A DNA stretch of 64,000 nt from Polyangium fumosum (GTDB lineage: Bacteria; Myxococcota_A; Polyangia; Polyangiales; Polyangiaceae): NCBI RefSeq assembly GCF_005144585.1, contig NZ_SSMQ01000003.1, positions 124,001-188,000 of the forward strand, given 5' to 3'. Shown piece by piece: positions 1 to 64,000 of the stretch. The number at the start of each line of letters is the position of its first letter. Within the stretch, counting starts at the first letter, position 1. Both the position numbers and the translations under genes were made by a program. Below the pieces are notes generated by a model. It had not been told where the DNA came from and did no database searches. It worked only from the letters and a program-made list of their open reading frames with translations.

Positions 1-232
1 TCTCCGCGTCGTACCGGCCCGCGGCATTCTTCGCGCCGTCGAACCGCGCGCGGGCCGAGGCGAGATCCACGAGCGATTCGCCCGACGTGACGTCGTTGGC
101 GAAGGGGTTTTCCCCGCGCCCGCGGATCTTCGTGGCCTTCTCTTTCCGAACGGCGATCAGGGTCTCCTCGGCGTGCGGTGTCGCCGCAGCCGCCGAAGAG
201 CCTCCCTTCTTGTCCTGCTTGTCCTCGCTCAC
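1..232 (-). CDS. lysS: Lysine--tRNA ligase, N-terminal part (cut by window edge)
   Basis: Class II lysyl-tRNA synthetase charges tRNA(Lys) in the cytoplasm. Only about the first 77 residues lie in the window. After a low-complexity start the translation reads [20 protein letters not shown], which is the conserved opening helix and NP(Y/F) motif of bacterial LysRS. The GTG start at 232 overlaps the prfB stop as GTGA, so translation is probably coupled. The prfB-lysS order is the same as in Escherichia coli, which supports the call. The N-terminal tail is rich in Lys, Gly and Ala and may be a lineage-specific extension. The rest of the enzyme lies beyond base 1. Confidence 0.85.
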
Positions 233-1375
233 GCGTCGTCCTCTGCGACCACTTGGCCGCCCTTCTTCAGCGTGCCGCCCGCCGCGGCCAAGAGGTACGC
301 CTCGATGAACGCGTCGAGATCCCCGTCGAGCACTGCATCCACGTTGCCGGACTCCGACGCGGTCCGCACGTCCTTCACGAGGCGGTAGGGCGCGAGCACG
401 TAGTTGCGAATCTGGCTGCCGAAGTTGATCGCGGTCTTCGAGGCCTGGTACGCGGCGTTCTCGGCGTCGCGCCGCGCCAGCTCACGCTCGTAGAGCTTCG
501 CCTTCAGCATCTTGAGCGCCATCGCCCGGTTCTGATGCTGGCTGCGCTCGGCGCGGCAGACGATGTTGATCGTCGGATCGGGCAGGTACCGGAGCCGGAC
601 CGCCGTCTCGACCTTGTTCACGTTCTGCCCGCCCTTGCCGCCGGCGCGCATCGTCGTGATCTCGATGTCCTTCTCGTTGATGTCGATCTGGATGTCGTCC
701 CCGACGTCGGGCGTGATCTCGACCGCGGCGAACGCGGTTTGTCGCGTATGATCCGCGTTGAACGGGCTCATGCGCACGAGCCGGTGCACGCCGGTCTCCG
801 AGCGCAGATACCCGTAGGCGCCCGGCCCCGACACGGTGAACGAGACCGCGTCGATGCCGGCCTCGTCGCCGTCCTGGTAGTCGATGATCTCCGTCTTGTA
901 GCCGCGCCTCTCGCAGAAGCGCAGGTACATGCGGAGCAGCATCGACGCCCAGTCCTTGGCGTCCGTGCCGCCGGCGCCCGGGTGAATGCTGACGATGGCA
1001 TTCGACTGATCCGCGGGCCCGCTCAGCATCCGCTCGAGCTCAACCTTGCGCAGACGCGCGTCGAGCTCGACGACCTGCTTCTCGCAGTCGGCCATCGCGG
1101 CTTCGTCGTTCTCGGCGGCCGCGAGCTCCAGGTACTCGGCGGTGTCGTCGATCGCGCGGCCGAGCGTCTGCGCGACTTCGAGCTTTTGCTCGACGTCCGC
1201 GCGCTTGCGCAGCGTGGCCTGCGCCTTCGTTTGATCGTTCCAGAAACCAGGCTCGAGCGACTTTTGCGTCAGCTCGGCGAGCATGCGCGTGAGCTTGGGG
1301 ACGTCAAAGATGCCCCCTTAGCGCAGCATAGCGCCTTTTGAGGTCTTCGATTTTCTCGCGGGTCTCGGACAGCAT
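229..1375 (-). CDS. prfB: Peptide chain release factor 2, expressed by programmed +1 frameshift
   Basis: RF2 recognises UGA and UAA and triggers peptide release on the ribosome. The gene is in two frames. The first 23 codons start at ATG 1375 ([15 protein letters not shown]...ALRGHL) and run into an in-frame TGA. A +1 shift there continues into the main 358-codon frame ([14 protein letters not shown]...). The full product is about 381 residues, close to the usual 365. Motifs: the UGA-reading SPF tripeptide in VRMSPFNAD and the catalytic GGQ in [11 protein letters not shown]. No Shine-Dalgarno is visible before ATG 1375, because a 9-bp stem ends directly at the start codon. The gene overlaps lysS by 4 bases. 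Confidence 0.95.
1303..1318 (-). promoter_or_regulatory. prfB programmed +1 frameshift signal
   Basis: On the minus strand the sequence reads AGGGGG CAT CTT TGA C. The AGGGGG (1318-1313) is the internal Shine-Dalgarno-like element, CTT is the slippery codon, and TGA C is the poor-context stop. This is almost identical to the E. coli RF2 site (AGGGGG TAT CTT TGA C). When RF2 is scarce the ribosome pauses at TGA, slips +1 from CUU to UUU and makes full-length RF2, so the protein regulates its own synthesis. The two reading frames join exactly here. Confidence 0.95.
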
Positions 1376-1405
1376 GGGCGGCGGTTTATTCGATTTCCGC
1401 CGCCC
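1376..1405 (-). promoter_or_regulatory. Hairpin abutting the prfB start codon
   Basis: GGGCGGCGG (1376-1384) and CCGCCGCCC (1397-1405) form a perfect 9-bp stem around a 12-base AT-rich loop. On the minus strand the stem ends right before ATG 1375, where the ribosome-binding site should be. It could be a U-less terminator for the peroxidase gene that ends at 1439 (a second small GGAGC/GCTCC hairpin lies at 1419-1433), or a translational control element for prfB. Only the structure is seen; the function is inferred. Confidence 0.4.
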
Positions 1406-1438
1406 ACGCCAGAGGGTTTGGAGCTTCGGGCTCCATGA

Positions 1439-2566
1439 TCACGTGGGATCGGGGCCCGGCGTCTTCTCGCCGTTCGCGGGCAGCTCGGGCTTCTTGATGT
1501 ACTCCAGCGGGATCTCGCCCGTCAGCGATTTCAAGAACGCCACGATGTCCGCGACGTCCGCATCGGGCAGCTCCTTGCCGAGCTGGTGATACGCCATCGC
1601 CTGCACCGCCGTCTCCAGGCGATCGAAGGCGCCGTCGTGGAACCACGGCCCCGTCTGCGCCACGTTGCGCAGCGTCGGGACGCGGAAGACCATCTTGTCC
1701 TCGTCCTTCTTCGTGACGTCGTAGCGGCCGAGATCCTTCTGGTTCGGGTACGCCTTGATCAGGCCGAGCTTCTGGAAGCTCGAGCCGCCGAGCGAGCTGC
1801 CGCTGTGGCACGAGGTGCAGCCGTTCTGCACGAACTTCGTGAGGCCCGCGCGCTCCTGATCCGTGAGCGCCGTCTTGTCGCCGGCCATGTACTTGTCGAA
1901 ACGCGAGGGCGTCACGAGCTGCCGCTCGAACGCGCCGATCGCCTTCGCGAGGTTGTCGTACGAGATCGGCTCCTTGTCGTCGGGGAAGGCCTTCTTGAAG
2001 GCGTCCTCGTAGCCCGGGATCGTCTCGAGCACCGCGACGACGCTCGCCTCGTCCTTCATGGCCATCTCGACCGGGTTCAGGATCGGGCCCTTGGCCTGGT
2101 CTTCGAGCGTGCCCGCGCGGCCGTCCCAGAACTGCGCGACGTACCCGCCGGCGTTGTACACGGTGGGCGCGTTGCGGCCGCCGAGCTGGCCTCTGTGGCC
2201 CTTCGAAACCTTCGTGCCGTCGACGCCGAACTTGTCGAGCAGGTGGCACGAGTTGCACGAGAGGTCCTGGTTCTTCGAGAGCCGCGTGTCGTAGTAGAGC
2301 ATGCGGCCGAGAGCGACTTTCTCGGTCGTGATCGGGTTCGTGTCGGTCTCGCCGCTCTTCGCCTCGTACTTGGCGGGCAGCGTGCCGAAGTTGTTCTTCA
2401 TGTCCGCGAGGTCGAGATCCGCGAGCTTCGCGGCCTCGGTCGAGGCGTTCGCCCCCTTCTTCTTCTGCTGGAACGGGAGCGGCGTGGCCTCACGCTCGCC
2501 GCAGCCGGCGCCTGCGAACGCCGCGGCAGAGACCAAGAGCAGTGGCAGGAACAGGGCGAAGCGCAT
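1439..2566 (-). CDS. Di-haem cytochrome c peroxidase family lipoprotein (MauG/CcpA type)
   Basis: The 375-residue protein starts MRFALFLPLLLVSAAAFAGA and has a lipobox Cys right after, so it is probably a lipid-anchored envelope protein. Two CxxCH c-haem sites are present: CNSCH in the N-terminal domain and CTSCH in the C-terminal domain. The family blocks NAPTVYN, FWDGRA, LxNPVEM and VPTLRNV..TGPWFHDGAF are all there. Bacterial di-haem peroxidases reduce hydrogen peroxide with electrons from small cytochromes. MauG-like members can oxidise other substrates, so the exact substrate is open. The start was chosen at the signal peptide because upstream in-frame sequence is low-complexity and not family-like. 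It is divergent from the M48 gene. Confidence 0.88.
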   Translation of the reverse strand: MRFALFLPLLLVSAAAFAGAGCGEREATPLPFQQKKKGANASTEAAKLADLDLADMKNNFGTLPAKYEAKSGETDTNPITTEKVALGRMLYYDTRLSKNQDLSCNSCHLLDKFGVDGTKVSKGHRGQLGGRNAPTVYNAGGYVAQFWDGRAGTLEDQAKGPILNPVEMAMKDEASVVAVLETIPGYEDAFKKAFPDDKEPISYDNLAKAIGAFERQLVTPSRFDKYMAGDKTALTDQERAGLTKFVQNGCTSCHSGSSLGGSSFQKLGLIKAYPNQKDLGRYDVTKKDEDKMVFRVPTLRNVAQTGPWFHDGAFDRLETAVQAMAYHQLGKELPDADVADIVAFLKSLTGEIPLEYIKKPELPANGEKTPGPDPT

Positions 2567-2813
2567 CGGTGACGTGTCTCCTCGCAAGACGGAGCCCAAT
2601 TGCATGGGAAGCGGCTCCTCGGCGCTTCTCTCTAGGTGACAACACCACGCGGCGTCAACGATCGGCTGAAAGGACGACGGATCGAACCGAAGGTGCCCCA
2701 ACGGAACGGAAGCCCCGCGCCCTCGGTCGGGCTCGCCCGCCGCAGCGTCGCCATCGGGATCGCGCGGCCGCAGTCGGGTCGGGTAGGATGCGGAAAAACG
2801 CGGAGGAGGCGCC

Positions 2814-4904
2814 GTGGGAGGGATGCGGACGACGTGGGGGAAACGAGCGTGGCGGTTCGGAGGGGCGTGGCTCGTCGCCCTCGCGGGTTTGCTCACCTCC
2901 GGGGAGGGAAAGGCCGCTGACGAGGCGGCCTTCGAGAGGGAGCTCGCCGCGCAGATCCAGAAGCTCGATCCCGAGGCGGCGACGCTGTTCGCCGAGGCCA
3001 ACGCGGCCCGCGAGCGGAGCGATCTCGCGAGCGCCGCGGGGCTTTACGAGCAGGTGCGCGCGCGCGTGCCGAAGTTCTCGGCCGCGACGCGGCGGCTCTG
3101 CACGGTGAAGCTCCACCAAGGCGCGCGCAACGAGGCCATCGCGCTCTGCCGCAAGGCGCTCGAAACGGAGGACGTGGCCGAGAACAAGGCCGCCCTCGCG
3201 CAGGCGCTCCTGCTCCGGCCGCAAGGCGCGGCCCCGAACACGTTGGATGTGCGCGAAGCGTTCGAGCTCGCGAGCTCCGCCGCCGCGCGAAAACCCGACG
3301 ACAAGTTCGCCCAGCTCCTGCACTGCGAATCTGCGCTCCAGTACAGCCGCTTCGATCAGCTCCGGAGCTGCTCGCGCGCGCTCGAGCGCATCGCGCCGGA
3401 GTTCGCCCCGACGTACCTCTACGCGTCGATGGTCGACGCGTCCGAGGGCCACCTGGACAAGGCCCTCGAAAAACTCGAACGCGGGAAATCGCTGGGGATC
3501 GACGAGGCAACGTACACGTCGCTCAAGGGCCAGTACGAGGAGGCGATGCCGTTCCACGAGCGATACGGCGCGACGATGCTCTACGGCTTCCTCGGGTGGC
3601 TCGCGGGGCTCGTCGCGCTGCTCGGCCTCGGGGGACTGCTGAGCAAGCTCACGCTGCGCGCGGCGACGGCCGTCCCGAAGTCGGCGGACGAGAACGCGAC
3701 GGGCGCGGACAAATGGCTGCGGCGTATCTACGGCGTCGTGCTCTGGGCCTGCTGCGCCTACTACTACATCAGCCTTCCGATCGTGATGTCGCTCGTGCTC
3801 GTCGCAGGCGGCGGCATCATCTACGGCTTCCTCGCGATCGGTCGGATCCCCGTGAAGCTCGTGGCGATCGTCGCGATCTTCACGCTGGTGTCGTTGTGGG
3901 CGATGCTGAAGAGCATCTTTTTCCGGCGGAAGGAGGGCGAGCCGGGCGACAAGCTCGACCTCGCCGAACACCCGAAGCTGCGCGCCGTCCTCGAAGAGGT
4001 GGCCGGTCGTATCGGCACGCGGCCCGTGGACAACGTGTACATGACGCCGACGACGGAGGTCGGCGTCTTCGAGCGCGGCGGCCTGCTCCGTCAGCTCACG
4101 GGGCGCACGGAGCGATGCCTCGTGCTCGGCGCGGGCGTGCTCGACGGTTTCTCGATCGGCGCGTTCAAGGCCGTCCTGGCGCACGAGTACGGGCATTTCC
4201 ACAACGAGGACACGGCCGGCGGCGGCTTCGCGCTGGCCGTGCGGCGGAGCGTGTTCACAATGGCGCTCTCGCTCGCGCAGGGCGGAGCCGCGGGCTGGTA
4301 CAACCCGGCGTGGCTCTTCGTGAGCGGGTTCCACAAGATCTTCCTGCGGATCTCGCAGGGCGCCTCGCGCTTGCAGGAGGTGCTCGCGGACCGATGGGCA
4401 GCCTTCGCGTATGGGGCGGATGCGTTCACGGAGGGCCTGAAGCACGTGATCGAGCGGTCGATCCGCTTCGACGTGCACACGCAGGTCGCGCTCTCCGAGG
4501 TGATCCAGGAGAAGCGCGCGCTCGCGAACCTCTATCGCTACCGCGTCCGCGGAAAAACCCCGGAGGACGCCGAGATCGAGAAGGCGGTCGACGAGGCGAT
4601 CCACGCCGAGCCTTCGCCCTACGACAGCCACCCCTCGCCCGCGGATCGTTTCGCCTGGGTGAACGCGCTGCCGAAGCGCACGATCGAAAGCTCACCCGAC
4701 GACACGCTGGAAGTCTGGGCACTGTTCGGTGACCGGGCGAAGCTGGAGAAGCAGATGACGCAGAAAATCCGCGAGGCCGTGGCGATGAACCACGGTGTCG
4801 TCATTCCTGCGGGCAAACCGAAGGCGAAGGTGAAGAAGGACGAGGCCGGAGAGGAGACGGACGAGGCGGAGGAGCAAGCCCCGGAGGCAGCCGGGGCCGC
4901 TTGA
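2814..4904 (+). CDS. TPR-containing M48-family membrane metallopeptidase
   Basis: The 696-residue protein has an N-terminal signal or anchor segment (GGAWLVALAGLLTS). Its first 230 residues are TPR-like helices (AAGLYEQVRARVPKFSAATR...). About four membrane segments follow between residues 245 and 365 and then a zinc peptidase domain. The HEXXH motif is H457-EYGH, and the downstream LQEVLADRWAAFAYG supplies the third ligand, as in M48 (HtpX/Ste24-like) enzymes. The C-terminus is an acidic, Ala-rich tail. GTG 2814 has GGAGGAGG 4 bases upstream; ATG 2823 is an alternative. It probably degrades or processes membrane proteins; the substrate is unknown. Confidence 0.85.
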   Translation: MGGMRTTWGKRAWRFGGAWLVALAGLLTSGEGKAADEAAFERELAAQIQKLDPEAATLFAEANAARERSDLASAAGLYEQVRARVPKFSAATRRLCTVKLHQGARNEAIALCRKALETEDVAENKAALAQALLLRPQGAAPNTLDVREAFELASSAAARKPDDKFAQLLHCESALQYSRFDQLRSCSRALERIAPEFAPTYLYASMVDASEGHLDKALEKLERGKSLGIDEATYTSLKGQYEEAMPFHERYGATMLYGFLGWLAGLVALLGLGGLLSKLTLRAATAVPKSADENATGADKWLRRIYGVVLWACCAYYYISLPIVMSLVLVAGGGIIYGFLAIGRIPVKLVAIVAIFTLVSLWAMLKSIFFRRKEGEPGDKLDLAEHPKLRAVLEEVAGRIGTRPVDNVYMTPTTEVGVFERGGLLRQLTGRTERCLVLGAGVLDGFSIGAFKAVLAHEYGHFHNEDTAGGGFALAVRRSVFTMALSLAQGGAAGWYNPAWLFVSGFHKIFLRISQGASRLQEVLADRWAAFAYGADAFTEGLKHVIERSIRFDVHTQVALSEVIQEKRALANLYRYRVRGKTPEDAEIEKAVDEAIHAEPSPYDSHPSPADRFAWVNALPKRTIESSPDDTLEVWALFGDRAKLEKQMTQKIREAVAMNHGVVIPAGKPKAKVKKDEAGEETDEAEEQAPEAAGAA

Positions 4905-4920
4905 TCTCCCCCGCCTGAGC

Positions 4921-4949
4921 CCTCCCTCTCCACGCGGTGGAGAGGGAGG
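4921..4949. terminator. Convergent stem-loop between the M48 and E2 genes
   Basis: A perfect 13-bp stem, CCTCCCTCTCCAC with GTGGAGAGGGAGG, surrounds a 3-base GCG loop. It sits between two convergent stop codons (4904 plus, 4956 minus). No U-tract follows on either strand, so it may work as a bidirectional block or Rho-assisted terminator. Confidence 0.65.
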
Positions 4950-4955
4950 AGAGGC

Positions 4956-6419
4956 TCACGCCATCTCGAGGAACAAGCGATCCGGGTTCTCGAGATACCC
5001 GATGATCTCGTAGGCGAACGCCGCGCCGATGTGGCCGTCGATGATGCGGTGGTCGAAGGACAAACTGAGCAGCATCACGTCGCCGATCACGATCTGACCG
5101 TCGCGCACCACCGGCTTCTGCTTCATCTGGTGGATGCCGAGGATCGCGACCTCGGGGAAGTTCAGGATCGGCGTCGCGAAGAGGCCGCCCTGCGCTCCGA
5201 GCGAGGTGATCGTGAACGTGGAGCCGCCGAGATCCTCGGCCCGCACCTTGCCGGCCTTCGTGTCGTCGCCGAGGCGCTGGATGTCCTTGGCGACGTCGAG
5301 GATGCTCTTGCGATCGGCGCGACGCACGACGGGCACCATGAGGCCCGCCTCGGTGGCGGACGCGATGCCGATGTCGTAGTAGCGCCGCTGCACGATCTCC
5401 TGCGTGGTCTCGTCGAAGGCGCTGTTCAGCGAGGGGTGCTTCTTCAGCGCGGCGACGACGGCCTTCACGAAGAAGGGCAGGAACGTGAGCTTCACGCCGG
5501 CCTTCTCCGCCGCGGGCTTCAGGCGCGCGCGAAGCTCCTTCAGCGCCGTCACGTCGCACTCCTCGACGAACGTGAAGTGCGCCGCGGTGTGCTTCGAGCG
5601 GGCCATCTGATCGAAGATCCGCTTGCGCACGCCGCGCAGCGGGGTCCGCTCTTCGAGCGACTCCTCGCCGGCCGGAGGCGGCGGGACCCGCACGGGCGCG
5701 GGGGCCTTCGCCGTGACCGGCGCCGCGGGCTGCGGCTCGGGCGCGGCAACGGGCTTCGCCAGAGGCGCGGACGCCGTCGGGAGCGACTCCGGCACATGCG
5801 AGGCCGCCGCCGTATGCATCGCGAGAGGCGCCGTCGTGGGCGCGGCGATCGCGCCGCGGACGTCGTCCTTCGTGACCCGCCCACTCGCGCCCGTGGGCGT
5901 GACGCGACGCAGATCCACGCCGAGATCCCGGGCGAGCTTGCGCGTGGCCGGCGTGGCGAGCGGTTTATCGTTGTAGTACGCGGCCACGGGCGCCGCCGTG
6001 ATCCCGTTCGTCGTGTGCGAGGTCCCGAGCGGCATGAGGTTCATGCCGGGCAGGTCCTCCTTGATGTCGCCGACCGCGGTCGCGGCCGGGCCATCACTCT
6101 TCGCGGCAGCCTTCGGCGTGCTCGCCGCCGTCGGCTCGGCCGCTGCGGCGGGCGCGAGCGCGGCCTGCGGCTTGTCGCCGTCGAGATCGAACACGACGAG
6201 CACCGAGTGCACGGCGACGATCTGGCCCTCTTTGGCGCGCGTCTCCAGGATCTTGCCGGACTTCGGCGCGGTGATCGTGACGGTCGCCTTGTCCGTCATC
6301 ACCTCGACCATCGGCTGGTCTTCCTTGACGACGTCGCCCGGCGCGACGAGCCACTTGACGATCTCGCCTTCGGTGACGCCCTCGCCGATGTCGGGCAGCT
6401 TGAACTCGAAGCTTGCCAT
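4956..6419 (-). CDS. Dihydrolipoamide acyltransferase (E2) of a 2-oxoacid dehydrogenase, probably branched-chain
   Basis: The 487-residue E2 core carries acyl groups on a lipoyl arm to CoA. Domains in order: lipoyl domain (residues 1-80, lipoylated Lys44 in MTDKATV), a Pro/Ala-rich linker, the E1/E3-binding domain (ATPATRKLARDLGVDLRRV...GRVTKDDV, about 155-195), a second linker, and a catalytic domain ending in SFDHRIIDGHIGAAF with the HxxxDG active site. It starts one base after the E1 beta stop, so the genes are translationally linked. No E3 gene is in the window. A pyruvate substrate is possible, but E1 beta features favour branched-chain 2-oxoacids. Confidence 0.9.
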   Translation of the reverse strand: MASFEFKLPDIGEGVTEGEIVKWLVAPGDVVKEDQPMVEVMTDKATVTITAPKSGKILETRAKEGQIVAVHSVLVVFDLDGDKPQAALAPAAAAEPTAASTPKAAAKSDGPAATAVGDIKEDLPGMNLMPLGTSHTTNGITAAPVAAYYNDKPLATPATRKLARDLGVDLRRVTPTGASGRVTKDDVRGAIAAPTTAPLAMHTAAASHVPESLPTASAPLAKPVAAPEPQPAAPVTAKAPAPVRVPPPPAGEESLEERTPLRGVRKRIFDQMARSKHTAAHFTFVEECDVTALKELRARLKPAAEKAGVKLTFLPFFVKAVVAALKKHPSLNSAFDETTQEIVQRRYYDIGIASATEAGLMVPVVRRADRKSILDVAKDIQRLGDDTKAGKVRAEDLGGSTFTITSLGAQGGLFATPILNFPEVAILGIHQMKQKPVVRDGQIVIGDVMLLSLSFDHRIIDGHIGAAFAYEIIGYLENPDRLFLEMA

Positions 6420-6420
6420 C

Positions 6421-7395
6421 TCAGTACCTCGCGGTCTCGATGATCGCCGGCAGGATGCGGTGGGAGAGCGGCAGGTACTCCATCTCGAGCGTGTACGGGA
6501 AGGGCGTGTCGAAGCCGGTCACGCGCTTCGGCGGCGCCTCGAGGTGGAGGAAGGCCTTCTCGTTGATGAGCGCGACGATCTCGCCGCCGAGCCCGCAGCT
6601 CTTCGGCGCCTCGTGCACCACGACCACGCGGCCCGTCTTCTTCACCGACGTGATGATCGTCTCGATGTCGAGCGGCCAGAGCGTACGCAGGTCGATGACC
6701 TCGCAGTCGATGCCCTGCGCCGCCGCCTGGTTCGCCGCGTCGAGCGCCTCGTAGAGCATCGCGCCCCAGACGACGATCGTCACGTGCTGGCCCTTGCGCA
6801 CGACGCTGGCCTTGCCGAGCGGCACCGTGTGATCCCCCTCGGGGACCTCGCCCTTCGCCGCGCGGTAGATGCGCTTCGGCTCGAAGAAGAGGACCGGATC
6901 CGGGTCGCGGATCGAGGCGAGCAGGAGGCCCTTCGCGTCCGCCGGATTCGACGGACAAACCACCTTGAGGCCCGCGACGTGGATGAACTGCGCCTCGGGC
7001 GACTGCGAGTGGTAATGGCCGCCGCGGATGCCGCCGCCGGTCGGCGTGCGGATCACGAGCTTGGCCGGATACTCGCCGCCCGAGCGATACCGGTACTTCG
7101 CCAGCTCGGAGACGATCTGGTCGTACGCGGGGAAAATGAAGTCGGAGAACTGGATCTCGGGGACGGGGACCAGGCCGTAGAGGGCCATGCCGATCGCCGT
7201 GCCGATGATGCCACCCTCGGACAGCGGGGTGTCGATCACGCGCTCGTCGCCGAACTCGTCGAAGAGCCCCTGCGTGACGCGGAAGACGCCGCCGACCTTC
7301 CCGACGTCCTCGCCGAGGACGACGACGCGGTTGTCGCGCCGCATCTCGTGGCGGAGGGCGTCGTTGATGGCCTGGACCATGTTCATCTGAGGCAT
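6421..7395 (-). CDS. 2-oxoacid dehydrogenase E1 subunit beta (branched-chain type)
   Basis: The 324-residue subunit pairs with the alpha subunit to decarboxylate a 2-oxoacid with thiamine diphosphate. It begins MPQMNMVQAINDALRHEM and contains VVVLGEDVGKVGGVFRVTQGL, the TPP-contact region LSEGGIIGTAIGMA, and EIQFSDFIFPAYDQIVSE. HYHSQSPEAQFIHVAGLKVV and FFEPKRIYRAA are patterns commonest in branched-chain enzymes. The E1 alpha stop is 54 bases upstream and E2 follows directly, so this is one operon. Branched-chain assignment is family inference. In myxobacteria such enzymes also feed iso-branched fatty acid primer synthesis. Confidence 0.9.
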   Translation of the reverse strand: MPQMNMVQAINDALRHEMRRDNRVVVLGEDVGKVGGVFRVTQGLFDEFGDERVIDTPLSEGGIIGTAIGMALYGLVPVPEIQFSDFIFPAYDQIVSELAKYRYRSGGEYPAKLVIRTPTGGGIRGGHYHSQSPEAQFIHVAGLKVVCPSNPADAKGLLLASIRDPDPVLFFEPKRIYRAAKGEVPEGDHTVPLGKASVVRKGQHVTIVVWGAMLYEALDAANQAAAQGIDCEVIDLRTLWPLDIETIITSVKKTGRVVVVHEAPKSCGLGGEIVALINEKAFLHLEAPPKRVTGFDTPFPYTLEMEYLPLSHRILPAIIETARY

Positions 7396-7449
7396 CGTGC
7401 TATCTCTCCGTGACCTTCTCGAAAGCAGGGCGGGGGCTTTCCCCGAGGA

Positions 7450-8643
7450 TCAGTGGCCGTGCCCCTTGGCACGGGGTCCACGCAAAAGCTCGTCCCGCTG
7501 CTCCTGCAGGTGCCAGGGGAGCTCGCCGAAGACGTCCTCGAACATCGACTCGAGCGCGGGCAAAGCCGTCTTCTCGGCGACCGCGATCGCAGCCTTGAGC
7601 TCGGCGTCGAGCTCGGCCTCGAGCTCCTTGTCCTGCGCGTCGGTCCAGCCCGTCGTGCGCTCGATGTACCGGCGCAGGCGCGGGATCGGGTCGAGGCGGC
7701 GCCAGGAGTCGAGGCCGGCCTCGGGCCGGTACGCCTTCGGATCGTCGCTCGTCGAGTGGCCTTCGAGCCGGTAGGTGAGCGCCTCGATGATCGTCGGGCC
7801 CTCCCCTCGCGCGGCGCGCGCGACCGCGTCGCGGGTGACCTTGACGACGGCGAAGAGGTCGTTCCCGTCGCAACGAACGCCGGGGACGCCGTACGCGATG
7901 CCCTTCTGCGCGAAGGTCTCGCTCGCCGTCTGGCGCTCGGTGGGCACGCTGATGGCCCAGCCGTTGTTGCGGCAAAAGAAGACCGTCGGCGCCTTGAAGA
8001 CGCCCGCGAAGTTCATGCCGTTGTGGAACTCGTTCGAGCTCGTGGCGCCGTCGCCGAAGTAGACGAGGACCGCCGCGTCTTCCTTGCGGATCTTCGCGGC
8101 CCAGGCGAACCCGACGGCCTGCGTGATCTGGGTGCCGATGGGTGAGCTGACCGAGCCGAACTTGCCCGTCTTCCACGTGTAGTGGTCCGGCATCTGGCGC
8201 CCCTTCACGGGGTCGTTCGTGTTGCCGAACATGTTGTCGACGTACCGCTGGAGCGGCATCCCGCGCCAGAGCGCCGCGGCGAACTCGCGGTAGCACGGGA
8301 AGATCCAGTCGTTCTGCCGCATGGCAAAGGCGCTGCCGAGGATGCTCGCCTCCTCGCCCTTGCAGCCGATGTGGAAGCCGATGCGCCCCTGCCGCTGGAG
8401 GAGCACGAGGCGCTCGTCGAGCAGGCGCGCGCGGACCATCGCGCGGTAGAGGGTGAGCACCTCGTCGCTGCGAAGACCAGGATCGTTCGCCGGATCGAGG
8501 GTGCCGTCGTCGCGGAGAACACGCACGACGTCAGGCGCGTGCGCGTCGAGCGGATGCCGCGCGACCGGGTGGGCGGAGCCGTCCATGCTGCCCCCTGAGG
8601 CAGAGGAGGCGAGGCTCGATGCGGGTTGGGTGGCGGTGCTCAT
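7450..8643 (-). CDS. 2-oxoacid dehydrogenase E1 subunit alpha (branched-chain type)
   Basis: The 397-residue subunit holds the thiamine diphosphate motif GDGATSSNEFHNGMNFAGVF...RNN (GDG-x(n)-NN). It also has LLDERLVLLQRQGRIGFHIG near the N-terminus and a TYRLEGHSTSDDP loop, which corresponds to the regulatory phosphorylation loop region of alpha subunits. ATG 8643 (MSTATQPASS...) was chosen over an upstream in-frame ATG because the preceding stretch is unlike the family. The first 70 residues are a linker-like extension. It is the first gene of E1 alpha-E1 beta-E2. Confidence 0.9.
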   Translation of the reverse strand: MSTATQPASSLASSASGGSMDGSAHPVARHPLDAHAPDVVRVLRDDGTLDPANDPGLRSDEVLTLYRAMVRARLLDERLVLLQRQGRIGFHIGCKGEEASILGSAFAMRQNDWIFPCYREFAAALWRGMPLQRYVDNMFGNTNDPVKGRQMPDHYTWKTGKFGSVSSPIGTQITQAVGFAWAAKIRKEDAAVLVYFGDGATSSNEFHNGMNFAGVFKAPTVFFCRNNGWAISVPTERQTASETFAQKGIAYGVPGVRCDGNDLFAVVKVTRDAVARAARGEGPTIIEALTYRLEGHSTSDDPKAYRPEAGLDSWRRLDPIPRLRRYIERTTGWTDAQDKELEAELDAELKAAIAVAEKTALPALESMFEDVFGELPWHLQEQRDELLRGPRAKGHGH

Positions 8644-8770
8644 GATGGCGCCCGGACCGTAGTCAAAGGGCGACAGAATGGCCAGGGGACAAGCGCAGAT
8701 CACGCCATTTTACAACACGCCGCGTCGTGATTGTTGCATCCGCGAAAAGGCCGCAGAACGACCGGCAATC

Positions 8771-8780
8771 ATTGCGCAAT
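8771..8780. promoter_or_regulatory. ATTGCGCAAT palindrome upstream of the E1-E2 operon
   Basis: A perfect 10-bp palindrome lies in the 251-base gap before the E1 alpha gene, about 130 bases upstream of its start. A TGTAAAATGG stretch on the minus strand closer to the gene could be a -10 region. A role as an operator is speculative; a single palindrome of this length is weak evidence. Confidence 0.2.
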
Positions 8781-8894
8781 TTCGTGCTGCACCCGCAGCA
8801 TGACGAGCCACGCAGGAGAGACGCGTGCGCGTCCGCGCGTGCACGCCTCACGAGCGCGCACCGTGCGTGATGGACCAAGCACGAGCGCCAACGT

Positions 8895-9467
8895 TCAGAC
8901 GGCGCCGAGGGCCTCGGTGGCCTCGGTGATCGCCGCGTCGACCGCCGCAGCGTCGAGCGCGAAGCGCAGCGCGAGCCGCTCGAGCAAGGCGCGCTCGGAA
9001 GGACGGATGCCGCCCGACGCGCGCGCCATGATCGCGGCGATGCGCAGCACCTCCTGCTGGTGATCACGATGCGTGATCATCTGCGCGATGTGCGCGACGC
9101 GCTCTTCTTCGCTCTCGCGTTGGTGCGCCGAGGCGAGCTCCCCGAAGAGCGCCTCGATCTGCTCGGCCGAGACCTTGCCATCGCAACCAATGCCCACGAT
9201 GGAGCGGAGCACGGCGTCCTCGGTCGTGGTGAGCGGACCATCGGAGGCGGCCACGAGGTACGCGCTCTCGACCGTGCCCTCGAAGAGCGCGGCCGCCGCA
9301 GGATCGAAGCCGGAAGGGGCCGTGGCCTCGTCCCCCATGGGGCGGCTCTGCGCGAGGCGCGCCGCTTGCGCCAGGATCGAGTGCTGCACGCCGCGCGGGG
9401 CGTTCGGCCCAGGCCGTGCGATGCACTGCGTGACGCGCTCGATGAACTTCTCGTCAGGGGAGCTCAT
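8895..9467 (-). CDS. TerB-like (tellurite-resistance/DUF533-type) helical protein
   Basis: The 190-residue protein has a central AYLVAASDGPLTTTEDAVLRSIVG motif, the TerB-like pattern of an acidic helical pair with A..DG....E. This is followed by HRDHQQEVLRIAAIMARASGGIRPSERALLERLA, a second repeat of the same pattern. TerB-like folds are small helical bundles of unclear role, some linked to metal or stress responses. ATG 9467 has GGAAGGAT at a good distance. It sits between lipA and E1 alpha, but no functional link is evident. Confidence 0.65.
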   Translation of the reverse strand: MSSPDEKFIERVTQCIARPGPNAPRGVQHSILAQAARLAQSRPMGDEATAPSGFDPAAAALFEGTVESAYLVAASDGPLTTTEDAVLRSIVGIGCDGKVSAEQIEALFGELASAHQRESEEERVAHIAQMITHRDHQQEVLRIAAIMARASGGIRPSERALLERLALRFALDAAAVDAAITEATEALGAV

Positions 9468-9539
9468 GCCGGGATCCTTCCCTAAGACGCCCCTTTTCAC
9501 ACACTCCGACCGAAACGCCAAGCCCCGGCGCCCAGGACG

Positions 9540-10667
9540 TCAGCGCCGCACGAGCGACGCCGCCGGAACGAGGCCCGCCGACGGGGCCCTTGCGCTGATC
9601 GACGCTCGGGGCTTCGGGTCGCCTTCGGCGCCCTGCGCCCCGAACCCCAGCGGGATCTCGACGCTCGCTGGCGCGCCGAGCTCCAGAGCGACCCGTGCAG
9701 CTTCCCGACGCGCGACGTCGAGCCGCGCATCGAGCTCGGCCTGCACGTCGCCGCCCTCACCGCCCTTGCCTCGCAAGAGGCTGCGCAGGAACACCTCGGC
9801 GGCGCGGTAACTCGACCGGACGAGCGGGCCCGACGCGGCGTAGAGGAAGCCCATCGCGAGGGCTTCTTCCTCGTAGCGCGTGAACGTCTCCGGCGGGACG
9901 AAGCGCAGGACCTCGTGATGCTTGGGCGTGGGCCGGAGGTACTGGCCGATCGTGACGACGTCGACGCCGACGCCGCGAAGATCCCGCATCGTCTCGATGA
10001 CCTCGTCGTCCGTCTCGCCGACGCCGACCATGATCGAGCTCTTCGTCAGTTGCCCCTCGATCCCCTGCGCCCGCGCGCGCGTCTTGGCGCGCTCGAGCAC
10101 GGCGAGCGACTGATCGTAGCTCGATCGCACGTCGCGCACGGTGCGCGTGAGGCGGCGGATGGTCTCGACGTTGTGCGCGAAGACGTCGGGCCTGGCGTCG
10201 ACGACGGTGTCGACGGCGGAGAGATGTCCGCTGAAGTCGCCGACGAGCGTCTCGACGAGGATGTCGGGGCGGAGCGACTTCAAGCGCTGCACGGTGCGGC
10301 CGACGTGCTCGGCGCCGCCGTCGAGGAGGTCGTCGCGGTTGACCATGGTCATGACGACGTACTGGAGATCGAGCCGCGCGATCGCGCGCGCGACGTGCTC
10401 GGGCTCGCGCGTGTCGACGGCGCCGCGCGGGTTGCCGGTGGTGACGGCGCAGAAGCGGCAGCCCCGGGTGCAGACGTCGCCGAGCAGCATCACCGTCGCC
10501 GTGCCCTCGCGCCAGCACTCGCCCACGTTGGGGCAACGCGCTTCCTCGCAGACGGTGTGGAGATCGAGCTCGCGGAAGGTCTGCTTGAGGTGATGGTAGG
10601 TGTCGCCCCCAGGCGCGCGGACTTTCAACCAGGGAGGCTTGGGGACGAAGCGGGAAGCGGCGGTCAT
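9540..10667 (-). CDS. lipA: Lipoyl synthase
   Basis: Radical SAM enzyme that inserts two sulfurs into octanoylated E2/GcvH domains. From ATG 10667 the protein is 375 residues. The auxiliary cluster ligands are C40, C45 and C51 (CEEARCPNVGEC). The radical SAM cluster is C66, C70 and C73 (CTRGCRFC). GGGETDDEV-like and GQYLRPTPKHHEVLRFVPPE blocks are typical LipA. The last 70 residues after AAEVFLRSLLRGK form an Ala/Arg-rich tail longer than in E. coli LipA (321 residues). An in-frame ATG at 10703 is the alternative start. The lipoyl-dependent E1-E2 operon is just downstream, so cofactor and client enzyme are clustered. Confidence 0.93.
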   Translation of the reverse strand: MTAASRFVPKPPWLKVRAPGGDTYHHLKQTFRELDLHTVCEEARCPNVGECWREGTATVMLLGDVCTRGCRFCAVTTGNPRGAVDTREPEHVARAIARLDLQYVVMTMVNRDDLLDGGAEHVGRTVQRLKSLRPDILVETLVGDFSGHLSAVDTVVDARPDVFAHNVETIRRLTRTVRDVRSSYDQSLAVLERAKTRARAQGIEGQLTKSSIMVGVGETDDEVIETMRDLRGVGVDVVTIGQYLRPTPKHHEVLRFVPPETFTRYEEEALAMGFLYAASGPLVRSSYRAAEVFLRSLLRGKGGEGGDVQAELDARLDVARREAARVALELGAPASVEIPLGFGAQGAEGDPKPRASISARAPSAGLVPAASLVRR

Positions 10668-10731
10668 GGATTCCGTTCTGGAGCCGAGGGGAGATGACGG
10701 CAAGGGACTCGCGTGGCCGGCGAGCGTACGG

Positions 10732-11841
10732 TCACACGGAGCTGCGTCGAACCCGCGCGCGGGTCTTTGTTGCTGCGCGCGGGGTGGAAGAGGAAGATGC
10801 GCGCGGGGTGGAAGAGGATGCGCGCGACGGCGGCGCGGCGCGGCGGACCTCGCCGAACACCTCGTCCAGAGTTTCGGCCGTGAGCAGACGGACGCCCCAG
10901 CGGCTGAGCGTGGCCTCGTCCGCGTCGGCGATCTTCGTGCGGGCGGAGGCCGGCAGAGCGCCGAAGCGCGCCGTGAGGAGTTTCCGCAAGAGCCGCGCCT
11001 GTCCCTCCATGCGGCCTTCGACGCGTCCCCGCTCCTCGACCTTGTCTAGCCAGGTGATGATCACGTCTCGCACCTCCGAACCCGTCGCACGTTCCAGGAT
11101 CTCGCCGACCTTCTCCGCGCCGATGCGCTGGTGGGTTGATGCAAGATACCGCAGCAACACGCCAAGTGCAGCAAGGCCGTCCTTGGCCAGTAGCACCTCG
11201 TCGAGCGCCTGCCCGATCCGCTCGATCTCCCGCTCGAACCGCGCGTCGTCGCCCGCCACGGACAGACACCACAAAACGACCTGCCCGAGCGACGTGAGCG
11301 CCCGCTCCACGAGATCGCCCGCGCGCCCGCCGCCGAGGTCGATCAGCCGGAGCTCGAACTGCGGGACGAACGGGGAAAGCCGGGGACGAACCGTCGCGTC
11401 CATCGGCACGAGATCCTGGAACGCCGTCGCCGCCGTCCAGCCCGCCTCGCTGTGGTGCACGACGATGGGGATGATCGGCGGCAGCTCCTTCAGCTTGGGC
11501 TCGTCGCGGACGAGCTGCTCCCAGAGCCGAAACATGTAGACGCCCATGCGAAACACCATGAGCGGGTCGACGTCGCGCTGCTGCTCGACGAGCGCGTGGA
11601 AGTAGACCTTTTTCCCGCGGATGCGCGCCGAAAACACGAGGTCGCCGTGGCGGTGGCGGAGCGCGCGGTCGACGAAGCTGCCCTGTTCGAGCCGCAACGT
11701 GCCCCAGTCGATCCCGTCCGCGAGCTCCTTCGGCAAAGCTGCCCGGAGCAGGCCGACCGCGTGCTCGCGCTGGGAAAACGCCCACTTGAAGAGCGCGTCG
11801 TGCGGCTGGGACAAGGGATCCGGACGGCGCGGCTTCGGCAT
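10732..11841 (-). CDS. Rpn/YhgA-type PD-(D/E)XK nuclease family protein
   Basis: The 369-residue protein opens with SQPHDALFKWAFSQREHAVGLLRAALP, the hallmark of Rpn (recombination-promoting nuclease, transposase_31-like) proteins. The nuclease core is HGDLVFS...KKVYFHALVEQQ (D-x(n)-ExQ pattern). VYMFRLWEQLV..PIIPIVVHHS follows, as in the family. The middle is helical and ends in KVEERGRVEGRMEGQARLL, the usual C-terminal helix. A repetitive Ser/Pro/Arg tail is encoded by two direct copies of a purine-rich segment around 10780-10820. Rpn proteins are metal-dependent DNases linked to RecA-independent recombination and recently to phage defence. The start codon directly follows a hairpin. Confidence 0.8.
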   Translation of the reverse strand: MPKPRRPDPLSQPHDALFKWAFSQREHAVGLLRAALPKELADGIDWGTLRLEQGSFVDRALRHRHGDLVFSARIRGKKVYFHALVEQQRDVDPLMVFRMGVYMFRLWEQLVRDEPKLKELPPIIPIVVHHSEAGWTAATAFQDLVPMDATVRPRLSPFVPQFELRLIDLGGGRAGDLVERALTSLGQVVLWCLSVAGDDARFEREIERIGQALDEVLLAKDGLAALGVLLRYLASTHQRIGAEKVGEILERATGSEVRDVIITWLDKVEERGRVEGRMEGQARLLRKLLTARFGALPASARTKIADADEATLSRWGVRLLTAETLDEVFGEVRRAAPPSRASSSTPRASSSSTPRAATKTRARVRRSSV

Positions 11842-11842
11842 G

Positions 11843-11924
11843 CCCGGGACGTTTGTCCCGGGTTCCCCCGGACGAACAAGTTTTTCGAGATGAAAAGCCC
11901 GGGCGACCCCCGGACGAACCGGCC
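11843..11924 (-). repeat. Hairpin and direct repeats between mtnA and the Rpn-like gene
   Basis: CCCGGGAC (11843-11850) and GTCCCGGG (11855-11862) form a perfect 8-bp stem with a GTTT loop, ending one base before the Rpn start codon. Upstream of it the 13-base sequence CCCCCGGACGAAC occurs twice (near 11865 and 11912), about 47 bases apart. No Shine-Dalgarno is visible. The hairpin could hide the start codon and keep expression of the nuclease low; this is inference. Confidence 0.4.
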
Positions 11925-13021
11925 TACACCCCGCTCGCCTCGCCCGCCCGCGCGATCTCCCCCGCGGCAAACTCGCCCCGCTCCGTGAAGATCGCCGTAA
12001 TCAGCTCGGCCGGCGTCACGTCGAACGCCGGATGCCGCGCCGGCACGCCCTCCGGCACCAGCACCGCGCCTCCCACCCGGACCACCTCGTCCCGGCTGCG
12101 CTCCTCGAGCGGGATGTGATCCCCGTCCAGCGTCGCGAGATCGACCGTGCTCCACGGCGCGGCCACGTAAAACGGGACGCCGTGGTGCTTCGCCAGGCAG
12201 GCGAGCCCGTACGTGCCGATCTTGTTCGCGATGTCCCCGTTCCGCGCGATCCTGTCGGCGCCCACCACGATCGCCGTCACCTCGCGCCGCCGCAGGAAAT
12301 AACCGGCCATCGAGTCCGTGATCACCTCGACCGGGATGCCGTCTTGCGCGAGCTCCCACGCCGTCAGCCGCGCGCCTTGCAGGTACGGCCTCGTCTCGTC
12401 CGCCAGCACCCGCACGCGCTTGCCCGCCTCCGCCGCCGCGCGGATCACGCCGAGCGCCGTGCCATACCCGCCCGTCGCCAGCGCGCCCGCGTTGCAATGC
12501 GTGAGGATCGTCGCGCCGTCCGGGATACGCGCCGCGCCGATCCGACCCATCCGCCGGCACGCCTCGCGGTCCTCCACGTGGATGCGCCGCGCGAGCGCCG
12601 CGAGCTCCGCCACGCGCACCTCGGCCGCGTCGCTCGCGTGCGCCTCGGCCGACGTGAGCATGCGCGAGACCGCCCAGGAGAGGTTCACCGCCGTCGGCCG
12701 CGCCGCCACCAGCATGCTCGCCGCGGCGCGCAGACCGGCGACGTACCGCTCCGCGACCGCCGGGCGCAACGCGCGCGCCGCGAGCACCATGCCGTACGCC
12801 GCCGCGATCCCGATCGCCGGCGCGCCGCGCACGACCATCGCGCGGATCGCCTCCGCGACATCCTCGACCGAGCGCAACGTCACGTAGACCTCGCGCGCCG
12901 GCAGATCCCGCTGGTCGAGGAGGAACACGCGGTCGCAGCTCTCCGCGAGCTCGGCCGCCGAGTACCCCGCGCCCGAGAGCGCCGGGGCCGGATACCAGGG
13001 CGGGGGCGCCACCGTGGTCAC
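11924..13021 (-). CDS. mtnA: S-methyl-5-thioribose-1-phosphate isomerase
   Basis: Methionine salvage enzyme that converts methylthioribose-1-phosphate to the ribulose form. The 365-residue protein has the MtnA blocks [35 protein letters not shown] (catalytic Cys) and [23 protein letters not shown] (catalytic Asp in GAD). [24 protein letters not shown] at the N-terminus is also typical. The GTG start at 13021 overlaps the stop of the upstream small gene as GTGA, so the two are translationally coupled. Length matches the family. Confidence 0.93.
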
Positions 13022-13335
13022 GAATGCCCCCCGTGCCCGTTCTTCGGGCCTTCCGCGGCGCGGGCGAGCTCGAGGCGTCCCCGGATCTCCTCCGCCACCA
13101 TGGCGAAATCCTCGGCCGCCTCGGCCTTTTTCCCTTCCAGGTAGGCCCGGAGCCCCTCGATGGCCGTGAGCGCGATGCTCGCGTTCACGCCCCTCTGCGA
13201 GAGGGACTCGATCACGTCGCCGTTCTTCAGGAGATCCTCGAGATCGTCGAACACGCTCGCGATCTCCCGGGTCGGATCCACGGCGAACGTGGTGCCCGAT
13301 CCGATCGTTCGGTCGTCGTCGTCGCTCGAAGCCAT
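13018..13335 (-). CDS. Small acidic hypothetical protein coupled to mtnA
   Basis: The 105-residue protein is not recognised. It has an acidic start (MASSDDDD), then [62 protein letters not shown], which looks fully helical and amphipathic, and a His/Gly-rich end. Its stop overlaps the mtnA start by 4 bases, and it begins 4 bases after the SDR stop, so it sits inside a tight operon. Codon bias matches the neighbours, which supports real expression. Confidence 0.6.
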
Positions 13336-13339
13336 GGCT

Positions 13340-14188
13340 TCACTTCTTCTTGTCGGTCGTCTCGGTCGTCGTCGGGAGCGCCGAGAACGGGAAATGCGGC
13401 GGCTCGTGGCCAGGCGCGCACTGGTACTTGGAGAAATCGGTCACGCCTTCGCTACGCAGGAGCGTCTCGTCGATCCAGGCCTGGCCCTGCCGCGCCGAGG
13501 GCTCCTTCGTGATCAGCGCGAGCGTCGCGTCCGCGAGGATGTCGGCCTTGCGCCAGAACTCCGGGCCGCCGAGGCCGAAGTTGATGGTCGCGTAGCTCTC
13601 GATCGCCGTCGCCGGCCAGAGCGCGTTCGCCGTCACGTTGTGCGCCTTCGCCTCCTCCGCGATCGCCAGCGCGATCATCGTCATGCCGAACTTGGAGACC
13701 GCGTAGGCCCCATGGTGCGCGACCCCGTTCGCGTCCACCGGCGGCGACATCATCACGATGTGCCCCCACTTGCGCTCGATCATGTGCGGCAAGGCCGCCT
13801 GCGCGAGCGCGAACGACGCCCGCACGTTGATGCCCATCACGAGGTCGAACTTCTTCATCGGCGTCCCGGTGACGTCCGCCCACCAGAGCGCGCCCGCGTT
13901 GTTCACGAGCACGTCGAGCCGGCCGAAATGCGCCACCGCTTCGGCGACCGCCGCCTGGCACGCGTCCGCGTCGCGCACGTCGAGCTTGATCGGCAGCGCC
14001 CGGCGGCCGAGCCCCTCGACCTCCTTGGCCACGCTGTGGATCGTCCCCGGCAGCCGGGGATTCGCCTCGACCTCCGACTTCGCCGCGATGACGACGTCCG
14101 CGCCCTCCCGCGCACAAGCGAGCGCGACCGCCCGACCAATGCCCCGCGAGGCGCCCGTGATGAAGACAACCCTGTTCTCGAGCCGCAT
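13340..14188 (-). CDS. Short-chain dehydrogenase/reductase, HSDL2-like
   Basis: The 282-residue Rossmann enzyme has the NAD(P)-binding TGASRGIG near residue 12 and NNAG near 90. The active site is S...YAVSK (AYAVSKFGMT). The insert VEANPRLPGTIHSVAKEVEGLG and VMMSPPVDANG are characteristic of the HSDL2 branch (hydroxysteroid dehydrogenase-like 2). HSDL2 proteins are linked to fatty acid metabolism, but substrates are unknown. ATG 14188 was chosen because MRLENRVVFITG is the normal SDR start. It is the first gene of a probable SDR-small protein-mtnA operon. Confidence 0.87.
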   Translation of the reverse strand: MRLENRVVFITGASRGIGRAVALACAREGADVVIAAKSEVEANPRLPGTIHSVAKEVEGLGRRALPIKLDVRDADACQAAVAEAVAHFGRLDVLVNNAGALWWADVTGTPMKKFDLVMGINVRASFALAQAALPHMIERKWGHIVMMSPPVDANGVAHHGAYAVSKFGMTMIALAIAEEAKAHNVTANALWPATAIESYATINFGLGGPEFWRKADILADATLALITKEPSARQGQAWIDETLLRSEGVTDFSKYQCAPGHEPPHFPFSALPTTTETTDKKK

Positions 14189-14254
14189 GGCGGGTTCCAT
14201 ACTGCACGCTGGCACCCTCCGCGACGGATTTCGTCGCTCGAAGGGCACGCGCCG

Positions 14255-15091
14255 TCAGCGCCGCCCTTTGCTCCGCTTTCGCGTCCCGGAGACGATGCGC
14301 GCCGCGTCGCGGGGCGGCTTCTTGCTTGCCTCCAGGAGCCCATCGATCCGCGCGGCCTCCGCGTTTTTCAGGCCTCCCCGGCGCAGGGCCGTGATGGCCT
14401 GCGACACGACCTCGCGCGTCTCCGGGCGCTTCGAGGCCGTCTTCGCTTCGACCCACGCGACGACCTCGGGGAAGCGCGCTGCGAGCACCGCGACCTCGCT
14501 CGGCATCGCCTCGCGGAGGGTGCGCAGGCCCTGCGATCGCTCCGCCGCGCGGGGTGACACGTCGGCGAGCGTGAACGCCTCGTCGAGCCGCGCGATCACC
14601 TCCTCCGGCCCGCGCAGCCGATCGAGGACCTCCCGATCCGCGAGCGCTTCGAGCACCACGTGCGCGTGGAAGTAGCCGTCGGTCCACGTCGCGAGCTCGG
14701 GCAACGTCGCCTCGCCCCGCTCGCGCAGCACCTCCCGCAGCGCGGAGACGATGCCCATGCGGACGAGGTGCCGCGGCTCGTCCGCGAGGTCGTGGAGCGT
14801 GCCCATGGCCCCGCGCGGGTCGAGGCCCACGAGCGCGCGCTGGGCGAGCGCGTGCGCCGCGACGATCACCGGATACTCGCCGGGGCATCCGAGCAGCGCG
14901 CGGACGAGCGCGTCCGCTTTGCCGCGGCGGGACGCGATGGCGATGCCCACGGTGCGGGCGAAGTCGAGGTTCGGGCGCGTGCCGGGCAAGTTCGAGTGCC
15001 GATCGAGCACGTCGAGCAGGCCGCGCAGGGGTCCCCCCGCGAGGACCAGATCGAGGGCCGCGTCGAGCTTGCTGGGTTGTGCTTCGGGCAT
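14255..15091 (-). CDS. HEAT-like helical hypothetical protein
   Basis: The 278-residue soluble protein is made almost entirely of Ala/Leu-rich helix pairs, for example GALRGLLDVLDRH-type and LVRMGIVSALREVLRERGEATLPELATW stretches. This suggests a HEAT or ARM-like scaffold. It ends in a basic tail (SGTRKRSKGRR). No catalytic motif is visible. It lies 3 bases downstream of the secreted 548-residue gene's stop and may be cotranscribed with it. Function is unknown. Confidence 0.6.
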   Translation of the reverse strand: MPEAQPSKLDAALDLVLAGGPLRGLLDVLDRHSNLPGTRPNLDFARTVGIAIASRRGKADALVRALLGCPGEYPVIVAAHALAQRALVGLDPRGAMGTLHDLADEPRHLVRMGIVSALREVLRERGEATLPELATWTDGYFHAHVVLEALADREVLDRLRGPEEVIARLDEAFTLADVSPRAAERSQGLRTLREAMPSEVAVLAARFPEVVAWVEAKTASKRPETREVVSQAITALRRGGLKNAEAARIDGLLEASKKPPRDAARIVSGTRKRSKGRR

Positions 15092-15094
15092 TTC

Positions 15095-16741
15095 TCAGAA
15101 TCCGATCGTGGCGCCCACTTCGGGCGTCAGCACGAACGTGACCACGGGGAGCGTCACGTTCGCGCGCAGGCCGACGCTGATCGCGACCCGCTCGAGCGGC
15201 GCATACTGCAAGCCGCCGCCGAGCGCGAGAAATCCCTGCCCGGCTTGCTTGTACGCCTTCAAGGACTGGACCCGCGGCTCGACACGCGAGCCCTCGTACG
15301 TCGGGTTGCCCGGCTTCGTGCAAGGGCTGTTCTGGTCGGCCGGGTTCGCCGCGCCGCAGGCGACGCCGTCTTCGAGCACCTCCACGTTGACGGGCGTGTC
15401 GATCTGCGCGAGCCCGGCCGCGGCGAAGACGAAGGGGCGCGCGCCGATGCTGGCGAACGGGTTCTTGCCGATGAAGTAGGTGCCGCGCAGCTCCGCGTGC
15501 ACCGGCAGGAAGCTCGCCTCGTCGGCGCTCGACGTGCGGAACGCGAAGCCGATGCGCACGCCCGCCAGGATGTTGTCGAGGAAGAGCCGGTCGTAGCCGG
15601 CCATGACGCGGATCGTGGAGAGCGCGAGGCCCCCCGAGACGTTGTTCGCGACGCCGGGCGTGGGCGCGCCGAGGTACCGGCTCCCGTCCTCGCGCACGCA
15701 CACGAAGTGCTCACGCTCCTGCCCGTCGACCGAGCAGACGTCCTGGCCCGAGAAGATCGAGATGTCCGGCGCGATCGTGAGCGAAACCCAGTTCTTCCGC
15801 GGGCCCGTGTCCTTCGGCTCCTCGAAGGCGTCTGGCCTCTTCGTGCACTCGCCGCTGATGCACGCGTACCCCGCGTTGCACTGGTTGTCGTCGAGGCACT
15901 GCCTCGGCCCGGACTCGACCTTCACGCAGAGCTCGGGCGGCGCGAAGCCGGGCCAGCTCGGCGGCTCGCCCTCGATGCGCGCCTTGATCGCCGTGCTCAA
16001 GGGCTGCGCGCGCGAGCCCGCGCCCGTCACGATGGCGCCGTCCGCGTCGGTGATCGTGATGTAATAGTCGAGCTTGCCCTCTTTCGTGACGTCGGTGCAC
16101 GGCACGTTGATGCCGAAGCCGAACTCGCCGACCTTCTTCATCACGAGCGTCTTCCAGTCGCCCGCGCCCGGGGCGAGGAACGTGACCGTGACCTTCTTCG
16201 CGTCCTGCAAGAGCTCCGGCGCGAGCCGCACGTAGAGCGGCAAGGGCGTGTCGACGCGCTGCTCGGCCGGCGCCGTGTGCGTGATGCCCTGGCCCGAGGG
16301 CGCGGCTTGTCCCCCTGCCGCGGGCGCGCCGTCGAGCTTGAGCTGCTTGCGCGCGTTCTCGTAGGCGTACTTCACCTCGCCCGAGCTCATGTCCTCGTCG
16401 GGCTTCGCCGACTTGTCGAGGGTGAGCGCCTCGACGAACACCTCACGCGCGTCTTCGAGCTGCTTCTTGCCGCCCGCGAGCACCACGCCCAGCGCCACGA
16501 GGGCCCGCGCCTTCACGCTCGGCGTGCACTTGTCCGCGCCACACGCGTCGATCGCCGTCCGGAGCCGCTTTTCAGCCTGGTCGAACTTCGTCTCCAGGTA
16601 GTCGACATCCATCGCCTGCGTGATGGCCTTCTCGGCCTGCGCGTCCTTGGGCGCCGCCGCATGCGCGGGCAAGGCGCAGAGGAGCGGGGAGCCGAAGGCG
16701 AGCGCGAGCAGGGCGCGAGGGAAGAAACCCAAGGGACGCAT
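15095..16741 (-). CDS. Secreted outer-membrane-type protein with C-terminal beta-barrel-like region
   Basis: The 548-residue protein starts with a clear Sec signal peptide (MRPLGFFPRALLALAFGSPL...PAHA). The N-terminal half has TPR-like helices (SVKARALVALGVVLAGGKKQLEDAREVFVEALTLD). A cysteine cluster follows (CLDDNQCNAGYACISGEC), which is a small disulfide-rich module common in myxobacterial secreted proteins. The C-terminal 200 residues alternate hydrophobic and polar residues and end in Phe (PEVGATIGF), as expected for an outer-membrane barrel strand. The exact role is not recognised. Confidence 0.65.
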   Translation of the reverse strand: MRPLGFFPRALLALAFGSPLLCALPAHAAAPKDAQAEKAITQAMDVDYLETKFDQAEKRLRTAIDACGADKCTPSVKARALVALGVVLAGGKKQLEDAREVFVEALTLDKSAKPDEDMSSGEVKYAYENARKQLKLDGAPAAGGQAAPSGQGITHTAPAEQRVDTPLPLYVRLAPELLQDAKKVTVTFLAPGAGDWKTLVMKKVGEFGFGINVPCTDVTKEGKLDYYITITDADGAIVTGAGSRAQPLSTAIKARIEGEPPSWPGFAPPELCVKVESGPRQCLDDNQCNAGYACISGECTKRPDAFEEPKDTGPRKNWVSLTIAPDISIFSGQDVCSVDGQEREHFVCVREDGSRYLGAPTPGVANNVSGGLALSTIRVMAGYDRLFLDNILAGVRIGFAFRTSSADEASFLPVHAELRGTYFIGKNPFASIGARPFVFAAAGLAQIDTPVNVEVLEDGVACGAANPADQNSPCTKPGNPTYEGSRVEPRVQSLKAYKQAGQGFLALGGGLQYAPLERVAISVGLRANVTLPVVTFVLTPEVGATIGF

Positions 16742-16858
16742 CGGGCGAACTCTACCTTAACGGAACGTGACAGGGCGAGATCGGTGCGCGCAGGCGGCCG
16801 AGGATGCGTGGTGTCTGCAAGGACGAGGCGATCGCGCGCGTGGGGGATCACCTTGCCC

Positions 16859-17133
16859 GTCGCCACGTGGCGACCCCCTCACGTCACGATGACGCGTGCC
16901 TGTCGCCGCGTGGCGACCCCCTCGCGTCACGGCGACGCGTGCCCGTCGCCGCGTGGCGACCCCCTCGCGTCACGACGACGTGTGCCCGTCGCCGCGTGGC
17001 GACCCCCTCGCGTCACGACGACGCGTGCCCGTTGCCACGTGGCGACCCCCTCACGTCACGATGACGCGTGCCCGTTGCCACGTGGCGACCCCCTCGCGTC
17101 ACGACGACGCGTACCCGTCGCCGCGTGGCGACA
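16859..17133. repeat. Tandem array of 43-bp units (6.3 copies)
   Basis: Seven copies of GTGGCGAC start at 16867, 16910, 16953, 16996, 17039, 17082 and 17125, each exactly 43 bases apart. Each unit contains a 16-bp dyad (perfect in copy one: GTCGCCACGTGGCGAC, 16859-16874) and a second imperfect dyad GCGTCA..TGACGC. Copies differ by a few substitutions. 43 is not a multiple of 3, so this is not a protein repeat, and there are no variable spacers, so it is not CRISPR. It fills most of the 470-base gap between two minus-strand genes. Forty-three bases is close to four helical turns. Confidence 0.9.
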
Positions 17134-17211
17134 GGGGCGGGGCGGGGTTTCGAGGAGGGAGAGCGTGTGAATGGGGATGGGTGGAAATGGTTCTTCGGGG
17201 GGCCCCCTGCA

Positions 17212-18108
17212 TCACACCAACGTGAAAGCCGGTCGATAACCGAAACCAGCTTCCTTGGCCAGCTCCACCACGCTCGCCCACAGCTCGCTCACGGCGCGGG
17301 TGGAAGCGCTCAAATCCGCCGGAGTCTCCCCCAGGCGGGCCAATATCCTCGACAACTGCTGCACGTACCCCGGCGGGACCAGCGGCGCGTGCGCATGAAA
17401 GCCCGCGGCAATCTCGGCCATCGCCGTCTTGTCGGTCATGAAATAGGTTTCATTGAGTGCAAATAGTACCTGGGTCAGAAAAGCACCCGTGCGGGTCAGC
17501 GCGCCGGACACCGCATACACGTCACCGCGCTCGGCATACGCAGCGGCATGCACGAGCGAAAACTCGGCCAGCCACAGATTCGAAAGAACGAGCTTCTCTT
17601 TCAGCAGCGGCGGGTAGACCTCCACCTGCCGTTTCAGAGATGCGATATGCCCTGCCGGATCGTGCAGCGGCAAGCAAACGCGCGTCTCGGCCAGGTAGGT
17701 CACGCTGTAGAAGCCAAAGGCGGGCTGCTGGTCGAAATGATGGTGCGTGACGCCCCGCGCCGCCTCGTCGAGCGTGCGCCGAACCTGATCGAGGTTGCGG
17801 TAAATGAAGTCCACCTTGCCGGCGGTCGTCCGGATCCAGGCGCCGCCATTGACCCACGGTCCCCAGCCGTAGAAATCGGTCACGTCGGGAGGGCCGGCGA
17901 TCGAAATCTCGGCCGCGACGCGGCGAATGTCCTCGATCCGGAACGGGCTGTCCTCGGCGTAATACATGGCCACGTCCAGATCCGAATCCGGACGGGCCAT
18001 GCCGCGCGCGTACGAACCGCCGAGCACCACGGCGACGACGCCTGGCACGGCCGAAAGGCGCGTGGTGATCGTATCGAGCAGGGCTTGTTTCTCCGCGGGG
18101 AGTGTCAT
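17212..18108 (-). CDS. Nucleotidyltransferase-domain protein (aminoglycoside-nucleotidyltransferase-like)
   Basis: The 298-residue protein has the polymerase-beta nucleotidyltransferase signature GGSYARGMARPDSDLDVAMYY (GSx(n)DxD metal ligands) near residue 40. KVDFIYRN supplies the third acidic strand. The C-terminal half is helical, as in standalone nucleotidyltransferases that modify small molecules or antibiotics. The substrate cannot be read from sequence. The gene looks slightly less GC-rich than its neighbours, and it stands alone downstream of the repeat array region, so transfer is possible. ATG 18108 is preferred over TTG 18132. Confidence 0.75.
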   Translation of the reverse strand: MTLPAEKQALLDTITTRLSAVPGVVAVVLGGSYARGMARPDSDLDVAMYYAEDSPFRIEDIRRVAAEISIAGPPDVTDFYGWGPWVNGGAWIRTTAGKVDFIYRNLDQVRRTLDEAARGVTHHHFDQQPAFGFYSVTYLAETRVCLPLHDPAGHIASLKRQVEVYPPLLKEKLVLSNLWLAEFSLVHAAAYAERGDVYAVSGALTRTGAFLTQVLFALNETYFMTDKTAMAEIAAGFHAHAPLVPPGYVQQLSRILARLGETPADLSASTRAVSELWASVVELAKEAGFGYRPAFTLV

Positions 18109-18225
18109 AGAGAGTGCCGATCTTGCTCGCAAGCAACGCGACGGTCCAGTGCGATCGACGGCAGCAGCTTCGCGGACGCGCGAGCCTTCGCGGGAGGAAA
18201 CCGGCCCTCGCAGGGGCCGACGCCG

Positions 18226-19476
18226 TTAGGCCGGCGCGTGAAACGGCCCCGTCACCTCATACGTCACGCCGCCGCTCCCATCGCCGCGCTGCGAGCTGAA
18301 GTAGAGCCGCGTCCCCGAAGGATCAAACGCCGGCCCCGTGATCTCGCTCTTGTCGTGCCCCATCACCTGCACGAGGGGCTTGAGCTCGCCGCTCGGCAAG
18401 ATCGCCACGATCTGCATGTCCCCCGTATCCTCGGCCACGAGCACGTCGCCGCTATGCGACACGGTGATGTTGTCGACGCCCGTCAGAATGGGCGTCTCCG
18501 CTTCCTTCGCGTCATAGATCACGGCGAGCGTCTCCGTCATCGTGTCGTAGGCGTACACGCGCCCTTCGCCCTTGGCCGAGAAGTACACGATCCCCTCGTG
18601 GTACCAGATGCCCTCTCCGCCATCGAAGAGCGTCGCGCCCGCGACCTGCTTTCGCGTCGGGGTCAGGCCTTCGTAGAGCGGATCCGGCACATCCAGCCAC
18701 TTGACGCTCCCGTCCATCCCGACCTCGGCCACCTGGAGCTTGCCGCTCGAAATGTCCGCGAAGCCGTGCCGATTGAGCTTGTCGGGTACGAATCGATAAA
18801 AACACCCGTCGTCCTCGTCCTCGGTCAGGTAGACGTGGTGCTTCACCCGATCGATCGCGGCCGCCTCGTGCTTGAAGATGCCGAGGGCCGGGCGGACGAC
18901 CGCCTCGTGTTCGCCGCGAGGATCACACTCGAAGACGCGCCCCCGCGAGGCCTCCTCGCACGAGAGCCACGTGCCCCAGGGCGTCGGCCCTCCGGCGCAG
19001 TTGATGTTCGTCATGCTCAGGATCGGATACGCGTCCACGAGCTTTCCCGCGGCGTCGAAGCGGAGCGCGCCCACGCCGCCGGCGATGGGGACCTCCGAGT
19101 TCGATACATACACATACCCGCCGTCCTCGAGGAGGAACGTCGCCCCGCCGTCCGGCGCGATGTGCCAAACGTAATCGGAGCTATCGAGGGGTTTCGTGTT
19201 CGTCTTCGCGACGATCCGCGCGGAGAACCCCGGCGGCAGCTTGACCCCATTCGCGTCCGGATCGCCGAGCGGCCCGATCTCGGCGATCCGTGACACGAGC
19301 TTGGGCCCGTCGATGGGTACACCAAACAGCGGCTCGCCGGGCGTCGCCGGCGGAGGGGGCGCGCCGCCCTCCGAGGAGCAGCTCGCGAGCAGGGAGGGGC
19401 TCATCATCGCGGCGAGACCTGCGAGGCCTCCCCGCAGGATCACGCGGCGAGAGAAGAGAGGGCGGGCTTTGTCCAT
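18226..19476 (-). CDS. PhoX-like (DUF839) Tat-exported lipoprotein
   Basis: The 416-residue protein starts with a twin-arginine signal FSRRVILRGGLAGLAAMMS followed by a lipobox ending in Cys (LLASC). The mature part is a beta-propeller-like domain with the PhoX/DUF839 landmarks NINCAGGPTPWGTWLSCEE, FKHEAAAIDR, YLTEDEDDGCFYRFVP and GPAFDPSGTRLYFSSQR. PhoX enzymes are calcium/iron phosphatases that release phosphate in the periplasm. DUF839 members also include proteins of unknown activity, so phosphatase activity is probable rather than certain. Confidence 0.83.
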   Translation of the reverse strand: MDKARPLFSRRVILRGGLAGLAAMMSPSLLASCSSEGGAPPPPATPGEPLFGVPIDGPKLVSRIAEIGPLGDPDANGVKLPPGFSARIVAKTNTKPLDSSDYVWHIAPDGGATFLLEDGGYVYVSNSEVPIAGGVGALRFDAAGKLVDAYPILSMTNINCAGGPTPWGTWLSCEEASRGRVFECDPRGEHEAVVRPALGIFKHEAAAIDRVKHHVYLTEDEDDGCFYRFVPDKLNRHGFADISSGKLQVAEVGMDGSVKWLDVPDPLYEGLTPTRKQVAGATLFDGGEGIWYHEGIVYFSAKGEGRVYAYDTMTETLAVIYDAKEAETPILTGVDNITVSHSGDVLVAEDTGDMQIVAILPSGELKPLVQVMGHDKSEITGPAFDPSGTRLYFSSQRGDGSGGVTYEVTGPFHAPA

Positions 19477-19507
19477 GGGCGGAGGATACCCGCCTTTGGA
19501 CGTGACG

Positions 19508-20047
19508 TCATTGCGACTTCATGACCTTGACCGGCCGGCCGTCTCCATCGACCTTGCTCTCCCCGGCCTGCGCGCCCTTGGGCTGGCTGCCCGTGTTGAT
19601 CGTGAACGACTGCACCTTGGCCTGCTCGCGGCCGCCGAAGGTGCCGCTGACGCGTACCGCAAGATTGCTCTCGGTCGTCGGGGCGTCGTAGGTCACGGGC
19701 ACTTTCAGGGATTGCCCGCTCCGCACGGAGGGGGCCGACACCGGGGAAGCTCCTCCGGTGAGCTTCAGCCCGTCGACCCCCCATACCTCGATCGTGATGC
19801 CCGCGCCGTCCGCGCCGAAGACGACATCCAGATCGGCCGCGCCCGGCCGAAGCGTCGCGCTCACGTTCACGGGGGCGGAGGGCTTTGCGGTGGGCTCGGA
19901 CGGGCCTGCCTTCTCGGCCGCGGCCGTGCTTGGTTCCGCGGCTCGGGGCTCACCCGAGGCCGCCTCCGCCGGAGGCCGCGCGCCGTCGGTGCCGCACGCC
20001 GCTGCCGCGAAAAGAACGACCATCCCCACGATGCTGATGTATTTCAT
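19508..20047 (-). CDS. Small hypothetical lipoprotein
   Basis: The 179-residue protein begins MKYISIVGMVVLFAAAACGT with a lipobox Cys18, followed by an Ala/Pro/Glu-rich linker. From about residue 60 it looks like an all-beta domain (VNVSATLRPGAADLDVVFGADGAGITIEVWGVDGLKL...LAVRVSGTFGGREQAKVQSFTINTG), perhaps Ig-like. It lies 21 bases downstream of the HEWGH lipoprotein stop on the same strand and may form an operon with it. Function is not recognised. Confidence 0.65.
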   Translation of the reverse strand: MKYISIVGMVVLFAAAACGTDGARPPAEAASGEPRAAEPSTAAAEKAGPSEPTAKPSAPVNVSATLRPGAADLDVVFGADGAGITIEVWGVDGLKLTGGASPVSAPSVRSGQSLKVPVTYDAPTTESNLAVRVSGTFGGREQAKVQSFTINTGSQPKGAQAGESKVDGDGRPVKVMKSQ

Positions 20048-20068
20048 GTTCGATTCCTTCTTCAGTCT

Positions 20069-21727
20069 TCAGTGCGAGATGGTGATTTCGGCCCCGTACG
20101 ACACGGGCAGGGTGTTGAACCCACGCACGGAGAGCACGTAGATCGTCCCTGCCTCCGAATCAAACGTGACGCTCTCTTCCCCGCTCACGTTTCCGTCGGT
20201 CGTGACGAGGACGCCGGCCTTGAACACCGCAAGGTCGACGTCGCTCGGGCTGGTCGAGGTGACGGTGATGGCCATCCCGTCGCCTTCGATCCGGACGTAG
20301 ACGTTCTGGGAGAGTCGATTGGATTCGGCATCGCCGGTCAGGTCGACGGTGTAGCTATTGCCGACGACGCCCTCCTTGTAGACCGGCAGGCTCCCGGGGA
20401 AGCCGCCGGAATGCGTCTCGTTCGTCCCCCACTCGTCCTCGATGGGGTCGACGCCGAAATCGGCGCTGGCGTTGTAGAACGACGTGACCGCGTCGATGTC
20501 CGCCGCTGCTTGCGGGTTGTTCTCCTTGAGCGAGGCCACGTACGAGAAGATCGTCGTGAACGAGGGCTTGTCTTTTTGGGTCCGGAGCGCCGCGTAGATG
20601 CCGCTGATGCCCACGCTGACCTGGTCGAAGGGCTCGTTCGGCCCGTCATAGAGGTCATACACGACCCCCTCGACCGTCGTCTCCGAGAACCAGCCCGGGT
20701 TCTTCTCGACGTTGTTGTTGTTCACTTCGACGTCATTCGAGAACCCGCTCGCCTGCTGGGGCCCGGAGCTGTCGGTGTACGTGGTGTCCGGGTCGAGGAC
20801 GATCGCGCTCAAGGCGGTGCAGAACCCTTCGCTGAAGGCGACCCGCGGGTCCTCGATATCGCTGCTGCTGTGGGTGCCTCCGATGGTGTCCGCACGGCCG
20901 AGCGTCTTGTTGAACCAGTGGCCCCACTCGTGGACGGTGATGTGCGAATCGAACTCGTCGGTGTCCACGTCCTCCTTGCCGAGGATATAGAGCTCCTCGC
21001 CGTCGAAATGCGAGGTGCCGATCTGGCCCAGGACTTTGTCCCCTTCCTCGGGGCGATTGTTGACGCTCCAGTTGAATTTGAGCGGAGGGAACACGGGAGG
21101 AGGCGAAACCTCGTCGAGGAAGCGCCTCGCCGAGATGTAGGCCGTATCGAGCACGGCGAACGGGGCCGCGGCGCGGGTCTTCGTGTACGCGGTCCCGTCC
21201 CAGCCCGTGGCGGCGAGGACGTCGAGCTTCGCGTCCGCGGCGCTATCGGCCGTGTCGCTCTCCATCACGTAGACCGCGTCTCCTGACGTATTGTCCTCGA
21301 CGGTCAAGGAGGGGACCTCCGTTTCGGCGTAGACCCAAAGCTTCACTTTGGTGGCCCCCATGTAGTCGAAGCTGTAGGCGCCCTCGTCGTCGGAGGACGT
21401 CTTCGCGATCTCGGCGTCGGTGTCGGCGTCGATGAGGCGGACCGAGGCCCCGCGGATCGGGCGCTTCTCGATGTTGCCATAATCGAGCTTTTCGAGGTCG
21501 ACGTCGAAAGGCACGTACTCATACGACAGCGTACCCGAGAGGCGGAACCCGACGTCCTCACCGCCGGCTCCGCCGCTCCCCGAGGAAGAGCTGCTGCTGC
21601 TGCTGGTGCTGCTGTTGGTACTGCTGCTGCCATTTTCGTCGTCGCACCCGGCGACGAGCCCGAGGGCGAGCGTCGAGAGGAGGAAGGGAAGGGTCCTGCG
21701 GAGAACGAGAGATCGAGCGGAGATCAT
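20069..21727 (-). CDS. Lipoprotein with HEWGH zinc-metallopeptidase motif
   Basis: The 552-residue protein has a signal peptide and lipobox (LVAGC, Cys28), then a Ser/Thr/Gly linker. A beta domain at about 50-130 resembles a carboxypeptidase-regulatory fold (IRGASVRLIDADTDAEI...DEGAYSFDY). The putative peptidase centre is H266-EWGH followed by AFSEGFCTALSA about 35 residues later, consistent with a gluzincin-type third Glu ligand. The last 100 residues form a beta domain like the pre-peptidase C-terminal type (DLTGDAESNRLSQNVYVRIEG...). GAAGGA sits 8 bases before ATG 21727. Peptidase activity is inference. The upstream region shares blocks with the AraC gene at 24921-26021. Confidence 0.7.
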   Translation of the reverse strand: MISARSLVLRRTLPFLLSTLALGLVAGCDDENGSSSTNSSTSSSSSSSSGSGGAGGEDVGFRLSGTLSYEYVPFDVDLEKLDYGNIEKRPIRGASVRLIDADTDAEIAKTSSDDEGAYSFDYMGATKVKLWVYAETEVPSLTVEDNTSGDAVYVMESDTADSAADAKLDVLAATGWDGTAYTKTRAAAPFAVLDTAYISARRFLDEVSPPPVFPPLKFNWSVNNRPEEGDKVLGQIGTSHFDGEELYILGKEDVDTDEFDSHITVHEWGHWFNKTLGRADTIGGTHSSSDIEDPRVAFSEGFCTALSAIVLDPDTTYTDSSGPQQASGFSNDVEVNNNNVEKNPGWFSETTVEGVVYDLYDGPNEPFDQVSVGISGIYAALRTQKDKPSFTTIFSYVASLKENNPQAAADIDAVTSFYNASADFGVDPIEDEWGTNETHSGGFPGSLPVYKEGVVGNSYTVDLTGDAESNRLSQNVYVRIEGDGMAITVTSTSPSDVDLAVFKAGVLVTTDGNVSGEESVTFDSEAGTIYVLSVRGFNTLPVSYGAEITISH

Positions 21728-21927
21728 GAAGCATCCTTCTACCGGACTGTCTGGACGCGCCGGCATGACGTCAGCGATGGGTAAGCGAAGGGCCAATGGG
21801 TTTCCTGCGGGTGCCGTGGAGCCAACGGCGAGGCTGTGCCTCGTTCAGCACGAGGTCAGCCAGCCCCAGCGGCCCGTTGAGCGGCGGGGGCGCAAGACGC
21901 GGCAAGCAGGAGCAACACGGCGGCGGC

Positions 21928-22078
21928 GGAGGCGCGGCGGAGCCACGACCTCCGTCCCGGCGATGAAGAGCGTGCGGCATCGGCCGCAATCTACACCCAT
22001 ACGTCATTTCCGCGATAGCCCTTCCGGCGCCAGGGCGAGATCGTTGCGTTTGTTGACCAGCCTTGCGCTTTTTGATCA
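21928..22078 (-). promoter_or_regulatory. Conserved upstream blocks B and C (copy 1)
   Basis: Block B holds two half-sites on the plus strand, TTGCGTTTGTTGACCA (22044-22059) and TTGCGCTTTTTGATCA (22063-22078), 19 bases apart. Block C is a 30-bp sequence, 21928-21957. Both occur again in the same order and nearly the same spacing at 26079-26238. Spaced direct half-sites like these fit an AraC-type activator dimer. The next gene downstream on the minus strand is the HEWGH lipoprotein. The remainder of the 560-base gap (21728-22289) holds no convincing gene. Confidence 0.5.
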
Positions 22079-22156
22079 GCGCGGGCTCTTGGTGGAGTCA
22101 TTGCAGAGATCGATGACGAAGCGTCCATCCGCCGTCAGCCCCCATCGCTTCAGGTG

Positions 22157-22230
22157 AGGATGCAACCACGAAGAATGCATCCGCCTGCTTATCTTGCCGT
22201 TCGTGGACAGTTCGCTGCCGTTTCTGGACA
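22157..22230 (-). promoter_or_regulatory. Conserved upstream block A (copy 2), tandem half-sites
   Basis: On the plus strand TGCCGTTCGTGGACA (22195-22209) and TGCCGTTTCTGGACA (22216-22230) are direct repeats 21 bases apart. They are followed toward the minus-strand genes by GAAGAATGCATCCGCCTGCT and a GGATGCAA box. The same arrangement lies upstream of the sulfatase (24774-24847). This copy sits just after the sulfatase stop, pointing toward the HEWGH lipoprotein gene. An AraC-type operator is the likeliest reading. Confidence 0.5.
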
Positions 22231-22289
22231 GGCGAATGGTCACGGGGCCCCGCGCCCGCGCCCGCGGGCGCTTCGGCCGGGTCAAGGTG

Positions 22290-24704
22290 TCATTGGACCG
22301 CCATCAGCGCGTGCACGCGGTGTTCGGGGCTCACGAGGGCGGGTGGGCCCGTGACCTCGATCTCCGCCCAGTACACGGTGCCGTTGAAGCGGTTGTCCCC
22401 TTGGAACTCGGGGCACAAGGGGCCGCCCGTCTTCTTGCCGACCATCAGGAAGGCGTCCACGTTGAAGAGAACCGGATTGGTCAGTTCGATCTTGCCCGTG
22501 CCGATCGGGGTGAAGCTGCCATCTGGATCTTGCACGGAGAGCGTCACATCGCCGCCCTCGCCGGCCTCCTTGCCGGTGTACTCGAACGCCATGCGGAGCA
22601 CGTGCGTGCCCTTCGCGAGCGGGAAGGCTGAGTCTGCGCGAACGTATTGGATCTCGATCCCCATGTAGTTGTAGACGAACGTGAGGACTCCGTCCTTGAA
22701 ATAGAGGCCATAGCCGCCGAAATCGTTGCCCCGGGCGAGGATCACGCCGTTCATTTTGGACGTGCCGGTCGTTAGATCGTATGGCAACTCGACCTTTGCG
22801 GTGATCATGAAGGAGCGGTTGAAGGTGTTGATCACGCACGGGTCGGCGACGAAACTGCCGTCGACGTACCTCTGGCGGTGGGAGTTCGCCTCCTGGTCGG
22901 CCGGCCCCGAGGGCATGCGCTCTATCTTTCGGTCGTCGAGGGGAAAGACGTTGTAGCGGGCCGCATTGATCTGGAAAAGGTTCTTCAGCTCCTCCAGCTT
23001 CTCGGGCATTTCTGCGGCGAGATTTCGTGCCTGGGTCCAGTCCTCCGCCAGATCGATCGTGTCCTTGCGATCGTTGTACGTGAAGTAGAGCTCCCAGACA
23101 TCCTTTGCGTAATCCGGCAAGTTGTAGAAGTCCCAGGGCTTCGCGTGGAGGGTGACGGCGGTCCAGCCTTCATGGTAGATGCCACGGTTGCCAAACACCT
23201 CGAAGTACTGGGTCTTGTGGCGCTCGGACGCGTCTGCGTCATTGAACGTGTACAAGAAGCTCGTCCCCTCGATGGGCTTCTGCAGCACGCCATCGACGCT
23301 GAGCGGCTCCGGCAGGCCGATCGCTTCGAGGATCGTCGGAAGCACATCGGTCACGTACGTGAACTGGCTCCGCAGCCCGCCCTTCTCGTGGATGCCCGCT
23401 GGCCAATGGACGATCATGCCGTTGCGCGTGCCGCCGAAGTGGCTGGCGACTTGCTTGGTCCACTGATACGGCGTGCACATGGCCTGGGCCCAGCCGACGG
23501 CATAGTGATTGTACGCTTCCTTGGTGCCGAACTTGTCGATGTTGTCATTGATGAGCTTGATCTGCTCCTGCTCCGGTAGCTCGACGCCGTTGAAGCCCAT
23601 CATCTCGTTGAAGGTGCCGAGGAACGTGCCTTCGGCGGAAGCGCCGTTGTCGCCGAGGATGTAGAGGATGAGCGTGTTCTCGAAGATGCCGAGCTCCTTG
23701 AGCGTATCGATCACCCTGCCGATCTGGTGGTCGGTATGTTTGAGGAAGCCAGCGTAGATTTCCATCTCGCGCTTCAGGGCTTCTTTGATGTCGGCGGGCA
23801 TCTCGTCCCAGGCTGGGACCCCGGCGTTGGGCGGCGTCAGCTCCGCGTTCTTCGGAATGACGCCAATTCTTTTTTGTTCCTTGAAAATGGCGAGGCGCAC
23901 AGCGTCCCAGCCTTCGTCGAATTTCCCTTTGAACTGATCACTCCACTCTGCCGGGACCTGGTGGGGCGCATGGGTCGCGCCGGGCGCGAAATACATGAAG
24001 AAGGGCTTGTCCGGCGCGAGGGACTTCTGCGTCTCGATCCACTTGATGGCCTGATCGGCCAGATCGGTGGTCAGGTGGTAGTTCCCGCGCTCGGGCATTT
24101 CGATGTAGGTCGTCCCATCGTAGAGCGTGGGGTAGTACTGGTTGGTCTCACCGGCGACGAAACCATAGAACTTCTCGAATCCCATGTAGGTGGGCCAGTG
24201 GTCGAAGGGCCCCGTGGTGCCGGTCTCCCAGGTGGGCACCTCGTGGCACTTGCCGAACTGAGCCGTCGAGTAGCCGTTGTATCGGAGTATCTTGGCGATC
24301 GAGGCGGCGCTGTTGGGGATGATCGAGGTGGAGCCGGGCGCCGAGGTCGCCATCTCGGTGATGCATCCCATGCCGACGGAGTGGGGGTTGCGGCCCGTCA
24401 GCAAGGCGGCGCGCGTCGGGCTGCACAGGGCTGCCGTATGGAAACGGTTGAACTTGAGGCCGCTCGCGGCGAGCTCGTCGGCTCTCGGGGTATCGATGAG
24501 CCCCCCGAACGTGCTCGAGGCGCCGAAGCCCACATCGTCGATCAGGAAGATGAGTACGTTGGGGGCGCCCTCGGGCGGGCGGATCGGCAGGATGGGAGGG
24601 AAGACGGCAGCCGGGTCCGCGGCATTGTACACCACCGGGCCGGCATAGGCCCTGTCCGGGATCGGCAGAATCTCGCGCTTGGGAAGGTCTCGATCTAACG
24701 GCAT
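22290..24704 (-). CDS. Arylsulfatase (large AtsA-type) with C-terminal extension
   Basis: The 804-residue alkaline-phosphatase-fold hydrolase cleaves sulfate esters. The metal site starts at IFLIDDVGFGASSTFGG (Asp56-Asp57). The sulfatase signature is C94-S-P-T-R, where C94 must be converted to formylglycine by an FGE or anSME enzyme that is not in this window. PFFMYFAPGATHAPHQVP and GDNGASAEGT are further family blocks. The last 200 residues form a beta-rich domain of the type found in large sulfatases. No signal peptide is visible at MPLDRDLPKREILPIPDR, so it may be cytoplasmic. AGGAGT precedes ATG 24704. The AraC gene upstream and block A suggest inducible control. Confidence 0.92.
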   Translation of the reverse strand: MPLDRDLPKREILPIPDRAYAGPVVYNAADPAAVFPPILPIRPPEGAPNVLIFLIDDVGFGASSTFGGLIDTPRADELAASGLKFNRFHTAALCSPTRAALLTGRNPHSVGMGCITEMATSAPGSTSIIPNSAASIAKILRYNGYSTAQFGKCHEVPTWETGTTGPFDHWPTYMGFEKFYGFVAGETNQYYPTLYDGTTYIEMPERGNYHLTTDLADQAIKWIETQKSLAPDKPFFMYFAPGATHAPHQVPAEWSDQFKGKFDEGWDAVRLAIFKEQKRIGVIPKNAELTPPNAGVPAWDEMPADIKEALKREMEIYAGFLKHTDHQIGRVIDTLKELGIFENTLILYILGDNGASAEGTFLGTFNEMMGFNGVELPEQEQIKLINDNIDKFGTKEAYNHYAVGWAQAMCTPYQWTKQVASHFGGTRNGMIVHWPAGIHEKGGLRSQFTYVTDVLPTILEAIGLPEPLSVDGVLQKPIEGTSFLYTFNDADASERHKTQYFEVFGNRGIYHEGWTAVTLHAKPWDFYNLPDYAKDVWELYFTYNDRKDTIDLAEDWTQARNLAAEMPEKLEELKNLFQINAARYNVFPLDDRKIERMPSGPADQEANSHRQRYVDGSFVADPCVINTFNRSFMITAKVELPYDLTTGTSKMNGVILARGNDFGGYGLYFKDGVLTFVYNYMGIEIQYVRADSAFPLAKGTHVLRMAFEYTGKEAGEGGDVTLSVQDPDGSFTPIGTGKIELTNPVLFNVDAFLMVGKKTGGPLCPEFQGDNRFNGTVYWAEIEVTGPPALVSPEHRVHALMAVQ

Positions 24705-24773
24705 GGGTGACTCCTATCGTGGGGGCAGCCAAGGAGGGGAATGGCGAGCCGCATCAAGAATCATCGGTCCAGA

Positions 24774-24921
24774 CGAGGATGCAACAGCGAAGAATGCGCC
24801 CGCGCACAATCTTGCCGTTCGAGGACAGTCGCTGCCGTTTCTGGACAGACGCATCCGCAGCGATGGCCCGCCGCTCGCTGCTGCCTGAATGCCTCTACCG
24901 CGAAGAATGCATCCGCCTGCT
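24774..24921 (-). promoter_or_regulatory. Sulfatase upstream region: block A (copy 1) plus a third partial copy
   Basis: TGCCGTTCGAGGACA (24813-24827) and TGCCGTTTCTGGACA (24833-24847) are direct half-sites with a 20-base period. A GCATTCTTCG stretch follows on the minus strand and could hold the -10 region. A third fragment GAAGAATGCATCCGCCTGCT (24902-24921) matches the block next to copy 2 and overlaps the end of the AraC gene. The layout, tandem half-sites just upstream of the promoter, is what AraC activators normally use. The regulator is presumed to be one of the two adjacent AraC proteins. Confidence 0.55.
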
Positions 24922-26021
24922 CATCGTGCCATGAAAGCCCGGCGTCGCGGCTGGAGGCGCGGCAGGCCCGCGGCCGCGCGCCCCGCGGACAGCGTCTCGG
25001 AGGGGCTCTCGCCGAACCGGACCTTGTACTCAATGCTGAACCGCCCCGGGTGACCGAGCCCGAGCGCGGCCACGACGCCCGCGACCGATGTATCGGCCGA
25101 GGGCTCGGCCAGGTGGCCGCGCGCGAGCTCGAACCGGCGCCGACGCAGGAAATCCATCGGCGGCATTCCCCGGCACGCCACGAAGGCCGCCCGCAGGGAC
25201 CGCTCCGGCGCGCCCGCCGCGGCGACGACGTCGGCCAGGGTGATGGGCTCCGCGGCGTGCGCGGCCATGTATTCTTCCGCCTTGCGGACGCACGCCGGTG
25301 CCACGCGCGGCAGCGGCGCGTCGAGGAGCGCCGATTGGTTGTGCCGGGTGTGCACCAGGAGGCTCGTGAAGAGCGCGCCACGCAGCGTCGTGAGCAGCAT
25401 CGGCGAGGCCCATGGCTGCTCGATCTCGCGGCGAAAGAGCTCTGCGACCTCGTGGACCGTGCGGCCCGGTCCGTCCTCGAGGTCGAGCGACACCTCGAAG
25501 CAGATCGGGCCGCGCAGCGCATTGCCCGTGAGCGTGGTGAAATGGGCGTCGAGCGCTCCGCGATCGATCACGAGGGTCCGCCCGTGAAACTCCGCGTCGA
25601 CATCGAGGACGCAGGATCGCCCTGGTGAGAACAGCGCGCCCCGCCGGCCCGGCACGACGCGGAAGGGCTCGCCCGCGTGGTCACCGGCGCTCACGCCGCC
25701 GGCCGAGAGAGATAGGACGTAGTGCTCCCCGAGGTCCGGCAGGGAGGCCTGCCCTCCGCCGGTCCAGTCGCCCTTTACGACACGGGTCGCGCCGAAGGAG
25801 ACGACCTCCAGCGCACAAGCGAAGGGTGCGTCGCGCATGGGCTCGAGGGTCGCCCCCGCGTATACGCGGCTGAAGACCTCCCGGGCCTCGCCGACGTCGC
25901 GGGTGCGCACGAGCTCGGCCCGCGCAATCCCCGCCCCCGACGCCTGCACGGCGCGCGAGGGCCCTTCCCCCCGATGGCGTGTCTGGACAAGCCGAAGCGC
26001 ACCACCCGGCCACCCCGCCAT
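24921..26021 (-). CDS. AraC-family transcriptional regulator 1
   Basis: The 366-residue protein has an N-terminal AraC_binding_2-like sensing domain (YVLSLSAGGVSAGDHAGEPFRVVPGRRGALFSPG...). The C-terminal double HTH runs KAEEYMAAHAAEPITLADVVAAAGAPERSLRAAFVACRGMPPMDFLRRRRFELAR... to GLGHPGRFSIEYKVRFGESPSETL. AGGAGAG lies at a good distance before ATG 26021. It is a close paralogue of the next regulator, sharing most motifs in register. Its stop lies in a repeated DNA block upstream of the sulfatase, which it probably controls. The ligand is unknown; sulfate esters or their sugars are a guess from context. Confidence 0.87.
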   Translation of the reverse strand: MAGWPGGALRLVQTRHRGEGPSRAVQASGAGIARAELVRTRDVGEAREVFSRVYAGATLEPMRDAPFACALEVVSFGATRVVKGDWTGGGQASLPDLGEHYVLSLSAGGVSAGDHAGEPFRVVPGRRGALFSPGRSCVLDVDAEFHGRTLVIDRGALDAHFTTLTGNALRGPICFEVSLDLEDGPGRTVHEVAELFRREIEQPWASPMLLTTLRGALFTSLLVHTRHNQSALLDAPLPRVAPACVRKAEEYMAAHAAEPITLADVVAAAGAPERSLRAAFVACRGMPPMDFLRRRRFELARGHLAEPSADTSVAGVVAALGLGHPGRFSIEYKVRFGESPSETLSAGRAAAGLPRLQPRRRAFMAR

Positions 26022-26078
26022 GGCACTCTCCTAGCGCATCTCCGCGCCTTTGGGTTGATCCACGGATCCGGGGGAGGC

Positions 26079-26238
26079 GGAGGCGCGGCGGAGCCACGAC
26101 CTCCGTCCGGGAAACGAAGAGGCGTATGTCATGGAGACGCACCGATACCCAAACGCGATCGCTCCCGCGACGCCCGTCTCGGAGGCAGGGCGAGATCGTT
26201 GCGTTTGTCGATCAGCCTTGCGTTTTTGGATCAGCGCG
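26079..26238 (-). promoter_or_regulatory. Conserved upstream blocks B and C (copy 2)
   Basis: Half-sites TTGCGTTTGTCGATCA (26199-26214) and TTGCGTTTTTGGATCA (26218-26233) are 19 bases apart on the plus strand. The 30-bp block C is at 26079-26108. Blocks and spacing match copy 1 upstream of the HEWGH lipoprotein, so AraC regulator 1 and that lipoprotein are probably controlled alike. Block B overlaps the stop codon of AraC regulator 2. An ancestral duplication of the promoter segment is the simplest origin. Confidence 0.5.
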
Positions 26239-27304
26239 CGACGCCGAGGCGGCCGCGCGCGAGCGTCTCGGAGGGGCTCTCGCGGAAGTGCTTCCTGTAC
26301 TCGACGCTGAACCGCCCCGCGCTGCGGAAGCCCATCGCGGCGGCGACGTGCGCCGCGGTGGTCCCGGGTTCGGGGGCGAGGAGCATCTGGCGCGCCTGTT
26401 CGAGCCGCCGGAGCTTCAAAAACCCGATCGGCGTCATGCCCCGCGCCGCGCGAAACGCCGCCTGGAGCGAGCGGGCCGGCGCGCCCGCGGCGGCGACGAT
26501 GTCCGAGAGCCGGATCGCCTCGCCGGCGTGCGCCGCGATGTACTCCTCGGCCCGGCGCACGACCGCGGGGGCGACGCGCGGGGGCGGAAGCTCGAGCAGC
26601 CGCAAGCCGTCGTGGCGAGGAATGGTCACGAGCGCGGTGAGGAGCACGTCGAAGAGCCGCGGCCGGACGAACGGCGAGGCCGCGGGGCGCGCGATCTCCT
26701 CCCGGAGCAGCCGCACGATCCCGTGGAGCGTCGCGCCGTCGCCCGTGGTGAGATCCAGCTCGGGGTCGAAGGCGATCGGGCCGCGGTTCGCGTGGCCGGT
26801 GAGCATGGTGAAATGCGCATCGAGCGCGGCTCGCTCGATGGTGAGGGTCCGGCCCTTCGACCCCATGGGCAGCCGGAGGTTCGCCGGCCGCCCGGGAACG
26901 AAGAGCGCGGCCCGCGTTCCCGGAGCGATCAAAAGCCGCCGGCTCCGGATCTCCACCTCCCCGTCGCCGCTGCCTTCCCCGGCGAACACCAGCGCGTACC
27001 GATCGCCGAGGGCGGCTGCCTCGACCCGGCCGCCGAGGTCCCAATCCCCCGCCACGAACGTCACGGGCCCGGCCGAGGTCAGACCGAGATCACACCGGAA
27101 GGCGGTCCCTGCCAGGGGCCGGAGCGTCGCGCCCGGGTAGAGGCGGGAGAAGGCGGGGAGCAGTTCGTCGGGGTCGGTGGCGCGGACGTGGGCCTTCACG
27201 ACCAAGAGGGGCGCCTCTCCTCGACGAACCCCGAGCGCGGGCTCCCCTTCGCGGGGGATTGGCTGGCGCTGCACGAGTGCCGTGCCCGACTTGGAGGGAA
27301 CCAT
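26231..27304 (-). CDS. AraC-family transcriptional regulator 2
   Basis: The 357-residue paralogue of regulator 1 has a beta-rich N-terminal domain (ALGDRYALVFAGEGS...RRLLIAPGTRAALFVPG). The C-terminal HTH pair is RAEEYIAAHAGEAIRLSDIVAAAGAPARSLQAAFRAARGMTPIGFLKLRRLEQARQMLL...MGFRSAGRFSVEYRKHFRESPSETL. The two genes are in tandem and probably arose by duplication. No strong Shine-Dalgarno precedes ATG 27304. The effector is unknown. Either regulator, or both, could bind the half-site blocks nearby. Confidence 0.87.
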   Translation of the reverse strand: MVPSKSGTALVQRQPIPREGEPALGVRRGEAPLLVVKAHVRATDPDELLPAFSRLYPGATLRPLAGTAFRCDLGLTSAGPVTFVAGDWDLGGRVEAAALGDRYALVFAGEGSGDGEVEIRSRRLLIAPGTRAALFVPGRPANLRLPMGSKGRTLTIERAALDAHFTMLTGHANRGPIAFDPELDLTTGDGATLHGIVRLLREEIARPAASPFVRPRLFDVLLTALVTIPRHDGLRLLELPPPRVAPAVVRRAEEYIAAHAGEAIRLSDIVAAAGAPARSLQAAFRAARGMTPIGFLKLRRLEQARQMLLAPEPGTTAAHVAAAMGFRSAGRFSVEYRKHFRESPSETLARGRLGVAR

Positions 27305-27405
27305 GCACGGCCATGATCGCTCGGACCGGCACCGAAAAGCAAAGCGGGGGTGCTCACCGAGGCGAGGTCACGGCGGCGGCCCTCGGGCGCCCCACTCGCG
27401 CACGC

Positions 27406-27900
27406 CTATCCACGCGTTTCCGCGTCCCCGCCCCGCTCCGCCCCCCGCATGAGATGCCACGCGCTGAGCGGCACCATCACGAGCGCCACCAGATCCGTCG
27501 GATCCGCCAGGTTCCGGAACGCTCTTCCCCCCCCGAACGGCATATCCAGCACCCCGAGGAGCGCCCTGTGCACGCCCGTGAACGCAGGCCACGTCTTCAG
27601 CAGCGCGAAGTACGCCACGGTCACGCCGCACGAAACCCAGATTCCACGGCGCCCCACGCGCGGCCCCACGCGGGCACCACAAAGCCGCGCAAGCGCGAGC
27701 AGCCATTCCGCCACGGCCACCAGGAACACCGGCAAGAGAAAACAAATCGCCAGATCCGAGAGCTTGCCGCTCACCACCCCCGGGTGCCTGCGTCGCAACC
27801 AGAAGACATTCAATACAAGCGCTGCCCCCGCGAGCCACGACCACGGATGCAAAAGCGCCCGGCCCGGGACGTCGCCGCGCTCCCGGGGCTCAGAGCGCAC
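27406..27900 (-). CDS. Small membrane protein, hypothetical
   Basis: The 164-residue protein has about four membrane segments: WSWLAGAALVLNVFWL, LAICFLLPVFLVAVAEWLLALA, IWVSCGVTVAYFALLKTW and ALVMVPLSAWHLM. GTG 27900 is preferred because AGGAT sits about 9 bases upstream and it overlaps the end of the upstream gene by only 11 bases; an in-frame ATG at 27939 lacks a ribosome site. It is probably cotranscribed with the spermidine-synthase-like gene. Function is not recognised. Confidence 0.6.
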   Translation of the reverse strand: MRSEPRERGDVPGRALLHPWSWLAGAALVLNVFWLRRRHPGVVSGKLSDLAICFLLPVFLVAVAEWLLALARLCGARVGPRVGRRGIWVSCGVTVAYFALLKTWPAFTGVHRALLGVLDMPFGGGRAFRNLADPTDLVALVMVPLSAWHLMRGAERGGDAETRG

Positions 27901-29452
27901 GCCAGATGATCCTGTCCGTGAGCCACTCGACCGGCGCATGATCGTCGGTCAACACCGGCGTGCTCGCAGGAAAGGACGCCGGCTGCATCGCGGCGTGGCG
28001 CCCGGCGAGATCCCGCAGCACGGTGGCCGTCCGCGCCGAGACCGAGAGCCCCGCGACCCCGACCGCCTCGGCGGGCGCGTGCACGGTCGCCACCAGGATC
28101 GTATTCGATCGCCCCGGCGGATCCGCCGCCTGCACGTGCGGAAAGACCTGCGCCATCGTACGCGCGAGCGCGTGCACCACGCCGCGCTCCTCGCCATGAC
28201 GGCCCGCATTCACCAGGAGCACGCCGCCCGGCGCGAGGCAACGCCGCGCCGCCGCGAAAAACTCCGTTGTCGCGAGCTGGAACGGCACGTACGGGAACTG
28301 GAACGCGTCGAGCACGATGACGTCCTTTTGCCCCGGCGCGCGCTGGGCCTCGGCTTCGAGGAAGGGGCGTGCGTCGTCGATGACGACCTCGACCCCCGGC
28401 AACTCGAACCCGAGCCATTTGCGGCCCGCCTCCACAACGGCCGCATCGAGCTCCACGCCCACCACCGACGCCGCCGGGTAGAGCCGCCGGAACACCTCCG
28501 CGGACGTACCGCCGCCGAGCCCCAGGAGCAGCACGCGCTCGGGGCTCGGCCGGGTCCCATAACTCGGCGCCATGGCGTAGTAGGCCCACACGTCGCGCAC
28601 GGGCAGCTCGCCGTCGAGGCGCGCGAACGATTGCACGGCAAACCCGTCATTGACCCGGATCTGCCGCTCGCCGCCCCGCTCGACCACCACGATGTGGTTA
28701 TGGAGCGACTCGCCGGCCCAGAGCAGCCGCCCATGCGCGGGCTTGGGCGGGGACAGCGGCGCGAAGGCGAGCGCCACGGTCAGCAATGAGGCCAAGACCC
28801 CGACGATCGTCTCCCGGCGCGCGCGGACGCGAACGCCGAACACCACGGCGCTCCCCGCGAGCAGCACCGCGGCCACGTCGAACGTCGCGCGTGTCCCCAG
28901 CCAAGGCAGCAGCACGAGCCCCGCGCCGAACGTGCCCACGAGGCTGCCGAGGGTCCCCATGGCCGAGAGCCGCCCCGCGAGGCGGCCGAGGTTTCCGGTG
29001 GTCTCGTTGCCGCCCGCATTGCCGGCCGCGTGCATCACGAGCGGGGGCAGCGCGCCCAGCGAGCCGATGGGGAGCGCAAGGGCGAGGGCCGTGAGGGCCG
29101 CGAGCAACCCGAGCGAGGCGGCGCTGCCCGCGCGGAAGCGCGCGAGGCTCGACGCGAGCACCCACGGCACCACGCGCGGCAGCGCCGCGAAGAGCAGCGC
29201 CGACAAGAGCATCAGCCGCACGATCCACCACGAGGCCGCGCCGCGCGCGCTGAGCCACCCGCCGAGCAGGCTCCCGAGCGCGAGGCTCCCGAGCACCGTG
29301 CCGATGAGCATCGCCCACGTCGTGGTGCTCGTCCCCAGGTGCGGCGCGAGCAGCCTGCCCGCGGCGATCTCGCCGTTCATCACGGCCGCGCCGCCGAGGA
29401 AGCTCAGCGCCATCCATGCGGCGAGCCCTTTCGGGTGCATACCTTCCGTCAT
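27890..29452 (-). CDS. Membrane-fused spermidine synthase-like protein
   Basis: The 520-residue protein has an N-terminal half of about seven hydrophobic segments (LAAWMALSFLGGAAVMNGEIAAGRLLAP, TWAMLIGTVLGSLALGSLLGGWLS, and so on). The C-terminal aminopropyltransferase-like domain includes RVLLLGLGGGTSAEVFRRLYPAASVVGVELD and VIDDARPFL. Such fusions are common in myxobacteria and other bacteria. Polyamine synthesis is not proven for them, and the substrate-binding residues here are degenerate. ATG 29452 overlaps the upstream stop as ATGA, indicating translational coupling in a three-gene operon with 29449-29985 and 27406-27900. Confidence 0.78.
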   Translation of the reverse strand: MTEGMHPKGLAAWMALSFLGGAAVMNGEIAAGRLLAPHLGTSTTTWAMLIGTVLGSLALGSLLGGWLSARGAASWWIVRLMLLSALLFAALPRVVPWVLASSLARFRAGSAASLGLLAALTALALALPIGSLGALPPLVMHAAGNAGGNETTGNLGRLAGRLSAMGTLGSLVGTFGAGLVLLPWLGTRATFDVAAVLLAGSAVVFGVRVRARRETIVGVLASLLTVALAFAPLSPPKPAHGRLLWAGESLHNHIVVVERGGERQIRVNDGFAVQSFARLDGELPVRDVWAYYAMAPSYGTRPSPERVLLLGLGGGTSAEVFRRLYPAASVVGVELDAAVVEAGRKWLGFELPGVEVVIDDARPFLEAEAQRAPGQKDVIVLDAFQFPYVPFQLATTEFFAAARRCLAPGGVLLVNAGRHGEERGVVHALARTMAQVFPHVQAADPPGRSNTILVATVHAPAEAVGVAGLSVSARTATVLRDLAGRHAAMQPASFPASTPVLTDDHAPVEWLTDRIIWRAL

Positions 29453-29985
29453 TTCACGGCCGTGAGGCGCACCGTGCACGTGCCGGCGTTGTCACCCGTG
29501 CCGTCGTCGACGAGGCAATGCACGTCCTTCCCGACCTCCGTCCTCAATTGGACCTTGCACGTGACCACAACGCCGGGCGCCCCTCCGCCGCCCGCACCCC
29601 CGCCGCCCCCAGCGCCGCCGCCGCCGCCTCCGCCGCCCGTCGCCCCGGTCGCAAAGGCCGGGAGATTCAGGGTGACGCCCGTGCTCACGAACGGCTCGTC
29701 CTCACCGCTGCACGAACCGACCACGCCCCCGGAGACCGGAGCGACGTCGCCCGAGACCTTGGTGACCGATAGGCTCGCCACATCCGCGCTCACGCCCACC
29801 TGCATGGAGCCCTGGATGCGGATGCGACCGCTGAGGGTACCGCCGCAGGTCGTGGTGATGTCGAAGGTGCGGTCGAAGGACGACTGCGCGCACTGCTCCT
29901 CTGCGCTGTCGGCGAGGAGCAGCGCGAAGAGGCCCGCTGTGGCGAGGAGGCTCAGGGGACGACGAACGGTGCGAAACAGGTTCAT
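29449..29985 (-). CDS. Secreted Gly-rich hypothetical protein
   Basis: The 178-residue protein has a Sec signal peptide (RPLSLLATAGLFALLLADSA). A compact domain with cysteines follows (CAQSSFDRTFDITTTCGGTLSGRIRIQGSMQVGV), then a polyglycine/alanine stretch. The end is VTCKVQLRTEVGKDVHCLVDDGTGDNAGTCTVRLTA. Four or more Cys suggest disulfides in the envelope. GGAG precedes ATG 29985 well. Function is unknown. Its stop overlaps the next gene's ATG. Confidence 0.6.
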   Translation of the reverse strand: MNLFRTVRRPLSLLATAGLFALLLADSAEEQCAQSSFDRTFDITTTCGGTLSGRIRIQGSMQVGVSADVASLSVTKVSGDVAPVSGGVVGSCSGEDEPFVSTGVTLNLPAFATGATGGGGGGGGAGGGGGAGGGGAPGVVVTCKVQLRTEVGKDVHCLVDDGTGDNAGTCTVRLTAVK

Positions 29986-30251
29986 GGGGTCTCCAAGGAA
30001 AGCAAGGGGCCGCGCCCGTGCCCGGGGGGCGGGCCCGCGGCGCCGCGGCGACGATGCAAAATCCCAGCCTCCAGGGGAAGCAGGGGCGAACGCCGTGAAA
30101 ACGGGCCCCGCAGGTAGCTTCTGCCGGGGTCACGCGGGTCGCAGTGCTGACATTGCGGTCCGGGTCAAGAGCCCGCCAAGATAGGGTCGCAAGAAGGGGA
30201 GCCTGGGTCGGGACAGCTTGGGGTTCGAGGTACGACCGACGGGCGGGCATC

Positions 30252-30451
30252 CTGCAACCCTCTCCAGGACACGCGCAACGGTCTGCCAGGCAGACTGCGA
30301 CCCTCTCCAGGACACGCGCAACGGTCGGTCGGTCTCCTGCGACCCTCCTCCAAGACAGTCACAACCGTCTGGCGGGCCTCCTGCGACCCTCTCTCAAGAC
30401 AGTCGCAACCGTCTGGCGGTATCCTACGACACGCCTTCAGGGCGCTCGCAA
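30252..30451. repeat. Left half of a split 42-44-bp tandem array
   Basis: Units beginning CTGCGACC (or close variants) start at 30252, 30295, 30337, 30381 and 30424. The spacings are 43, 42, 44 and 43 bases. The fifth unit is cut after 28 bases at 30451, where the inverted repeat of the mobile element begins. The array continues at 39801. Upstream, 29986-30251 shows no gene, only GC-rich intergenic sequence. It is not coding, since the period is not a multiple of 3. Confidence 0.85.
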
Positions 30452-30466
30452 CGGCTTTGCCCTAGA
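30452..30466 (+). repeat. Left terminal inverted repeat
   Basis: CGGCTTTGCCCTAGA. Its exact reverse complement forms the right end at 39779-39793. The match stops at the 16th base. The target-site copy CTCGCAA lies immediately outside. Confidence 0.8.
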
Positions 30467-30544
30467 TCGGGCTTGTGAGGCAGCCTTCCGAGGCAGGTGA
30501 TCAGCTTTCAGGGCACCCGCGTCAACCTACACCGGCACCACGCC

Positions 30545-30572
30545 TTGACGGGCCTGAACGATCGGCTACCTT
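30545..30572 (+). promoter_or_regulatory. Possible promoter inside the left end of the element
   Basis: TTGACG (30545-30550), a 16-base spacer and TACCTT (30567-30572) resemble a sigma-70 promoter. The next gene starts at 30751, leaving a leader of about 170 bases. Sequence match only. Confidence 0.25.
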
Positions 30573-30750
30573 CGTCTCACGGACTTCTGTCCGTCGGCGT
30601 CCTCCAACGCCGGACCCAAGAGCCTCCCCCCGCGAGGCTCTCCCGAGGGTGAAGGGGCTTCGGTCTCGGAGGCGTCGCGTGTTCGACCCTGTTCGACCTG
30701 CGGCGAGACGGGTGCGGGGACTGCTCGACCGTAGGGGATAGGGCTCGAAC

Positions 30751-31293
30751 ATGACCCAGAAGAACGCGAAGAAGGCGGCTGCGCGCGCTCGTCAGGCCAC
30801 GCAGGGTGGCAAGTACCAGGCGAACCTCCGCATCGTGGGCGGAGGCGCCGGCAGCTCCCCGAAGCCGTGGACGTGCTCGAAGTGCAAGAAGCCGATTGCG
30901 GCGGGCGAAGGAAGCGTGGACGTGATGGACGCGGAGACCGGCGGCTCCCCCAGACGCCCCACGTCCTCGGAGCGGCGGCTCACGCCGGAGGCGATCGAAG
31001 AACGGCAGAAGCAGGGCAGGCCGACGCAGCCCCCGTTCGACGGCTTCAGTATCGGGGAGTTGGAGCGCAACCCCATCCAAATCGCGTTTGGCGCGTACCA
31101 CTTCGAGTGCGTCGAGAGCGCCGACATGGAGCCGTACTGGATCGCCGTGGAACGAGCGGAGACGCTCGAACAGTGGTGCCACTGGGTCCACCATCTCACG
31201 GAGAAGACGTGGATGGCCAAGGACGACATCGCCAGGATGCTCGCCTTCTGGTTCACGAACCGGGGCGAGGACATCTACCAGGTGCCGACCTGA
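30751..31293 (+). CDS. Hypothetical protein with a zinc-finger-like motif
   Basis: The 180-residue protein has a basic Ala/Lys/Gln-rich start (MTQKNAKKAAARARQATQGG). WTCSKCKKPI then gives a CxxC pair. The rest includes FGAYHFECVESADMEPYWIAVERAETLEQWCHWVHHLTEKTWMAKDDIARMLAFWF, where HxxC could complete a zinc site. This part looks globular and Trp-rich. I do not recognise a family. It is the first cargo gene of the mobile element and points inward. Confidence 0.55.
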   Translation: MTQKNAKKAAARARQATQGGKYQANLRIVGGGAGSSPKPWTCSKCKKPIAAGEGSVDVMDAETGGSPRRPTSSERRLTPEAIEERQKQGRPTQPPFDGFSIGELERNPIQIAFGAYHFECVESADMEPYWIAVERAETLEQWCHWVHHLTEKTWMAKDDIARMLAFWFTNRGEDIYQVPT

Positions 31294-31333
31294 CGGCCGC
31301 GCCAGCCAGAGTCACCAGCGACTTCTAGAGCCG

Positions 31334-31681
31334 CTAGGCGGCCCCGCCTTCGCCGAGACGCTGGGCGTTCACCGCCGTAATGATCGTCTCGTCCGGGAAG
31401 GAAACGATGAGCCAGAAGGCCGTCGAGCCGCTCTTCAGCTCCACGGCCGTGTCCTTGGCGGGCTTCGAGACCTTCTCGGCGAGAAACTTCGGCGCGGAAG
31501 GGTCGGCGAGAAGGCGCTCACGGACGTAAGCGGTAACGGGGTCTACTTCGACCTCCGTGTCAAAGTACAGCACGAGGTCGGTGGTGCCGAAGTGCTCGAC
31601 GGCCGCCCAGTAGGCTTCAAAGAGGCGATCGTCGATCAGGTTGTGCAGGCGCGCGTCGAGCTTCACGACCACGTTGTACAC
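31334..31681 (-). CDS. Hypothetical protein, mobile-element cargo
   Basis: The 115-residue protein runs MYNVVVKLDARLHNLIDDRLFEAYWAAVEHFGTTDLVLYFDTEVEVDPVTAYVRERL and ends in STAFWLIVSFPDETIITAVNAQRLGEGG. It appears to be a mixed alpha/beta fold without cysteine or catalytic motif. It is the last of a run of minus-strand genes that starts with the transposase and lies 13 bases after the preceding stop. Function is unknown. Confidence 0.5.
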   Translation of the reverse strand: MYNVVVKLDARLHNLIDDRLFEAYWAAVEHFGTTDLVLYFDTEVEVDPVTAYVRERLLADPSAPKFLAEKVSKPAKDTAVELKSGSTAFWLIVSFPDETIITAVNAQRLGEGGAA

Positions 31682-31694
31682 CGGCTTCCGTTCG

Positions 31695-31991
31695 CTAGCG
31701 ACCCGGTGTAGCGGTCAGTTTGGGGGATTCGCCGCAGCCGGCAGGATCACCGGGCTCCGGAGGCGCAGCGGCGTCGATCCGGGCTTCCAATACGCGTATG
31801 TTCTTGAGCATCTCGCTCCGCAGGAAATCGCGGGAGTGAACGCGCTTGCTCGATGTCGCGTCCTCGGTAAGCCTTCGGAGGCTCGCTACGACGGGACGAA
31901 GTTCGCCTGCGTAGGCCGCCAGCGCGGCCGGGTCGGTCGTCTCGACGGGGCGGTGCAACCGTTCCCGTTCCCTCACACGGGAGCGGGTCAT
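31695..31991 (-). CDS. Small helical hypothetical protein
   Basis: The 98-residue protein is mostly helical (ALAAYAGELRPVVASLRRLTEDATSSKRVHSRDFLRSEMLKNIRVLEARIDAAAPP) with a Pro/Gly-rich tail. Its ATG overlaps the stop of the HTH gene upstream as ATGA, so translation is coupled. It may be a partner of that regulator. No family is recognised. Confidence 0.5.
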   Translation of the reverse strand: MTRSRVRERERLHRPVETTDPAALAAYAGELRPVVASLRRLTEDATSSKRVHSRDFLRSEMLKNIRVLEARIDAAAPPEPGDPAGCGESPKLTATPGR

Positions 31992-32299
31992 GCCGCCCTC
32001 CCGATGATGATAGGCGCCACGATGAGCTTGCCGCCGAGGAGCACTTCGACGGGGACGTTCGCCACGGCGGCCAAGCGGATCGCGAAGGTCCCGGTCGGCC
32101 GGGCGCCCTTGGGGTTGGCGACACGCCGGACCGTGTTCGCTGGGACGCCGAGCATCGCGGCGAGACGATTGAAGCTGCCAAAGGCCCGGCGGAGCTTGCG
32201 GACAGCGACACGGACGGCCTTGGCTTCCTCGTCGGAGAGCTTCAGCGCATCGGAGCGGCGGCGTCGCTGCTCGGGTGAAGACTTGTGGTTGAGTTCCAT
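31988..32299 (-). CDS. Small HTH (XRE-like) DNA-binding protein
   Basis: The 103-residue protein has SDEEAKAVRVAVRKLRRAFGSFNRLAAMLGVPANTVRRVANPKGARPTGTFAIRLAAVANVPVEVLLGG. This follows the XRE helix-turn-helix layout with a recognition helix around PANTVRRVAN. It resembles the XRE/zinc-ribbon protein downstream of the transposase in its general plan. A cluster of TGGATG repeats lies just upstream and could be its operator. Confidence 0.6.
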   Translation of the reverse strand: MELNHKSSPEQRRRRSDALKLSDEEAKAVRVAVRKLRRAFGSFNRLAAMLGVPANTVRRVANPKGARPTGTFAIRLAAVANVPVEVLLGGKLIVAPIIIGRAA

Positions 32300-32308
32300 G
32301 CCCCCGGT

Positions 32309-32394
32309 TGGATGGTATTTCCGTCCGCCGCGGGAGATGGTTTTTCTTGGCCTAGCACGTGGATGGTGGATGCTGGATGCCGGGCCCCTGGATG
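32309..32394. repeat. TGGATG repeat cluster
   Basis: TGGATG occurs at 32309, 32360, 32367, 32374 and 32389. Three copies are exactly 7 bases apart. The cluster lies in the 116-base gap between the exonuclease stop and the HTH gene start. It could be an operator for the small HTH protein. The function is a guess; the repetition is seen directly. Confidence 0.4.
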
Positions 32395-32415
32395 GTGAAC
32401 AATTCTGTCGGGAAT

Positions 32416-33165
32416 TCAGGCGGCGACCGGAATCCCTGCCCGCGGGATGAGCCGCTCCCGGTTGATCAGCGGGAGCAGAGGAGCCAGGCGAGGCTCGCCC
32501 TCGATCTTCGCCAGCAGCCCCTCCATGGCCTCCGTGTAGCCGGACGGCGCCAACTGCCCGCGGAGAAGCTGCACCCGGAGAAACAGCGCCGCCGTCTGCA
32601 CCACGTCCTGCATGCAATACGCCCGCACCTGCTCGATCTCCCCCGCGTCGATCATGGCTTGCACGTCGGCCCCATTGCAGTCGAGCTTCCCGGGCATGCC
32701 AATGAGCTTCGCGGCGAGATCGAGGGAGTAGGCTCTCGTCGCGCCGTAATCCGCGAGCAGATCCATCAGGTCGATGTGGCCCTCGGTGCTGTAGCGGTAG
32801 CGGGTGTCCCGCTGCTGGTAGTACCAGGGGAAAGCCAGCCCGTGATGGAGGCATCTCGCGACGACGACCGGAAGATCGAAGCCGCGCCCGTTCCAGGAAA
32901 TGAGAGTCGTCTCGACACCCTCGGAGAGCCTCACGTTCAAGAACGCGACCAGGGCCGCGAGGGAAGCGAACTCATCACGACCCTCGCCGACGATCCAGAC
33001 GCTCCGCAGCCGGCAGTCCGCATCAAGGAGCGCCGCGCCCATGACTGCGATCTTGTGGTAGGGCACCGCGGGGAAGCTATCGCTCCCGTCCTTCCGCTTC
33101 TTCGGCGGCGGGAGCGACGTGTCGTGCACCGTCTCCAGGTCGAGCACGAGGTACTGGCGATTCAT
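32416..33165 (-). CDS. PolB-like 3'-5' DEDDy exonuclease
   Basis: The 249-residue protein is an RNase H-fold exonuclease of the predicted PolB-like (DNA_pol_B_exo2) type. Exo I is YLVLDLETV near residue 5, Exo II is SWNGRGFDLPVVVARC near 90, and Exo III is VRAYCMQDVVQTAALFLR near 185 with the Y-x3-D spacing of DEDDy enzymes. HIDLMDLLADYGA and SLDLAAKLIGMPGK are also family blocks. It would remove nucleotides from DNA or RNA 3' ends. ATG 33165 overlaps the preceding stop as ATGA and has GGAGGTAGG just upstream, so it is coupled to the transposase operon. Confidence 0.85.
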   Translation of the reverse strand: MNRQYLVLDLETVHDTSLPPPKKRKDGSDSFPAVPYHKIAVMGAALLDADCRLRSVWIVGEGRDEFASLAALVAFLNVRLSEGVETTLISWNGRGFDLPVVVARCLHHGLAFPWYYQQRDTRYRYSTEGHIDLMDLLADYGATRAYSLDLAAKLIGMPGKLDCNGADVQAMIDAGEIEQVRAYCMQDVVQTAALFLRVQLLRGQLAPSGYTEAMEGLLAKIEGEPRLAPLLPLINRERLIPRAGIPVAA

Positions 33166-33434
33166 TGGCCTACCTCCTGCTGGTGACCGCAGTAAGGGCA
33201 CGTCCCCGGCGGCGGGAAGTTCCCGCGGAGGAGATCATCGACCCCCACGTTGACGAGCTTGGAGATCCTAATGGCCAAGCTCGCGCTCACCGTCTTCCCG
33301 TTCGCCACGTGCGCGATCGTCGCCTCCTTGAAGCGGAGGGCCTTCGCCAGCGAAGCCCACCCGCCGAAGCGAAGGCGAAGGAACTGCAAGGCGGCCCGGA
33401 CGTGCGCCTCCTCCTGGTTCGTGAGATCGTTCAT
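33162..33434 (-). CDS. Small XRE-type HTH protein with C-terminal zinc ribbon
   Basis: The 90-residue protein has an HTH-like body (FGGWASLAKALRFKEATIAHVANGKTVSASLAIRISKLVNVGVDDLLRGNF) followed by CPYCGH, half of a zinc ribbon. It overlaps the transposase stop (ATGA at its start) and the exonuclease start (ATGA at its end), so three proteins are made from one coupled message. It could direct transposase or exonuclease to element DNA, or repress the operon. This is inference from gene order. Confidence 0.65.
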   Translation of the reverse strand: MNDLTNQEEAHVRAALQFLRLRFGGWASLAKALRFKEATIAHVANGKTVSASLAIRISKLVNVGVDDLLRGNFPPPGTCPYCGHQQEVGQ

Positions 33435-34660
33435 GCCACCCTCCCTTCCGTCGTCTTCTGCGCCCAGAACTGCGGGGCGATCCCCAACTCGTGGATCGAG
33501 TGCGCCACCATGACGATGTTGTGCGCGATGAGCTTGCAGTAGACCTCGTTGAACTGGGCCGTCTCCAGCCTCGACCGCAATGACGGCCCGAACTTCCGCT
33601 TCACAGCCGAGAAGACCGTCTCGGAGTTCGATCGCTTGTGGTAGTGCGCCAGAAACTCGTCGCGCTGGAAGCTGTAGAGGTGGAAGAGCTTCTTCCAGAT
33701 CGCCGGCCCGTCGCCCGCGATCGAGTTCTCCTTGAACGCGATGTACGGCGTCGCGCCCACCTTCTCGACGGCCTCGTAATTCGAGAACGAGAGGTAGCCC
33801 TTGTCGGCCGAGACCTCGCGCATGGTGAAGTTCTTCGCCGTTCGCTCGGTAAGCATCGGGAGCAGGGGCGAGTCGTGCTGGTTGCCGTGGGTCACCTCGG
33901 CCGCGGTGACGACGTGCGTCTTCACGCCAATCATGGCGTGCGCCTTCACCCACGCCTGCGTCTTCTTCTCCATCCCCCGCTCGTCGAACCAGCGGACGTA
34001 GTTGCACGTCGAGAACCCCGTCCCGTCGATCGCGAAGTCGGTCTCGACGGCCTGTAGAGGCATCGCCGACTGCTCGACCAGGCCGCGTAGAATCGGCGTC
34101 AGGTTCGCGTCCTCCATGTACCGGAAGACCGAGTTGTAGTGGGGCGCGCGCGTGAGTAGACCCTTCTGCTCGCATTCGCGGATATCCGTCGAGGCCCGGC
34201 GCCCCGAGACGGTGCTGTAGACCTTGGTCACCGCGGCGTAGACGACGTCGGCGAGCTGGAGTGCGGGCCGCCCCGTCTTCTTCGGCGCGGGCTGGACGAC
34301 CCCTTTGACCAAGTCGCGAAGGAGGATCTCGAAGCGCTCCTTCTCCGTCGTCTGCGCGGCGTTGTAGGCCGTCCAGTTCTGCTGGTACGTCGGCTTCTTC
34401 GTCTGCGTGACGAGCGTCGTTCCCTCGGGAACCTCCACGCGCCCCATCCGAATCTCGACGGCCCACACGTGTTTGCACGGCTGCCCGGTCGTCGCGTAAT
34501 CGGGGCACGTGCAGGTTCGAGCCTGGGCGTCGACGACATAGGAGCCGCCGTGCGACTGCGAGGGGACGAGGAAGAGGCCGGGCTTCAACTCGCGGATCTG
34601 CTTCGACTTCGCGAGCATGGCGCCTCGAATACGGCGCGGTTCGATCTGAGTCGCGTCCAT
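33431..34660 (-). CDS. IS4-type DDE transposase with N-terminal SWIM zinc finger
   Basis: The 409-residue protein starts with a SWIM finger: C50, C52, C62 and H64 in CTCPDYATTGQPCKHVWA. The catalytic core has D212 (AIDGTGF), D286 (SADKGYLS) and E347. The IS4-group Y-(2)-R-(3)-E-(6)-K signature is perfect: Y340, R343, E347 and K354 in YHKRSNSETVFSAVK. IS4-group enzymes typically make target duplications of about 9-12 bp, compatible with the element's flanks. ATG 34660 was chosen; GTG 34696 is an in-frame alternative. The gene lies well inside the 9.3-kb element and no closer inverted repeats were noticed around it. Confidence 0.88.
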   Translation of the reverse strand: MDATQIEPRRIRGAMLAKSKQIRELKPGLFLVPSQSHGGSYVVDAQARTCTCPDYATTGQPCKHVWAVEIRMGRVEVPEGTTLVTQTKKPTYQQNWTAYNAAQTTEKERFEILLRDLVKGVVQPAPKKTGRPALQLADVVYAAVTKVYSTVSGRRASTDIRECEQKGLLTRAPHYNSVFRYMEDANLTPILRGLVEQSAMPLQAVETDFAIDGTGFSTCNYVRWFDERGMEKKTQAWVKAHAMIGVKTHVVTAAEVTHGNQHDSPLLPMLTERTAKNFTMREVSADKGYLSFSNYEAVEKVGATPYIAFKENSIAGDGPAIWKKLFHLYSFQRDEFLAHYHKRSNSETVFSAVKRKFGPSLRSRLETAQFNEVYCKLIAHNIVMVAHSIHELGIAPQFWAQKTTEGRVA

Positions 34661-34743
34661 GGATAGTGCCTTGCCTTTCGCCCGGCCGCGGCCCACGATG
34701 CACTTGAAGGGATGCTTCGGTGGGCAACTGCCGGGTGTTCTGG

Positions 34744-34778
34744 GCCTCGCCTCCCGGCCGCTAACCGAGAGGCGAGGC
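34744..34778. promoter_or_regulatory. Stem-loop in the transposase leader
   Basis: CCTCGCCTC (34745-34753) pairs with GAGGCGAGG (34769-34777), extended by one G-C pair. It lies in the predicted transcript leader about 85 bases before the transposase start. It could be an RNA control element that limits transposase synthesis or blocks read-through from outside. There is no U-tract. Confidence 0.4.
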
Positions 34779-34808
34779 TGTTTCCTGTTTGGTGTCGTTG
34801 CTGTCGAC

Positions 34809-34883
34809 GGTCCCTAATGTGGCCACAATAGGACCACATGTCAAGGGTTGACTTGGGGGTCTGTTGTGGCCACGCTAGGGCCA
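34809..34883. promoter_or_regulatory. Divergent promoters sharing TGTGGCCAC operators
   Basis: On the minus strand TTGACA (34844-34839), 17 bases, then CACATT. On the plus strand TTGACT (34848-34853), 17 bases, then CACGCT. The nonamer TGTGGCCAC overlaps both -10 regions, at 34818-34826 and 34865-34873, 47 bases apart and each followed by NNTAGG. The minus promoter would drive the transposase operon and the plus one the RHH gene at 34883. The plus start codon falls about 7 bases after the -10 hexamer, so that mRNA may be leaderless. The RHH protein is the obvious candidate to bind the nonamer. Confidence 0.5.
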
Positions 34884-35113
34884 TGGCGACCTCCAAGAGA
34901 ACGCGGGCGGCTCCGGCCGCGCCAAAGGAAGCACCCCCTCCCAAGCTTCGCCGGAAAGACGAGGCGAGCCGGAAGGAGGAGGTCATCAAGATCCGGGTGA
35001 CCGGCGAGCAGAAGGCGACGCTGACCGAGGCAGCGTCGCGGGACGGGCTCGACGTCTCGTCGTGGCTCAGATCGCTCGGCCTTCGTACAGCCGCCGGCTC
35101 CTCCTCATCCTGA
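34883..35113 (+). CDS. Ribbon-helix-helix type small regulator
   Basis: The 76-residue protein has a basic Pro/Ala/Lys tail and then KEEVIKIRVTGEQKATLTEAASRDGLDVSSWLRSLGLRTA. A beta strand (VIKIRV) followed by two helices is the Arc/CopG/MobC-type ribbon-helix-helix plan. It is divergent from the transposase and sits on repeated TGTGGCCAC sites, so autorepression and transposase repression are likely. RHH proteins in mobile elements also act as relaxosome accessory factors, but no relaxase is seen here. Confidence 0.6.
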   Translation: MATSKRTRAAPAAPKEAPPPKLRRKDEASRKEEVIKIRVTGEQKATLTEAASRDGLDVSSWLRSLGLRTAAGSSSS

Positions 35114-35122
35114 GTCCGCGGT

Positions 35123-35587
35123 CTACGCCGCGTCGTCCCACGGGAGGGGCCGCTCCCGCAGGAGCGGCCCCGGGCGATACGTATTGCCCACCGTGATGAC
35201 GATGGTGGCCAGATCGAGCCCGGCCTTTCGAGCGTGTCGGCTGATCCCGGAAAGCGTCCCGCCGACGACGTTGTTTGACCTGTACCCAGGTCCGAGCGCC
35301 TCGCGGAACGCATCTCTGGTGAGCGGCCTTTCCAGCTTCTTGAGCGTCGAGAGCACGTGGCGGTGGGATGCCAACCACTCCTCGGAGAGCATCCTCATGA
35401 GGATCCCCCACGAGTCCTCGATGCAGCTCGGTCGGGAGACCAAGCTCTCGGGCTTCTCGAAGACCTCGATGTTCGGCTTCGAGTCCGAGGTCTCGGCTAC
35501 GGGCTTCTTCAGCTTCGACCACAGGGCGAAGACCTCGTCGGCGCTGTCGGCGCGAACGCGACCATCAGGGAAAATCTCGTACGGCAC
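35123..35587 (-). CDS. Hypothetical protein, mobile-element cargo
   Basis: The 154-residue protein starts at GTG 35587 with GGAGGT 7 bases upstream, reading VPYEIFPDGRVRADSADEVFALWSKLKKPV. The C-terminal half is helical with a possible winged-helix look (ERPLTRDAFREALGPGYRSNNVVGGTLSGISRHARKAGLDLATIVI). It converges with the RHH gene. A DNA-binding role is possible but not shown. No family recognised. Confidence 0.5.
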   Translation of the reverse strand: MPYEIFPDGRVRADSADEVFALWSKLKKPVAETSDSKPNIEVFEKPESLVSRPSCIEDSWGILMRMLSEEWLASHRHVLSTLKKLERPLTRDAFREALGPGYRSNNVVGGTLSGISRHARKAGLDLATIVITVGNTYRPGPLLRERPLPWDDAA

Positions 35588-35734
35588 GGTGCTCACCTCC
35601 AGGACGCACCCCGCCTCTGACGCGCAAGGACTCGCGCGCCGGTGTAGACGAGAAGCACGTCGTGTTGCTGCTGCGCGTGACGTCTCGGGAGTTGCTGCTC
35701 GGGGCTGTCGGCAACGCCGGGGGCGATGCGACGA

Positions 35735-35769
35735 GGAGAGCCACGACGCTTGCATCGTCGTGGCTCTCC
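35735..35769. repeat. Perfect 14-bp stem-loop in a 590-base gene gap
   Basis: GGAGAGCCACGACG (35735-35748) and CGTCGTGGCTCTCC (35756-35769) form a perfect stem with a 7-base loop. The gap 35588-36177 lies between two divergently oriented genes. The stem cannot be an ordinary terminator for either. The rest of the gap holds an AT-rich stretch (about 35870-35965) unusual for this chromosome and no convincing gene. An operator, RNA element or replication-related site are all possible. Confidence 0.5.
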
Positions 35770-36177
35770 GCCCTTCTGCGCACTCAGGAAGCCGTCACGG
35801 ACTCGCTGGTCTCATCCAGCAAGGAGACGTCTACCCCCCGATCAGCATCGCATCCAGAACAAAATCGACCGACGGTCAAGCAGAAAGATCGATAAAGTTT
35901 TTATACGAGCATCATTTCCAGCTCAAAAAATTCGCACACGAACGCGCGTCAAAATCGAATCTTGACAGAGCCGCCGAAAAATGGAAGCCGTCGATCGCTT
36001 CGCGGACTTGCGACTGCGTCGTGGTGGAGTGAGGGCGGGAAGGCGCTCGCCCAGCGGATGTCGGAGGGGCAGGCGAGGGAGTTGCCGAGCGTGCGCGGGT
36101 GGCTCAGGCTCGTATCGTTTGGTGTACAACCCCTCAACACGACGAGCGTCACGAGGCTGAGTCCCCGAGCACAAGTC

Positions 36178-36963
36178 ATGAGCCAGAAGAAAAGCAAGCG
36201 TGCCGTAGCAGTCCCCAAGTCCAACTCACCGGAAGATCTTCTGGATTGGGCTGTCCACGAACTCTCGGCGCAGTGGAATGGCGGCACAGACCACATTGCC
36301 ATCGTCATGGCAGGTGCCTCAGCCCCGCTCCCGAGCGTGTACTGGATGAGCCGGAGTGAAGCCGCCGACCATACGCTGGAGTACGCGAATAAATTAGCCG
36401 CATCGGATCCAAGTGCGAAGAACAAGCTCCAGCTCATGGCTGTCGAGATGCTCAAGCCCACCTCTGCGGGGATTCTCCAGGTGTCAGTTGCGACACCAAA
36501 GGGGGCCTTTTTGGGCAATCTAGACCCGGACGGCCTTGACCAACTGAACAGACAAGGGTCATCGAGCAATGCTATTCATGCGAGAAAGCAATTAATTCAG
36601 TCTCAGGCGAGGCCAATGCATGACTGCCTGAAGCAATGGGAAGCAGGCGGTAACGATCCGCAAGACGCGGTCATCGTGATCGCCGATCCCACGGATCCCC
36701 GTGCAGCGACTACGGCTTACGTTCTGAATAGCGTCATCTCTGAGATGACGGCCCAGGAAGATTTTTTCGGGGGAGAGCCCGTTGTCGTCGGATGTCCTAT
36801 CCCCAAAGCCATGGTTATCTTCGAGAAGATGCGGCCGAAGATTGTCGAGTGGCTGAACCTTAGCCCCGCCCCGGGCTCAACTCGGGTAATCTGCATGGGA
36901 CACGGGGGTGAGACATGCACCCACGGGAAGCTGTCAGCCACACCTCGCAAGTTGACGCGTTAG
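36178..36963 (+). CDS. Hypothetical protein of lower GC content, mobile-element cargo
   Basis: The 261-residue protein (MSQKKSKRAVAVPKSNSPEDLLDWAVHELSAQWNGG...) is not recognised. It looks globular with two alternating alpha/beta parts: DHIAIVMAGASAPLPSVYWMS and DAVIVIADPTDPRAATTAYVLNSVISEM. The C-terminus has CMGHGGETCTHGK with Cys/His. Codon use is visibly less GC-biased than in chromosomal genes around it, which suggests recent acquisition. No ribosome site is seen before ATG 36178; an upstream in-frame start at 35962 exists but gives a poor leader. Confidence 0.55.
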   Translation: MSQKKSKRAVAVPKSNSPEDLLDWAVHELSAQWNGGTDHIAIVMAGASAPLPSVYWMSRSEAADHTLEYANKLAASDPSAKNKLQLMAVEMLKPTSAGILQVSVATPKGAFLGNLDPDGLDQLNRQGSSSNAIHARKQLIQSQARPMHDCLKQWEAGGNDPQDAVIVIADPTDPRAATTAYVLNSVISEMTAQEDFFGGEPVVVGCPIPKAMVIFEKMRPKIVEWLNLSPAPGSTRVICMGHGGETCTHGKLSATPRKLTR

Positions 36964-36991
36964 ATAGCCAGCGTGACGAGACGGCTGGTGT

Positions 36992-37300
36992 TCAATCCCG
37001 GCTGGTCGGCCTCCGCTTCGGCTTCCTCCCCCGCTTCGGCGGATCGACCTGAAGATCGCGAAGCTGGACCTCCAGCGGCGGTTCGTCCCCCACCTCCACG
37101 AGATCGCGGACTGAGACCCCGAGCCTCTCGGCCAGCAGGAACAAGGTTCGGAGCGAGGGGTTCCCATCGCCCCGCTCCAGCTCGCCGAGCAAGCGGAACG
37201 TCAACACGTCCGCCGACGCTTCCTCCTGGGTGAGCTGCGCGCGCCACCGAGCCTTGCGAACGTTTTCGCCTACCGCCTTGATGAACCTGTCGAAGTCCAC
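36992..37300 (-). CDS. XRE-family HTH regulator
   Basis: The 102-residue protein has a canonical HTH_3 domain: FIKAVGENVRKARWRAQLTQEEASADVLTFRLLGELERGDGNPSLRTLFLLAERLGVSVRDLVEV. A basic tail ends RGRKPKRRPTSRD. GTG 37300 fits the domain start; no strong Shine-Dalgarno is visible. It is divergent from the small lipoprotein gene at 37427 and may control it and itself from the 126-base gap between them, which carries AT-rich promoter-like sequence. Confidence 0.75.
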   Translation of the reverse strand: MDFDRFIKAVGENVRKARWRAQLTQEEASADVLTFRLLGELERGDGNPSLRTLFLLAERLGVSVRDLVEVGDEPPLEVQLRDLQVDPPKRGRKPKRRPTSRD

Positions 37301-37426
37301 CCGGCAAGAGGACGCTTTAGCTTCCCTGTAATGTAGCCCAACAAAAGGAAGGAATTGACTTGAGGCCGGATGAGGGCCGACGCATCCATGCGCGCGGGCG
37401 ACGAGTGCTCGCCCATGGAGGCGAAG

Positions 37427-37828
37427 ATGAAGAAGCAGTTCTTCCTGGGGATCCTCTTGGCCATCGCGGCTTGTGGGAAGGGAGGCGGCCCTTCGGACGC
37501 CGAGGTGTCCGAGGCCGTGACCGAGGCGGCGAAGTCGAGCGAGGGCTACGCTCCGTTGACGGGAACGCACAGCGGGCCGTGCGGGGTCATGAAGGGCCCG
37601 ATCACCAAGGTCGCCAAGGTCGAGATCACGCAGCGGGGCGAGATGAACGAGCAGGAGCGCTACGTCCCCGTGACGGTGACGATCTCGGGGACGTGCATGG
37701 CGCAGTTCCCCAGGTGCGGGTCGGGGCTTTGCCCACCCGAGCCCACGGAGTTCACGACGGCGAAGCCCGTCGCGTTCAAGGTGAAGAAGAACGACGAGGG
37801 GAAGTGGATCGCCGAGAAGAGCGAGTGA
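37427..37828 (+). CDS. Small lipoprotein, mobile-element cargo
   Basis: The 133-residue protein starts MKKQFFLGILLAIAACGKGG, a classic lipoprotein signal with Cys16. The mature part has five further Cys (GPCGVMK, GTCMAQFPRCGSGLCPP), which could form disulfides outside the inner membrane. GGAG is 6 bases before ATG 37427. Small envelope lipoproteins on mobile elements sometimes act in surface exclusion or phage exclusion; nothing here proves that. Confidence 0.6.
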   Translation: MKKQFFLGILLAIAACGKGGGPSDAEVSEAVTEAAKSSEGYAPLTGTHSGPCGVMKGPITKVAKVEITQRGEMNEQERYVPVTVTISGTCMAQFPRCGSGLCPPEPTEFTTAKPVAFKVKKNDEGKWIAEKSE

Positions 37829-37835
37829 CGCACCT

Positions 37836-37985
37836 GTGAAGGGGCTGCCAGCCTTCCGCGTGACCTACGAGAGGCTCTATGCGGAGAACGAGGCCGTCGC
37901 CCTGGCGGACGGCTGCCGTCGCCTCTACAGGGCAAAGACAGAGCCGAGCCCGAACGGCAACATCTTCTGCTGCCCGGGGAAGTAG
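37836..37985 (+). CDS. Possible 49-residue small protein
   Basis: A GTG-initiated frame 7 bases after the lipoprotein stop encodes MKGLPAFRVTYERLYAENEA and continues to end NIFCCPGK. It keeps a normal codon bias and has a double Cys near the end. It is too short to judge by composition alone. No clear Shine-Dalgarno is visible. Confidence 0.3.
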   Translation: MKGLPAFRVTYERLYAENEAVALADGCRRLYRAKTEPSPNGNIFCCPGK

Positions 37986-38024
37986 GCGCTTCACGCCCGC
38001 CTCGTGGAACGGTAGGACGTGCAC

Positions 38025-38330
38025 ATGCACATCCTGCTCGTTGCCTACGAGATTCACATCGCCAACAAGACGGGCGAGAAACTGGAGAAGGCCAACCAGC
38101 GTCGTAACGACATCCTCGCCTTCATCCGGAGGCACGACCACCGTCGGCTGTCCGAATCTTCCTACGCCATTGAGGCCCACCAGCCCGCTGAGGCGTACGC
38201 CAAGGCGGTTCTGGAACTGACGGAGGACGACGACGAACTGTACATCATGCCCCTGGTTGGCCCACTCATGGCGTACGGGCGCGACGACGTTCACGAATGG
38301 CTCGAAGCTCGTCTTCGTCGTCCGGGTTGA
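38025..38330 (+). CDS. Small protein resembling stand-alone Cas2/SinR-like folds
   Basis: The 101-residue protein reads MHILLVAYEIHIANKTGEKLEKANQRRNDILAFIRRH..LSESSYAIEAHQPAEAYAKAVLELTEDDDELYIMPLVGPLMAYG. The order beta (ILLVAYEI), helix, S-Y/W-A-I strand, helix and DDDELYIMPL strand matches solitary Cas2-like (SinR) ferredoxin-fold proteins. No cas genes or CRISPR array are present. AGGA lies about 8 bases before ATG 38025; GTG 38019 is the alternative start. The assignment is pattern-based and uncertain. Its end overlaps the convergent gene by 65 bases. Confidence 0.4.
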   Translation: MHILLVAYEIHIANKTGEKLEKANQRRNDILAFIRRHDHRRLSESSYAIEAHQPAEAYAKAVLELTEDDDELYIMPLVGPLMAYGRDDVHEWLEARLRRPG

Positions 38331-38535
38331 TGCCGGACGCACGGAGGACCTCCTTCACGGCGGTCGAGTATCCGTGCGACCTCTCGGGATTGCCGGCGGG
38401 ATCGGGGCGCAGACCGAAGCGGGTGCGCCAGCCCCTTGCGAGAGCACCACGCACTTCCGCGGGGTCGAGCTTGAAGACGTGGTTGAGGATGAAGTCGACG
38501 GAGGCGCTGATGCCGCCCTTCGTGGTCTCGGTCAT
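38266..38535 (-). CDS. Small hypothetical protein convergent with 38025-38330
   Basis: The 89-residue protein (MTETTKGGISASVDFILNHVFKLDPAEVRGALARGWRTRFGL...HGYSTAVKEVLRASGINPDDEDELRAIRERRRARTP) is not recognised. It looks helical with a basic C-terminus. It overlaps the convergent gene tail by 65 bases, which lowers confidence in the exact 3' part of one of them. Confidence 0.4.
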   Translation of the reverse strand: MTETTKGGISASVDFILNHVFKLDPAEVRGALARGWRTRFGLRPDPAGNPERSHGYSTAVKEVLRASGINPDDEDELRAIRERRRARTP

Positions 38536-38646
38536 GCCGGCCAGCTACACCACGAGCGGCATCTGAACGCCCAGCATGTGACGCCGCGAAGCGTGGCCGG
38601 CAGCAAGCGCTTGTTGGGCAGTTCCGGGAGCAAGAGAGAACTGCGG

Positions 38647-39246
38647 TCAGGTGCGGTTTAACGAAGCAAGCAGCGCATCGATTTCGAACGAGGCCCAGCA
38701 AACCTTCGCCAGTTCATTGCCTCTATTCTTCCAGGAAGCATTGATCACTTTGAAGTTCTTGGCTTGAACATGCTCGACTGCGGGGATGAAATCCTTGTCG
38801 CTCGACACGAGAATTGCCACATCGTAAGCACCTTCCCATGCAAGCCCGACAAGATCGGTGACGATGCGTGCATCGACCGTCTTCTCCGCAGCGCGGCCAA
38901 AATGGGCCCCGCACTGCGGGCACTTCTCATGCTCCGTATCGCATGAGCGACAGTGCACCGGCTGCTTTCGCCAATGCCGCTCCGACGTGAAGACCCGAAC
39001 CCCTGGCTGGCGATCGAGGAAGTTGTGAAGCCAGTTCTTGAGGCTATTCTCGCGTCCCGCCTCATAACCGGCATACACTCTGGTTTCTTCGAGAGTCAGG
39101 GCTCCAAGGCCCGCGCTATTGATCGCGCGTGACGCCTCACCGCAGAGCACGGACGGCAGTCGGCGCCAGTCACACCCCAGCCTGCCTGTTCGCTCGTTCC
39201 AGGCAAGCTGGAAGTTCCAGTAGTCGATGAAGACCCTGACGCGCAT
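38647..39246 (-). CDS. NYN-domain (PIN-like) nuclease with zinc-ribbon insert
   Basis: The 199-residue protein opens MRVRVFIDYWNFQLAW, where Asp8 and Asn11 are typical NYN active-site residues. EKTVDARIVTDLVGLAWEGAYDVAILVSSDKDFIPAVEHVQ gives the remaining acidic cluster (D..D...SxDxDF). A four-Cys ribbon (CRSCDTEHEKCPQC) is inserted before the second half. NYN proteins are metal-dependent RNases of the PIN-like group. A leader peptide and intrinsic terminator sit just upstream, so expression is probably attenuated. Codon bias is lower in GC than surrounding genes. Confidence 0.8.
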   Translation of the reverse strand: MRVRVFIDYWNFQLAWNERTGRLGCDWRRLPSVLCGEASRAINSAGLGALTLEETRVYAGYEAGRENSLKNWLHNFLDRQPGVRVFTSERHWRKQPVHCRSCDTEHEKCPQCGAHFGRAAEKTVDARIVTDLVGLAWEGAYDVAILVSSDKDFIPAVEHVQAKNFKVINASWKNRGNELAKVCWASFEIDALLASLNRT

Positions 39247-39256
39247 TACTACCCTA

Positions 39257-39287
39257 CAAAAAAATGCGGGGAGCCTTTCGGCTCCCC
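39257..39287 (-). terminator. Intrinsic terminator 10 bases before the NYN gene
   Basis: On the minus strand GGGGAGCC-GAAA-GGCTCCCC (39287-39268) is followed within three bases by TTTTTTT (39264-39258). This is a textbook intrinsic terminator, one of few T-tract terminators in the window. It lies between the leader peptide (39310-39345) and the NYN start at 39246, so it most likely works as an attenuator rather than a plain end signal. Confidence 0.8.
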
Positions 39288-39309
39288 GGGACGAACATGC
39301 GCGCCAGCC

Positions 39310-39345
39310 TTAGGCCAAGGCCTCGGACTGACGCGGGGCAAACAT
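39310..39345 (-). CDS. 11-codon leader peptide upstream of the NYN nuclease
   Basis: ATG 39345 opens a short frame encoding MFAPRQSEALA and a TAA stop at 39312-39310, 23 bases before the attenuator stem. AGGA lies 8 bases before the ATG. A TTGACA box is at 39380-39375, so the promoter may place the transcription start at or near the ATG. Promoter, mini-ORF, terminator, gene is the layout of ribosome-dependent attenuation. The sensed signal (slow translation at particular codons, an antibiotic, release or tRNA shortage) cannot be read from sequence. Confidence 0.5.
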   Translation of the reverse strand: MFAPRQSEALA

Positions 39346-39351
39346 GAATTA

Positions 39352-39380
39352 TTCCTAATAACGGCCGCGGCGCCTGTCAA
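39352..39380 (-). promoter_or_regulatory. Promoter for leader peptide and NYN gene
   Basis: TTGACA (39380-39375), a 17-base spacer and TAGGAA (39357-39352). The leader ATG is 7 bases beyond the -10, the same spacing seen for the RHH gene at 34883. A perfect -35 is rare in this genome. The -10 match is modest. Confidence 0.4.
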
Positions 39381-39406
39381 GTGATAACCGCTGCCCAACG
39401 CCTCGC

Positions 39407-39634
39407 CTAGTAGCCGCGGATGCGCTCGACCAGCCGAGCAACAGCCTCGACAGCTTCGGCTTGCCCGACTCCGCGCCGAACAGACTCATGAGCGGCCCCG
39501 CGCCCAGGGGCGACCACCTGCGCGACCCAACGATCCCCGTCGTCCCGCGTGGTGATCTCGACGTACAGCCCCGGCTCGATCAGGTCGCGTTGCAGCGTCC
39601 CCCGTACAAGCGTCTCGAAGTGCGCGAAGTCCAT
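39407..39634 (-). CDS. Small hypothetical protein at the right end of the element
   Basis: The 75-residue protein (MDFAHFETLVRGTLQRDLIEPGLYVEITTRDDGDRWVAQVVAPGRG...AVEAVARLVERIRGY) looks like an alpha-beta-beta-alpha fold similar in size to small element-encoded accessory proteins. No strong ribosome site. It is the last gene before the right inverted repeat. Function unknown. Confidence 0.45.
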   Translation of the reverse strand: MDFAHFETLVRGTLQRDLIEPGLYVEITTRDDGDRWVAQVVAPGRGAAHESVRRGVGQAEAVEAVARLVERIRGY

Positions 39635-39778
39635 GTAGATCGTCTAGCACGCCCAGGCGCGACTTCAACGCGCCGCGGCATGCAAGAAAATCCCGGAGCG
39701 AGGAGCACGACGCGCGTGCTCCTCGCCCTCGCGTAGACTTCCGAGGCAGCGCGACGGACTTCTCGGGCACGACGGCCT

Positions 39779-39793
39779 TCTAGGGCAAAGCCG
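39779..39793 (-). repeat. Right terminal inverted repeat
   Basis: Exact reverse complement of the left repeat at 30452-30466. CTCGCAA, the second copy of the flanking direct repeat, follows at 39794-39800. Array sequence resumes at 39801. Confidence 0.8.
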
Positions 39794-39800
39794 CTCGCAA

Positions 39801-39985
39801 CGGTCGGCCGGTATCCTGTGACCCTCCTCCAGGACCCTTGCACCTGTCCGCCGGGGAGGGTGCGACCCCCTCCAAAACACGCGCCCCTGTCGGCTGGGGG
39901 GCTTGCGACCCTCTTCAGGACACATACAACTGTTTGTCGGGCATCTCGCGATCCCCTCTCCAGGACGGTGCAACCCTCTCTCGGG
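39801..39985. repeat. Right half of the split 43-44-bp tandem array
   Basis: The first 15 bases complete the unit cut at 30451. Further units start near 39816, 39860, 39903 and 39946, 43-44 bases apart, with the same GCGACC and CCAGGAC landmarks as the left half. The units are more diverged here than in the 16.9-kb array. The remaining bases to the PtuA start at 40076 hold no gene. Confidence 0.8.
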
Positions 39986-40075
39986 CATTGCCCCGCTCGG
40001 GGTGGACACGGGATCGACGTACTCTTGGAGCACCACGACACACGTGGTAGCGATCCCCACGCCCCCGGGAGCCCG

Positions 40076-41431
40076 ATGCGAATCCGCACCTTAGGAATCG
40101 ATAACTTCAAGAGGTTCGCGCACCTGGAGTTCGGACTCCATCCGCAGTTCACGCTGCTCGTGGGCGAGAACGGGGCGGGCAAGACCAGCCTGCTCGATGC
40201 GCTCGCGGTGAGCCTGGGGATCTGGCTGGTGCACCCCCCCGATACACTCGTCCGGAACAGCGGCCGCAACATCCTGCGGACCGAGGTCCGCCTGGAGCCG
40301 TCCCTGGAGGGGGATCGTATCCAGTTCCGTGAACAATTCCCTGTCATCGTGTTTTCGCTCGGCCAGATCGGCCCCGTGGAGAGTGTCGCGTGGGAGCGTG
40401 TGCTCGGAAGTGGCGGCAGGACGTCCAGCGCGGGGTCCAAACAGGCGCTCGACATCATCGGGGACATGTACAAGCGCGACGCGGCCGGGGAGCATGTCGT
40501 CCTCCCGGTGCTCGCTTATTACGGCGCGGGCCGCGCGTGGTTACCCTCGAATCAGCGAATCCAGAAGGACACCAAGCTCCACGGCCCTGCCCGCCGCTGG
40601 GCCGCCTTTTACGATTGCTTCAACGAGCGGATCCGGTTCGGGGATCTCAACGAGTGGTTTCGCCGCGAGGTCACCGCATCTGCGAGCCGCAAGGGCCGCA
40701 TGCGTCCCGGCTTCGAGGTCGTGCGCCGCGCCGTGCTCGGCTGCGTGGACGGGGCGGACGACGTCTGGTTCGACTCCGACCTCGACCAGATCGTCCTTTC
40801 CATCGGCGGCGAGGCGCAGCCTTTCGACAACCTGAGCGCCGGGCAACGCATGATGTTCGCCCTCGTCGCGGATCTCGCCATCAAGGCGGTCACGCAAAAC
40901 GCGTTTCTCCTCCCGCCCGACGAGCTCGGCCCCGAGGACGAGCCGCTCCCGCGCCTGCTACGGGAGACGCCCGGCGTCGTCCTGATCGACGAGCTCGACG
41001 TCCACCTGCACCCGCGCTGGCAGCGCCGCGTGGCCGCGGACCTCAAGCGGACGTTTCCGGCGATCCAGTTCGTCTGCACCTCCCATTCCCCCCAGGTCAT
41101 TGGCGAACTCAAACGCGAAGAGGTGCGCTTGCTCGGCGCCGAGGGCGTGACGTTGCCTCCGGTCGCATTCGGCGCCGATTCGAACTGGATCCTCGACCAC
41201 GTGATGACCGGGGCCACGAGTGAGACGAAGGCCTCCCGGACGCTCCAGCGGGACGTGGAGGACGCGCTCGCGGAGGGCCATCTGGAGGCCGCGCGGGGCA
41301 AGTTGCGCGAGCTGCGCGCCCTGCTCGACGGGGAGACGGGGGAGCTCGTGCGGCTGGAGAGCAGCCTGGAGACGCTCGAAGCGCTGGCCGAAGAGGGGGA
41401 CGACGAGGGGACCGGCCGTGCGGACGATTAA
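40076..41431 (+). CDS. ptuA: AAA ATPase, PtuA-like (Septu-type defence)
   Basis: The 451-residue protein is an SMC/RecF-like ATPase: MRIRTLGIDNFKRFAHLEF is the usual opening and Walker A is G30-ENGAGKT. LSAGQRMMFALVADLAI is the signature loop, VVLIDELDVHLHPRWQ (about residue 300) is Walker B, and CTSHSPQV is the H-loop. The long middle part and the overlapping HNH gene downstream match the PtuA-PtuB pair of Septu anti-phage systems. PtuA senses infection and controls PtuB nuclease activity. GGGAG precedes ATG 40076. An OLD-like overcoming-lysogenisation ATPase is the main alternative. Confidence 0.78.
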   Translation: MRIRTLGIDNFKRFAHLEFGLHPQFTLLVGENGAGKTSLLDALAVSLGIWLVHPPDTLVRNSGRNILRTEVRLEPSLEGDRIQFREQFPVIVFSLGQIGPVESVAWERVLGSGGRTSSAGSKQALDIIGDMYKRDAAGEHVVLPVLAYYGAGRAWLPSNQRIQKDTKLHGPARRWAAFYDCFNERIRFGDLNEWFRREVTASASRKGRMRPGFEVVRRAVLGCVDGADDVWFDSDLDQIVLSIGGEAQPFDNLSAGQRMMFALVADLAIKAVTQNAFLLPPDELGPEDEPLPRLLRETPGVVLIDELDVHLHPRWQRRVAADLKRTFPAIQFVCTSHSPQVIGELKREEVRLLGAEGVTLPPVAFGADSNWILDHVMTGATSETKASRTLQRDVEDALAEGHLEAARGKLRELRALLDGETGELVRLESSLETLEALAEEGDDEGTGRADD

Positions 41432-42188
41432 GAAGCGTCCACCACCGAGCGCCCTCGTCGAGTGGCGCGCCAAGCGGCTCACCAAGGATCCCGGCGAAGG
41501 GATGAAGTGCACGTACGAGGAGCTGCGCCGCGACACGTCGGCGCTGCCAGCCGTCGAAGACGGGCTTTTTGCGGAGCAGGGAGGGATCTGCGCATATACC
41601 GGCATCCAGATCCGGCTCGACGCCTCCTCGGAACCGAGGAAGGTGGACTTCCACCTCGAGCACGTGACTCCGCAGAAGCACTGCATCTACGGGCAAGACG
41701 CCGACTACGGCAACCTCGTCGCGTGCTGGCCCCGGCCCAATTGTGGATTCGAGCCGCTGTTCGGGGCCGTCACCAAGAAAAGCTGGCCGTCACCGGAGGA
41801 GAAACACCTCTTTGTTTCGCCGCTGGACCCGGGATGCACCGCGAGGTTTTCATTCAATCACCGCGGAGAAATCTCTCCAGCCGATGAAAAGGATGATGCC
41901 GCGAAGACGACGATCGAGAAGCTGGGGCTCGCGCATGCCACGCTGACCGATCTGCGACGCGGAGCGATCCTGGGTGCGCTGCAGCCTCCCGGGCGCCTCC
42001 TCAGCCTGGAGCAAGCGCGACGGCTGCTCGCGACCCTGAAGGCGGACGCCGAGAAGCTCGATCAGGGCGGCTCCGTTCGGCTCCGCGCGTTCAGCTTCGT
42101 GATCGAACAGGTCCTCCCCCGCGAGATCAGGAAACTCGAAGGGATCAAGAAGTCCAAGCAGAAGGCGGCTGGTTCGGCGCGGAAGTGA
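41418..42188 (+). CDS. ptuB: HNH endonuclease, PtuB-like (TIGR02646 family)
   Basis: The 256-residue protein has the retron/Septu HNH layout: CAYTGIQI, then H79-L-E-H82-VTPQ and DYGNLVACWPRPNCG (Asn99). This matches the family annotated as retron-system or Septu HNH endonucleases (TIGR02646). GTG 41418 starts inside the last 14 bases of the ATPase gene, so the two are translationally coupled as expected for a PtuAB pair. It would cut nucleic acid during phage infection. No reverse transcriptase or retron RNA is visible nearby, so a plain Septu system is more likely than a retron. Confidence 0.8.
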   Translation: MRTIKKRPPPSALVEWRAKRLTKDPGEGMKCTYEELRRDTSALPAVEDGLFAEQGGICAYTGIQIRLDASSEPRKVDFHLEHVTPQKHCIYGQDADYGNLVACWPRPNCGFEPLFGAVTKKSWPSPEEKHLFVSPLDPGCTARFSFNHRGEISPADEKDDAAKTTIEKLGLAHATLTDLRRGAILGALQPPGRLLSLEQARRLLATLKADAEKLDQGGSVRLRAFSFVIEQVLPREIRKLEGIKKSKQKAAGSARK

Positions 42189-42423
42189 CGACCGCGGAGG
42201 GTCGATCCAAATCTCCGCGCCGTCGGCGCATGCCCTTGTTCAGCGGCAGCCGGACGAAGCGCTCAGCCTTCCGCGTCGGGTCCCCGGGTTCTCGTTCATG
42301 CCGGCGTGAGGGGCGCGCGGGGCTCTGCAGAAGGCCTGCACCCCCGCAAGATCGCGGTCGCTCGCCGCGAACCACCTCCTGCCCCGCCGCACCCCGACGC
42401 GCGGCCGCCCGCCCACGGACCTC

Positions 42424-42643
42424 GGGCGCCGTGCGCTGCGATCCCCAGGCGCGTCCGCCCCCCTGCGGCGCCCGAGGTCCCGCTCCGCGCTCACCCGCAC
42501 CCGATCTGCGGCGCCGCAGATCGCCGATCCCTCCCCGGGAACGCCGACCTTGGGCGCCGCAGGTCCCGCTCCGCGACGCCGTCGCCCATCCTTGGGCGCC
42601 GCAGGGCCCCGCGCGCGCTCTGCGCCCTCCCTCCTGCGGCGCC
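42424..42643. repeat. Diverged array of GGCGCC motifs with about 43-base period
   Basis: GGCGCC cores recur near 42424, 42468, 42510, 42553, 42595 and 42638, about 42-44 bases apart, with flanking GGTCCCGCTCCGCG shared by several copies. One copy is a perfect 20-bp palindrome, GATCTGCGGCGCCGCAGATC (42503-42522). The orientation of the core alternates or is symmetric. The 576-base gap 42189-42764 holds no convincing gene, though open frames exist because of high GC. Confidence 0.6.
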
Positions 42644-42764
42644 ACAGGGCCCCCTCCGCGCGCACGAAAGCACGATTCGGCCGCCCGCCGCCCCAATTCG
42701 TCCCTGGTCTGCTCCGTCTGATGCCGCGGTAACCAGCCCACCCACCCTTTCGAGAGGTATTTTC

Positions 42765-43442
42765 ATGGGAGAGATCATTCGCAAGAACGCGGCGGTCGAC
42801 GACATCCTCGCCGACGCCCATACGACCCTCACCCAGGCCAGGGCCCGTGGAGGCCGCTGGCACGAGCTCGCCGAGGCGCGCCTCGGCGCTGCGCTCATCC
42901 TGTACGCGGGCGTCGAGGCCCAACGCAAGGCTGCCGAAACCACACTCGCCCCGCTGCGCGCCCATATCGACGCTCGCAACGACAAGGCCGACAAGACCAT
43001 CGGCAAGGTCTACGATATCGTCTGGAACGAGATCGGGCGCCCTGCCTACGATGCGGCCCTCGCCGTGATCTTCCCCGACGGCATCGCCTCCTACGCCGAG
43101 GGCGACACCCACGAGCAGCCCGAGCGGATGGATATCCTCGTGCAGCTCCTGCAATCGGGCATTCACCCGAAGCTCTCCCCGGCGACCGCGGCGGGCGCCG
43201 CCGCCGAGATCCTGGTGGAGAGCGAGGCCTTGCGCGCCGCCGTGGAGGTCGCCCGCAAGCCCGCGGCGCAGCTCAAGGTGCTGGGGCGCGTGCGCACCGC
43301 GCTCGCCCGCGTCGTGCACGCGGAGCTCTCGAATCTGAAGAGGCTTTACAAGATCGAGGGATTCAGCGAGGCGGAGATCCACGCCATCATTCCTGACCGC
43401 CCCACCGCAAAACCTGCGAAGAAGGCGGCCCCCACCCCATAA
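42765..43442 (+). CDS. Hypothetical helical protein
   Basis: The 225-residue protein (MGEIIRKNAAVDDILADAHTTLTQARARGGRWHELAEARLGAALILYAGVEAQRKAAETTLAPLR...) is almost entirely helical, with no signal or membrane segment. It ends in a basic Pro/Ala/Lys tail. GAGAGG sits about 8 bases before ATG 42765. I do not recognise a family. It stands alone downstream of the repeat array and upstream of a convergent LysR gene. Confidence 0.6.
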   Translation: MGEIIRKNAAVDDILADAHTTLTQARARGGRWHELAEARLGAALILYAGVEAQRKAAETTLAPLRAHIDARNDKADKTIGKVYDIVWNEIGRPAYDAALAVIFPDGIASYAEGDTHEQPERMDILVQLLQSGIHPKLSPATAAGAAAEILVESEALRAAVEVARKPAAQLKVLGRVRTALARVVHAELSNLKRLYKIEGFSEAEIHAIIPDRPTAKPAKKAAPTP

Positions 43443-43470
43443 GGGTTCGTCAGGTCCAGCGGGGGGGCCT

Positions 43471-44415
43471 TCACGCGCCCCCCGCGGCCGTCCGCGGAGG
43501 CGGCTTGGGCAAGCAACCAGGCCACACCTCGAGGAAGTCGCGCAGCGCCGCGACGAACGTGCGGAGGCGCGCGGGCACATGCTCGCTGCGGGGATACACC
43601 GCGTACATCTGCTCCGCGGGCATCACGTACGCCGCGAGCACCTCCTCGACCTTCCCCTCGGAAATCACGGGCGTGGCCAGGTAGTCCGGCAGGCAGCAGA
43701 TCCCGCAGCCGGCGACGGTGAGGTCCCGCAAGAGCGCCCAGCTATTCGCGGTCGCGTGGCGGTGCACGATCGAGAGCTTCGTGCCGCCGCGGGAGAAACG
43801 CCACGTTGCCGCCTCGCGCCGGGTGCCCATCACGAGGCACGTGTGCTGCGAAAGTTCGCGCGGGTGCGCGGGGACGCCGTGATGCGCGAGGTAGTCCGCG
43901 CTGGCAACGAGGCGACGCCGCGAGGGCGCGCCGAGCCTGCGCGCCACGAGCGACGCGCTGTCGCATGGCTCGATCTCCAGCACGACATCGAAGCCGTCGC
44001 GCACCGGATCGACACGCTCGGAGACGAGCTCGACCTCGACAGCGACGCCCGGGTACGCCTTCGCGTAACGCCCGAGCACGCGCCCGAACACCGCCTGCCC
44101 GAACTCGACCGGCGCGGCGACCCGCAGGCGCCCGCGGACCTCGCTGTCGCGTGACGACACCCCGCGCTCCGCCTCCGCGAGCGCGTCGAGCCCGGCGCGC
44201 ACCTTCTCGAGGTACGCCTGCCCCTCGTCGGTCAGGCGGACGCGCCGTGTCGTGCGCTCGAGCAGGCGGACGCCGAGGCGACCCTCGAGGCGACGGACCT
44301 GCACGCTGAGGGTCGACACCGGCGCGGACAGGGCGAGGGCGGCGGCGCGGAAGCTGCCCGTCTCGGCGACGCGAGCGAAGGCTTCGATGGCGGCGAAGTC
44401 GGGGCGGCTGTTCAT
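43471..44415 (-). CDS. LysR-family transcriptional regulator
   Basis: The 314-residue regulator has the LysR winged HTH: FAAIEAFARVAETGSFRAAALALSAPVSTLSVQVRRLEGRLGVRLLERTTRRVRLTDEG. The rest is the periplasmic-binding-like effector domain (RGRLRVAAPVEFGQAVFGRVL...). It is divergent from the glutathione S-transferase gene 66 bases away, which it probably controls. ATG 44415 was chosen over 44454 because the HTH begins right after it. Confidence 0.9.
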   Translation of the reverse strand: MNSRPDFAAIEAFARVAETGSFRAAALALSAPVSTLSVQVRRLEGRLGVRLLERTTRRVRLTDEGQAYLEKVRAGLDALAEAERGVSSRDSEVRGRLRVAAPVEFGQAVFGRVLGRYAKAYPGVAVEVELVSERVDPVRDGFDVVLEIEPCDSASLVARRLGAPSRRRLVASADYLAHHGVPAHPRELSQHTCLVMGTRREAATWRFSRGGTKLSIVHRHATANSWALLRDLTVAGCGICCLPDYLATPVISEGKVEEVLAAYVMPAEQMYAVYPRSEHVPARLRTFVAALRDFLEVWPGCLPKPPPRTAAGGA

Positions 44416-44429
44416 GGCGCTGGACAGAG

Positions 44430-44459
44430 TGTTCAATCTGCTCGCATTGTTCAATCTGC
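44430..44459. promoter_or_regulatory. Direct repeats between the LysR and GST genes
   Basis: TGTTCAATCTGC occurs at 44430-44441 and again at 44448-44459, 18 bases apart, in the 65-base divergent gap. Each contains an ATTG/CAAT-type partial dyad. This is a probable LysR binding region. Confidence 0.5.
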
Positions 44460-44480
44460 GGCGGCTCCTAGACTGCGGGC

Positions 44481-45098
44481 ATGACCGAGACCACGAAGCT
44501 TTTCTATACGCCAGGGGTCTGCTCGCTCGCGCCGCACATCGCGCTTCGCGAGGCCGGCGCGACGTTCGAGCTCGTCCGCGTCGACCTGAGGAGCAAAAAG
44601 ACCGCGGGCGGCGACGACTTCGCGCGCTTGAACCCCAAGAGTTATGTGCCCGCGCTGCTGCTTCCGGACGGCACCTTGTTGACCGAGACGGCGGTCTTGC
44701 TGAACTACATCGCCGATACCTGGCCGGAGGCCAAGCTTGCCCCGCCGCGCGGCAATCTCGCGCGCGTTCGTTTCGACGAATGGCTGCATTTCATCGCCAC
44801 CGAGCTGCACAAGGGCTTCGCGCCGTTCACCCTGATGCCAAACGTGAGCGAGGAGTCGAAGCGCTGGGCCGCGCAGCGCCTCGCAGACCGCGTCCATCTG
44901 CTCGCCGAGGCGCTCGCCGATCGCCCGTTCCTCCACGGCGAAGCGTTCACCCTGCTCGACGCTTACGCGTACTTCGCGCTGCGAACGTATCGACACCTGC
45001 TGCGGGTCGATTTGCCGGGCGCGCTTGGTTCCTACCTGGAGCGGCTCTCCGAACGCCCGGCCATCCGCGCGGCGCTCACGGCCGAAGGCATTGCCTGA
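44481..45098 (+). CDS. Glutathione S-transferase (beta-class-like)
   Basis: The 205-residue enzyme conjugates glutathione to electrophiles. The N-terminal thioredoxin-like domain starts KLFYTPGVCSLAPHIALREAG, with the Cys of the PGxCSLAPHI motif of beta-class enzymes. YVPALLLPDGTLLTETAVLLNYIA carries the glutathione-binding P and ES/ET sites. The all-helical C-terminal domain ends normally. It is divergently arranged with a LysR regulator. Full length for the family. Confidence 0.9.
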   Translation: MTETTKLFYTPGVCSLAPHIALREAGATFELVRVDLRSKKTAGGDDFARLNPKSYVPALLLPDGTLLTETAVLLNYIADTWPEAKLAPPRGNLARVRFDEWLHFIATELHKGFAPFTLMPNVSEESKRWAAQRLADRVHLLAEALADRPFLHGEAFTLLDAYAYFALRTYRHLLRVDLPGALGSYLERLSERPAIRAALTAEGIA

Positions 45099-45129
45099 GA
45101 GGGGTTCCACAGCCAGCGGTAGAACCTCA

Positions 45130-45378
45130 CCCCCCTTCCCCCTCGACGACCAGGCAGAGCTCGACCGCTACTGGAACACGCTGCTCGAAGGAGGCGGCCG
45201 GCCGCAGGCCTGCGGCCGGCTCATCGATCGCTTCGGCCTGCGGTGGCAGATCGTGCCCGCCGCGCTCGACGAGATGATGCGTGACCCCGATCCGGTCCGA
45301 TCGAAGAAGGTGTCGGACGTGGTCATGAAGATGATCAAGCTGGACATCGCGGCGCTCGAAGCGGCCTATCGCTCGTAG
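45130..45378 (+). pseudogene. Truncated VOC/PhnB-like gene, C-terminal remnant
   Basis: The frame encodes FPLDDQAELDRYWNTLLEGGG, then ACGRLIDRFGLRWQIVPAAL, and ends VVMKMIKLDIAALEAAYRS. This is the conserved C-terminal half of PhnB/3-demethylubiquinone methyltransferase-like VOC proteins. The first half (normally about 70 residues) is missing. The sequence begins abruptly 30-40 bases after the GST stop, and no start with a ribosome site fits. A deletion that fused to the GST 3' end is likely. Confidence 0.6.
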
Positions 45379-45525
45379 CCACACCCGCACGCCCCCGCCT
45401 CCCCACCACTTCCACCCAACTTCTCCACACGCCTGTGGAAAACCTGGGGGGCCCCCGCATCCCCTTGGGCCTTTCCCCTCCGCCCGCCCTGCCCCTCCGC
45501 CCCTCCCCGTAGTAACAGGAAGCCC

Positions 45526-46677
45526 GTGGACGTTCTCGACAAGCGCGGGGGGATCCCGCTCGTCTCGCGCGCCGCCCGCGGCGACACGCTCCTCGGCTCG
45601 CACGACGCAAGCTCGCTCGCCGAGCGCCTCGTCGCGGCCGGCGGCGCCCCCTCGGCCGCCCGCTCGGCCGCCGCCCGGATCGTCCGGCACGCGTTCTTCC
45701 GCGACCCCGCGGTGATCCCCTGGGGCCCCGCGGTCTTCGCCGGCCTCGGCATCGGCGCCTGGGCCCACGAGGCGCTCGCCGCGCTCGATCCCGCGCCCGC
45801 GCTCGCGCTGCACGAGCGCGCGCCGGCCGAGGACGGCACGATCCGCCTGCTGTTCCGCGCCCGCGACGGCGCCCTCGTCGAGTCCGTCCTCATCCCCGGC
45901 CCCGGCCGCACCACGCTCTGCATTTCAAGCCAGGTCGGCTGCGCGCGCGCCTGCGCCTTCTGCGAGACAGGCCGCCTCGGGCTCGAACGCCAGCTCGCCG
46001 CGGGCGAGATCATCGATCAGGTCCGGCTCGCCCGCGCGCTCTGGAACGAGGCCGGCGGCGCCCCGCCGCTCTCGAACCTCGTGTTCATGGGCATGGGCGA
46101 GCCCTTCGACAACCTGCCCGAGGTGCTGCGCGCCCTGCGCCTGCTCACGGACGACCGCGCCTTCGCCTTCGCGCCCTCCCGCGTCACCGTGAGCACCGTC
46201 GGCGTCGCCGACAAGCTGCCCGCGTTCTTCGCAGGCGCGCGCGCCGAACTCGCCGTGAGCCTCAACGCGCCGGACGACGCGCGCCGCCGGGCGATCATGC
46301 CCATCAACGCGCGCTTCCCGCTCGATGCGCTGCGCGACGCGATCCTCGCCGCGCTCCCCCAAGGCCGCCGCGTGCTCTTCGAGTACGTGCTCTTCGACCG
46401 CTGGAACGACGCGCCCGAGGACGCCGATCTGCTCGCCGCCTACGTCCGCGGGATCCGCTGCCGCGTGAACGTGATCCCATGCAACCCGGGCCCCGATCCG
46501 GCGCTCCGCCCGCCCGCGCCCGAGCGGCTCGACGCGTTCGTCGCGCGGCTCTCGTCGCACGGCGTGACGACGCTCGTCCGCAGGCCCCGAGGCCGCGACG
46601 TGGGCGGCGCGTGTGGCCAGCTCGCAGGCGCGCGCCGCGCCGAACGCGAACGAAGCGTCGCGACCGAAGGCGCCTGA
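45526..46677 (+). CDS. RlmN-like radical SAM 23S rRNA (adenine-C2) methyltransferase
   Basis: The 383-residue enzyme has the radical SAM Cys triad C139, C143 and C146 (CARACAFCETG). LVFMGMGEPFDN and AVSLNAPDD..R..IMPIN are RlmN/Cfr landmarks, and the C-terminal GGACGQLAG holds the methyl-carrying Cys. RlmN methylates A2503 of 23S rRNA and some tRNAs. The N-terminal region differs from E. coli RlmN, so an atypical paralogue is possible. It starts at GTG 45526. A Cfr-like antibiotic-resistance role cannot be excluded by sequence alone. Confidence 0.83.
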   Translation: MDVLDKRGGIPLVSRAARGDTLLGSHDASSLAERLVAAGGAPSAARSAAARIVRHAFFRDPAVIPWGPAVFAGLGIGAWAHEALAALDPAPALALHERAPAEDGTIRLLFRARDGALVESVLIPGPGRTTLCISSQVGCARACAFCETGRLGLERQLAAGEIIDQVRLARALWNEAGGAPPLSNLVFMGMGEPFDNLPEVLRALRLLTDDRAFAFAPSRVTVSTVGVADKLPAFFAGARAELAVSLNAPDDARRRAIMPINARFPLDALRDAILAALPQGRRVLFEYVLFDRWNDAPEDADLLAAYVRGIRCRVNVIPCNPGPDPALRPPAPERLDAFVARLSSHGVTTLVRRPRGRDVGGACGQLAGARRAERERSVATEGA

Positions 46678-46782
46678 CGCGCGCCGCGTCCCTCGGCGCG
46701 TTTTTTCGCTCGCGACGCCGATTCGGCCGGCCTAAAAGAGAAATAGGCCGGGACATCCTCGAGCCGGGGCGGGCAGCGCTTC

Positions 46783-48198
46783 ATGAGCACACCTTCGTCG
46801 CCTGACAGATCCGGCGAAGCCTTCATCGAGACCTCGTCGATCGACGAGCAAGGCAACGTCATCGATGCGCCCGCGCGGCCCTCCATCGTGCCCGCGCCGG
46901 GCATGGTGGTGGCCGGAACGTACCGCGTCGAACGGGAGCTCGGGCGCGGCGGCATGGGGGTCGTCTACCGCGCGCGCGACACCTGGCTCGATCGCACGGT
47001 GGCGCTGAAGCTCATCGTCCCGACGTGGGACGACATGCTCGCGGAGCAGAAGCTCCAGCACGAAGCGAAGGCGCTCGCGACGCTGCGCGATCAGCACGTC
47101 GTGCAGGTGTACGCGTTCGGCCGCCACGGCTCCTCGTACTTCTTCGCGATGGAGTACGTCGAGGGCCGCTCGCTCGAAGCGATCCTCGACGACTACCAGC
47201 AGCGCAAGAGCCTGCTCCCGCAGCACCGCGCGCTGACCATCCTCGGCCGCATCGCTGACGGGCTCGACGCCGCGCACGCCCGGGGCATCGTCCACCGCGA
47301 CGTGAAGCCCGGCAACATCGTCATCGAGGAGGACACCGGCAGGCCCGTGCTCATCGATTTCGGGCTCGCGCAGCAGTCGACGGATCCGAATCCCGAGACG
47401 ATCGAGGGCACGCCGCTCTACATGGCGCCCGAGCAAGCCGGGTTCGGCGCGCACGGGATCACGGTGGGTCCGTGGAGCGACCTCTACGCGCTCGGATGCG
47501 TGGCGTTCCAGCTCCTCACGGGCAGCACGCCGTACCCCATGCGCAACATGGTGCACCTCCTGCAGGCCCACCAGCGCGCGCCCGTGCCCCTCGCCTCGTC
47601 GGTGCACCCCGAGCTCGCGCCCTTCGACGCCGTGCTCGCGCGCGCGCTCGCGAAAAACCCCGCCGATCGCTACCCGAGCTGCGGGGCGTTCGCGCGCGAC
47701 CTCGTCCGCGTCGGCTCTCCCAAGGCCGCCGCCGCGCCGTCGAGCGAGGCGCCGCCGCCGAGCACGCGGCAACCCGGCGAGAGCAGCCTGAGGCCGCTCC
47801 GCGTGCTCGCGGTGGACGACGATCCCGCGTTCGGCAAGTTCGCCGCGAAGGCCGCCGAGCTCGCCTTGAAGGGCCGATCGGTGCGCATCCGCGTGGCGCG
47901 CTCGGGCCAGGCCGCGCTCGACGCCGCGCGCGAAGAGCCGCCCGATCTCCTGCTGCTCGACCTCGACATGCCCGACCTCGACGGCGTGGACACGCTCTCG
48001 CACCTGCGCGCCTTGCCGCGCGGCGACCACGCGCGTGTCGTCGTCCTCAGCGGCCGCGTGGGCCCGCAGGAGCGCTGGAAGTTCGCCGTCCTCGGCGTGC
48101 GCGAGTTCGTGGCGAAGCCGATCGATCTGCGCCGCCTCGTCGACACGATCGACGGCATCGTCGAGCGGGCCGGCTGGGGCGCGGCGCCTACGGCCTGA
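46783..48198 (+). CDS. Ser/Thr protein kinase fused to a response-regulator receiver domain
   Basis: The 471-residue protein has an N-terminal Hanks-type kinase: GRGGMGVVYRARD (P-loop), VALKL (Lys), H171-R-D173-VKPGN catalytic loop and IDFGLA (DFG). A Pro/Ser linker leads to a CheY-like receiver at about 340-465 with VLAVDDDP, phospho-acceptor Asp393 (LLLLDLDMPD), Ser in VVVLSG and Lys in VAKPID. No membrane segment is seen. Fusion of a Ser/Thr kinase to a receiver suggests that a His-Asp relay controls the kinase. An Hpt protein and a histidine kinase are encoded right next to it, convergent. Confidence 0.9.
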   Translation: MSTPSSPDRSGEAFIETSSIDEQGNVIDAPARPSIVPAPGMVVAGTYRVERELGRGGMGVVYRARDTWLDRTVALKLIVPTWDDMLAEQKLQHEAKALATLRDQHVVQVYAFGRHGSSYFFAMEYVEGRSLEAILDDYQQRKSLLPQHRALTILGRIADGLDAAHARGIVHRDVKPGNIVIEEDTGRPVLIDFGLAQQSTDPNPETIEGTPLYMAPEQAGFGAHGITVGPWSDLYALGCVAFQLLTGSTPYPMRNMVHLLQAHQRAPVPLASSVHPELAPFDAVLARALAKNPADRYPSCGAFARDLVRVGSPKAAAAPSSEAPPPSTRQPGESSLRPLRVLAVDDDPAFGKFAAKAAELALKGRSVRIRVARSGQAALDAAREEPPDLLLLDLDMPDLDGVDTLSHLRALPRGDHARVVVLSGRVGPQERWKFAVLGVREFVAKPIDLRRLVDTIDGIVERAGWGAAPTA

Positions 48199-48538
48199 GC
48201 TCGGCCACCGCGCGATCACACGCCGCGCGCGCGCCCGCGACCGCGCGCTCGATCTCGGGCCACGCTTGCTCCGCGGGGAGCCAGCCGCCCTGGATGCCGA
48301 GCAGCCCGTCCTCGACGAGGCCGGCCGCGTCGCTGATCTCCTGAAATCGATACGAGCCCGCGGTCCCGCGCAGCGCGTGCGCCCTCGACACGGCGGCGCG
48401 CATCGCGTTCTGCGTGCCCTGCTTCGCCGCGGACACGACCTCGGCGAGCTGCTGCAAGAGGTCCGGCAGCTCCGCAAGGTACTCCCTGCGTAACTCCAGG
48501 AGCGCCGCTCGGATCTCGTCGTCCTTCGTATGCGCCAT
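48188..48538 (-). CDS. Hpt histidine phosphotransfer protein
   Basis: The 116-residue four-helix protein has the Hpt motif RAHALRGTAGSYRF, with phospho-accepting His54. It would shuttle phosphate between a histidine kinase and receivers. It ends inside the last 11 bases of the convergent kinase-receiver gene. It lies downstream of the GAF histidine kinase on the same strand (40 bases), so the two may be one operon. Confidence 0.88.
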   Translation of the reverse strand: MAHTKDDEIRAALLELRREYLAELPDLLQQLAEVVSAAKQGTQNAMRAAVSRAHALRGTAGSYRFQEISDAAGLVEDGLLGIQGGWLPAEQAWPEIERAVAGARAACDRAVAELRP

Positions 48539-48577
48539 CGGGTGCGTCGATGATATGCGCGGCCGGCGAGGAGGGCC

Positions 48578-49873
48578 CTAAGTTTCGAAGCGCGGCGAGG
48601 CCTCGCGGGGCGCTCCGCATTGCGGCACCTCGAACCAGAACGTGCTGCCTTGCCCGAGCTTCGACGTGACGCCGATCGTGCCGCCGTGCTGCTCGACGAT
48701 CGCCTTCGAGATCGCGAGCCCGAGGCCCGTGCCGCCGACCTTGCGACGGTGCTCGCCGTCGAGCTGCTCGAACCGGTTGAAGAGCCGCGCGAGGTCCGCC
48801 TCCGCGATCCCGGGCCCCCGATCCCGCACGTCGAAGCGCACGCGGCCGGCCGCCGTCACCTCCACGCCGAGCTCGACCCGCGCCTCGGACGGCGAGAACT
48901 TGAGGGCATTGGACATCAGGTTCGTGAGCACCTGAGCGATCCTGTCCTCATCCACCACGAGCTCGACCTCACCCCGCACGTCCGCCCAAAGCTCGACCTT
49001 GGCCTCGGCCGCCACGGGCGAGAGGCTCTCGACGAGGCTCGAGATCAGCCGCCGCGCGTCGACGTGCTTCGGGGACAACTCGAGCTTGCCCGCTTCGATC
49101 TTCTCCAGGTCGAGGATGTCGTTGATGAGCCGCACGAGCCTGTCGGTGTTGGTCCGAGCGATCTGCACGAGCTCCATCGCCTCGTCGGGCAGGCGGCCGA
49201 GCACGCCGCCTTCGAGGAGCCCGAGCGCCCCGCGGATCGAGGTGAGCGGCGTCCGGAGCTCGTGCGAGACCGTGGAGACGAACTCGTCCTTGAGGCGCTC
49301 GATGGCCTTGCGTTGCTCGATGACCGCCTGCGCCTCGCGCGCCCGCGCCACGAGCTCGCCGTTCAGCTTCACGAGCCGCCCGTTCGCGCGGCGGAGATCG
49401 ATCTGCGCGGCGACCTGACGCGCGAGCGCCGAGAGCGCGCTCCGCTGCGCCTCGTCGAGCTTTCGCGGGCCGTGGTCGATGACGCAGAGGGTCCCGAGGT
49501 TGTGGCCGTCCGAGGTCGCGAGCGGCGCGCCGGCGTAAAAGCGCACGTTCGGCGCGCCGGTCACGAGCGGGTTGTCGGCGAACCGCTCGTCTTCGTACGC
49601 GTCGGGGACGAGGAAGAGCTCCTGGCCGAGGATCGCGTGCGCGCAGAAGGCCACCTCGCGCGGCGTCTCGGTCGCGTCGAGCCCGACCCTCGCCTTGAAC
49701 CACTGGCGCTCGCGATCGATGAGCGAGACCAGCGCGATGGGCGTGCCGCAGATCGAGGCCGCGAGATGCGTGAGATCGTCGAAGGCAGGTTCGGGGGGCG
49801 TGTCGAGGATCGCCGCATCGCTCAGCGCTGCGAGCCGCTCGATCTCATTGCCAGGGAGGGGTGCTGCTTTCAT
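48578..49873 (-). CDS. GAF-domain sensor histidine kinase
   Basis: The 431-residue soluble kinase has a GAF domain (about 10-160, WFKARVGLDATETPREVAFCAHAIL...RFYAGAPLATSDGHNLGTLCVID). This is followed by a coiled coil and HisKA with His204 in STVSHELRTPLTSIRG. The HATPase domain has N (LTNLMSNALKFS), G1 (DRGPGI) and G2 (GGTGLGLAI). There is no receiver or membrane segment, so it signals to separate receivers such as those nearby. GGAG precedes ATG 49873. Confidence 0.9.
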   Translation of the reverse strand: MKAAPLPGNEIERLAALSDAAILDTPPEPAFDDLTHLAASICGTPIALVSLIDRERQWFKARVGLDATETPREVAFCAHAILGQELFLVPDAYEDERFADNPLVTGAPNVRFYAGAPLATSDGHNLGTLCVIDHGPRKLDEAQRSALSALARQVAAQIDLRRANGRLVKLNGELVARAREAQAVIEQRKAIERLKDEFVSTVSHELRTPLTSIRGALGLLEGGVLGRLPDEAMELVQIARTNTDRLVRLINDILDLEKIEAGKLELSPKHVDARRLISSLVESLSPVAAEAKVELWADVRGEVELVVDEDRIAQVLTNLMSNALKFSPSEARVELGVEVTAAGRVRFDVRDRGPGIAEADLARLFNRFEQLDGEHRRKVGGTGLGLAISKAIVEQHGGTIGVTSKLGQGSTFWFEVPQCGAPREASPRFET

Positions 49874-49912
49874 GAACGCTCCACCCACTCCCTTGCACGC
49901 GGTGCGCCACGA

Positions 49913-50305
49913 TCAAGCGCGTGTGCTTGCGTACGAGGCGAGAATGTCGAGGATTTGTCCGGGGAGAGACATGGGGTCGAAGGGCTTGGGGATCACACCC
50001 GCGGCGCCGAGCTCGCGGTACCGATCGACTTCGTGCTTCTGCACCTTCGCGGTCATGAAGATGATCGGGATCGCGGCCGTGACCTCGCGCGCGCGGAGCT
50101 CGCCGAGCGTCTCTTGGCCATCCATGCCTGGCATCATCACGTCGAGCAGGATCACGTCGGGTGATTCACGCGCCGCCGCGTCGAGCGCTTCGTGCCCGGA
50201 CGACGCGAGCACGACCTTCCACTTGCCGACGCCCTTCAAGCTCAGCTCCCCGATCCTGCGGATGTGCGGCTCGTCGTCGACCAGCAGCACCTTCGAAACA
50301 GGCAT
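49913..50305 (-). CDS. Stand-alone response regulator receiver protein
   Basis: The 130-residue receiver has the acidic pair in LLVDDEP, phospho-acceptor Asp55 (VILLDVMMPG), Thr in IIFMTAK and Lys in VIPKPFDP. It lies 39 bases upstream of the GAF kinase start and is probably its direct partner. No output domain. Confidence 0.9.
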   Translation of the reverse strand: MPVSKVLLVDDEPHIRRIGELSLKGVGKWKVVLASSGHEALDAAARESPDVILLDVMMPGMDGQETLGELRAREVTAAIPIIFMTAKVQKHEVDRYRELGAAGVIPKPFDPMSLPGQILDILASYASTRA

Positions 50306-50389
50306 GCGTGTTCCCCTCGAAAATGAACGAGGCCCGCGAGCATACCCTGATGCGCGCGGGCCTTGGCGAGCGGATGGCTCGGTGTCGTC

Positions 50390-51475
50390 CTACTTGGCGG
50401 CAGGCGCGGCCTTCGGCGCCGGCTCCTTCAGATCGAAGGCCGGAGGCGCATTCGGGTTGCAGTCGGGCGGAGGCCCGAAGCCGTCGGCGTTGAACTTGTA
50501 CTCGACGTCGCCGGAGCCCTCGGGATCCTGCTTGCTGATCGCCTCGATGCGCACCTCGTGCTCACCTTTGCGGGCCGGCGTGCAGTACGAGAGCAGGTAG
50601 AAGCGCTTCATGTGCGACTCGATGCGCGCGGCCATCCGGTCGAAGGCTTCCTTCACCTTCGCCTGATCCGTCGCGAGCTCGGTGCCGTCGCGCCCGATGT
50701 CGTCGAGCTTCGCCTTGCCGATCTCGGCGCCCACGCCGATCGCATAGATCTGGTAGTTCTCGTACTCCTCCTTGTCCATGTCGTCTTTCATCTGGTCGCG
50801 GGTCACGCGCGCGGCGCGATCCGTGCCGTCCGAGAAGACGACGAGGGAGCCGAACTTGAGCGGGCGCTTGTCCTTGTCGAGCTCCTTCTTGAGCGTCGCG
50901 AGGCCCTCGATGACGGCGCCGTGCAGGTTCGTCGACGGGTCCTTGGGCTTGTAGCTGCGCAGCCCTTCGAGGCCGCCTTCGACCGAGCCTTGCGCCTCGG
51001 TGAAGGGCACGACCGAGTGGATCTTCTCGGAGCCGTCGAAGGCGTACACGCCGACCTTCTGCGTCTTGCCGACGCGCTCGGCGAAGGCCTTGGCGGCGTC
51101 GACGAGCGCGTCCGCCTGCCCGGACTCCGTCACGCTGCCGCTCATGTCGACGAGCAGCATCGTGTACATGACCGCCGCGACCTCGGGGTTCTGGATCGTC
51201 TGCTTGCTCTCGAAGGTCGAGACGATCTCTCCGTCCTCGTAGATCTTGAAGTCTTCGGCCTTGAGGCCGCCGACGGGCTTGTCCTTGCCCGCGTCGACCG
51301 TGAAGAAGACCCAGACGTTGTTGGGCTTCTTCTGCGCCGAGTTGATGAGCCGGACGTTCAAGCCACCCCCGCACGCGACGAGCACGAGCGCGAGCAGGGA
51401 GCAGAGCGTCACCCAGGCGTAGGAAAAGGTACCCGCGCCGCGCGCGGCCGTGTTTCTGTCGTTCACGGACCGCAT
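50390..51475 (-). CDS. VWA-domain lipoprotein
   Basis: The 361-residue protein has a lipoprotein signal (LLALVLVAC, Cys35). The von Willebrand A domain has the MIDAS sequence LLVDMSGSV (DxSxS) followed by FSDGTDRAARVTRDQ. A PKDPSTNLHGAVIEGL segment supplies the MIDAS Thr region. The C-terminus is Pro/Ala-rich. VWA proteins on the cell surface bind partners through a metal ion, often in complexes or adhesion. The partner is unknown. It is divergent from the chemosensory operon. Confidence 0.85.
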   Translation of the reverse strand: MRSVNDRNTAARGAGTFSYAWVTLCSLLALVLVACGGGLNVRLINSAQKKPNNVWVFFTVDAGKDKPVGGLKAEDFKIYEDGEIVSTFESKQTIQNPEVAAVMYTMLLVDMSGSVTESGQADALVDAAKAFAERVGKTQKVGVYAFDGSEKIHSVVPFTEAQGSVEGGLEGLRSYKPKDPSTNLHGAVIEGLATLKKELDKDKRPLKFGSLVVFSDGTDRAARVTRDQMKDDMDKEEYENYQIYAIGVGAEIGKAKLDDIGRDGTELATDQAKVKEAFDRMAARIESHMKRFYLLSYCTPARKGEHEVRIEAISKQDPEGSGDVEYKFNADGFGPPPDCNPNAPPAFDLKEPAPKAAPAAK

Positions 51476-51721
51476 TAGGGCAGCACCTTCGCGGCCCTGT
51501 CAATTCGCGGGCGCGTGGACAGCGCCGTGACCACGAACCCCACCCGAGCCCCCACGAGACGCAAGTTCTGCACGTTCGCGCAAAAGGGGCCCCCGACGAG
51601 GGCGCCGTTCCGGGCAAAAAATCCGCGTGCTCCGCGGGGCAGGTCACGGCAGCAAGGCTCCGGCGGGCGAGGCTCCCCCAAAAACCTCCTGATCGTGAGG
51701 CGTTTCCGCTAACCTCAGGGC

Positions 51722-52165
51722 ATGGCTCGTATCCTGGTCGTCGAGGACTCCTCTGCGTTCCGGGCGTTCATCCGCGCGGCGCTCGAGGATGCGCCGGGGC
51801 TCTTCGCAGCGAGCCCGGACGACACGCACGGTGAGGTGGAGGTCGTCGAGGCTGCCAGCGGGTTCGACGCGCTGCGCCTCCTGCCGCGCGGGCACTACGA
51901 CCTCGTGATCACCGACATCAACATGCCGGACATCAACGGGCTCGAGCTCCTCCGGTTCATGCGCGACAGCGAGCGGCACCGCAAGGTCGCCACGATCATC
52001 ATCTCGACGCAGTCGTCCGAGAAGGATCGGGCGCGCGGCCTCGCGCTCGGCGCCGACGCGTTCCTCGCGAAGCCCTTCACGGTGGAGGCGCTGCAGCGCT
52101 CCATCACGTCGATCCTGCAAGCGCGCAATTCCCTTCCGGCCGAGAGCAGTGAGGGGTCGCGTTGA
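51722..52165 (+). CDS. CheY-like response regulator at the head of the chemosensory operon
   Basis: The 147-residue receiver has VVEDSSAF, phospho-acceptor Asp65 (LVITDINMPD), Ser/Thr in IIISTQSSEKD and Lys in FLAKPF. A short insertion lies between beta 1 and beta 2 (APGLFAASPDDTHGEVE). Its stop TGA overlaps the TTG start of cheA, so it is translationally coupled to the kinase that probably phosphorylates it. Confidence 0.9.
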   Translation: MARILVVEDSSAFRAFIRAALEDAPGLFAASPDDTHGEVEVVEAASGFDALRLLPRGHYDLVITDINMPDINGLELLRFMRDSERHRKVATIIISTQSSEKDRARGLALGADAFLAKPFTVEALQRSITSILQARNSLPAESSEGSR

Positions 52166-54549
52166 CGAGCGAGAGCGAACGCGCGCGCGAGGAGTTCTTC
52201 TCCGAGGCGCAGGAGATCGTCGAGGGGCTCGGGCGAGATCTGCTCGCGCTCGACGAGGCGCAAAAAGCCGGCCACGTCGACCCGGATCTCATCAACGACG
52301 TCTTCCGCGCGGTGCACACGCTGAAGGGCCTGGCAGGCCTCTTCGGCGCGACGCGGATGTCGAGCCTCTCGCACAAGCTCGAGGAGCTGCTCGACGATCT
52401 GCGCCTCGGCAAGGTCAACGTCACGGCCCCCGTGCTCGACCTGCTCTTCCTCTCGGTGCAGCTCTACGGGAAGCTGCTCCAGGCCGAGAAAGAGGGCCGC
52501 GATCAGCCGATGCCCGAGCTCGAAAAGCTCCTCACGCAGCTCGATCGCGGGGCGGGCGCGGGCGGCACCGCGGGCAACGGCGGGCACATCATCGATCCGA
52601 ACCTGCTCGCGGTGCTCACCGAGTTCGAGGAGCACAAGCTCAAGACGAACATCGCGCAGGGCAACACGCTCTACCGGCTGAAGATTCGGTTCCAGCTCGC
52701 GACGATCGACCAGGGGCTCGACGAGCTCAAGGCGACGGCAAAGCCGCACGGCGACATCATCACGTACCTGCCGGCCAACGACGGCGACGACCTCGACTCG
52801 ATCACGCTGGAAATCCTGATGGGGTCGCGCGCGTCGGCAACCACGCTGCGCAACGCGCTCCACCACCTCGGCGTGGAGGTCGAGGAGCTGCCGCGGCAGG
52901 GCGGAGGTCCCGTGCCTGCGCCCGCGCCCGCGCCTGCGCCCGTCCAAACGCATCACATCCCGACGCCCACGCCTTCGCCGCCGCCGGTCGCGCCGAGCCA
53001 CGCGCCGAGCGCCATGCCGCCGCTCGGCCACACGCCGCTCGACATGACGGCGCCGCATCCCTTCCCGGCGCCGCGCCTCGACGCGGGCGCGAGCATCCCG
53101 CCGAAGGCCCAGGAGCTCGGCACGATCAAGAGCGTCGCGCAGACGGTGCGTGTCGACATCCAGAAGCTCGACGTGCTGATGAACATCGTCGGCGAGCTGT
53201 CGATCGTGCGCACGGAGCTCGAGCGCCTGCTCGAAAAGATGCGCGACGCGCACACGAACCGCGAGCTTCGGATCAACCTGCACCGGCTGCAGCGCGACTT
53301 CGAGCGCAACGTCATCAGCCTGCGCCGCGGGATCCTCGAAGTCCGCATGGTCCCGCTCGGCCAGGTCTTCGACAAGCTCGCGCGCGTGGCCCGGCAGATC
53401 AGCCGCGAGGCCGGCAAGCAGGTGAACCTCGTCATCACGGGCGCCGAGACCGAGGTCGACAAGCTCATCGTCGAGGAGCTCAGCGATCCGCTCATGCACA
53501 TGATGCGGAACGCGATCGATCACGGCATCGAGGAGCGCGAGATCCGCGAGGCGGTGAGCAAGCCCGCCGTGGGCACGATCGCGCTGAACGCGTTTCAGAA
53601 GGGCAACCACGTCGTCATCGAGATCGAGGACGACGGCAAGGGCATCGATACGGAGCGCCTTTTGGAGAAGGCGATCCGGATGGGCGTCGTGCAGGCGGAC
53701 GAAGCGCGCACGATGAGCCGCCGCGAGGTCCTGAACCTCATCTTCGTCCCCGGCCTCTCGACGAAGGCCGCCGTCAGCGAGATCAGCGGCCGCGGCGTCG
53801 GCATGGATGTCGTCAAGACGAACATCTCGAAGCTCGGCGGCGTGATCGACGTGCAGAGCGAGCCGGGCATCGGCACGAAGTTCACGGTGACCTTGCCGAT
53901 CACGCTGGCGATCATCAGCGCGCTGATCGTGAAGGTGAGCGACCAGCAGTTCGCCATCCCGCTCGCGAACGTGCAAGAAGCCGTGTGGCTCGACGCCGAA
54001 GCGGTGCGCGTGATCGACGGGCGCGAGGCCGTGACCCTGCGCGGCAGCACGCTGCAGCTCTGCTACCTGGCCCGCCTCTTCGGCCTCTCCGACACGCCGG
54101 ACACGGTCGGCACCGGCCCCTTCGGCTCGGGGTTCGACGCGTCCCCGATGTCCCCGATGAGCCATGCCCCCGGCGTCCCGCCGCGCGGCTCGCTCCGCAG
54201 CGAGAGCATCCGCCAGGACTACGCGGCCGCGGCCTTCCCGTACCGCCCGGCCAGCGGCTCCTCGCCCTCCGCGCGGACGGCGCTCGCGCCGCGCCAGAAG
54301 CGCCGGTTCATCGTCGTCACCGCGGTCGGCACGCGCCGCCTCGGCCTCGTCGTCGACTCGCTCGTGGGCGAGCAGGACGTCGTGATCAAGGGCCTCGGCC
54401 CGAGCCTCAAGAACGTCGCGGGCTTCGCGGGCGCGACGCAGCTCGCCGACCAGCGCATCGCGCTCGTGCTCGACGCGCCGGCGCTCGTCGAGGAGATGTT
54501 CGCGCACGCGGATCGTGCCCGCATGCACGGAGGCACCCATGGCTTCTAA
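52162..54549 (+). CDS. cheA: Chemotaxis-type histidine kinase CheA
   Basis: The 795-residue kinase has Hpt (P1) with His52 in AVHTLKGLAG. A second helical and P2-like region follows, then a Pro/Ala linker (about 250-310). The dimerisation helix (LDVLMNIVGELSIVRTELERLL) comes next. The ATP domain has HMMRNAIDHGIEE, DDGKGID and GRGVGMDVVKTNI. A C-terminal CheW-like domain follows. It starts at TTG 52162 overlapping the receiver stop. It would drive phosphorylation of the adjacent receiver and CheB. P2 is longer than in E. coli CheA. Confidence 0.93.
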   Translation: MTSESERAREEFFSEAQEIVEGLGRDLLALDEAQKAGHVDPDLINDVFRAVHTLKGLAGLFGATRMSSLSHKLEELLDDLRLGKVNVTAPVLDLLFLSVQLYGKLLQAEKEGRDQPMPELEKLLTQLDRGAGAGGTAGNGGHIIDPNLLAVLTEFEEHKLKTNIAQGNTLYRLKIRFQLATIDQGLDELKATAKPHGDIITYLPANDGDDLDSITLEILMGSRASATTLRNALHHLGVEVEELPRQGGGPVPAPAPAPAPVQTHHIPTPTPSPPPVAPSHAPSAMPPLGHTPLDMTAPHPFPAPRLDAGASIPPKAQELGTIKSVAQTVRVDIQKLDVLMNIVGELSIVRTELERLLEKMRDAHTNRELRINLHRLQRDFERNVISLRRGILEVRMVPLGQVFDKLARVARQISREAGKQVNLVITGAETEVDKLIVEELSDPLMHMMRNAIDHGIEEREIREAVSKPAVGTIALNAFQKGNHVVIEIEDDGKGIDTERLLEKAIRMGVVQADEARTMSRREVLNLIFVPGLSTKAAVSEISGRGVGMDVVKTNISKLGGVIDVQSEPGIGTKFTVTLPITLAIISALIVKVSDQQFAIPLANVQEAVWLDAEAVRVIDGREAVTLRGSTLQLCYLARLFGLSDTPDTVGTGPFGSGFDASPMSPMSHAPGVPPRGSLRSESIRQDYAAAAFPYRPASGSSPSARTALAPRQKRRFIVVTAVGTRRLGLVVDSLVGEQDVVIKGLGPSLKNVAGFAGATQLADQRIALVLDAPALVEEMFAHADRARMHGGTHGF

Positions 54550-55123
54550 CCTGGCCCGCCGCACCTCCTCGTCCGCGGTGGTCCCCGCCGCCGCGGGCAC
54601 CAAGCGCAAGAAGGCGCAGCGTGATCGCGGCCCCATCACCGAGTATCTCGCGTTCCGCCTCGCGGGTGACGTCTACGCCGCGCCGGTCTCGATCATCCGC
54701 GAGATCCTGAAGCTCCACCCGCTCACGCCCGTGCCGCGCGCGCCCGCGTCGATCATGGGCATCATCAGCGTGCGCGGGCAGCTCGTCACCGTGATCGACC
54801 TGCGCCGCCGCCTGCGCCTCGCCGAGGGGCCCGTCACCAGCAAGGCGCGCATCCTGCTCGTGGATCCGATGGGCGTGGAGCTGCTCGGCCTCTACGTCGA
54901 CGAGGTCCTGCAGGTCTACCGCCTCGCCGACAGCGAGATCGAGCACACGGCGACGGCGCTCGGCGGCGAGGTCGCGAGCTACATCGCGGGCATCGCGCGC
55001 CCCGCGCAGGCGCAGGCGACCCCGCAGGAGGGCAAGGGGGTCGCCCTGAAGAGCGTCGGCGTCGTTCGCCAGAACGCGTCCGTGATCATCCTGCTCGATT
55101 TGAAGGTGGTGCTTTCGTCCTGA
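54539..55123 (+). CDS. cheW: CheW coupling protein 1
   Basis: The 194-residue CheW has a basic Ala-rich leader and then the SH3-like fold: EYLAFRLAGDVYAAPVSIIREILKL...PVPRAPASIMGIISVRGQLVTVIDLRRRL and VIILLDLKVVLSS. It links receptors to CheA. GGAGG is 5 bases before ATG 54539. It overlaps the end of cheA by 11 bases. Confidence 0.93.
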   Translation: MASNLARRTSSSAVVPAAAGTKRKKAQRDRGPITEYLAFRLAGDVYAAPVSIIREILKLHPLTPVPRAPASIMGIISVRGQLVTVIDLRRRLRLAEGPVTSKARILLVDPMGVELLGLYVDEVLQVYRLADSEIEHTATALGGEVASYIAGIARPAQAQATPQEGKGVALKSVGVVRQNASVIILLDLKVVLSS

Positions 55124-55156
55124 CGGATCGCCGTACGGGAGAGACGGACCCAGCCC

Positions 55157-55651
55157 ATGCCCGACTATGGCCAGAGACACCGCGCCGATCCGCAGAAGAG
55201 CCTCGTCGGCTTCGTCGTGGGCGACGTGCACTATGCGATCGGGATCGGCCAGGTGCGCGAGATCGTGAACCCCTTGCCGGTGACGCCGCTCCCGCACACG
55301 CCGCCCGAGGTCTCGGGGGTGGCCGATCACCGCGGCGACGTCGTGCCCGTCCTCGATCTGCGCATCCGCTTCGGCATGCCTCCCACGTCGCCGACGCGCT
55401 CGACGAAGTGGATCCTCGTCGACGCCGGCGTGCGCATGGTCGGCCTCATCGTCGACGCCGTCTCCGAGGTCTTCGGCACCGGCGCCGACGAGATCCGCCC
55501 AACGCCTCCCGTCGGCGGGGGCCGCGATTTGCGTGGCATCTCGGGCGTCACGAACCACAACGGGCTGCTCGTCTTCGTGCTCGACACGAAGCGGTTCACG
55601 GAGATCGTCGACGACATCGCCGATGTCCTGCCGCCGGTGGACGACCTGTGA
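55157..55651 (+). CDS. CheW coupling protein 2
   Basis: The 164-residue CheW-like protein has LVGFVVGDVHYAIGIGQVREIVNPLPVTPLPHTPPEVSGVADHRGDVVPVLDLRIRFG and a matching C-terminal subdomain. It differs strongly from the first CheW, so the two may serve different receptors or form CheW-only rings. Two CheW genes in one operon are common in myxobacteria. Confidence 0.92.
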   Translation: MPDYGQRHRADPQKSLVGFVVGDVHYAIGIGQVREIVNPLPVTPLPHTPPEVSGVADHRGDVVPVLDLRIRFGMPPTSPTRSTKWILVDAGVRMVGLIVDAVSEVFGTGADEIRPTPPVGGGRDLRGISGVTNHNGLLVFVLDTKRFTEIVDDIADVLPPVDDL

Positions 55652-55661
55652 GGAGCACGCC

Positions 55662-57872
55662 GTGACCCCCCCTTCGCTCCCTTTCATCTCGCCTGCGCTG
55701 ATCGAGGCCGCCCTCGACGCCGCGGACGCCGAGGAGCGCCGCCAGGCCACCTCCCTCGCCGCGGAGCTGCCGCTCTACGACGCGCTCCCGCTCCTCGTCC
55801 GCGCGCTCGGCGACACCGACTGGCGCGTGCGCAAGGAGGCCACGTACGCCGTGCGCGCCTTCATCCCCGCGCCGAGCCTCATCGAGGCCATGGTGAAGAC
55901 CTTCGAGCCCGGCGACAACGTCGGCCTGCGCAACGCCTCGATCGAGGTCCTCGCGAACTGCGGCAGCGCCGCCACCGCGCCCCTCGAAGCCTCGCTCGCG
56001 CGCCTCGACGCCGACGGCCGCAAGCTCGCCGTCCAGGCGCTCGGCTACACACGGGATCCGCACGCCCTCGTCATCCTCGAGCGCTCGCTCCGCGACCCCG
56101 ACGAGAACGTCCGCCAGGGCGCGGTCGAGGCCATCGCGCAGCTCGGCCCGATCGCGCCCGTCGAGGTCCAGCGCCTCCTCTTCCGTTGCCTCGACAGCGC
56201 CGATCCCTTCGCCAAGCTCGCCGCGCTCGAAGGCCTCAACGCCCTCGGCGCCGTGATCCCCTGGGAGCGCCTCGCGCCGCTCCTCGAGCACCCTTCCCTC
56301 CGCTCCGCGGCCCTCTCGGCAGCCGCCGCCTCCGAGAGCCCCGCGGCCGCGCCTGCGCTCGCCCGCATGCTCCACAAGGCGCGCGGCGGCACCTTCATGC
56401 TGGCCATCGCCGCGCTCGCGCGCCTCGCCGAAGGACCCCTCCTGCCCGCCGTCACCGCGGCCCTCGCGGCCGGGGGTCCCGAGCTCGGTGAGCGCCTCGT
56501 GCGCGTGGCGACGGCCGAGGGCACAGACCCGCCGCACCACCGCGCCATGGCGCTCCTCCTCGCCGCGGTCGCGCGCGCGCCCGGCGTCGTCGACGCGGCC
56601 GCCGCCGCGCTCGCCGAGGAGACCTTCACGGAGCAGGCCGAGCGCGCGCTCTTCCTCCTCGGCCCCGCCGCGCTGCCCGGCCTCGTCGCGCGCATCGCCC
56701 CCGAACAAGGCGCGACGCCGCTCGCCGCCGACGTGCGCGCGGCCCTCATCGAGGTCGCCGCCAGCATCGCCCTCGCGCCCGGCGCGCCCGAGCGGCCCAC
56801 GGCGCTGCTCGAAGCCCTGCGCAAGGCTGCGCTCGACGAAGAGCGCCGCGTCGCCACGAGCGCCCTCTTCGCCCTTTCGAAGCTCGGCACCGAGGAGGAC
56901 CTCGCGCTCGCCGTGCGCCTCGTCGCCTCGCCCGTTCGCCAGGTCGCGCACGCCGCCGAAGGCGCGCTCGCCTCGCTCGCGACCCGCCACGAGAAGGCCG
57001 CGCGTGCGCTCGGCGATACCCTCGTGAACGGCCCCGGCGAGGACGCCTTCGCCGCCGCGATCATCCTCGGCGCCCTCGCGGCCACGCGCCGCGCATCGAG
57101 CCCGCCCCCGTCTCCCGGTGACCTCGGCTTCCTCGCGCGCGCGGCCGCGGCCGAGGACGTGCGCACGCGCCGCGCGGCCATCGGGGCGGTCGCCGAGATC
57201 GGCGGCGACTCGGCGCTCGACGTCCTCTCGCTCGCGCTCGCCGACGAGGAGCGCGAGGTCCAGCTCGCGGCGGCGCGCGCGCTCGGTTACCTCGGCGCGG
57301 CGGCGCGGCGACGCGAGCTCTCGCCCGACGCGCACGCGACCCCGAGCCTGCGCACCATCCTCGACATCGCGGGCCGCTCCATGGATGCCGAGCTCGTGGC
57401 CACCGCGATCCGCGCGCTCGGCGAGGCCCTCTCCACGATCCCGCCCGAGGCCGCGGGGCGCGCCGCGGCCTCGCTCATCGACGCCCTCGCGCCGCTCGCC
57501 CGTGAGGCCGAGGCCGCCGTGGCGATCGCCGCGGCCGAGGCCATCGGGCGCCTGCGCTGGGGCACGTCGGGGCGGCAGGCCGCGCTCGTCGCGGCGCTCG
57601 ATCACCCGGATGCAGCCGTCGTCAAAGCGGCCTTGCTCAAGGTCGAGACGAGCGGCCCCGACGGCGAAGTGCTCCTCCGTTTGCTCGACCATCCTTCGCC
57701 CGACGTCCGGCTCCTCGCGGCCGAGACGATCGCGGCGAGCGACAACTCGACCTTGCGGGAGCGCCTGGCGCAACGCGCGTCGCACGAGCTCGATCGGGAC
57801 GTCCGCGACACCCTCGAGGGCGCGCTCTCGTCGATCCGCTGGCGAGGAGAAAGGGGTTTCTTCGGGCCGTGA
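55662..57872 (+). CDS. HEAT-repeat scaffold protein of the chemosensory operon
   Basis: The 736-residue protein consists of PBS/HEAT-type repeats throughout, for example LLVRALGDTDWRVRKEATYAVRAF, LERSLRDPDENVRQGAVEAIAQLG and VLSLALADEEREVQLAAARALGYLG. No signal or membrane segment. Such proteins occur in some myxobacterial che operons, where they may act as adaptors between CheA-type kinases and outputs. GGAG lies 7 bases before GTG 55662. It ends overlapping the cheR start. Confidence 0.85.
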   Translation: MTPPSLPFISPALIEAALDAADAEERRQATSLAAELPLYDALPLLVRALGDTDWRVRKEATYAVRAFIPAPSLIEAMVKTFEPGDNVGLRNASIEVLANCGSAATAPLEASLARLDADGRKLAVQALGYTRDPHALVILERSLRDPDENVRQGAVEAIAQLGPIAPVEVQRLLFRCLDSADPFAKLAALEGLNALGAVIPWERLAPLLEHPSLRSAALSAAAASESPAAAPALARMLHKARGGTFMLAIAALARLAEGPLLPAVTAALAAGGPELGERLVRVATAEGTDPPHHRAMALLLAAVARAPGVVDAAAAALAEETFTEQAERALFLLGPAALPGLVARIAPEQGATPLAADVRAALIEVAASIALAPGAPERPTALLEALRKAALDEERRVATSALFALSKLGTEEDLALAVRLVASPVRQVAHAAEGALASLATRHEKAARALGDTLVNGPGEDAFAAAIILGALAATRRASSPPPSPGDLGFLARAAAAEDVRTRRAAIGAVAEIGGDSALDVLSLALADEEREVQLAAARALGYLGAAARRRELSPDAHATPSLRTILDIAGRSMDAELVATAIRALGEALSTIPPEAAGRAAASLIDALAPLAREAEAAVAIAAAEAIGRLRWGTSGRQAALVAALDHPDAAVVKAALLKVETSGPDGEVLLRLLDHPSPDVRLLAAETIAASDNSTLRERLAQRASHELDRDVRDTLEGALSSIRWRGERGFFGP

Positions 57873-58774
57873 TGCGCTTCCCGGATGAGATCCGCCTCGC
57901 GCCGGACGAGTTCCGCCTCTTGCGGGATCTCATCAACCAGCATTGCGGCATCTCGCTGAGCCCGGAGCAGCGCCCCGTGATCGAGCGGCGCTTGCGCGAG
58001 CGCCTCAGCGTGCATGGCTTGCACTCGTTCGGCGAGTACTACCAGCTCCTCCGCTCGCCGGATCGGGGCCGGGCCGAGCTCGACGAAGCGCTCGATCTCG
58101 TCACGATCAACGAGACCTATTTCTACCGCGAGGACTACCAGCTCACGGCGCTCCGGACCGAGCTCTTCCCGATGCTCCGCCGTCCTCCGCTCTCCCGCGA
58201 GAGCCTCTCGATCTGGAGCGCGGGCTGCTCCACGGGCGAGGAGGTCTACTCCATCGCCATCACGGCCAAGGAGGCCGGCTTGTCCGGCCGCCGCGACGTC
58301 CGCATCTTCGGCAGCGACATCTCGCGCCGCTGCGTGGCGCACGCGCGCCGGGGCGTGTATGGCTCCTCGTCGTTCCGTGCGATCCCCATGGACCTCAAAC
58401 GGAAGTATTTCGTCGAGAAGCCCGACGGCATGCACGTGCAGGACGATCTCCGGGCCTGGTGCCACTTCGGGCACCTGAACCTGCTCGATCCGGTCCGGGC
58501 GTCGGTCGTGGGCCGCGTCGACATCATTTTCTGCCGCAACGTTCTGATCTATTTCGACGACGCCTCACGGCGCCGCGTGATCGACATGTTTTATGATCGA
58601 CTCCTCCCGGGCGGCTTCTTGCTCCTCGGCCACTCGGAGTCGCTCCTCAACGTCTCGACCGCGTTCGAGCTCGTCCATTTGCGCGACGACCTCGTCTATC
58701 GGAAGCCCATCACGGCCTCGCGGTTTGCCCCGCAGGGGTTGGAGGGCGGAACGCCCGGAACGGGGAAGCCATGA
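57869..58774 (+). CDS. cheR: Chemoreceptor methyltransferase CheR
   Basis: The 301-residue enzyme methylates glutamates of MCPs using SAM. Landmarks: N-terminal helical domain (LSPEQRPVIERRLRERLSVHG), TYFYRE, WSAGCSTGEEVYSIAI (SAM site), GSDISRRCVAHAR and IIFCRNVLIYFD. GTG 57869 overlaps the HEAT gene stop; ATG 57872 is the alternative. Full length. Confidence 0.94.
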   Translation: MMRFPDEIRLAPDEFRLLRDLINQHCGISLSPEQRPVIERRLRERLSVHGLHSFGEYYQLLRSPDRGRAELDEALDLVTINETYFYREDYQLTALRTELFPMLRRPPLSRESLSIWSAGCSTGEEVYSIAITAKEAGLSGRRDVRIFGSDISRRCVAHARRGVYGSSSFRAIPMDLKRKYFVEKPDGMHVQDDLRAWCHFGHLNLLDPVRASVVGRVDIIFCRNVLIYFDDASRRRVIDMFYDRLLPGGFLLLGHSESLLNVSTAFELVHLRDDLVYRKPITASRFAPQGLEGGTPGTGKP

Positions 58775-58808
58775 GCACTTCGGCAAGGGATGCAGCAGAG
58801 GTGAAACG

Positions 58809-59921
58809 GTGGTGAAGACCGGTCCGCTGCGGGTACTCGTCGTCGACGACTCCGCCTACAACCGAAGAAACATCGCGGACATCCTCAGCGGCAGCGACGA
58901 GGTCGAGGTCGTCGGCAAGGCGGGCGACGGCGAGGAGGCGCTGCGCCTCGCGTTGAGCCTCAAGCCCGACGTCATCACGCTCGACCTCGAGATGCCGAAG
59001 ATGGACGGCTTCACGTTCCTCCGCATCCTCATGGTCCGCCAGCCGACGCCCGTGATCGTGGTGTCGAGCTACAGCCAAAAAGAAAACGTCTTCAAGGCCC
59101 TCGAGCTCGGCGCCGTCGACTTCGTCGCGAAGCCGAGCCAGAGGCTCGCGCCCGACACCTCGCTGCGCCGCGAGATCCTCCAGAAGGTCCTCCTCGTCCG
59201 TTACCTGCGCCCGCTCGCGGCCGTGAGCCAGCGCAACAGCGCGATCCCGCCGCTGCCGCGCTCCACGGCCACGCCACAGGTCCTCTCCACGCCGCAGCCC
59301 GAGCAGCCGAGCGCGCGCTCGGCCGCCAACATCGCGGCGCGCTTCATCGTCGGCATCGGCTCGTCCACGGGCGGCCCGACGGCGCTGCTCGAGATCCTGA
59401 GCCGCGTCCCCGAGAAGTTCGCCGGGGCGATCCTCATCGCCCAGCACATGCCGGAGAAGTTCACCCGCACCTTCGCCGAGCGCCTCGACAGGAAGAGCGC
59501 GATCCGCGTGTCGGAGGCCGTCGACGGCGACATCGTCACGGCGCGCCGCGCGTTCATCTGCCCTGGCAAGATGTGCATGGAGGCGGTCGTCTCGCAGGGC
59601 CCGAGCGGCATGGGCTGGAACGAGATCCGCCTGCGCGTCGGCCCTCCCTCGCAGCACGACCGGTACATCCCGAGCGCCGACCGCCTCCTGCGCAGCCTCG
59701 CGCCGGTCGGCTCGCGGGCGTACGGCGTCATCCTCACGGGCATGGGCGACGACGGCGTGGCCGGCGCCCGCGCGATCCGGGCCGGCGGCGGCACGATCAT
59801 CGCCGAGAGCGAGGAGACCGCGGTCGTCTACGGCATGCCGCGCGCGGCGGTGAAGGCCGGCGTGGTGAACGAGGTCATGGGGCTGCCGCAGATCGTGGAC
59901 TGGGTGGCGCAGTTGTCCTAG
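58809..59921 (+). CDS. cheB: Chemoreceptor methylesterase CheB
   Basis: The 370-residue protein has a receiver domain (VVDDS, phospho-acceptor Asp59 in ITLDLEMPKMDG, Lys in VAKPSQ). A Pro-rich linker then leads to the esterase: GSSTGGPTALLEIL (catalytic Ser), LIAQHMPEKFT (His) and LTGMGDDGVAGAR (Asp). GAGG lies 7 bases before GTG 58809. With cheR it completes the adaptation module, yet no MCP gene is in the window, so the receptor is encoded elsewhere. Confidence 0.94.
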   Translation: MVKTGPLRVLVVDDSAYNRRNIADILSGSDEVEVVGKAGDGEEALRLALSLKPDVITLDLEMPKMDGFTFLRILMVRQPTPVIVVSSYSQKENVFKALELGAVDFVAKPSQRLAPDTSLRREILQKVLLVRYLRPLAAVSQRNSAIPPLPRSTATPQVLSTPQPEQPSARSAANIAARFIVGIGSSTGGPTALLEILSRVPEKFAGAILIAQHMPEKFTRTFAERLDRKSAIRVSEAVDGDIVTARRAFICPGKMCMEAVVSQGPSGMGWNEIRLRVGPPSQHDRYIPSADRLLRSLAPVGSRAYGVILTGMGDDGVAGARAIRAGGGTIIAESEETAVVYGMPRAAVKAGVVNEVMGLPQIVDWVAQLS

Positions 59922-60062
59922 GTGGGCGGCTCCGGTCGGATCGCTTCGCCCTCCTTCCTCTGCACCCCCGCGCATCAACATCGTCGCCTTCACGCAGCAT
60001 TTCCACGCCCCCGCGCGAAAGTTGACCCCGCGTCCCCACCGTGAGACACCCGCCCTCGGGTC

Positions 60063-62363
60063 ATGCGCTTTCCCAAGGCCGCACGCGTGTTCGTCACGGC
60101 CGGCTGGCTCCTCGCCGGCGCGCTCGTTTCTCCGCCGAGCCTCGCCCAGCCGAAGCCTGCGCCTGCCGGGTTGAAACCTGCGGCCGCCAAGCCTGCGGCC
60201 GCCAAGCCCGCGCAGAAGCCCAAGCCCCAGGCCTCCGCGAAACCTGCGCAGAAGCCCGCCGCCAAGAAGCCTACCGGCAAAAAACCCCTCACACGCAAGC
60301 CCGGGGAAGCCGGTGAGCCCGACGAGAAAACGCGCCGCGCCATCGCTGGGTTGCCGCCGACGCAGCATCGCAGCGTCGACGAATCGGCCGAGCTCCGCGC
60401 CCTCCGCGAGCTCGACCTCGCGCTCTTCTCTGCGGCCCCGAATGCCGGCGCGCCTTGGCCCTCGGACGACCTGCCTACCCTCGATCGGGGCGGCCCCGTC
60501 CTCCTCGCCACCGGCGTTCCCCCTTCGGCGCCGCTCCCTGCGCCGCTCCAGCCGCAGGCGCCGGCCGACCTCTCCTTCCTCAAAAAGCTCGACCTCCCCG
60601 ACATCCCCGTCCGCTGGGATGCGCGCGTCCTCCGTTACCTCGAGTTTTACAAGAACAACCCCCGCGGCCGCTCCATGGTCGCCTCGTGGGTCAAAAAGAG
60701 CGGCCGTTATGGCGCGGCCATTCGCCGTGTCCTTCGCGAGCAGGGTTTGCCCGAGGACGTCGTCTGGCTCGCGCTCGTCGAGAGCGGGTTCGACCCGACC
60801 ATTCATTCGCCCGTCGGCGCCGCCGGCCTCTGGCAGTTCATGCCCGAGGGCGCCCGCATTTATGGCCTCACCGTCGACCGCTGGATCGACGAGCGCCTCG
60901 ACCCCGAGCGCTCCACCCTCGCCGCCGCGCGTTACCTCTCCGACCTCCACCGCCGCTTCGGGACCTGGGAGCTCGCCTTCGCCGCGTACAACATGGGGTA
61001 TGGCGGCCTCCTCGCCTCCATTCGCAAATACAACACGAACGACTTCTGGGAGCTCAGCCGCCTCGAAGCGGGCCTCCCGCTCGAAACCGCGCTCTACGTC
61101 CCCAAGATCGTCTCCATGGCGATCGTCGCCAAGAATTGCGCCGTCTTCGGCTGCGACGGCGTCGAGCCCGAGCCTGCGGTCACCTTCGACAAACTCTCCG
61201 TCGGCCCCGGCGTCGCGCTCCGCACCGTGGCCACCGCGGCCGGCGTCGACCTCGACGCCGTCGAGGACTTGAACCCCCAGCTCCCCGTCGGCCGCACCCC
61301 GCCGCTCGGCCCCGACGCCAAAGAAGGCGCCTCCTTCGTCGTCCGTGTCCCGCCCGGCACCGGCGCCCGCGCGGCCAAGACCGTCGCCAAGCTCCTCGAG
61401 CGCGAGGACAAACTCGAACGTCACCTCGTCCGCTGGGGCGAATCGATCGAGGACATCGCCGCCCTCCGCGGCACCACGAAGAGCACCTTGCTCTCCTTGA
61501 ACGGCCTCCGTTCCGGCGAGCAGGTCCGCCCCGGCACCGTCCTCCTCGTCCCCGAGGGCGGCCCCGACAAACCGACCGTCGCCAGCGTCTTCTCCGGCGT
61601 GCGCGGCGAGAAGCCCGTCATCGTCGTTCCGGCCGAGGCCTTCACCTACCGCGATCGCCGCCGCGTCTTTTATCGTGTCGTCGCCGGTGACACCGCCCGC
61701 GAGGTCGCCTCCGCGCTCTCCGTCTCTGCCGCCGAGATCGCCCGCTGGAACACGCTCGACCCTTCGGCGGCCCTTCATGACGGAATGACCTTGCAGGTCT
61801 TCGTCCCGCGCGAGCGCGCCCTCGCGAATGCGCTCGTCCTGGAGGAGCCCGAGGCCCGTGTCCTGCCCGTCGGCTCCACCGAGTTCTTCACCCATTTCGA
61901 GAACCTGAAAGGCCGCAAACGCCTTGAAATCGCCGCCGCCGAGGGCGACACCTGGCGTGGGTTGTCGAAGCGATACAATCTCAGCCTCGGCATGCTCGAG
62001 CGCATCAACCACCGCTCGCGCACGAGCCCCCTCGCGCAGGGCGACAAGGTCGTCGTGTACGTCGCGCAGCCGGCCCCGCCCAAGGCCGCGCCGGCCCCTG
62101 CCAAGGAGACGCCGGACGACAAGGCCGAAGCCGTCGCCGTCGCGGCGCCCGTCGAGGACAAACCCGCGCCGAGCGAGGACCTCGACGAGCCGAAGCCGGA
62201 GAGCAAGCCCGCGGCGGACGAGGGGCCGACGAAGCCCGCGACGTTCCGCAACGAGACCCCGCCGCCTGCGCCCGACAAGCCCGCGTCCGGCAAGCCTGCG
62301 CCCGACAAGCCCGTGACGTCCAAGCAGACCCCGGCGGCCGCGCTCCCTCCGCCTGCGCCCTGA
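60063..62363 (+). CDS. Lytic transglycosylase with LysM repeats (MltD-like)
   Basis: The 766-residue protein has a Sec signal (ARVFVTAGWLLAGALVSPPSLA) and a Lys/Pro/Ala linker. The SLT domain has WLALVESGFDP (catalytic Glu), AAGLWQFMPEGARIYGL and LAFAAYNMGYGGL. Two or three LysM motifs follow between about 460 and 660 (HLVRWGESIEDIAALRGTTKSTLLSLNGL; VVAGDTAREVASALSVSAAEIARWN; AEGDTWRGLSKRYNLSLGMLERINHR), which bind peptidoglycan. The C-terminus is a long Pro/Lys tail. It cuts glycan strands with anhydro-muropeptide formation and acts in wall growth or turnover. Confidence 0.92.
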   Translation: MRFPKAARVFVTAGWLLAGALVSPPSLAQPKPAPAGLKPAAAKPAAAKPAQKPKPQASAKPAQKPAAKKPTGKKPLTRKPGEAGEPDEKTRRAIAGLPPTQHRSVDESAELRALRELDLALFSAAPNAGAPWPSDDLPTLDRGGPVLLATGVPPSAPLPAPLQPQAPADLSFLKKLDLPDIPVRWDARVLRYLEFYKNNPRGRSMVASWVKKSGRYGAAIRRVLREQGLPEDVVWLALVESGFDPTIHSPVGAAGLWQFMPEGARIYGLTVDRWIDERLDPERSTLAAARYLSDLHRRFGTWELAFAAYNMGYGGLLASIRKYNTNDFWELSRLEAGLPLETALYVPKIVSMAIVAKNCAVFGCDGVEPEPAVTFDKLSVGPGVALRTVATAAGVDLDAVEDLNPQLPVGRTPPLGPDAKEGASFVVRVPPGTGARAAKTVAKLLEREDKLERHLVRWGESIEDIAALRGTTKSTLLSLNGLRSGEQVRPGTVLLVPEGGPDKPTVASVFSGVRGEKPVIVVPAEAFTYRDRRRVFYRVVAGDTAREVASALSVSAAEIARWNTLDPSAALHDGMTLQVFVPRERALANALVLEEPEARVLPVGSTEFFTHFENLKGRKRLEIAAAEGDTWRGLSKRYNLSLGMLERINHRSRTSPLAQGDKVVVYVAQPAPPKAAPAPAKETPDDKAEAVAVAAPVEDKPAPSEDLDEPKPESKPAADEGPTKPATFRNETPPPAPDKPASGKPAPDKPVTSKQTPAAALPPPAP

Positions 62364-62396
62364 TTTTCTCGTAGCCAGCCACCGACCTCGCGCGCG

Positions 62397-63842
62397 ATGA
62401 TGGAGCCGATGCGCCGCTCCAGCTCTTTGCTCCTCGCTTTGCTCCCGACCCTCGCCCTCGTCGGCTGCACGCCCGACGAGGAGGTCCTGCCGCCCCCGCC
62501 CCCGCCCCCGGGCCCCGCGGAATGGAACCGCGACGTCGACCCGCCGAGCGACGACGAGGCCGCCGCGAAGCGGGACGCCTGCGGATACACGGCGGGCATG
62601 CTCCCCGCGGAGACGCAAGGGAAGTCGCACCCCTACGGTGCCGAGATTCCCGTCGATCACATCGTGGTCGTCATGATGGAGAATCGCTCCTTCGACCATT
62701 ACTTCCAAAAGCTGCCCGAGTACGGCCAGGACGACGTCGACGTCGCGCCCGAGAACTTCACGAACCCCGACGACACCGACACCGCCGTCGCCACGTTCCG
62801 CGACAGCCAGCTCTGCTTCGTGGACACGAACCACGAATGGACCGGCACGCACGAGCAGATCAACGGCGGCAAGATGGACGGGTTTTTCAAGACCAACGAC
62901 GGCTGGCACGAGTTGCCGAGCGCCGGCGCCCCCGAGGACATGCTGAGCGGCCGCCGCGGCCTCGGTTACTACACCCAGGACGACCTGCCGTTTTATTACT
63001 GGCTCGCGAACGAGTTCGCCATCGCGGACCACTACCATTCCTCCGTCCCCGGCCCCACGTGGCCGAATCGCATGTACCTCTACGCGGCGAGCTCCTTCGG
63101 GGCCGTCCACAACACGTTCGTCACGCCGGACAAGACGCTCTTCGATTACCTCGAACTGCGGCAGGTCTCCTGGCGCGTGTACGTCTCCACCACCCCCGGC
63201 GCCGCGATCTTCGTCGACAAGTACCTCCAGTACAGCAAGGACGAGCACGGGCATTTCGTTCCGATCGAGAATTACTTCTACGACCTCGAGACCGGAAACC
63301 TGCCCCAGGTCGTGTTCGTCGATCCGGGCATCGCGCGGGAAGGGTATGCGCAGAACGACGAGCATCCGCCCGCGGTCGCCATGCTCGGCGAGCAGTTCTC
63401 CGCCACCGTCATCGACGCCCTCGCGAAGAGCTCGGCCTGGGATCGCTCCGCCCTGTTCCTCACATACGACGAGCACGGCGGCCTCTACGACCACGTCGTG
63501 CCTCCGGCCGCCTGCCCGCCCGACGAGATCACCCCGAAGCTCGAGCCGGGTGATACCGACGCGAAATTCGACCAGCTCGGCGTTCGTGTCCCCCTCCTCG
63601 TGGTCTCGCCCTACGCGAAAAAGCATTTCGTCGGTCACAAGACCTACGACCACACCTCGATCGTCCGCTTCATCGAGGCCCGCTTCCAGATGCCGGCCCT
63701 CACGAACCGCGACGCGAACGCCGAGGCGCCCTGGGAAATGTTCGACTTCGAAAACCCCCCGCACGCCGAGCCCCCCACGTTCGCGATGCCCACGGTCGAC
63801 CAGGCCAAACTCGATGCCTGCAAAGCGCTCTTCGAGCCCTGA
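62397..63842 (+). CDS. Phospholipase C/phosphoesterase family lipoprotein
   Basis: The 481-residue protein has a lipoprotein signal (LLLALLPTLALVGC) and a Pro/Gly linker. The phosphoesterase domain (PF04185 type) has HIVVVMMENRSFDHYF, YYWLANEFAIADHYHSSVPGPTWPNRMYLYAAS, FLTYDEHGGLYDHVVPP and DHTSIVRFIEARF. These blocks are shared by bacterial non-haemolytic phospholipases C and AcpA-like acid phosphatases. It probably hydrolyses phospholipids or phosphate esters at the cell surface. ATG 62397, 62400 and 62409 are all possible starts. Confidence 0.9.
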   Translation: MMEPMRRSSSLLLALLPTLALVGCTPDEEVLPPPPPPPGPAEWNRDVDPPSDDEAAAKRDACGYTAGMLPAETQGKSHPYGAEIPVDHIVVVMMENRSFDHYFQKLPEYGQDDVDVAPENFTNPDDTDTAVATFRDSQLCFVDTNHEWTGTHEQINGGKMDGFFKTNDGWHELPSAGAPEDMLSGRRGLGYYTQDDLPFYYWLANEFAIADHYHSSVPGPTWPNRMYLYAASSFGAVHNTFVTPDKTLFDYLELRQVSWRVYVSTTPGAAIFVDKYLQYSKDEHGHFVPIENYFYDLETGNLPQVVFVDPGIAREGYAQNDEHPPAVAMLGEQFSATVIDALAKSSAWDRSALFLTYDEHGGLYDHVVPPAACPPDEITPKLEPGDTDAKFDQLGVRVPLLVVSPYAKKHFVGHKTYDHTSIVRFIEARFQMPALTNRDANAEAPWEMFDFENPPHAEPPTFAMPTVDQAKLDACKALFEP

Positions 63843-64000
63843 ACGCCTCGCCGCGCTCGTCCTCGCGGCCCTGCTCCTCGCGGGCTGCCCGGACGAGCCG
63901 GAGGCCCCCGCCCCCGCGGACACGAGCGCGAAGCCGGTCGTGTCCACGGCCCCGCCCGAGCCTCCGCCCTCCCCGCTCGTGCGGATCGTCGAGGAGCCTG
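63814..64000 (+). CDS. Lipoprotein, 5' part only (cut by window edge)
   Basis: ATG 63814 lies inside the last 29 bases of the phosphoesterase gene, in another frame. It encodes MPAKRSSSPERLAALVLAAL and then LLAGC, a clear lipoprotein signal with Cys25, followed by a Pro/Ala/Glu-rich linker. The frame is open to base 64000. Function cannot be told from the visible part. Overlap suggests an operon with the phosphoesterase. Confidence 0.65.
   Translation, partial: MPAKRSSSPERLAALVLAALLLAGCPDEPEAPAPADTSAKPVVSTAPPEPPPSPLVRIVEEP

Follow-up and report, generated by a model that had tools for sequence, protein, structure and literature searches.

A 9.3-kb cargo-bearing transposon with a SWIM zinc finger transposase inside a tandem array of Polyangium fumosum

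Is the 9.3-kb segment that interrupts a tandem array in Polyangium fumosum a single mobile element and, if so, what moves it? The window analyzed here is a stretch of 64,000 nucleotides (assembly GCF_005144585.1, contig NZ_SSMQ01000003.1, positions 124,001 to 188,000). The segment is a real transposon. Very probably, positions 30453-39792 form a unit transposon whose own IS5-like transposase, with a SWIM zinc finger ahead of the DDE domain, moves it.

Results

Boundaries and insertion site

The first-pass annotation had reported a 15-bp inverted repeat bounding the segment, with CTCGCAA on both sides. Both are present: CGGCTTTGCCCTAGA is located at 30452-30466, with its exact complement at 39779-39793, and CTCGCAA at 30445-30451 and 39794-39800. 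The boundary, however, shifts one base inward, giving a 14-bp terminal inverted repeat (TIR) and a 9-bp target site duplication (TSD). The element start was set at 30453 because this boundary stays constant across relatives; the earlier one (CGG) would leave non-complementary outer bases in the Sorangium copy. The R (transposase-downstream) end is at 30453 and the L end at 39792.

30453..39792, no strand: whole element, 9,340 bp, delimited by TIR and TSD
30453..30466, + strand: R-end TIR GGCTTTGCCCTAGA, perfect, 14 bp
39779..39792, - strand: L-end TIR, perfect, 14 bp
30444..30452, + strand: TSD GCTCGCAAC, left copy, 9 bp
39793..39801, + strand: TSD GCTCGCAAC, right copy, 9 bp
30235..30452, no strand: 43-bp tandem array, left part
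39802..39923, no strand: 43-bp tandem array, right part

That such a coincidence of repeats is unlikely to arise by chance was borne out. The window contains exactly one pair that combines a 9-bp direct repeat with an inverted repeat of at least 12/14 at a distance of 1-20 kb, and this pair (14/14) is the element's own. Twenty first-order Markov resamplings gave means of 0.5 pairs at at least 12/14 and 0.1 at at least 13/14. The 12.98-Mb genome contains exactly two copies of the 15-mer CGGCTTTGCCCTAGA, those at the element ends, and, at an E threshold of 0.001, one copy of the transposase. With a single copy of the element in the genome, its recent activity is unproven. A pattern search of the host genome with up to two mismatches returned 50 places, exact only at the two ends, and 31 for the backwards control. 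Near-matches L003-L005 were scanned for further copies, and no pair of ends was found. Judged from one locus, the GGGCTTTGCCCCAGA places look like a different repeat.

Excision of the element with one duplication rejoins a continuous 43-bp array (28 + 15 bases), as had been proposed. Run on the joined flanks, Tandem Repeats Finder detects an array with period 43 and 7.7 copies across the junction, as well as a period-130 array. The search for empty sites was successful only in part. A search of five genus mates found none at the exact window locus. Three of them retain the left-flank gene and lack the array, the element and the right-flank genes, and two have only distant homologues of the left-flank gene. 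One genus mate (G098) has, at two other locations, similar 43-bp arrays that are free of the element. For the related element L020, the joined flanks align with an uninterrupted array in a Sorangium relative (88% through the junction over 614 columns). The relative is anchored by the right flank only; the alignment on the left is confined to array sequence.

Transposase and recurrent genes

33431..34663, - strand: transposase, 410 aa scanned, SWIM zinc finger (CxCx9CxH) and DDE_Tnp_1
33162..33434, - strand: small CxxCG-tailed HTH protein whose gene starts at the transposase gene end; weak HTH_3 match (17.1 bits, cut-off 23)
34838..35113, + strand: ribbon-helix-helix (RHH, NikA-like) protein, PF21983 (2.8e-7), divergent from the transposase; in 8 of 24 elements
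34812..34880, no strand: inverted repeat, 79% complementary, around the two divergent gene starts
35123..35593, - strand: 156-aa protein without Pfam or NCBIfam match; in 7 of 24 elements
36992..37336, - strand: XRE-type regulator, PF01381 (7.6e-8)

The transposase matches PF04434 (2e-7) and PF01609 (5.4e-22). Its best NCBIfam match is IS5_2, with 129.5 bits (below the cut-off of 140). In two alignments, which together cover 18 different transposases, D213, D287 and E348 are invariant, as are C51, C53, C63 and H65. In the PDB, the transposase gives a weak match to DDE enzymes generally (best ISCth4, E 8.7e-5, TM 0.33). A plasmid search matched 712 records; the 15 matches listed show 25-27% identity, and 14 of them are annotated as IS5 transposases, one as another gene. 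In 16 of the 24 elements described below, the HTH-CxxCG gene follows immediately 3' of the transposase gene. The inverted repeat at 34812..34880 is a possible promoter/operator.

Cargo

Besides its own transposase, the element codes for about a dozen other genes. The following are attributed to its cargo.

32416..33174, - strand: PolB-type 3'-5' exonuclease, PF10108 (2.2e-44)
38647..39246, - strand: NYN-domain nuclease-like protein, PF01936 (4.5e-13), PADLOC HEC-09 (3.5e-13)
31988..32300, - strand: 100-aa protein without Pfam match, distantly related according to the HTH-CxxCG profile (position converted by hand)
36178..36963, + strand: 261-aa ORF, no Pfam family
30751..31293, + strand: 180-aa ORF, no Pfam or NCBIfam family
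37370..37828, + strand: 152-aa ORF, lipoprotein-like by eye, no Pfam family
38019..38330, + strand: 103-aa ORF, 41% identical homologue in the Sorangium element
38266..38535, - strand: 89-aa ORF, 46% identical homologue in the Sorangium element

Profile searches with the exonuclease and the NYN-domain protein, and a search with the 100-aa protein, matched no other element. Methyltransferase or restriction-modification genes are present in 6 of 24 elements, and cargo varies between elements. The transposase indeed lies mid-element among functionally unrelated genes. The expectation that all genes move together did not hold, as relatives have a core in common while most of the cargo differs. The cargo may benefit the host.

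A group of related elements

From 31 loci, 24 elements including that of the window were delimited, 12 from the host's phylum and 12 from IMG/VR contigs, with sizes of 3,345-9,491 bp. The other seven loci comprise two with the transposase at a contig end (L025, L026), three weak matches scanned for the end motif only (L015, L028, L029; E 8.2e-12 to 5.2e-4), and two short matches (L117, and L118, which was left out of the scan). GGCTTTG is present at both ends in 22 of 24 elements. The TSD is an exact 9-bp repeat in 21, has 10 bp in L022, and matches at 8/9 positions in L108 and L072. A SWIM + DDE transposase is common to the elements, with only a remnant of it inside the ends of L027. The TIR match of L071 is only 10/14. 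Judged by inverted-repeat matches alone, a chance pair outscored the chosen ends of L021 and L023. To judge whether the IMG/VR contigs are of phage origin, ten proteins flanking these elements, drawn from L105, L106, L109, L112, L114 and L116 only, were compared with PHROG (3 matched: transposase, integrase, unknown) and Pfam (3 matched: IS605-type, endosialidase chaperone, integrase).

The first-pass proposal of one-step transposition of a cargo-bearing element gains support from 23 other elements whose ends and duplications are of the same type, and from the uninterrupted array in the relative of L020. Relatives that miss only part of the segment were not seen. Among the best 8 or 4 end pairs per locus, none closer to the transposase is of similar quality; closer, weaker pairs (8-10 of 14) are present in L020, L022, L023, L027 and L108. 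No prior description of this transposon group was found in the open-licence literature, among the matches listed.

Subterminal repeats

Near their ends, the elements contain 51 copies of their own TIR core, compared with 4.2 expected from element interiors; two of these, in L024 and L070, partly coincide with the TIR. The copies are direct at the transposase-upstream end and mostly inverted at the other. Across the 24 elements, direct copies peak at L23 (z 11.2), L43 (z 7.1) and L44 (z 5.9), inverted copies at R35 (z 13.0) and R55 (z 12.2), and a direct copy occurs at R54 in five elements (z 6.0). The pattern is uneven, with at most 14 of 24 elements reaching 7/10 at any single position. In the window element, all copies except that at L23 are weak.

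30487..30496, - strand: R-end inverted TIR-core copy, position 35, weak (6/10, counted by eye)
30507..30516, - strand: R-end inverted TIR-core copy, position 55, weak (7/10, counted by eye)
39761..39770, - strand: L-end direct TIR-core copy GTGCCCGAGA, position 23
39740..39749, - strand: L-end direct TIR-core copy, position 44, weak (6/10, counted by eye; family peaks L43/L44)

This apparently multi-site and asymmetric layout recalls the ends of Mu and Tn7, not those of a plain IS.

Discussion

Alternative readings of the segment

The mid-element position of the transposase among functionally unrelated genes would also fit a composite, in which the cargo was moved by other machinery and a small IS with the SWIM-DDE transposase was inserted later. 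The closer but weak end pairs at five other loci point the same way. Yet every other pair with a 9-bp repeat in the window stays below 12/14, and all 24 elements enclose the transposase (a remnant in L027) within the same kind of ends, none of them being IS-sized (at least 3,345 bp). A composite is thus very improbable. Hardly credible is a reading in which the segment, as an integrative, conjugative or mobilizable element, used the array as its attachment site. A NikA-like RHH protein is encoded, but its match fits a regulator, perfect TIRs and a 9-bp TSD point to transposition, and no integrase, relaxase or coupling protein was detected by Pfam among 15 element proteins (a set without the 75-aa ORF near the L end).

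Insertion into tandem arrays

Five of the 12 elements from the host's phylum, and none of the 12 in IMG/VR contigs, lie inside tandem arrays; the former share is clearly higher than background. The unit lengths are 43, 22, 22, 6 and 21/42 bp (in four of five arrays near 21-22 bp or its double), and the unit sequences are unrelated. Unrelated units and the absence of IMG/VR elements from arrays imply no sequence-specific target. We give even weight to the view that the enrichment reflects survivorship or sampling only, with unselective insertion and copies lasting where they are harmless, for example in noncoding arrays. Both observations agree with it, and the 12-element subset was defined after the result had been seen. 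Against it stands the low share of strong noncoding-type arrays in noncoding DNA: 1.2% (800 kb pooled), 4.3% (host sample) and 0.6% (a Sorangium). For 5/12, binomial probabilities are 1.9e-7 at 1.2% and 9.4e-5 at 4.3%; for all 24 elements (5/24), they are 9.1e-6 at 1.2% and 0.003 at 4.3%. On the side of survivorship or sampling, the probability over all 24 elements is 0.003 at the host rate and 0.085 at an assumed 10%. The coding calls are crude, n is small, and the noncoding-type rule also admits arrays with a period that is not a multiple of 3 yet partly called coding (e.g., L130). Genome G022 supplied two of the five array insertions, and the array-density samples are without it. A first background (2.3-3.4% of bases in arrays), which mixes in coding repeats, was replaced; at 3.4% it had given p = 0.001 for 5/24 and 2.9e-5 for 5/12.

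Proposed mechanism and significance

For the unit transposon, we envisage that the transposase, perhaps with its HTH-CxxCG partner, binds the terminal 14-bp repeats, and that the further TIR-core copies, about 20 bp apart inside each end, may be bound too, presumably by the same protein or proteins. The transposase would pair the two non-equivalent ends. The element would then move by cut-and-paste or by copying and be inserted at a staggered 9-bp cut in the target, in this case within the 43-bp array. The divergent RHH gene may have a regulatory role.

The elements form a coherent, recognizable cargo-transposon group, for which a SWIM-DDE transposase, GGCTTTGC ends and a 9-bp duplication provide a search rule. 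The group combines simple IS-type chemistry with apparently multi-site ends of a kind that is usual in larger machines. Elements sometimes carry anti-phage genes and swap cargo, and restriction-modification cargo hints at another route by which defense genes may travel. If the array preference is true, noncoding tandem repeats would be a harmless landing zone. It is tempting to speculate, though we consider it rather unlikely, that this is a separate family with a single SWIM-DDE transposase, a dedicated HTH partner and Mu/Tn7-like multi-site ends, which in the host's phylum homes to phased tandem arrays as a safe harbor and shuttles restriction-modification and other defense cargo between hosts.

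Comparison with known systems

The elements resemble the IS903 group of the IS5 family: the best NCBIfam match of the window transposase is an IS5 model, and the DDE triad of the group is present. The ends of IS903 start with GGCTTTG, which is present at both ends in 22 of the 24 elements here. The 9-bp target duplication (exact in 21/24 here) is also given in the IS5/IS903 table rows of PMC3281130, together with an IS size of ~1.05 kb. Unlike these, our elements have 3.3-9.5 kb with several genes, a SWIM domain and apparently multi-site, asymmetric ends, and the transposase, considering the window protein only, stays under the NCBIfam IS5 cut-off (129.5 vs 140).

As in a transporter IS, one IS-like transposase and short TIRs enclose genes unrelated to transposition. 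A passage of PMC3129680 that cites the IS1595 paper uses this term for an IS with passenger genes, and such genes also occur in an IS4-family subgroup whose table row in PMC2266710 fits IS231. A SWIM-IS5 group with these ends was not found in the literature, among the matches listed.

Tn7 and Mu have several binding sites near each end, with different left and right layouts. Our elements have several recognition-like sequences per end, differently arranged on the left and right, which are candidate sites. Tn7-like transposons carry defense genes as cargo, as do some of these elements. Asymmetry of Tn7-like ends is mentioned in a passage of PMC13370975. In contrast to Tn7-like and Mu-like systems, the window element has one transposase, and no homologue of TnsA/B/C or MuB was detected among its 15 proteins scanned with Pfam. 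The target duplication of Tn7 and Mu is 5 bp, whereas these elements duplicate 9 bp.

Boundaries of the element and its site

The first-pass annotation described perfect inverted repeats with CTCGCAA on the outer side of each, and a 43-bp unit that is restored when the flanks are joined. Both are found in the window sequence:

30452-30466 and 39779-39793: perfect inverted repeats, each flanked externally by CTCGCAA
30453-39792: element as delimited by comparison with relatives, with 14-bp repeats and a 9-bp duplication
33431-34663, minus strand: transposase gene

The joined flanks give a 43-base unit, and TRF reports a period-43 array (7.7 copies) spanning the junction. The proposed junction is confirmed, with its edge moved one base further in. 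The element's own ends are the sole pair in the window that combines a 9-bp direct repeat with an inverted repeat of at least 12/14; the chance expectation per resampled window is 0.5 pairs at this level and 0.1 at 13/14 or better. In the host genome, the exact 15-mer end sequence is present at these two ends only. A further sequence, GGGCTTTGCCCCAGA, is repeated in the host genome (at locus L007 and further places) and is apparently an intergenic repeat unrelated to the element.

The search for an empty site at the window locus, as had been suggested, gave none in five genus mates: in the stretches compared, three genus mates have the left gene without array, element or right-flank genes. The genus mate G098 has similar 43-bp arrays without the element at two other places. 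For the related element L020, a Sorangium relative has a right flank 94% identical over 772 bp, and its array continues without the element. The joined L020 flanks align to this relative through the junction, the left side being array sequence only.

Directly right of the window array is a PtuA/PtuB-like pair (40076-42188), absent at the corresponding place in the genus mates G098, G116 and G108. PADLOC assigns it to Septu-type anti-phage systems (2.4e-99 and 1.3e-42); in NCBIfam, both genes score under the cut-offs.

A family of 24 elements

The transposase has one copy in the host genome. An order-level search (E 0.001) found it in 10 of 144 genomes, host included; profile searches at 1e-30 found it in 7/183 (order), 11/317 (class) and 5/377 (phylum sample) genomes, these sets being overlapping. 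It is also present in a Sorangium cellulosum contig, which corresponds to genome G485 (same coordinates, 100% identity); this genome is of the host's family and a different genus. Sorangium places the phylum as Myxococcota. IMG/VR yielded matches in 14 contigs, 12 of which cover most of the transposase length.

The search for other copies with like ends, also suggested earlier, delimited 23 elements beside that of the window. The resulting 24 (3,345-9,491 bp, from 31 loci examined) comprise 23 loci with a family-strength transposase clear of contig ends and L027, whose transposase is decayed. In L072, the transposase is interrupted. Both ends start with GGCTTTG in 22 elements; L120 has GGCGTTG, and L071 deviates. 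Twenty-one elements have an exact 9-bp target duplication, and L022 has one of 10 bp; in L108 and L072 the copies agree at 8/9 positions. The ends of these two were matched up by eye, using the end lists of a scan biased toward GGCTTTG-like ends. In another scan, without that bias, a chance pair beat the accepted pair on inverted-repeat matches in L021 and L023.

Subterminal repeats

Inside both ends, 51 copies of an element's own end core were observed (two overlap the end repeat itself), versus 4.2 expected from element interiors. Averaged over the 24 elements, direct copies peak 23, 43 and 44 positions in from the transposase-upstream end, and inverted copies 35 and 55 positions in from the other end.

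Subterminal copies (position; z; elements with at least 7/10 match)
L23; 11.2; 12/24
L43; 7.1; 7/24
L44; 5.9; 4/24
R35; 13.0; 14/24
R55; 12.2; 12/24

At R54, five of the 24 have a direct copy instead of or besides the peak copies (z 6.0). Some elements have no copy at 8/10 or better, and in the window element L23 is the only strong one. The copies track the end sequence of their own element, e.g. in L116, which points to one putative DNA-binding protein. At one end of L116 (6945-6977), the end core is doubled head to tail, GGCTTTGCAACGGAAT being repeated.

Conserved genes and cargo

SWIM and DDE_Tnp_1 domains were identified in the window transposase, whose best NCBIfam match is IS5_2, with a score slightly below cut-off. 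Across an alignment of 18 transposases, the SWIM and DDE residues do not vary. The AlphaFold model (mean pLDDT 83, pTM 0.71) gave weak predicted-structure matches to DDE enzymes, ISCth4 being the best and the sole one with E <0.001. An HTH-CxxCG gene directly follows the transposase in 16/24 elements; an XRE protein (by a broad profile) is found in 13, a NikA-like RHH gene in eight and a 156-aa protein in seven. Where the transposase and RHH genes diverge, an imperfect palindrome lies between them in the window (34812-34880) and, by eye, in L071 (about 10590-10660); both are possible operators.

The window exonuclease and NYN protein had no match in the other elements in a profile search of all 24. 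Pfam was run on 73 ORFs (72 of at least 110 aa from other elements, plus this exonuclease), chosen by a simple GC-frame rule that admits false ORFs. Five members of this set are N6_N4 methylases; single members gave BstXI-type and BglII-type endonucleases, N6 methylase, RadC and PemK, among others.

Methylase and endonuclease cargo
L109: BstXI-type endonuclease and methylase
L106: BglII-like endonuclease and methylase
L027, L111, L112: methylase each
L116: large type I-like methylase

Insertion inside tandem arrays

Five of the 24 joined sites lie within tandem arrays, with units of 43 bp (window), 22 bp (L020 and L021), 6 bp (L024) and 21/42 bp (L071). All belong to the 12 host-phylum elements (5/12), versus 0/12 in IMG/VR contigs. 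Strong noncoding-type arrays are absent from a 400-kb mixed sample (G436, G057, G100 and six host stretches). They take up 0.35% of a further 400 kb of host DNA, or 4.3% when only its noncoding part is counted; in 400 kb from a Sorangium the corresponding figures are 0.05% and 0.6%. These backgrounds use crude noncoding calls, and G022, source of two of the five insertions, is outside the samples. The binomial probability of 5/24 is 9.1e-6 at the pooled 1.2% and 0.003 at the host rate; that of 5/12, a division drawn post hoc, is 1.9e-7 and 9.4e-5. Arrays may be sought by the element or merely tolerated.

The host has further strong arrays whose periods, 42-44 bp, come close to four helical turns, their units differing:

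window: 16854-17132
L130: 12336-12704 (72% called coding)
L134: 17059-17378
L136: 9889-10175
L137: 8544-8747

The array listings for G436, G057, G100, G483 and six other host stretches include none of this period.

Classification

The element is not assigned to IS903 because of its size, its gene content and a transposase score under the model cut-off. In our reading it is a unit transposon: the transposase is IS5-like with a SWIM domain, the ends are apparently multi-site, and the cargo can be exchanged. Functionally it resembles a transporter IS, with an end layout similar to that of Mu and Tn7.
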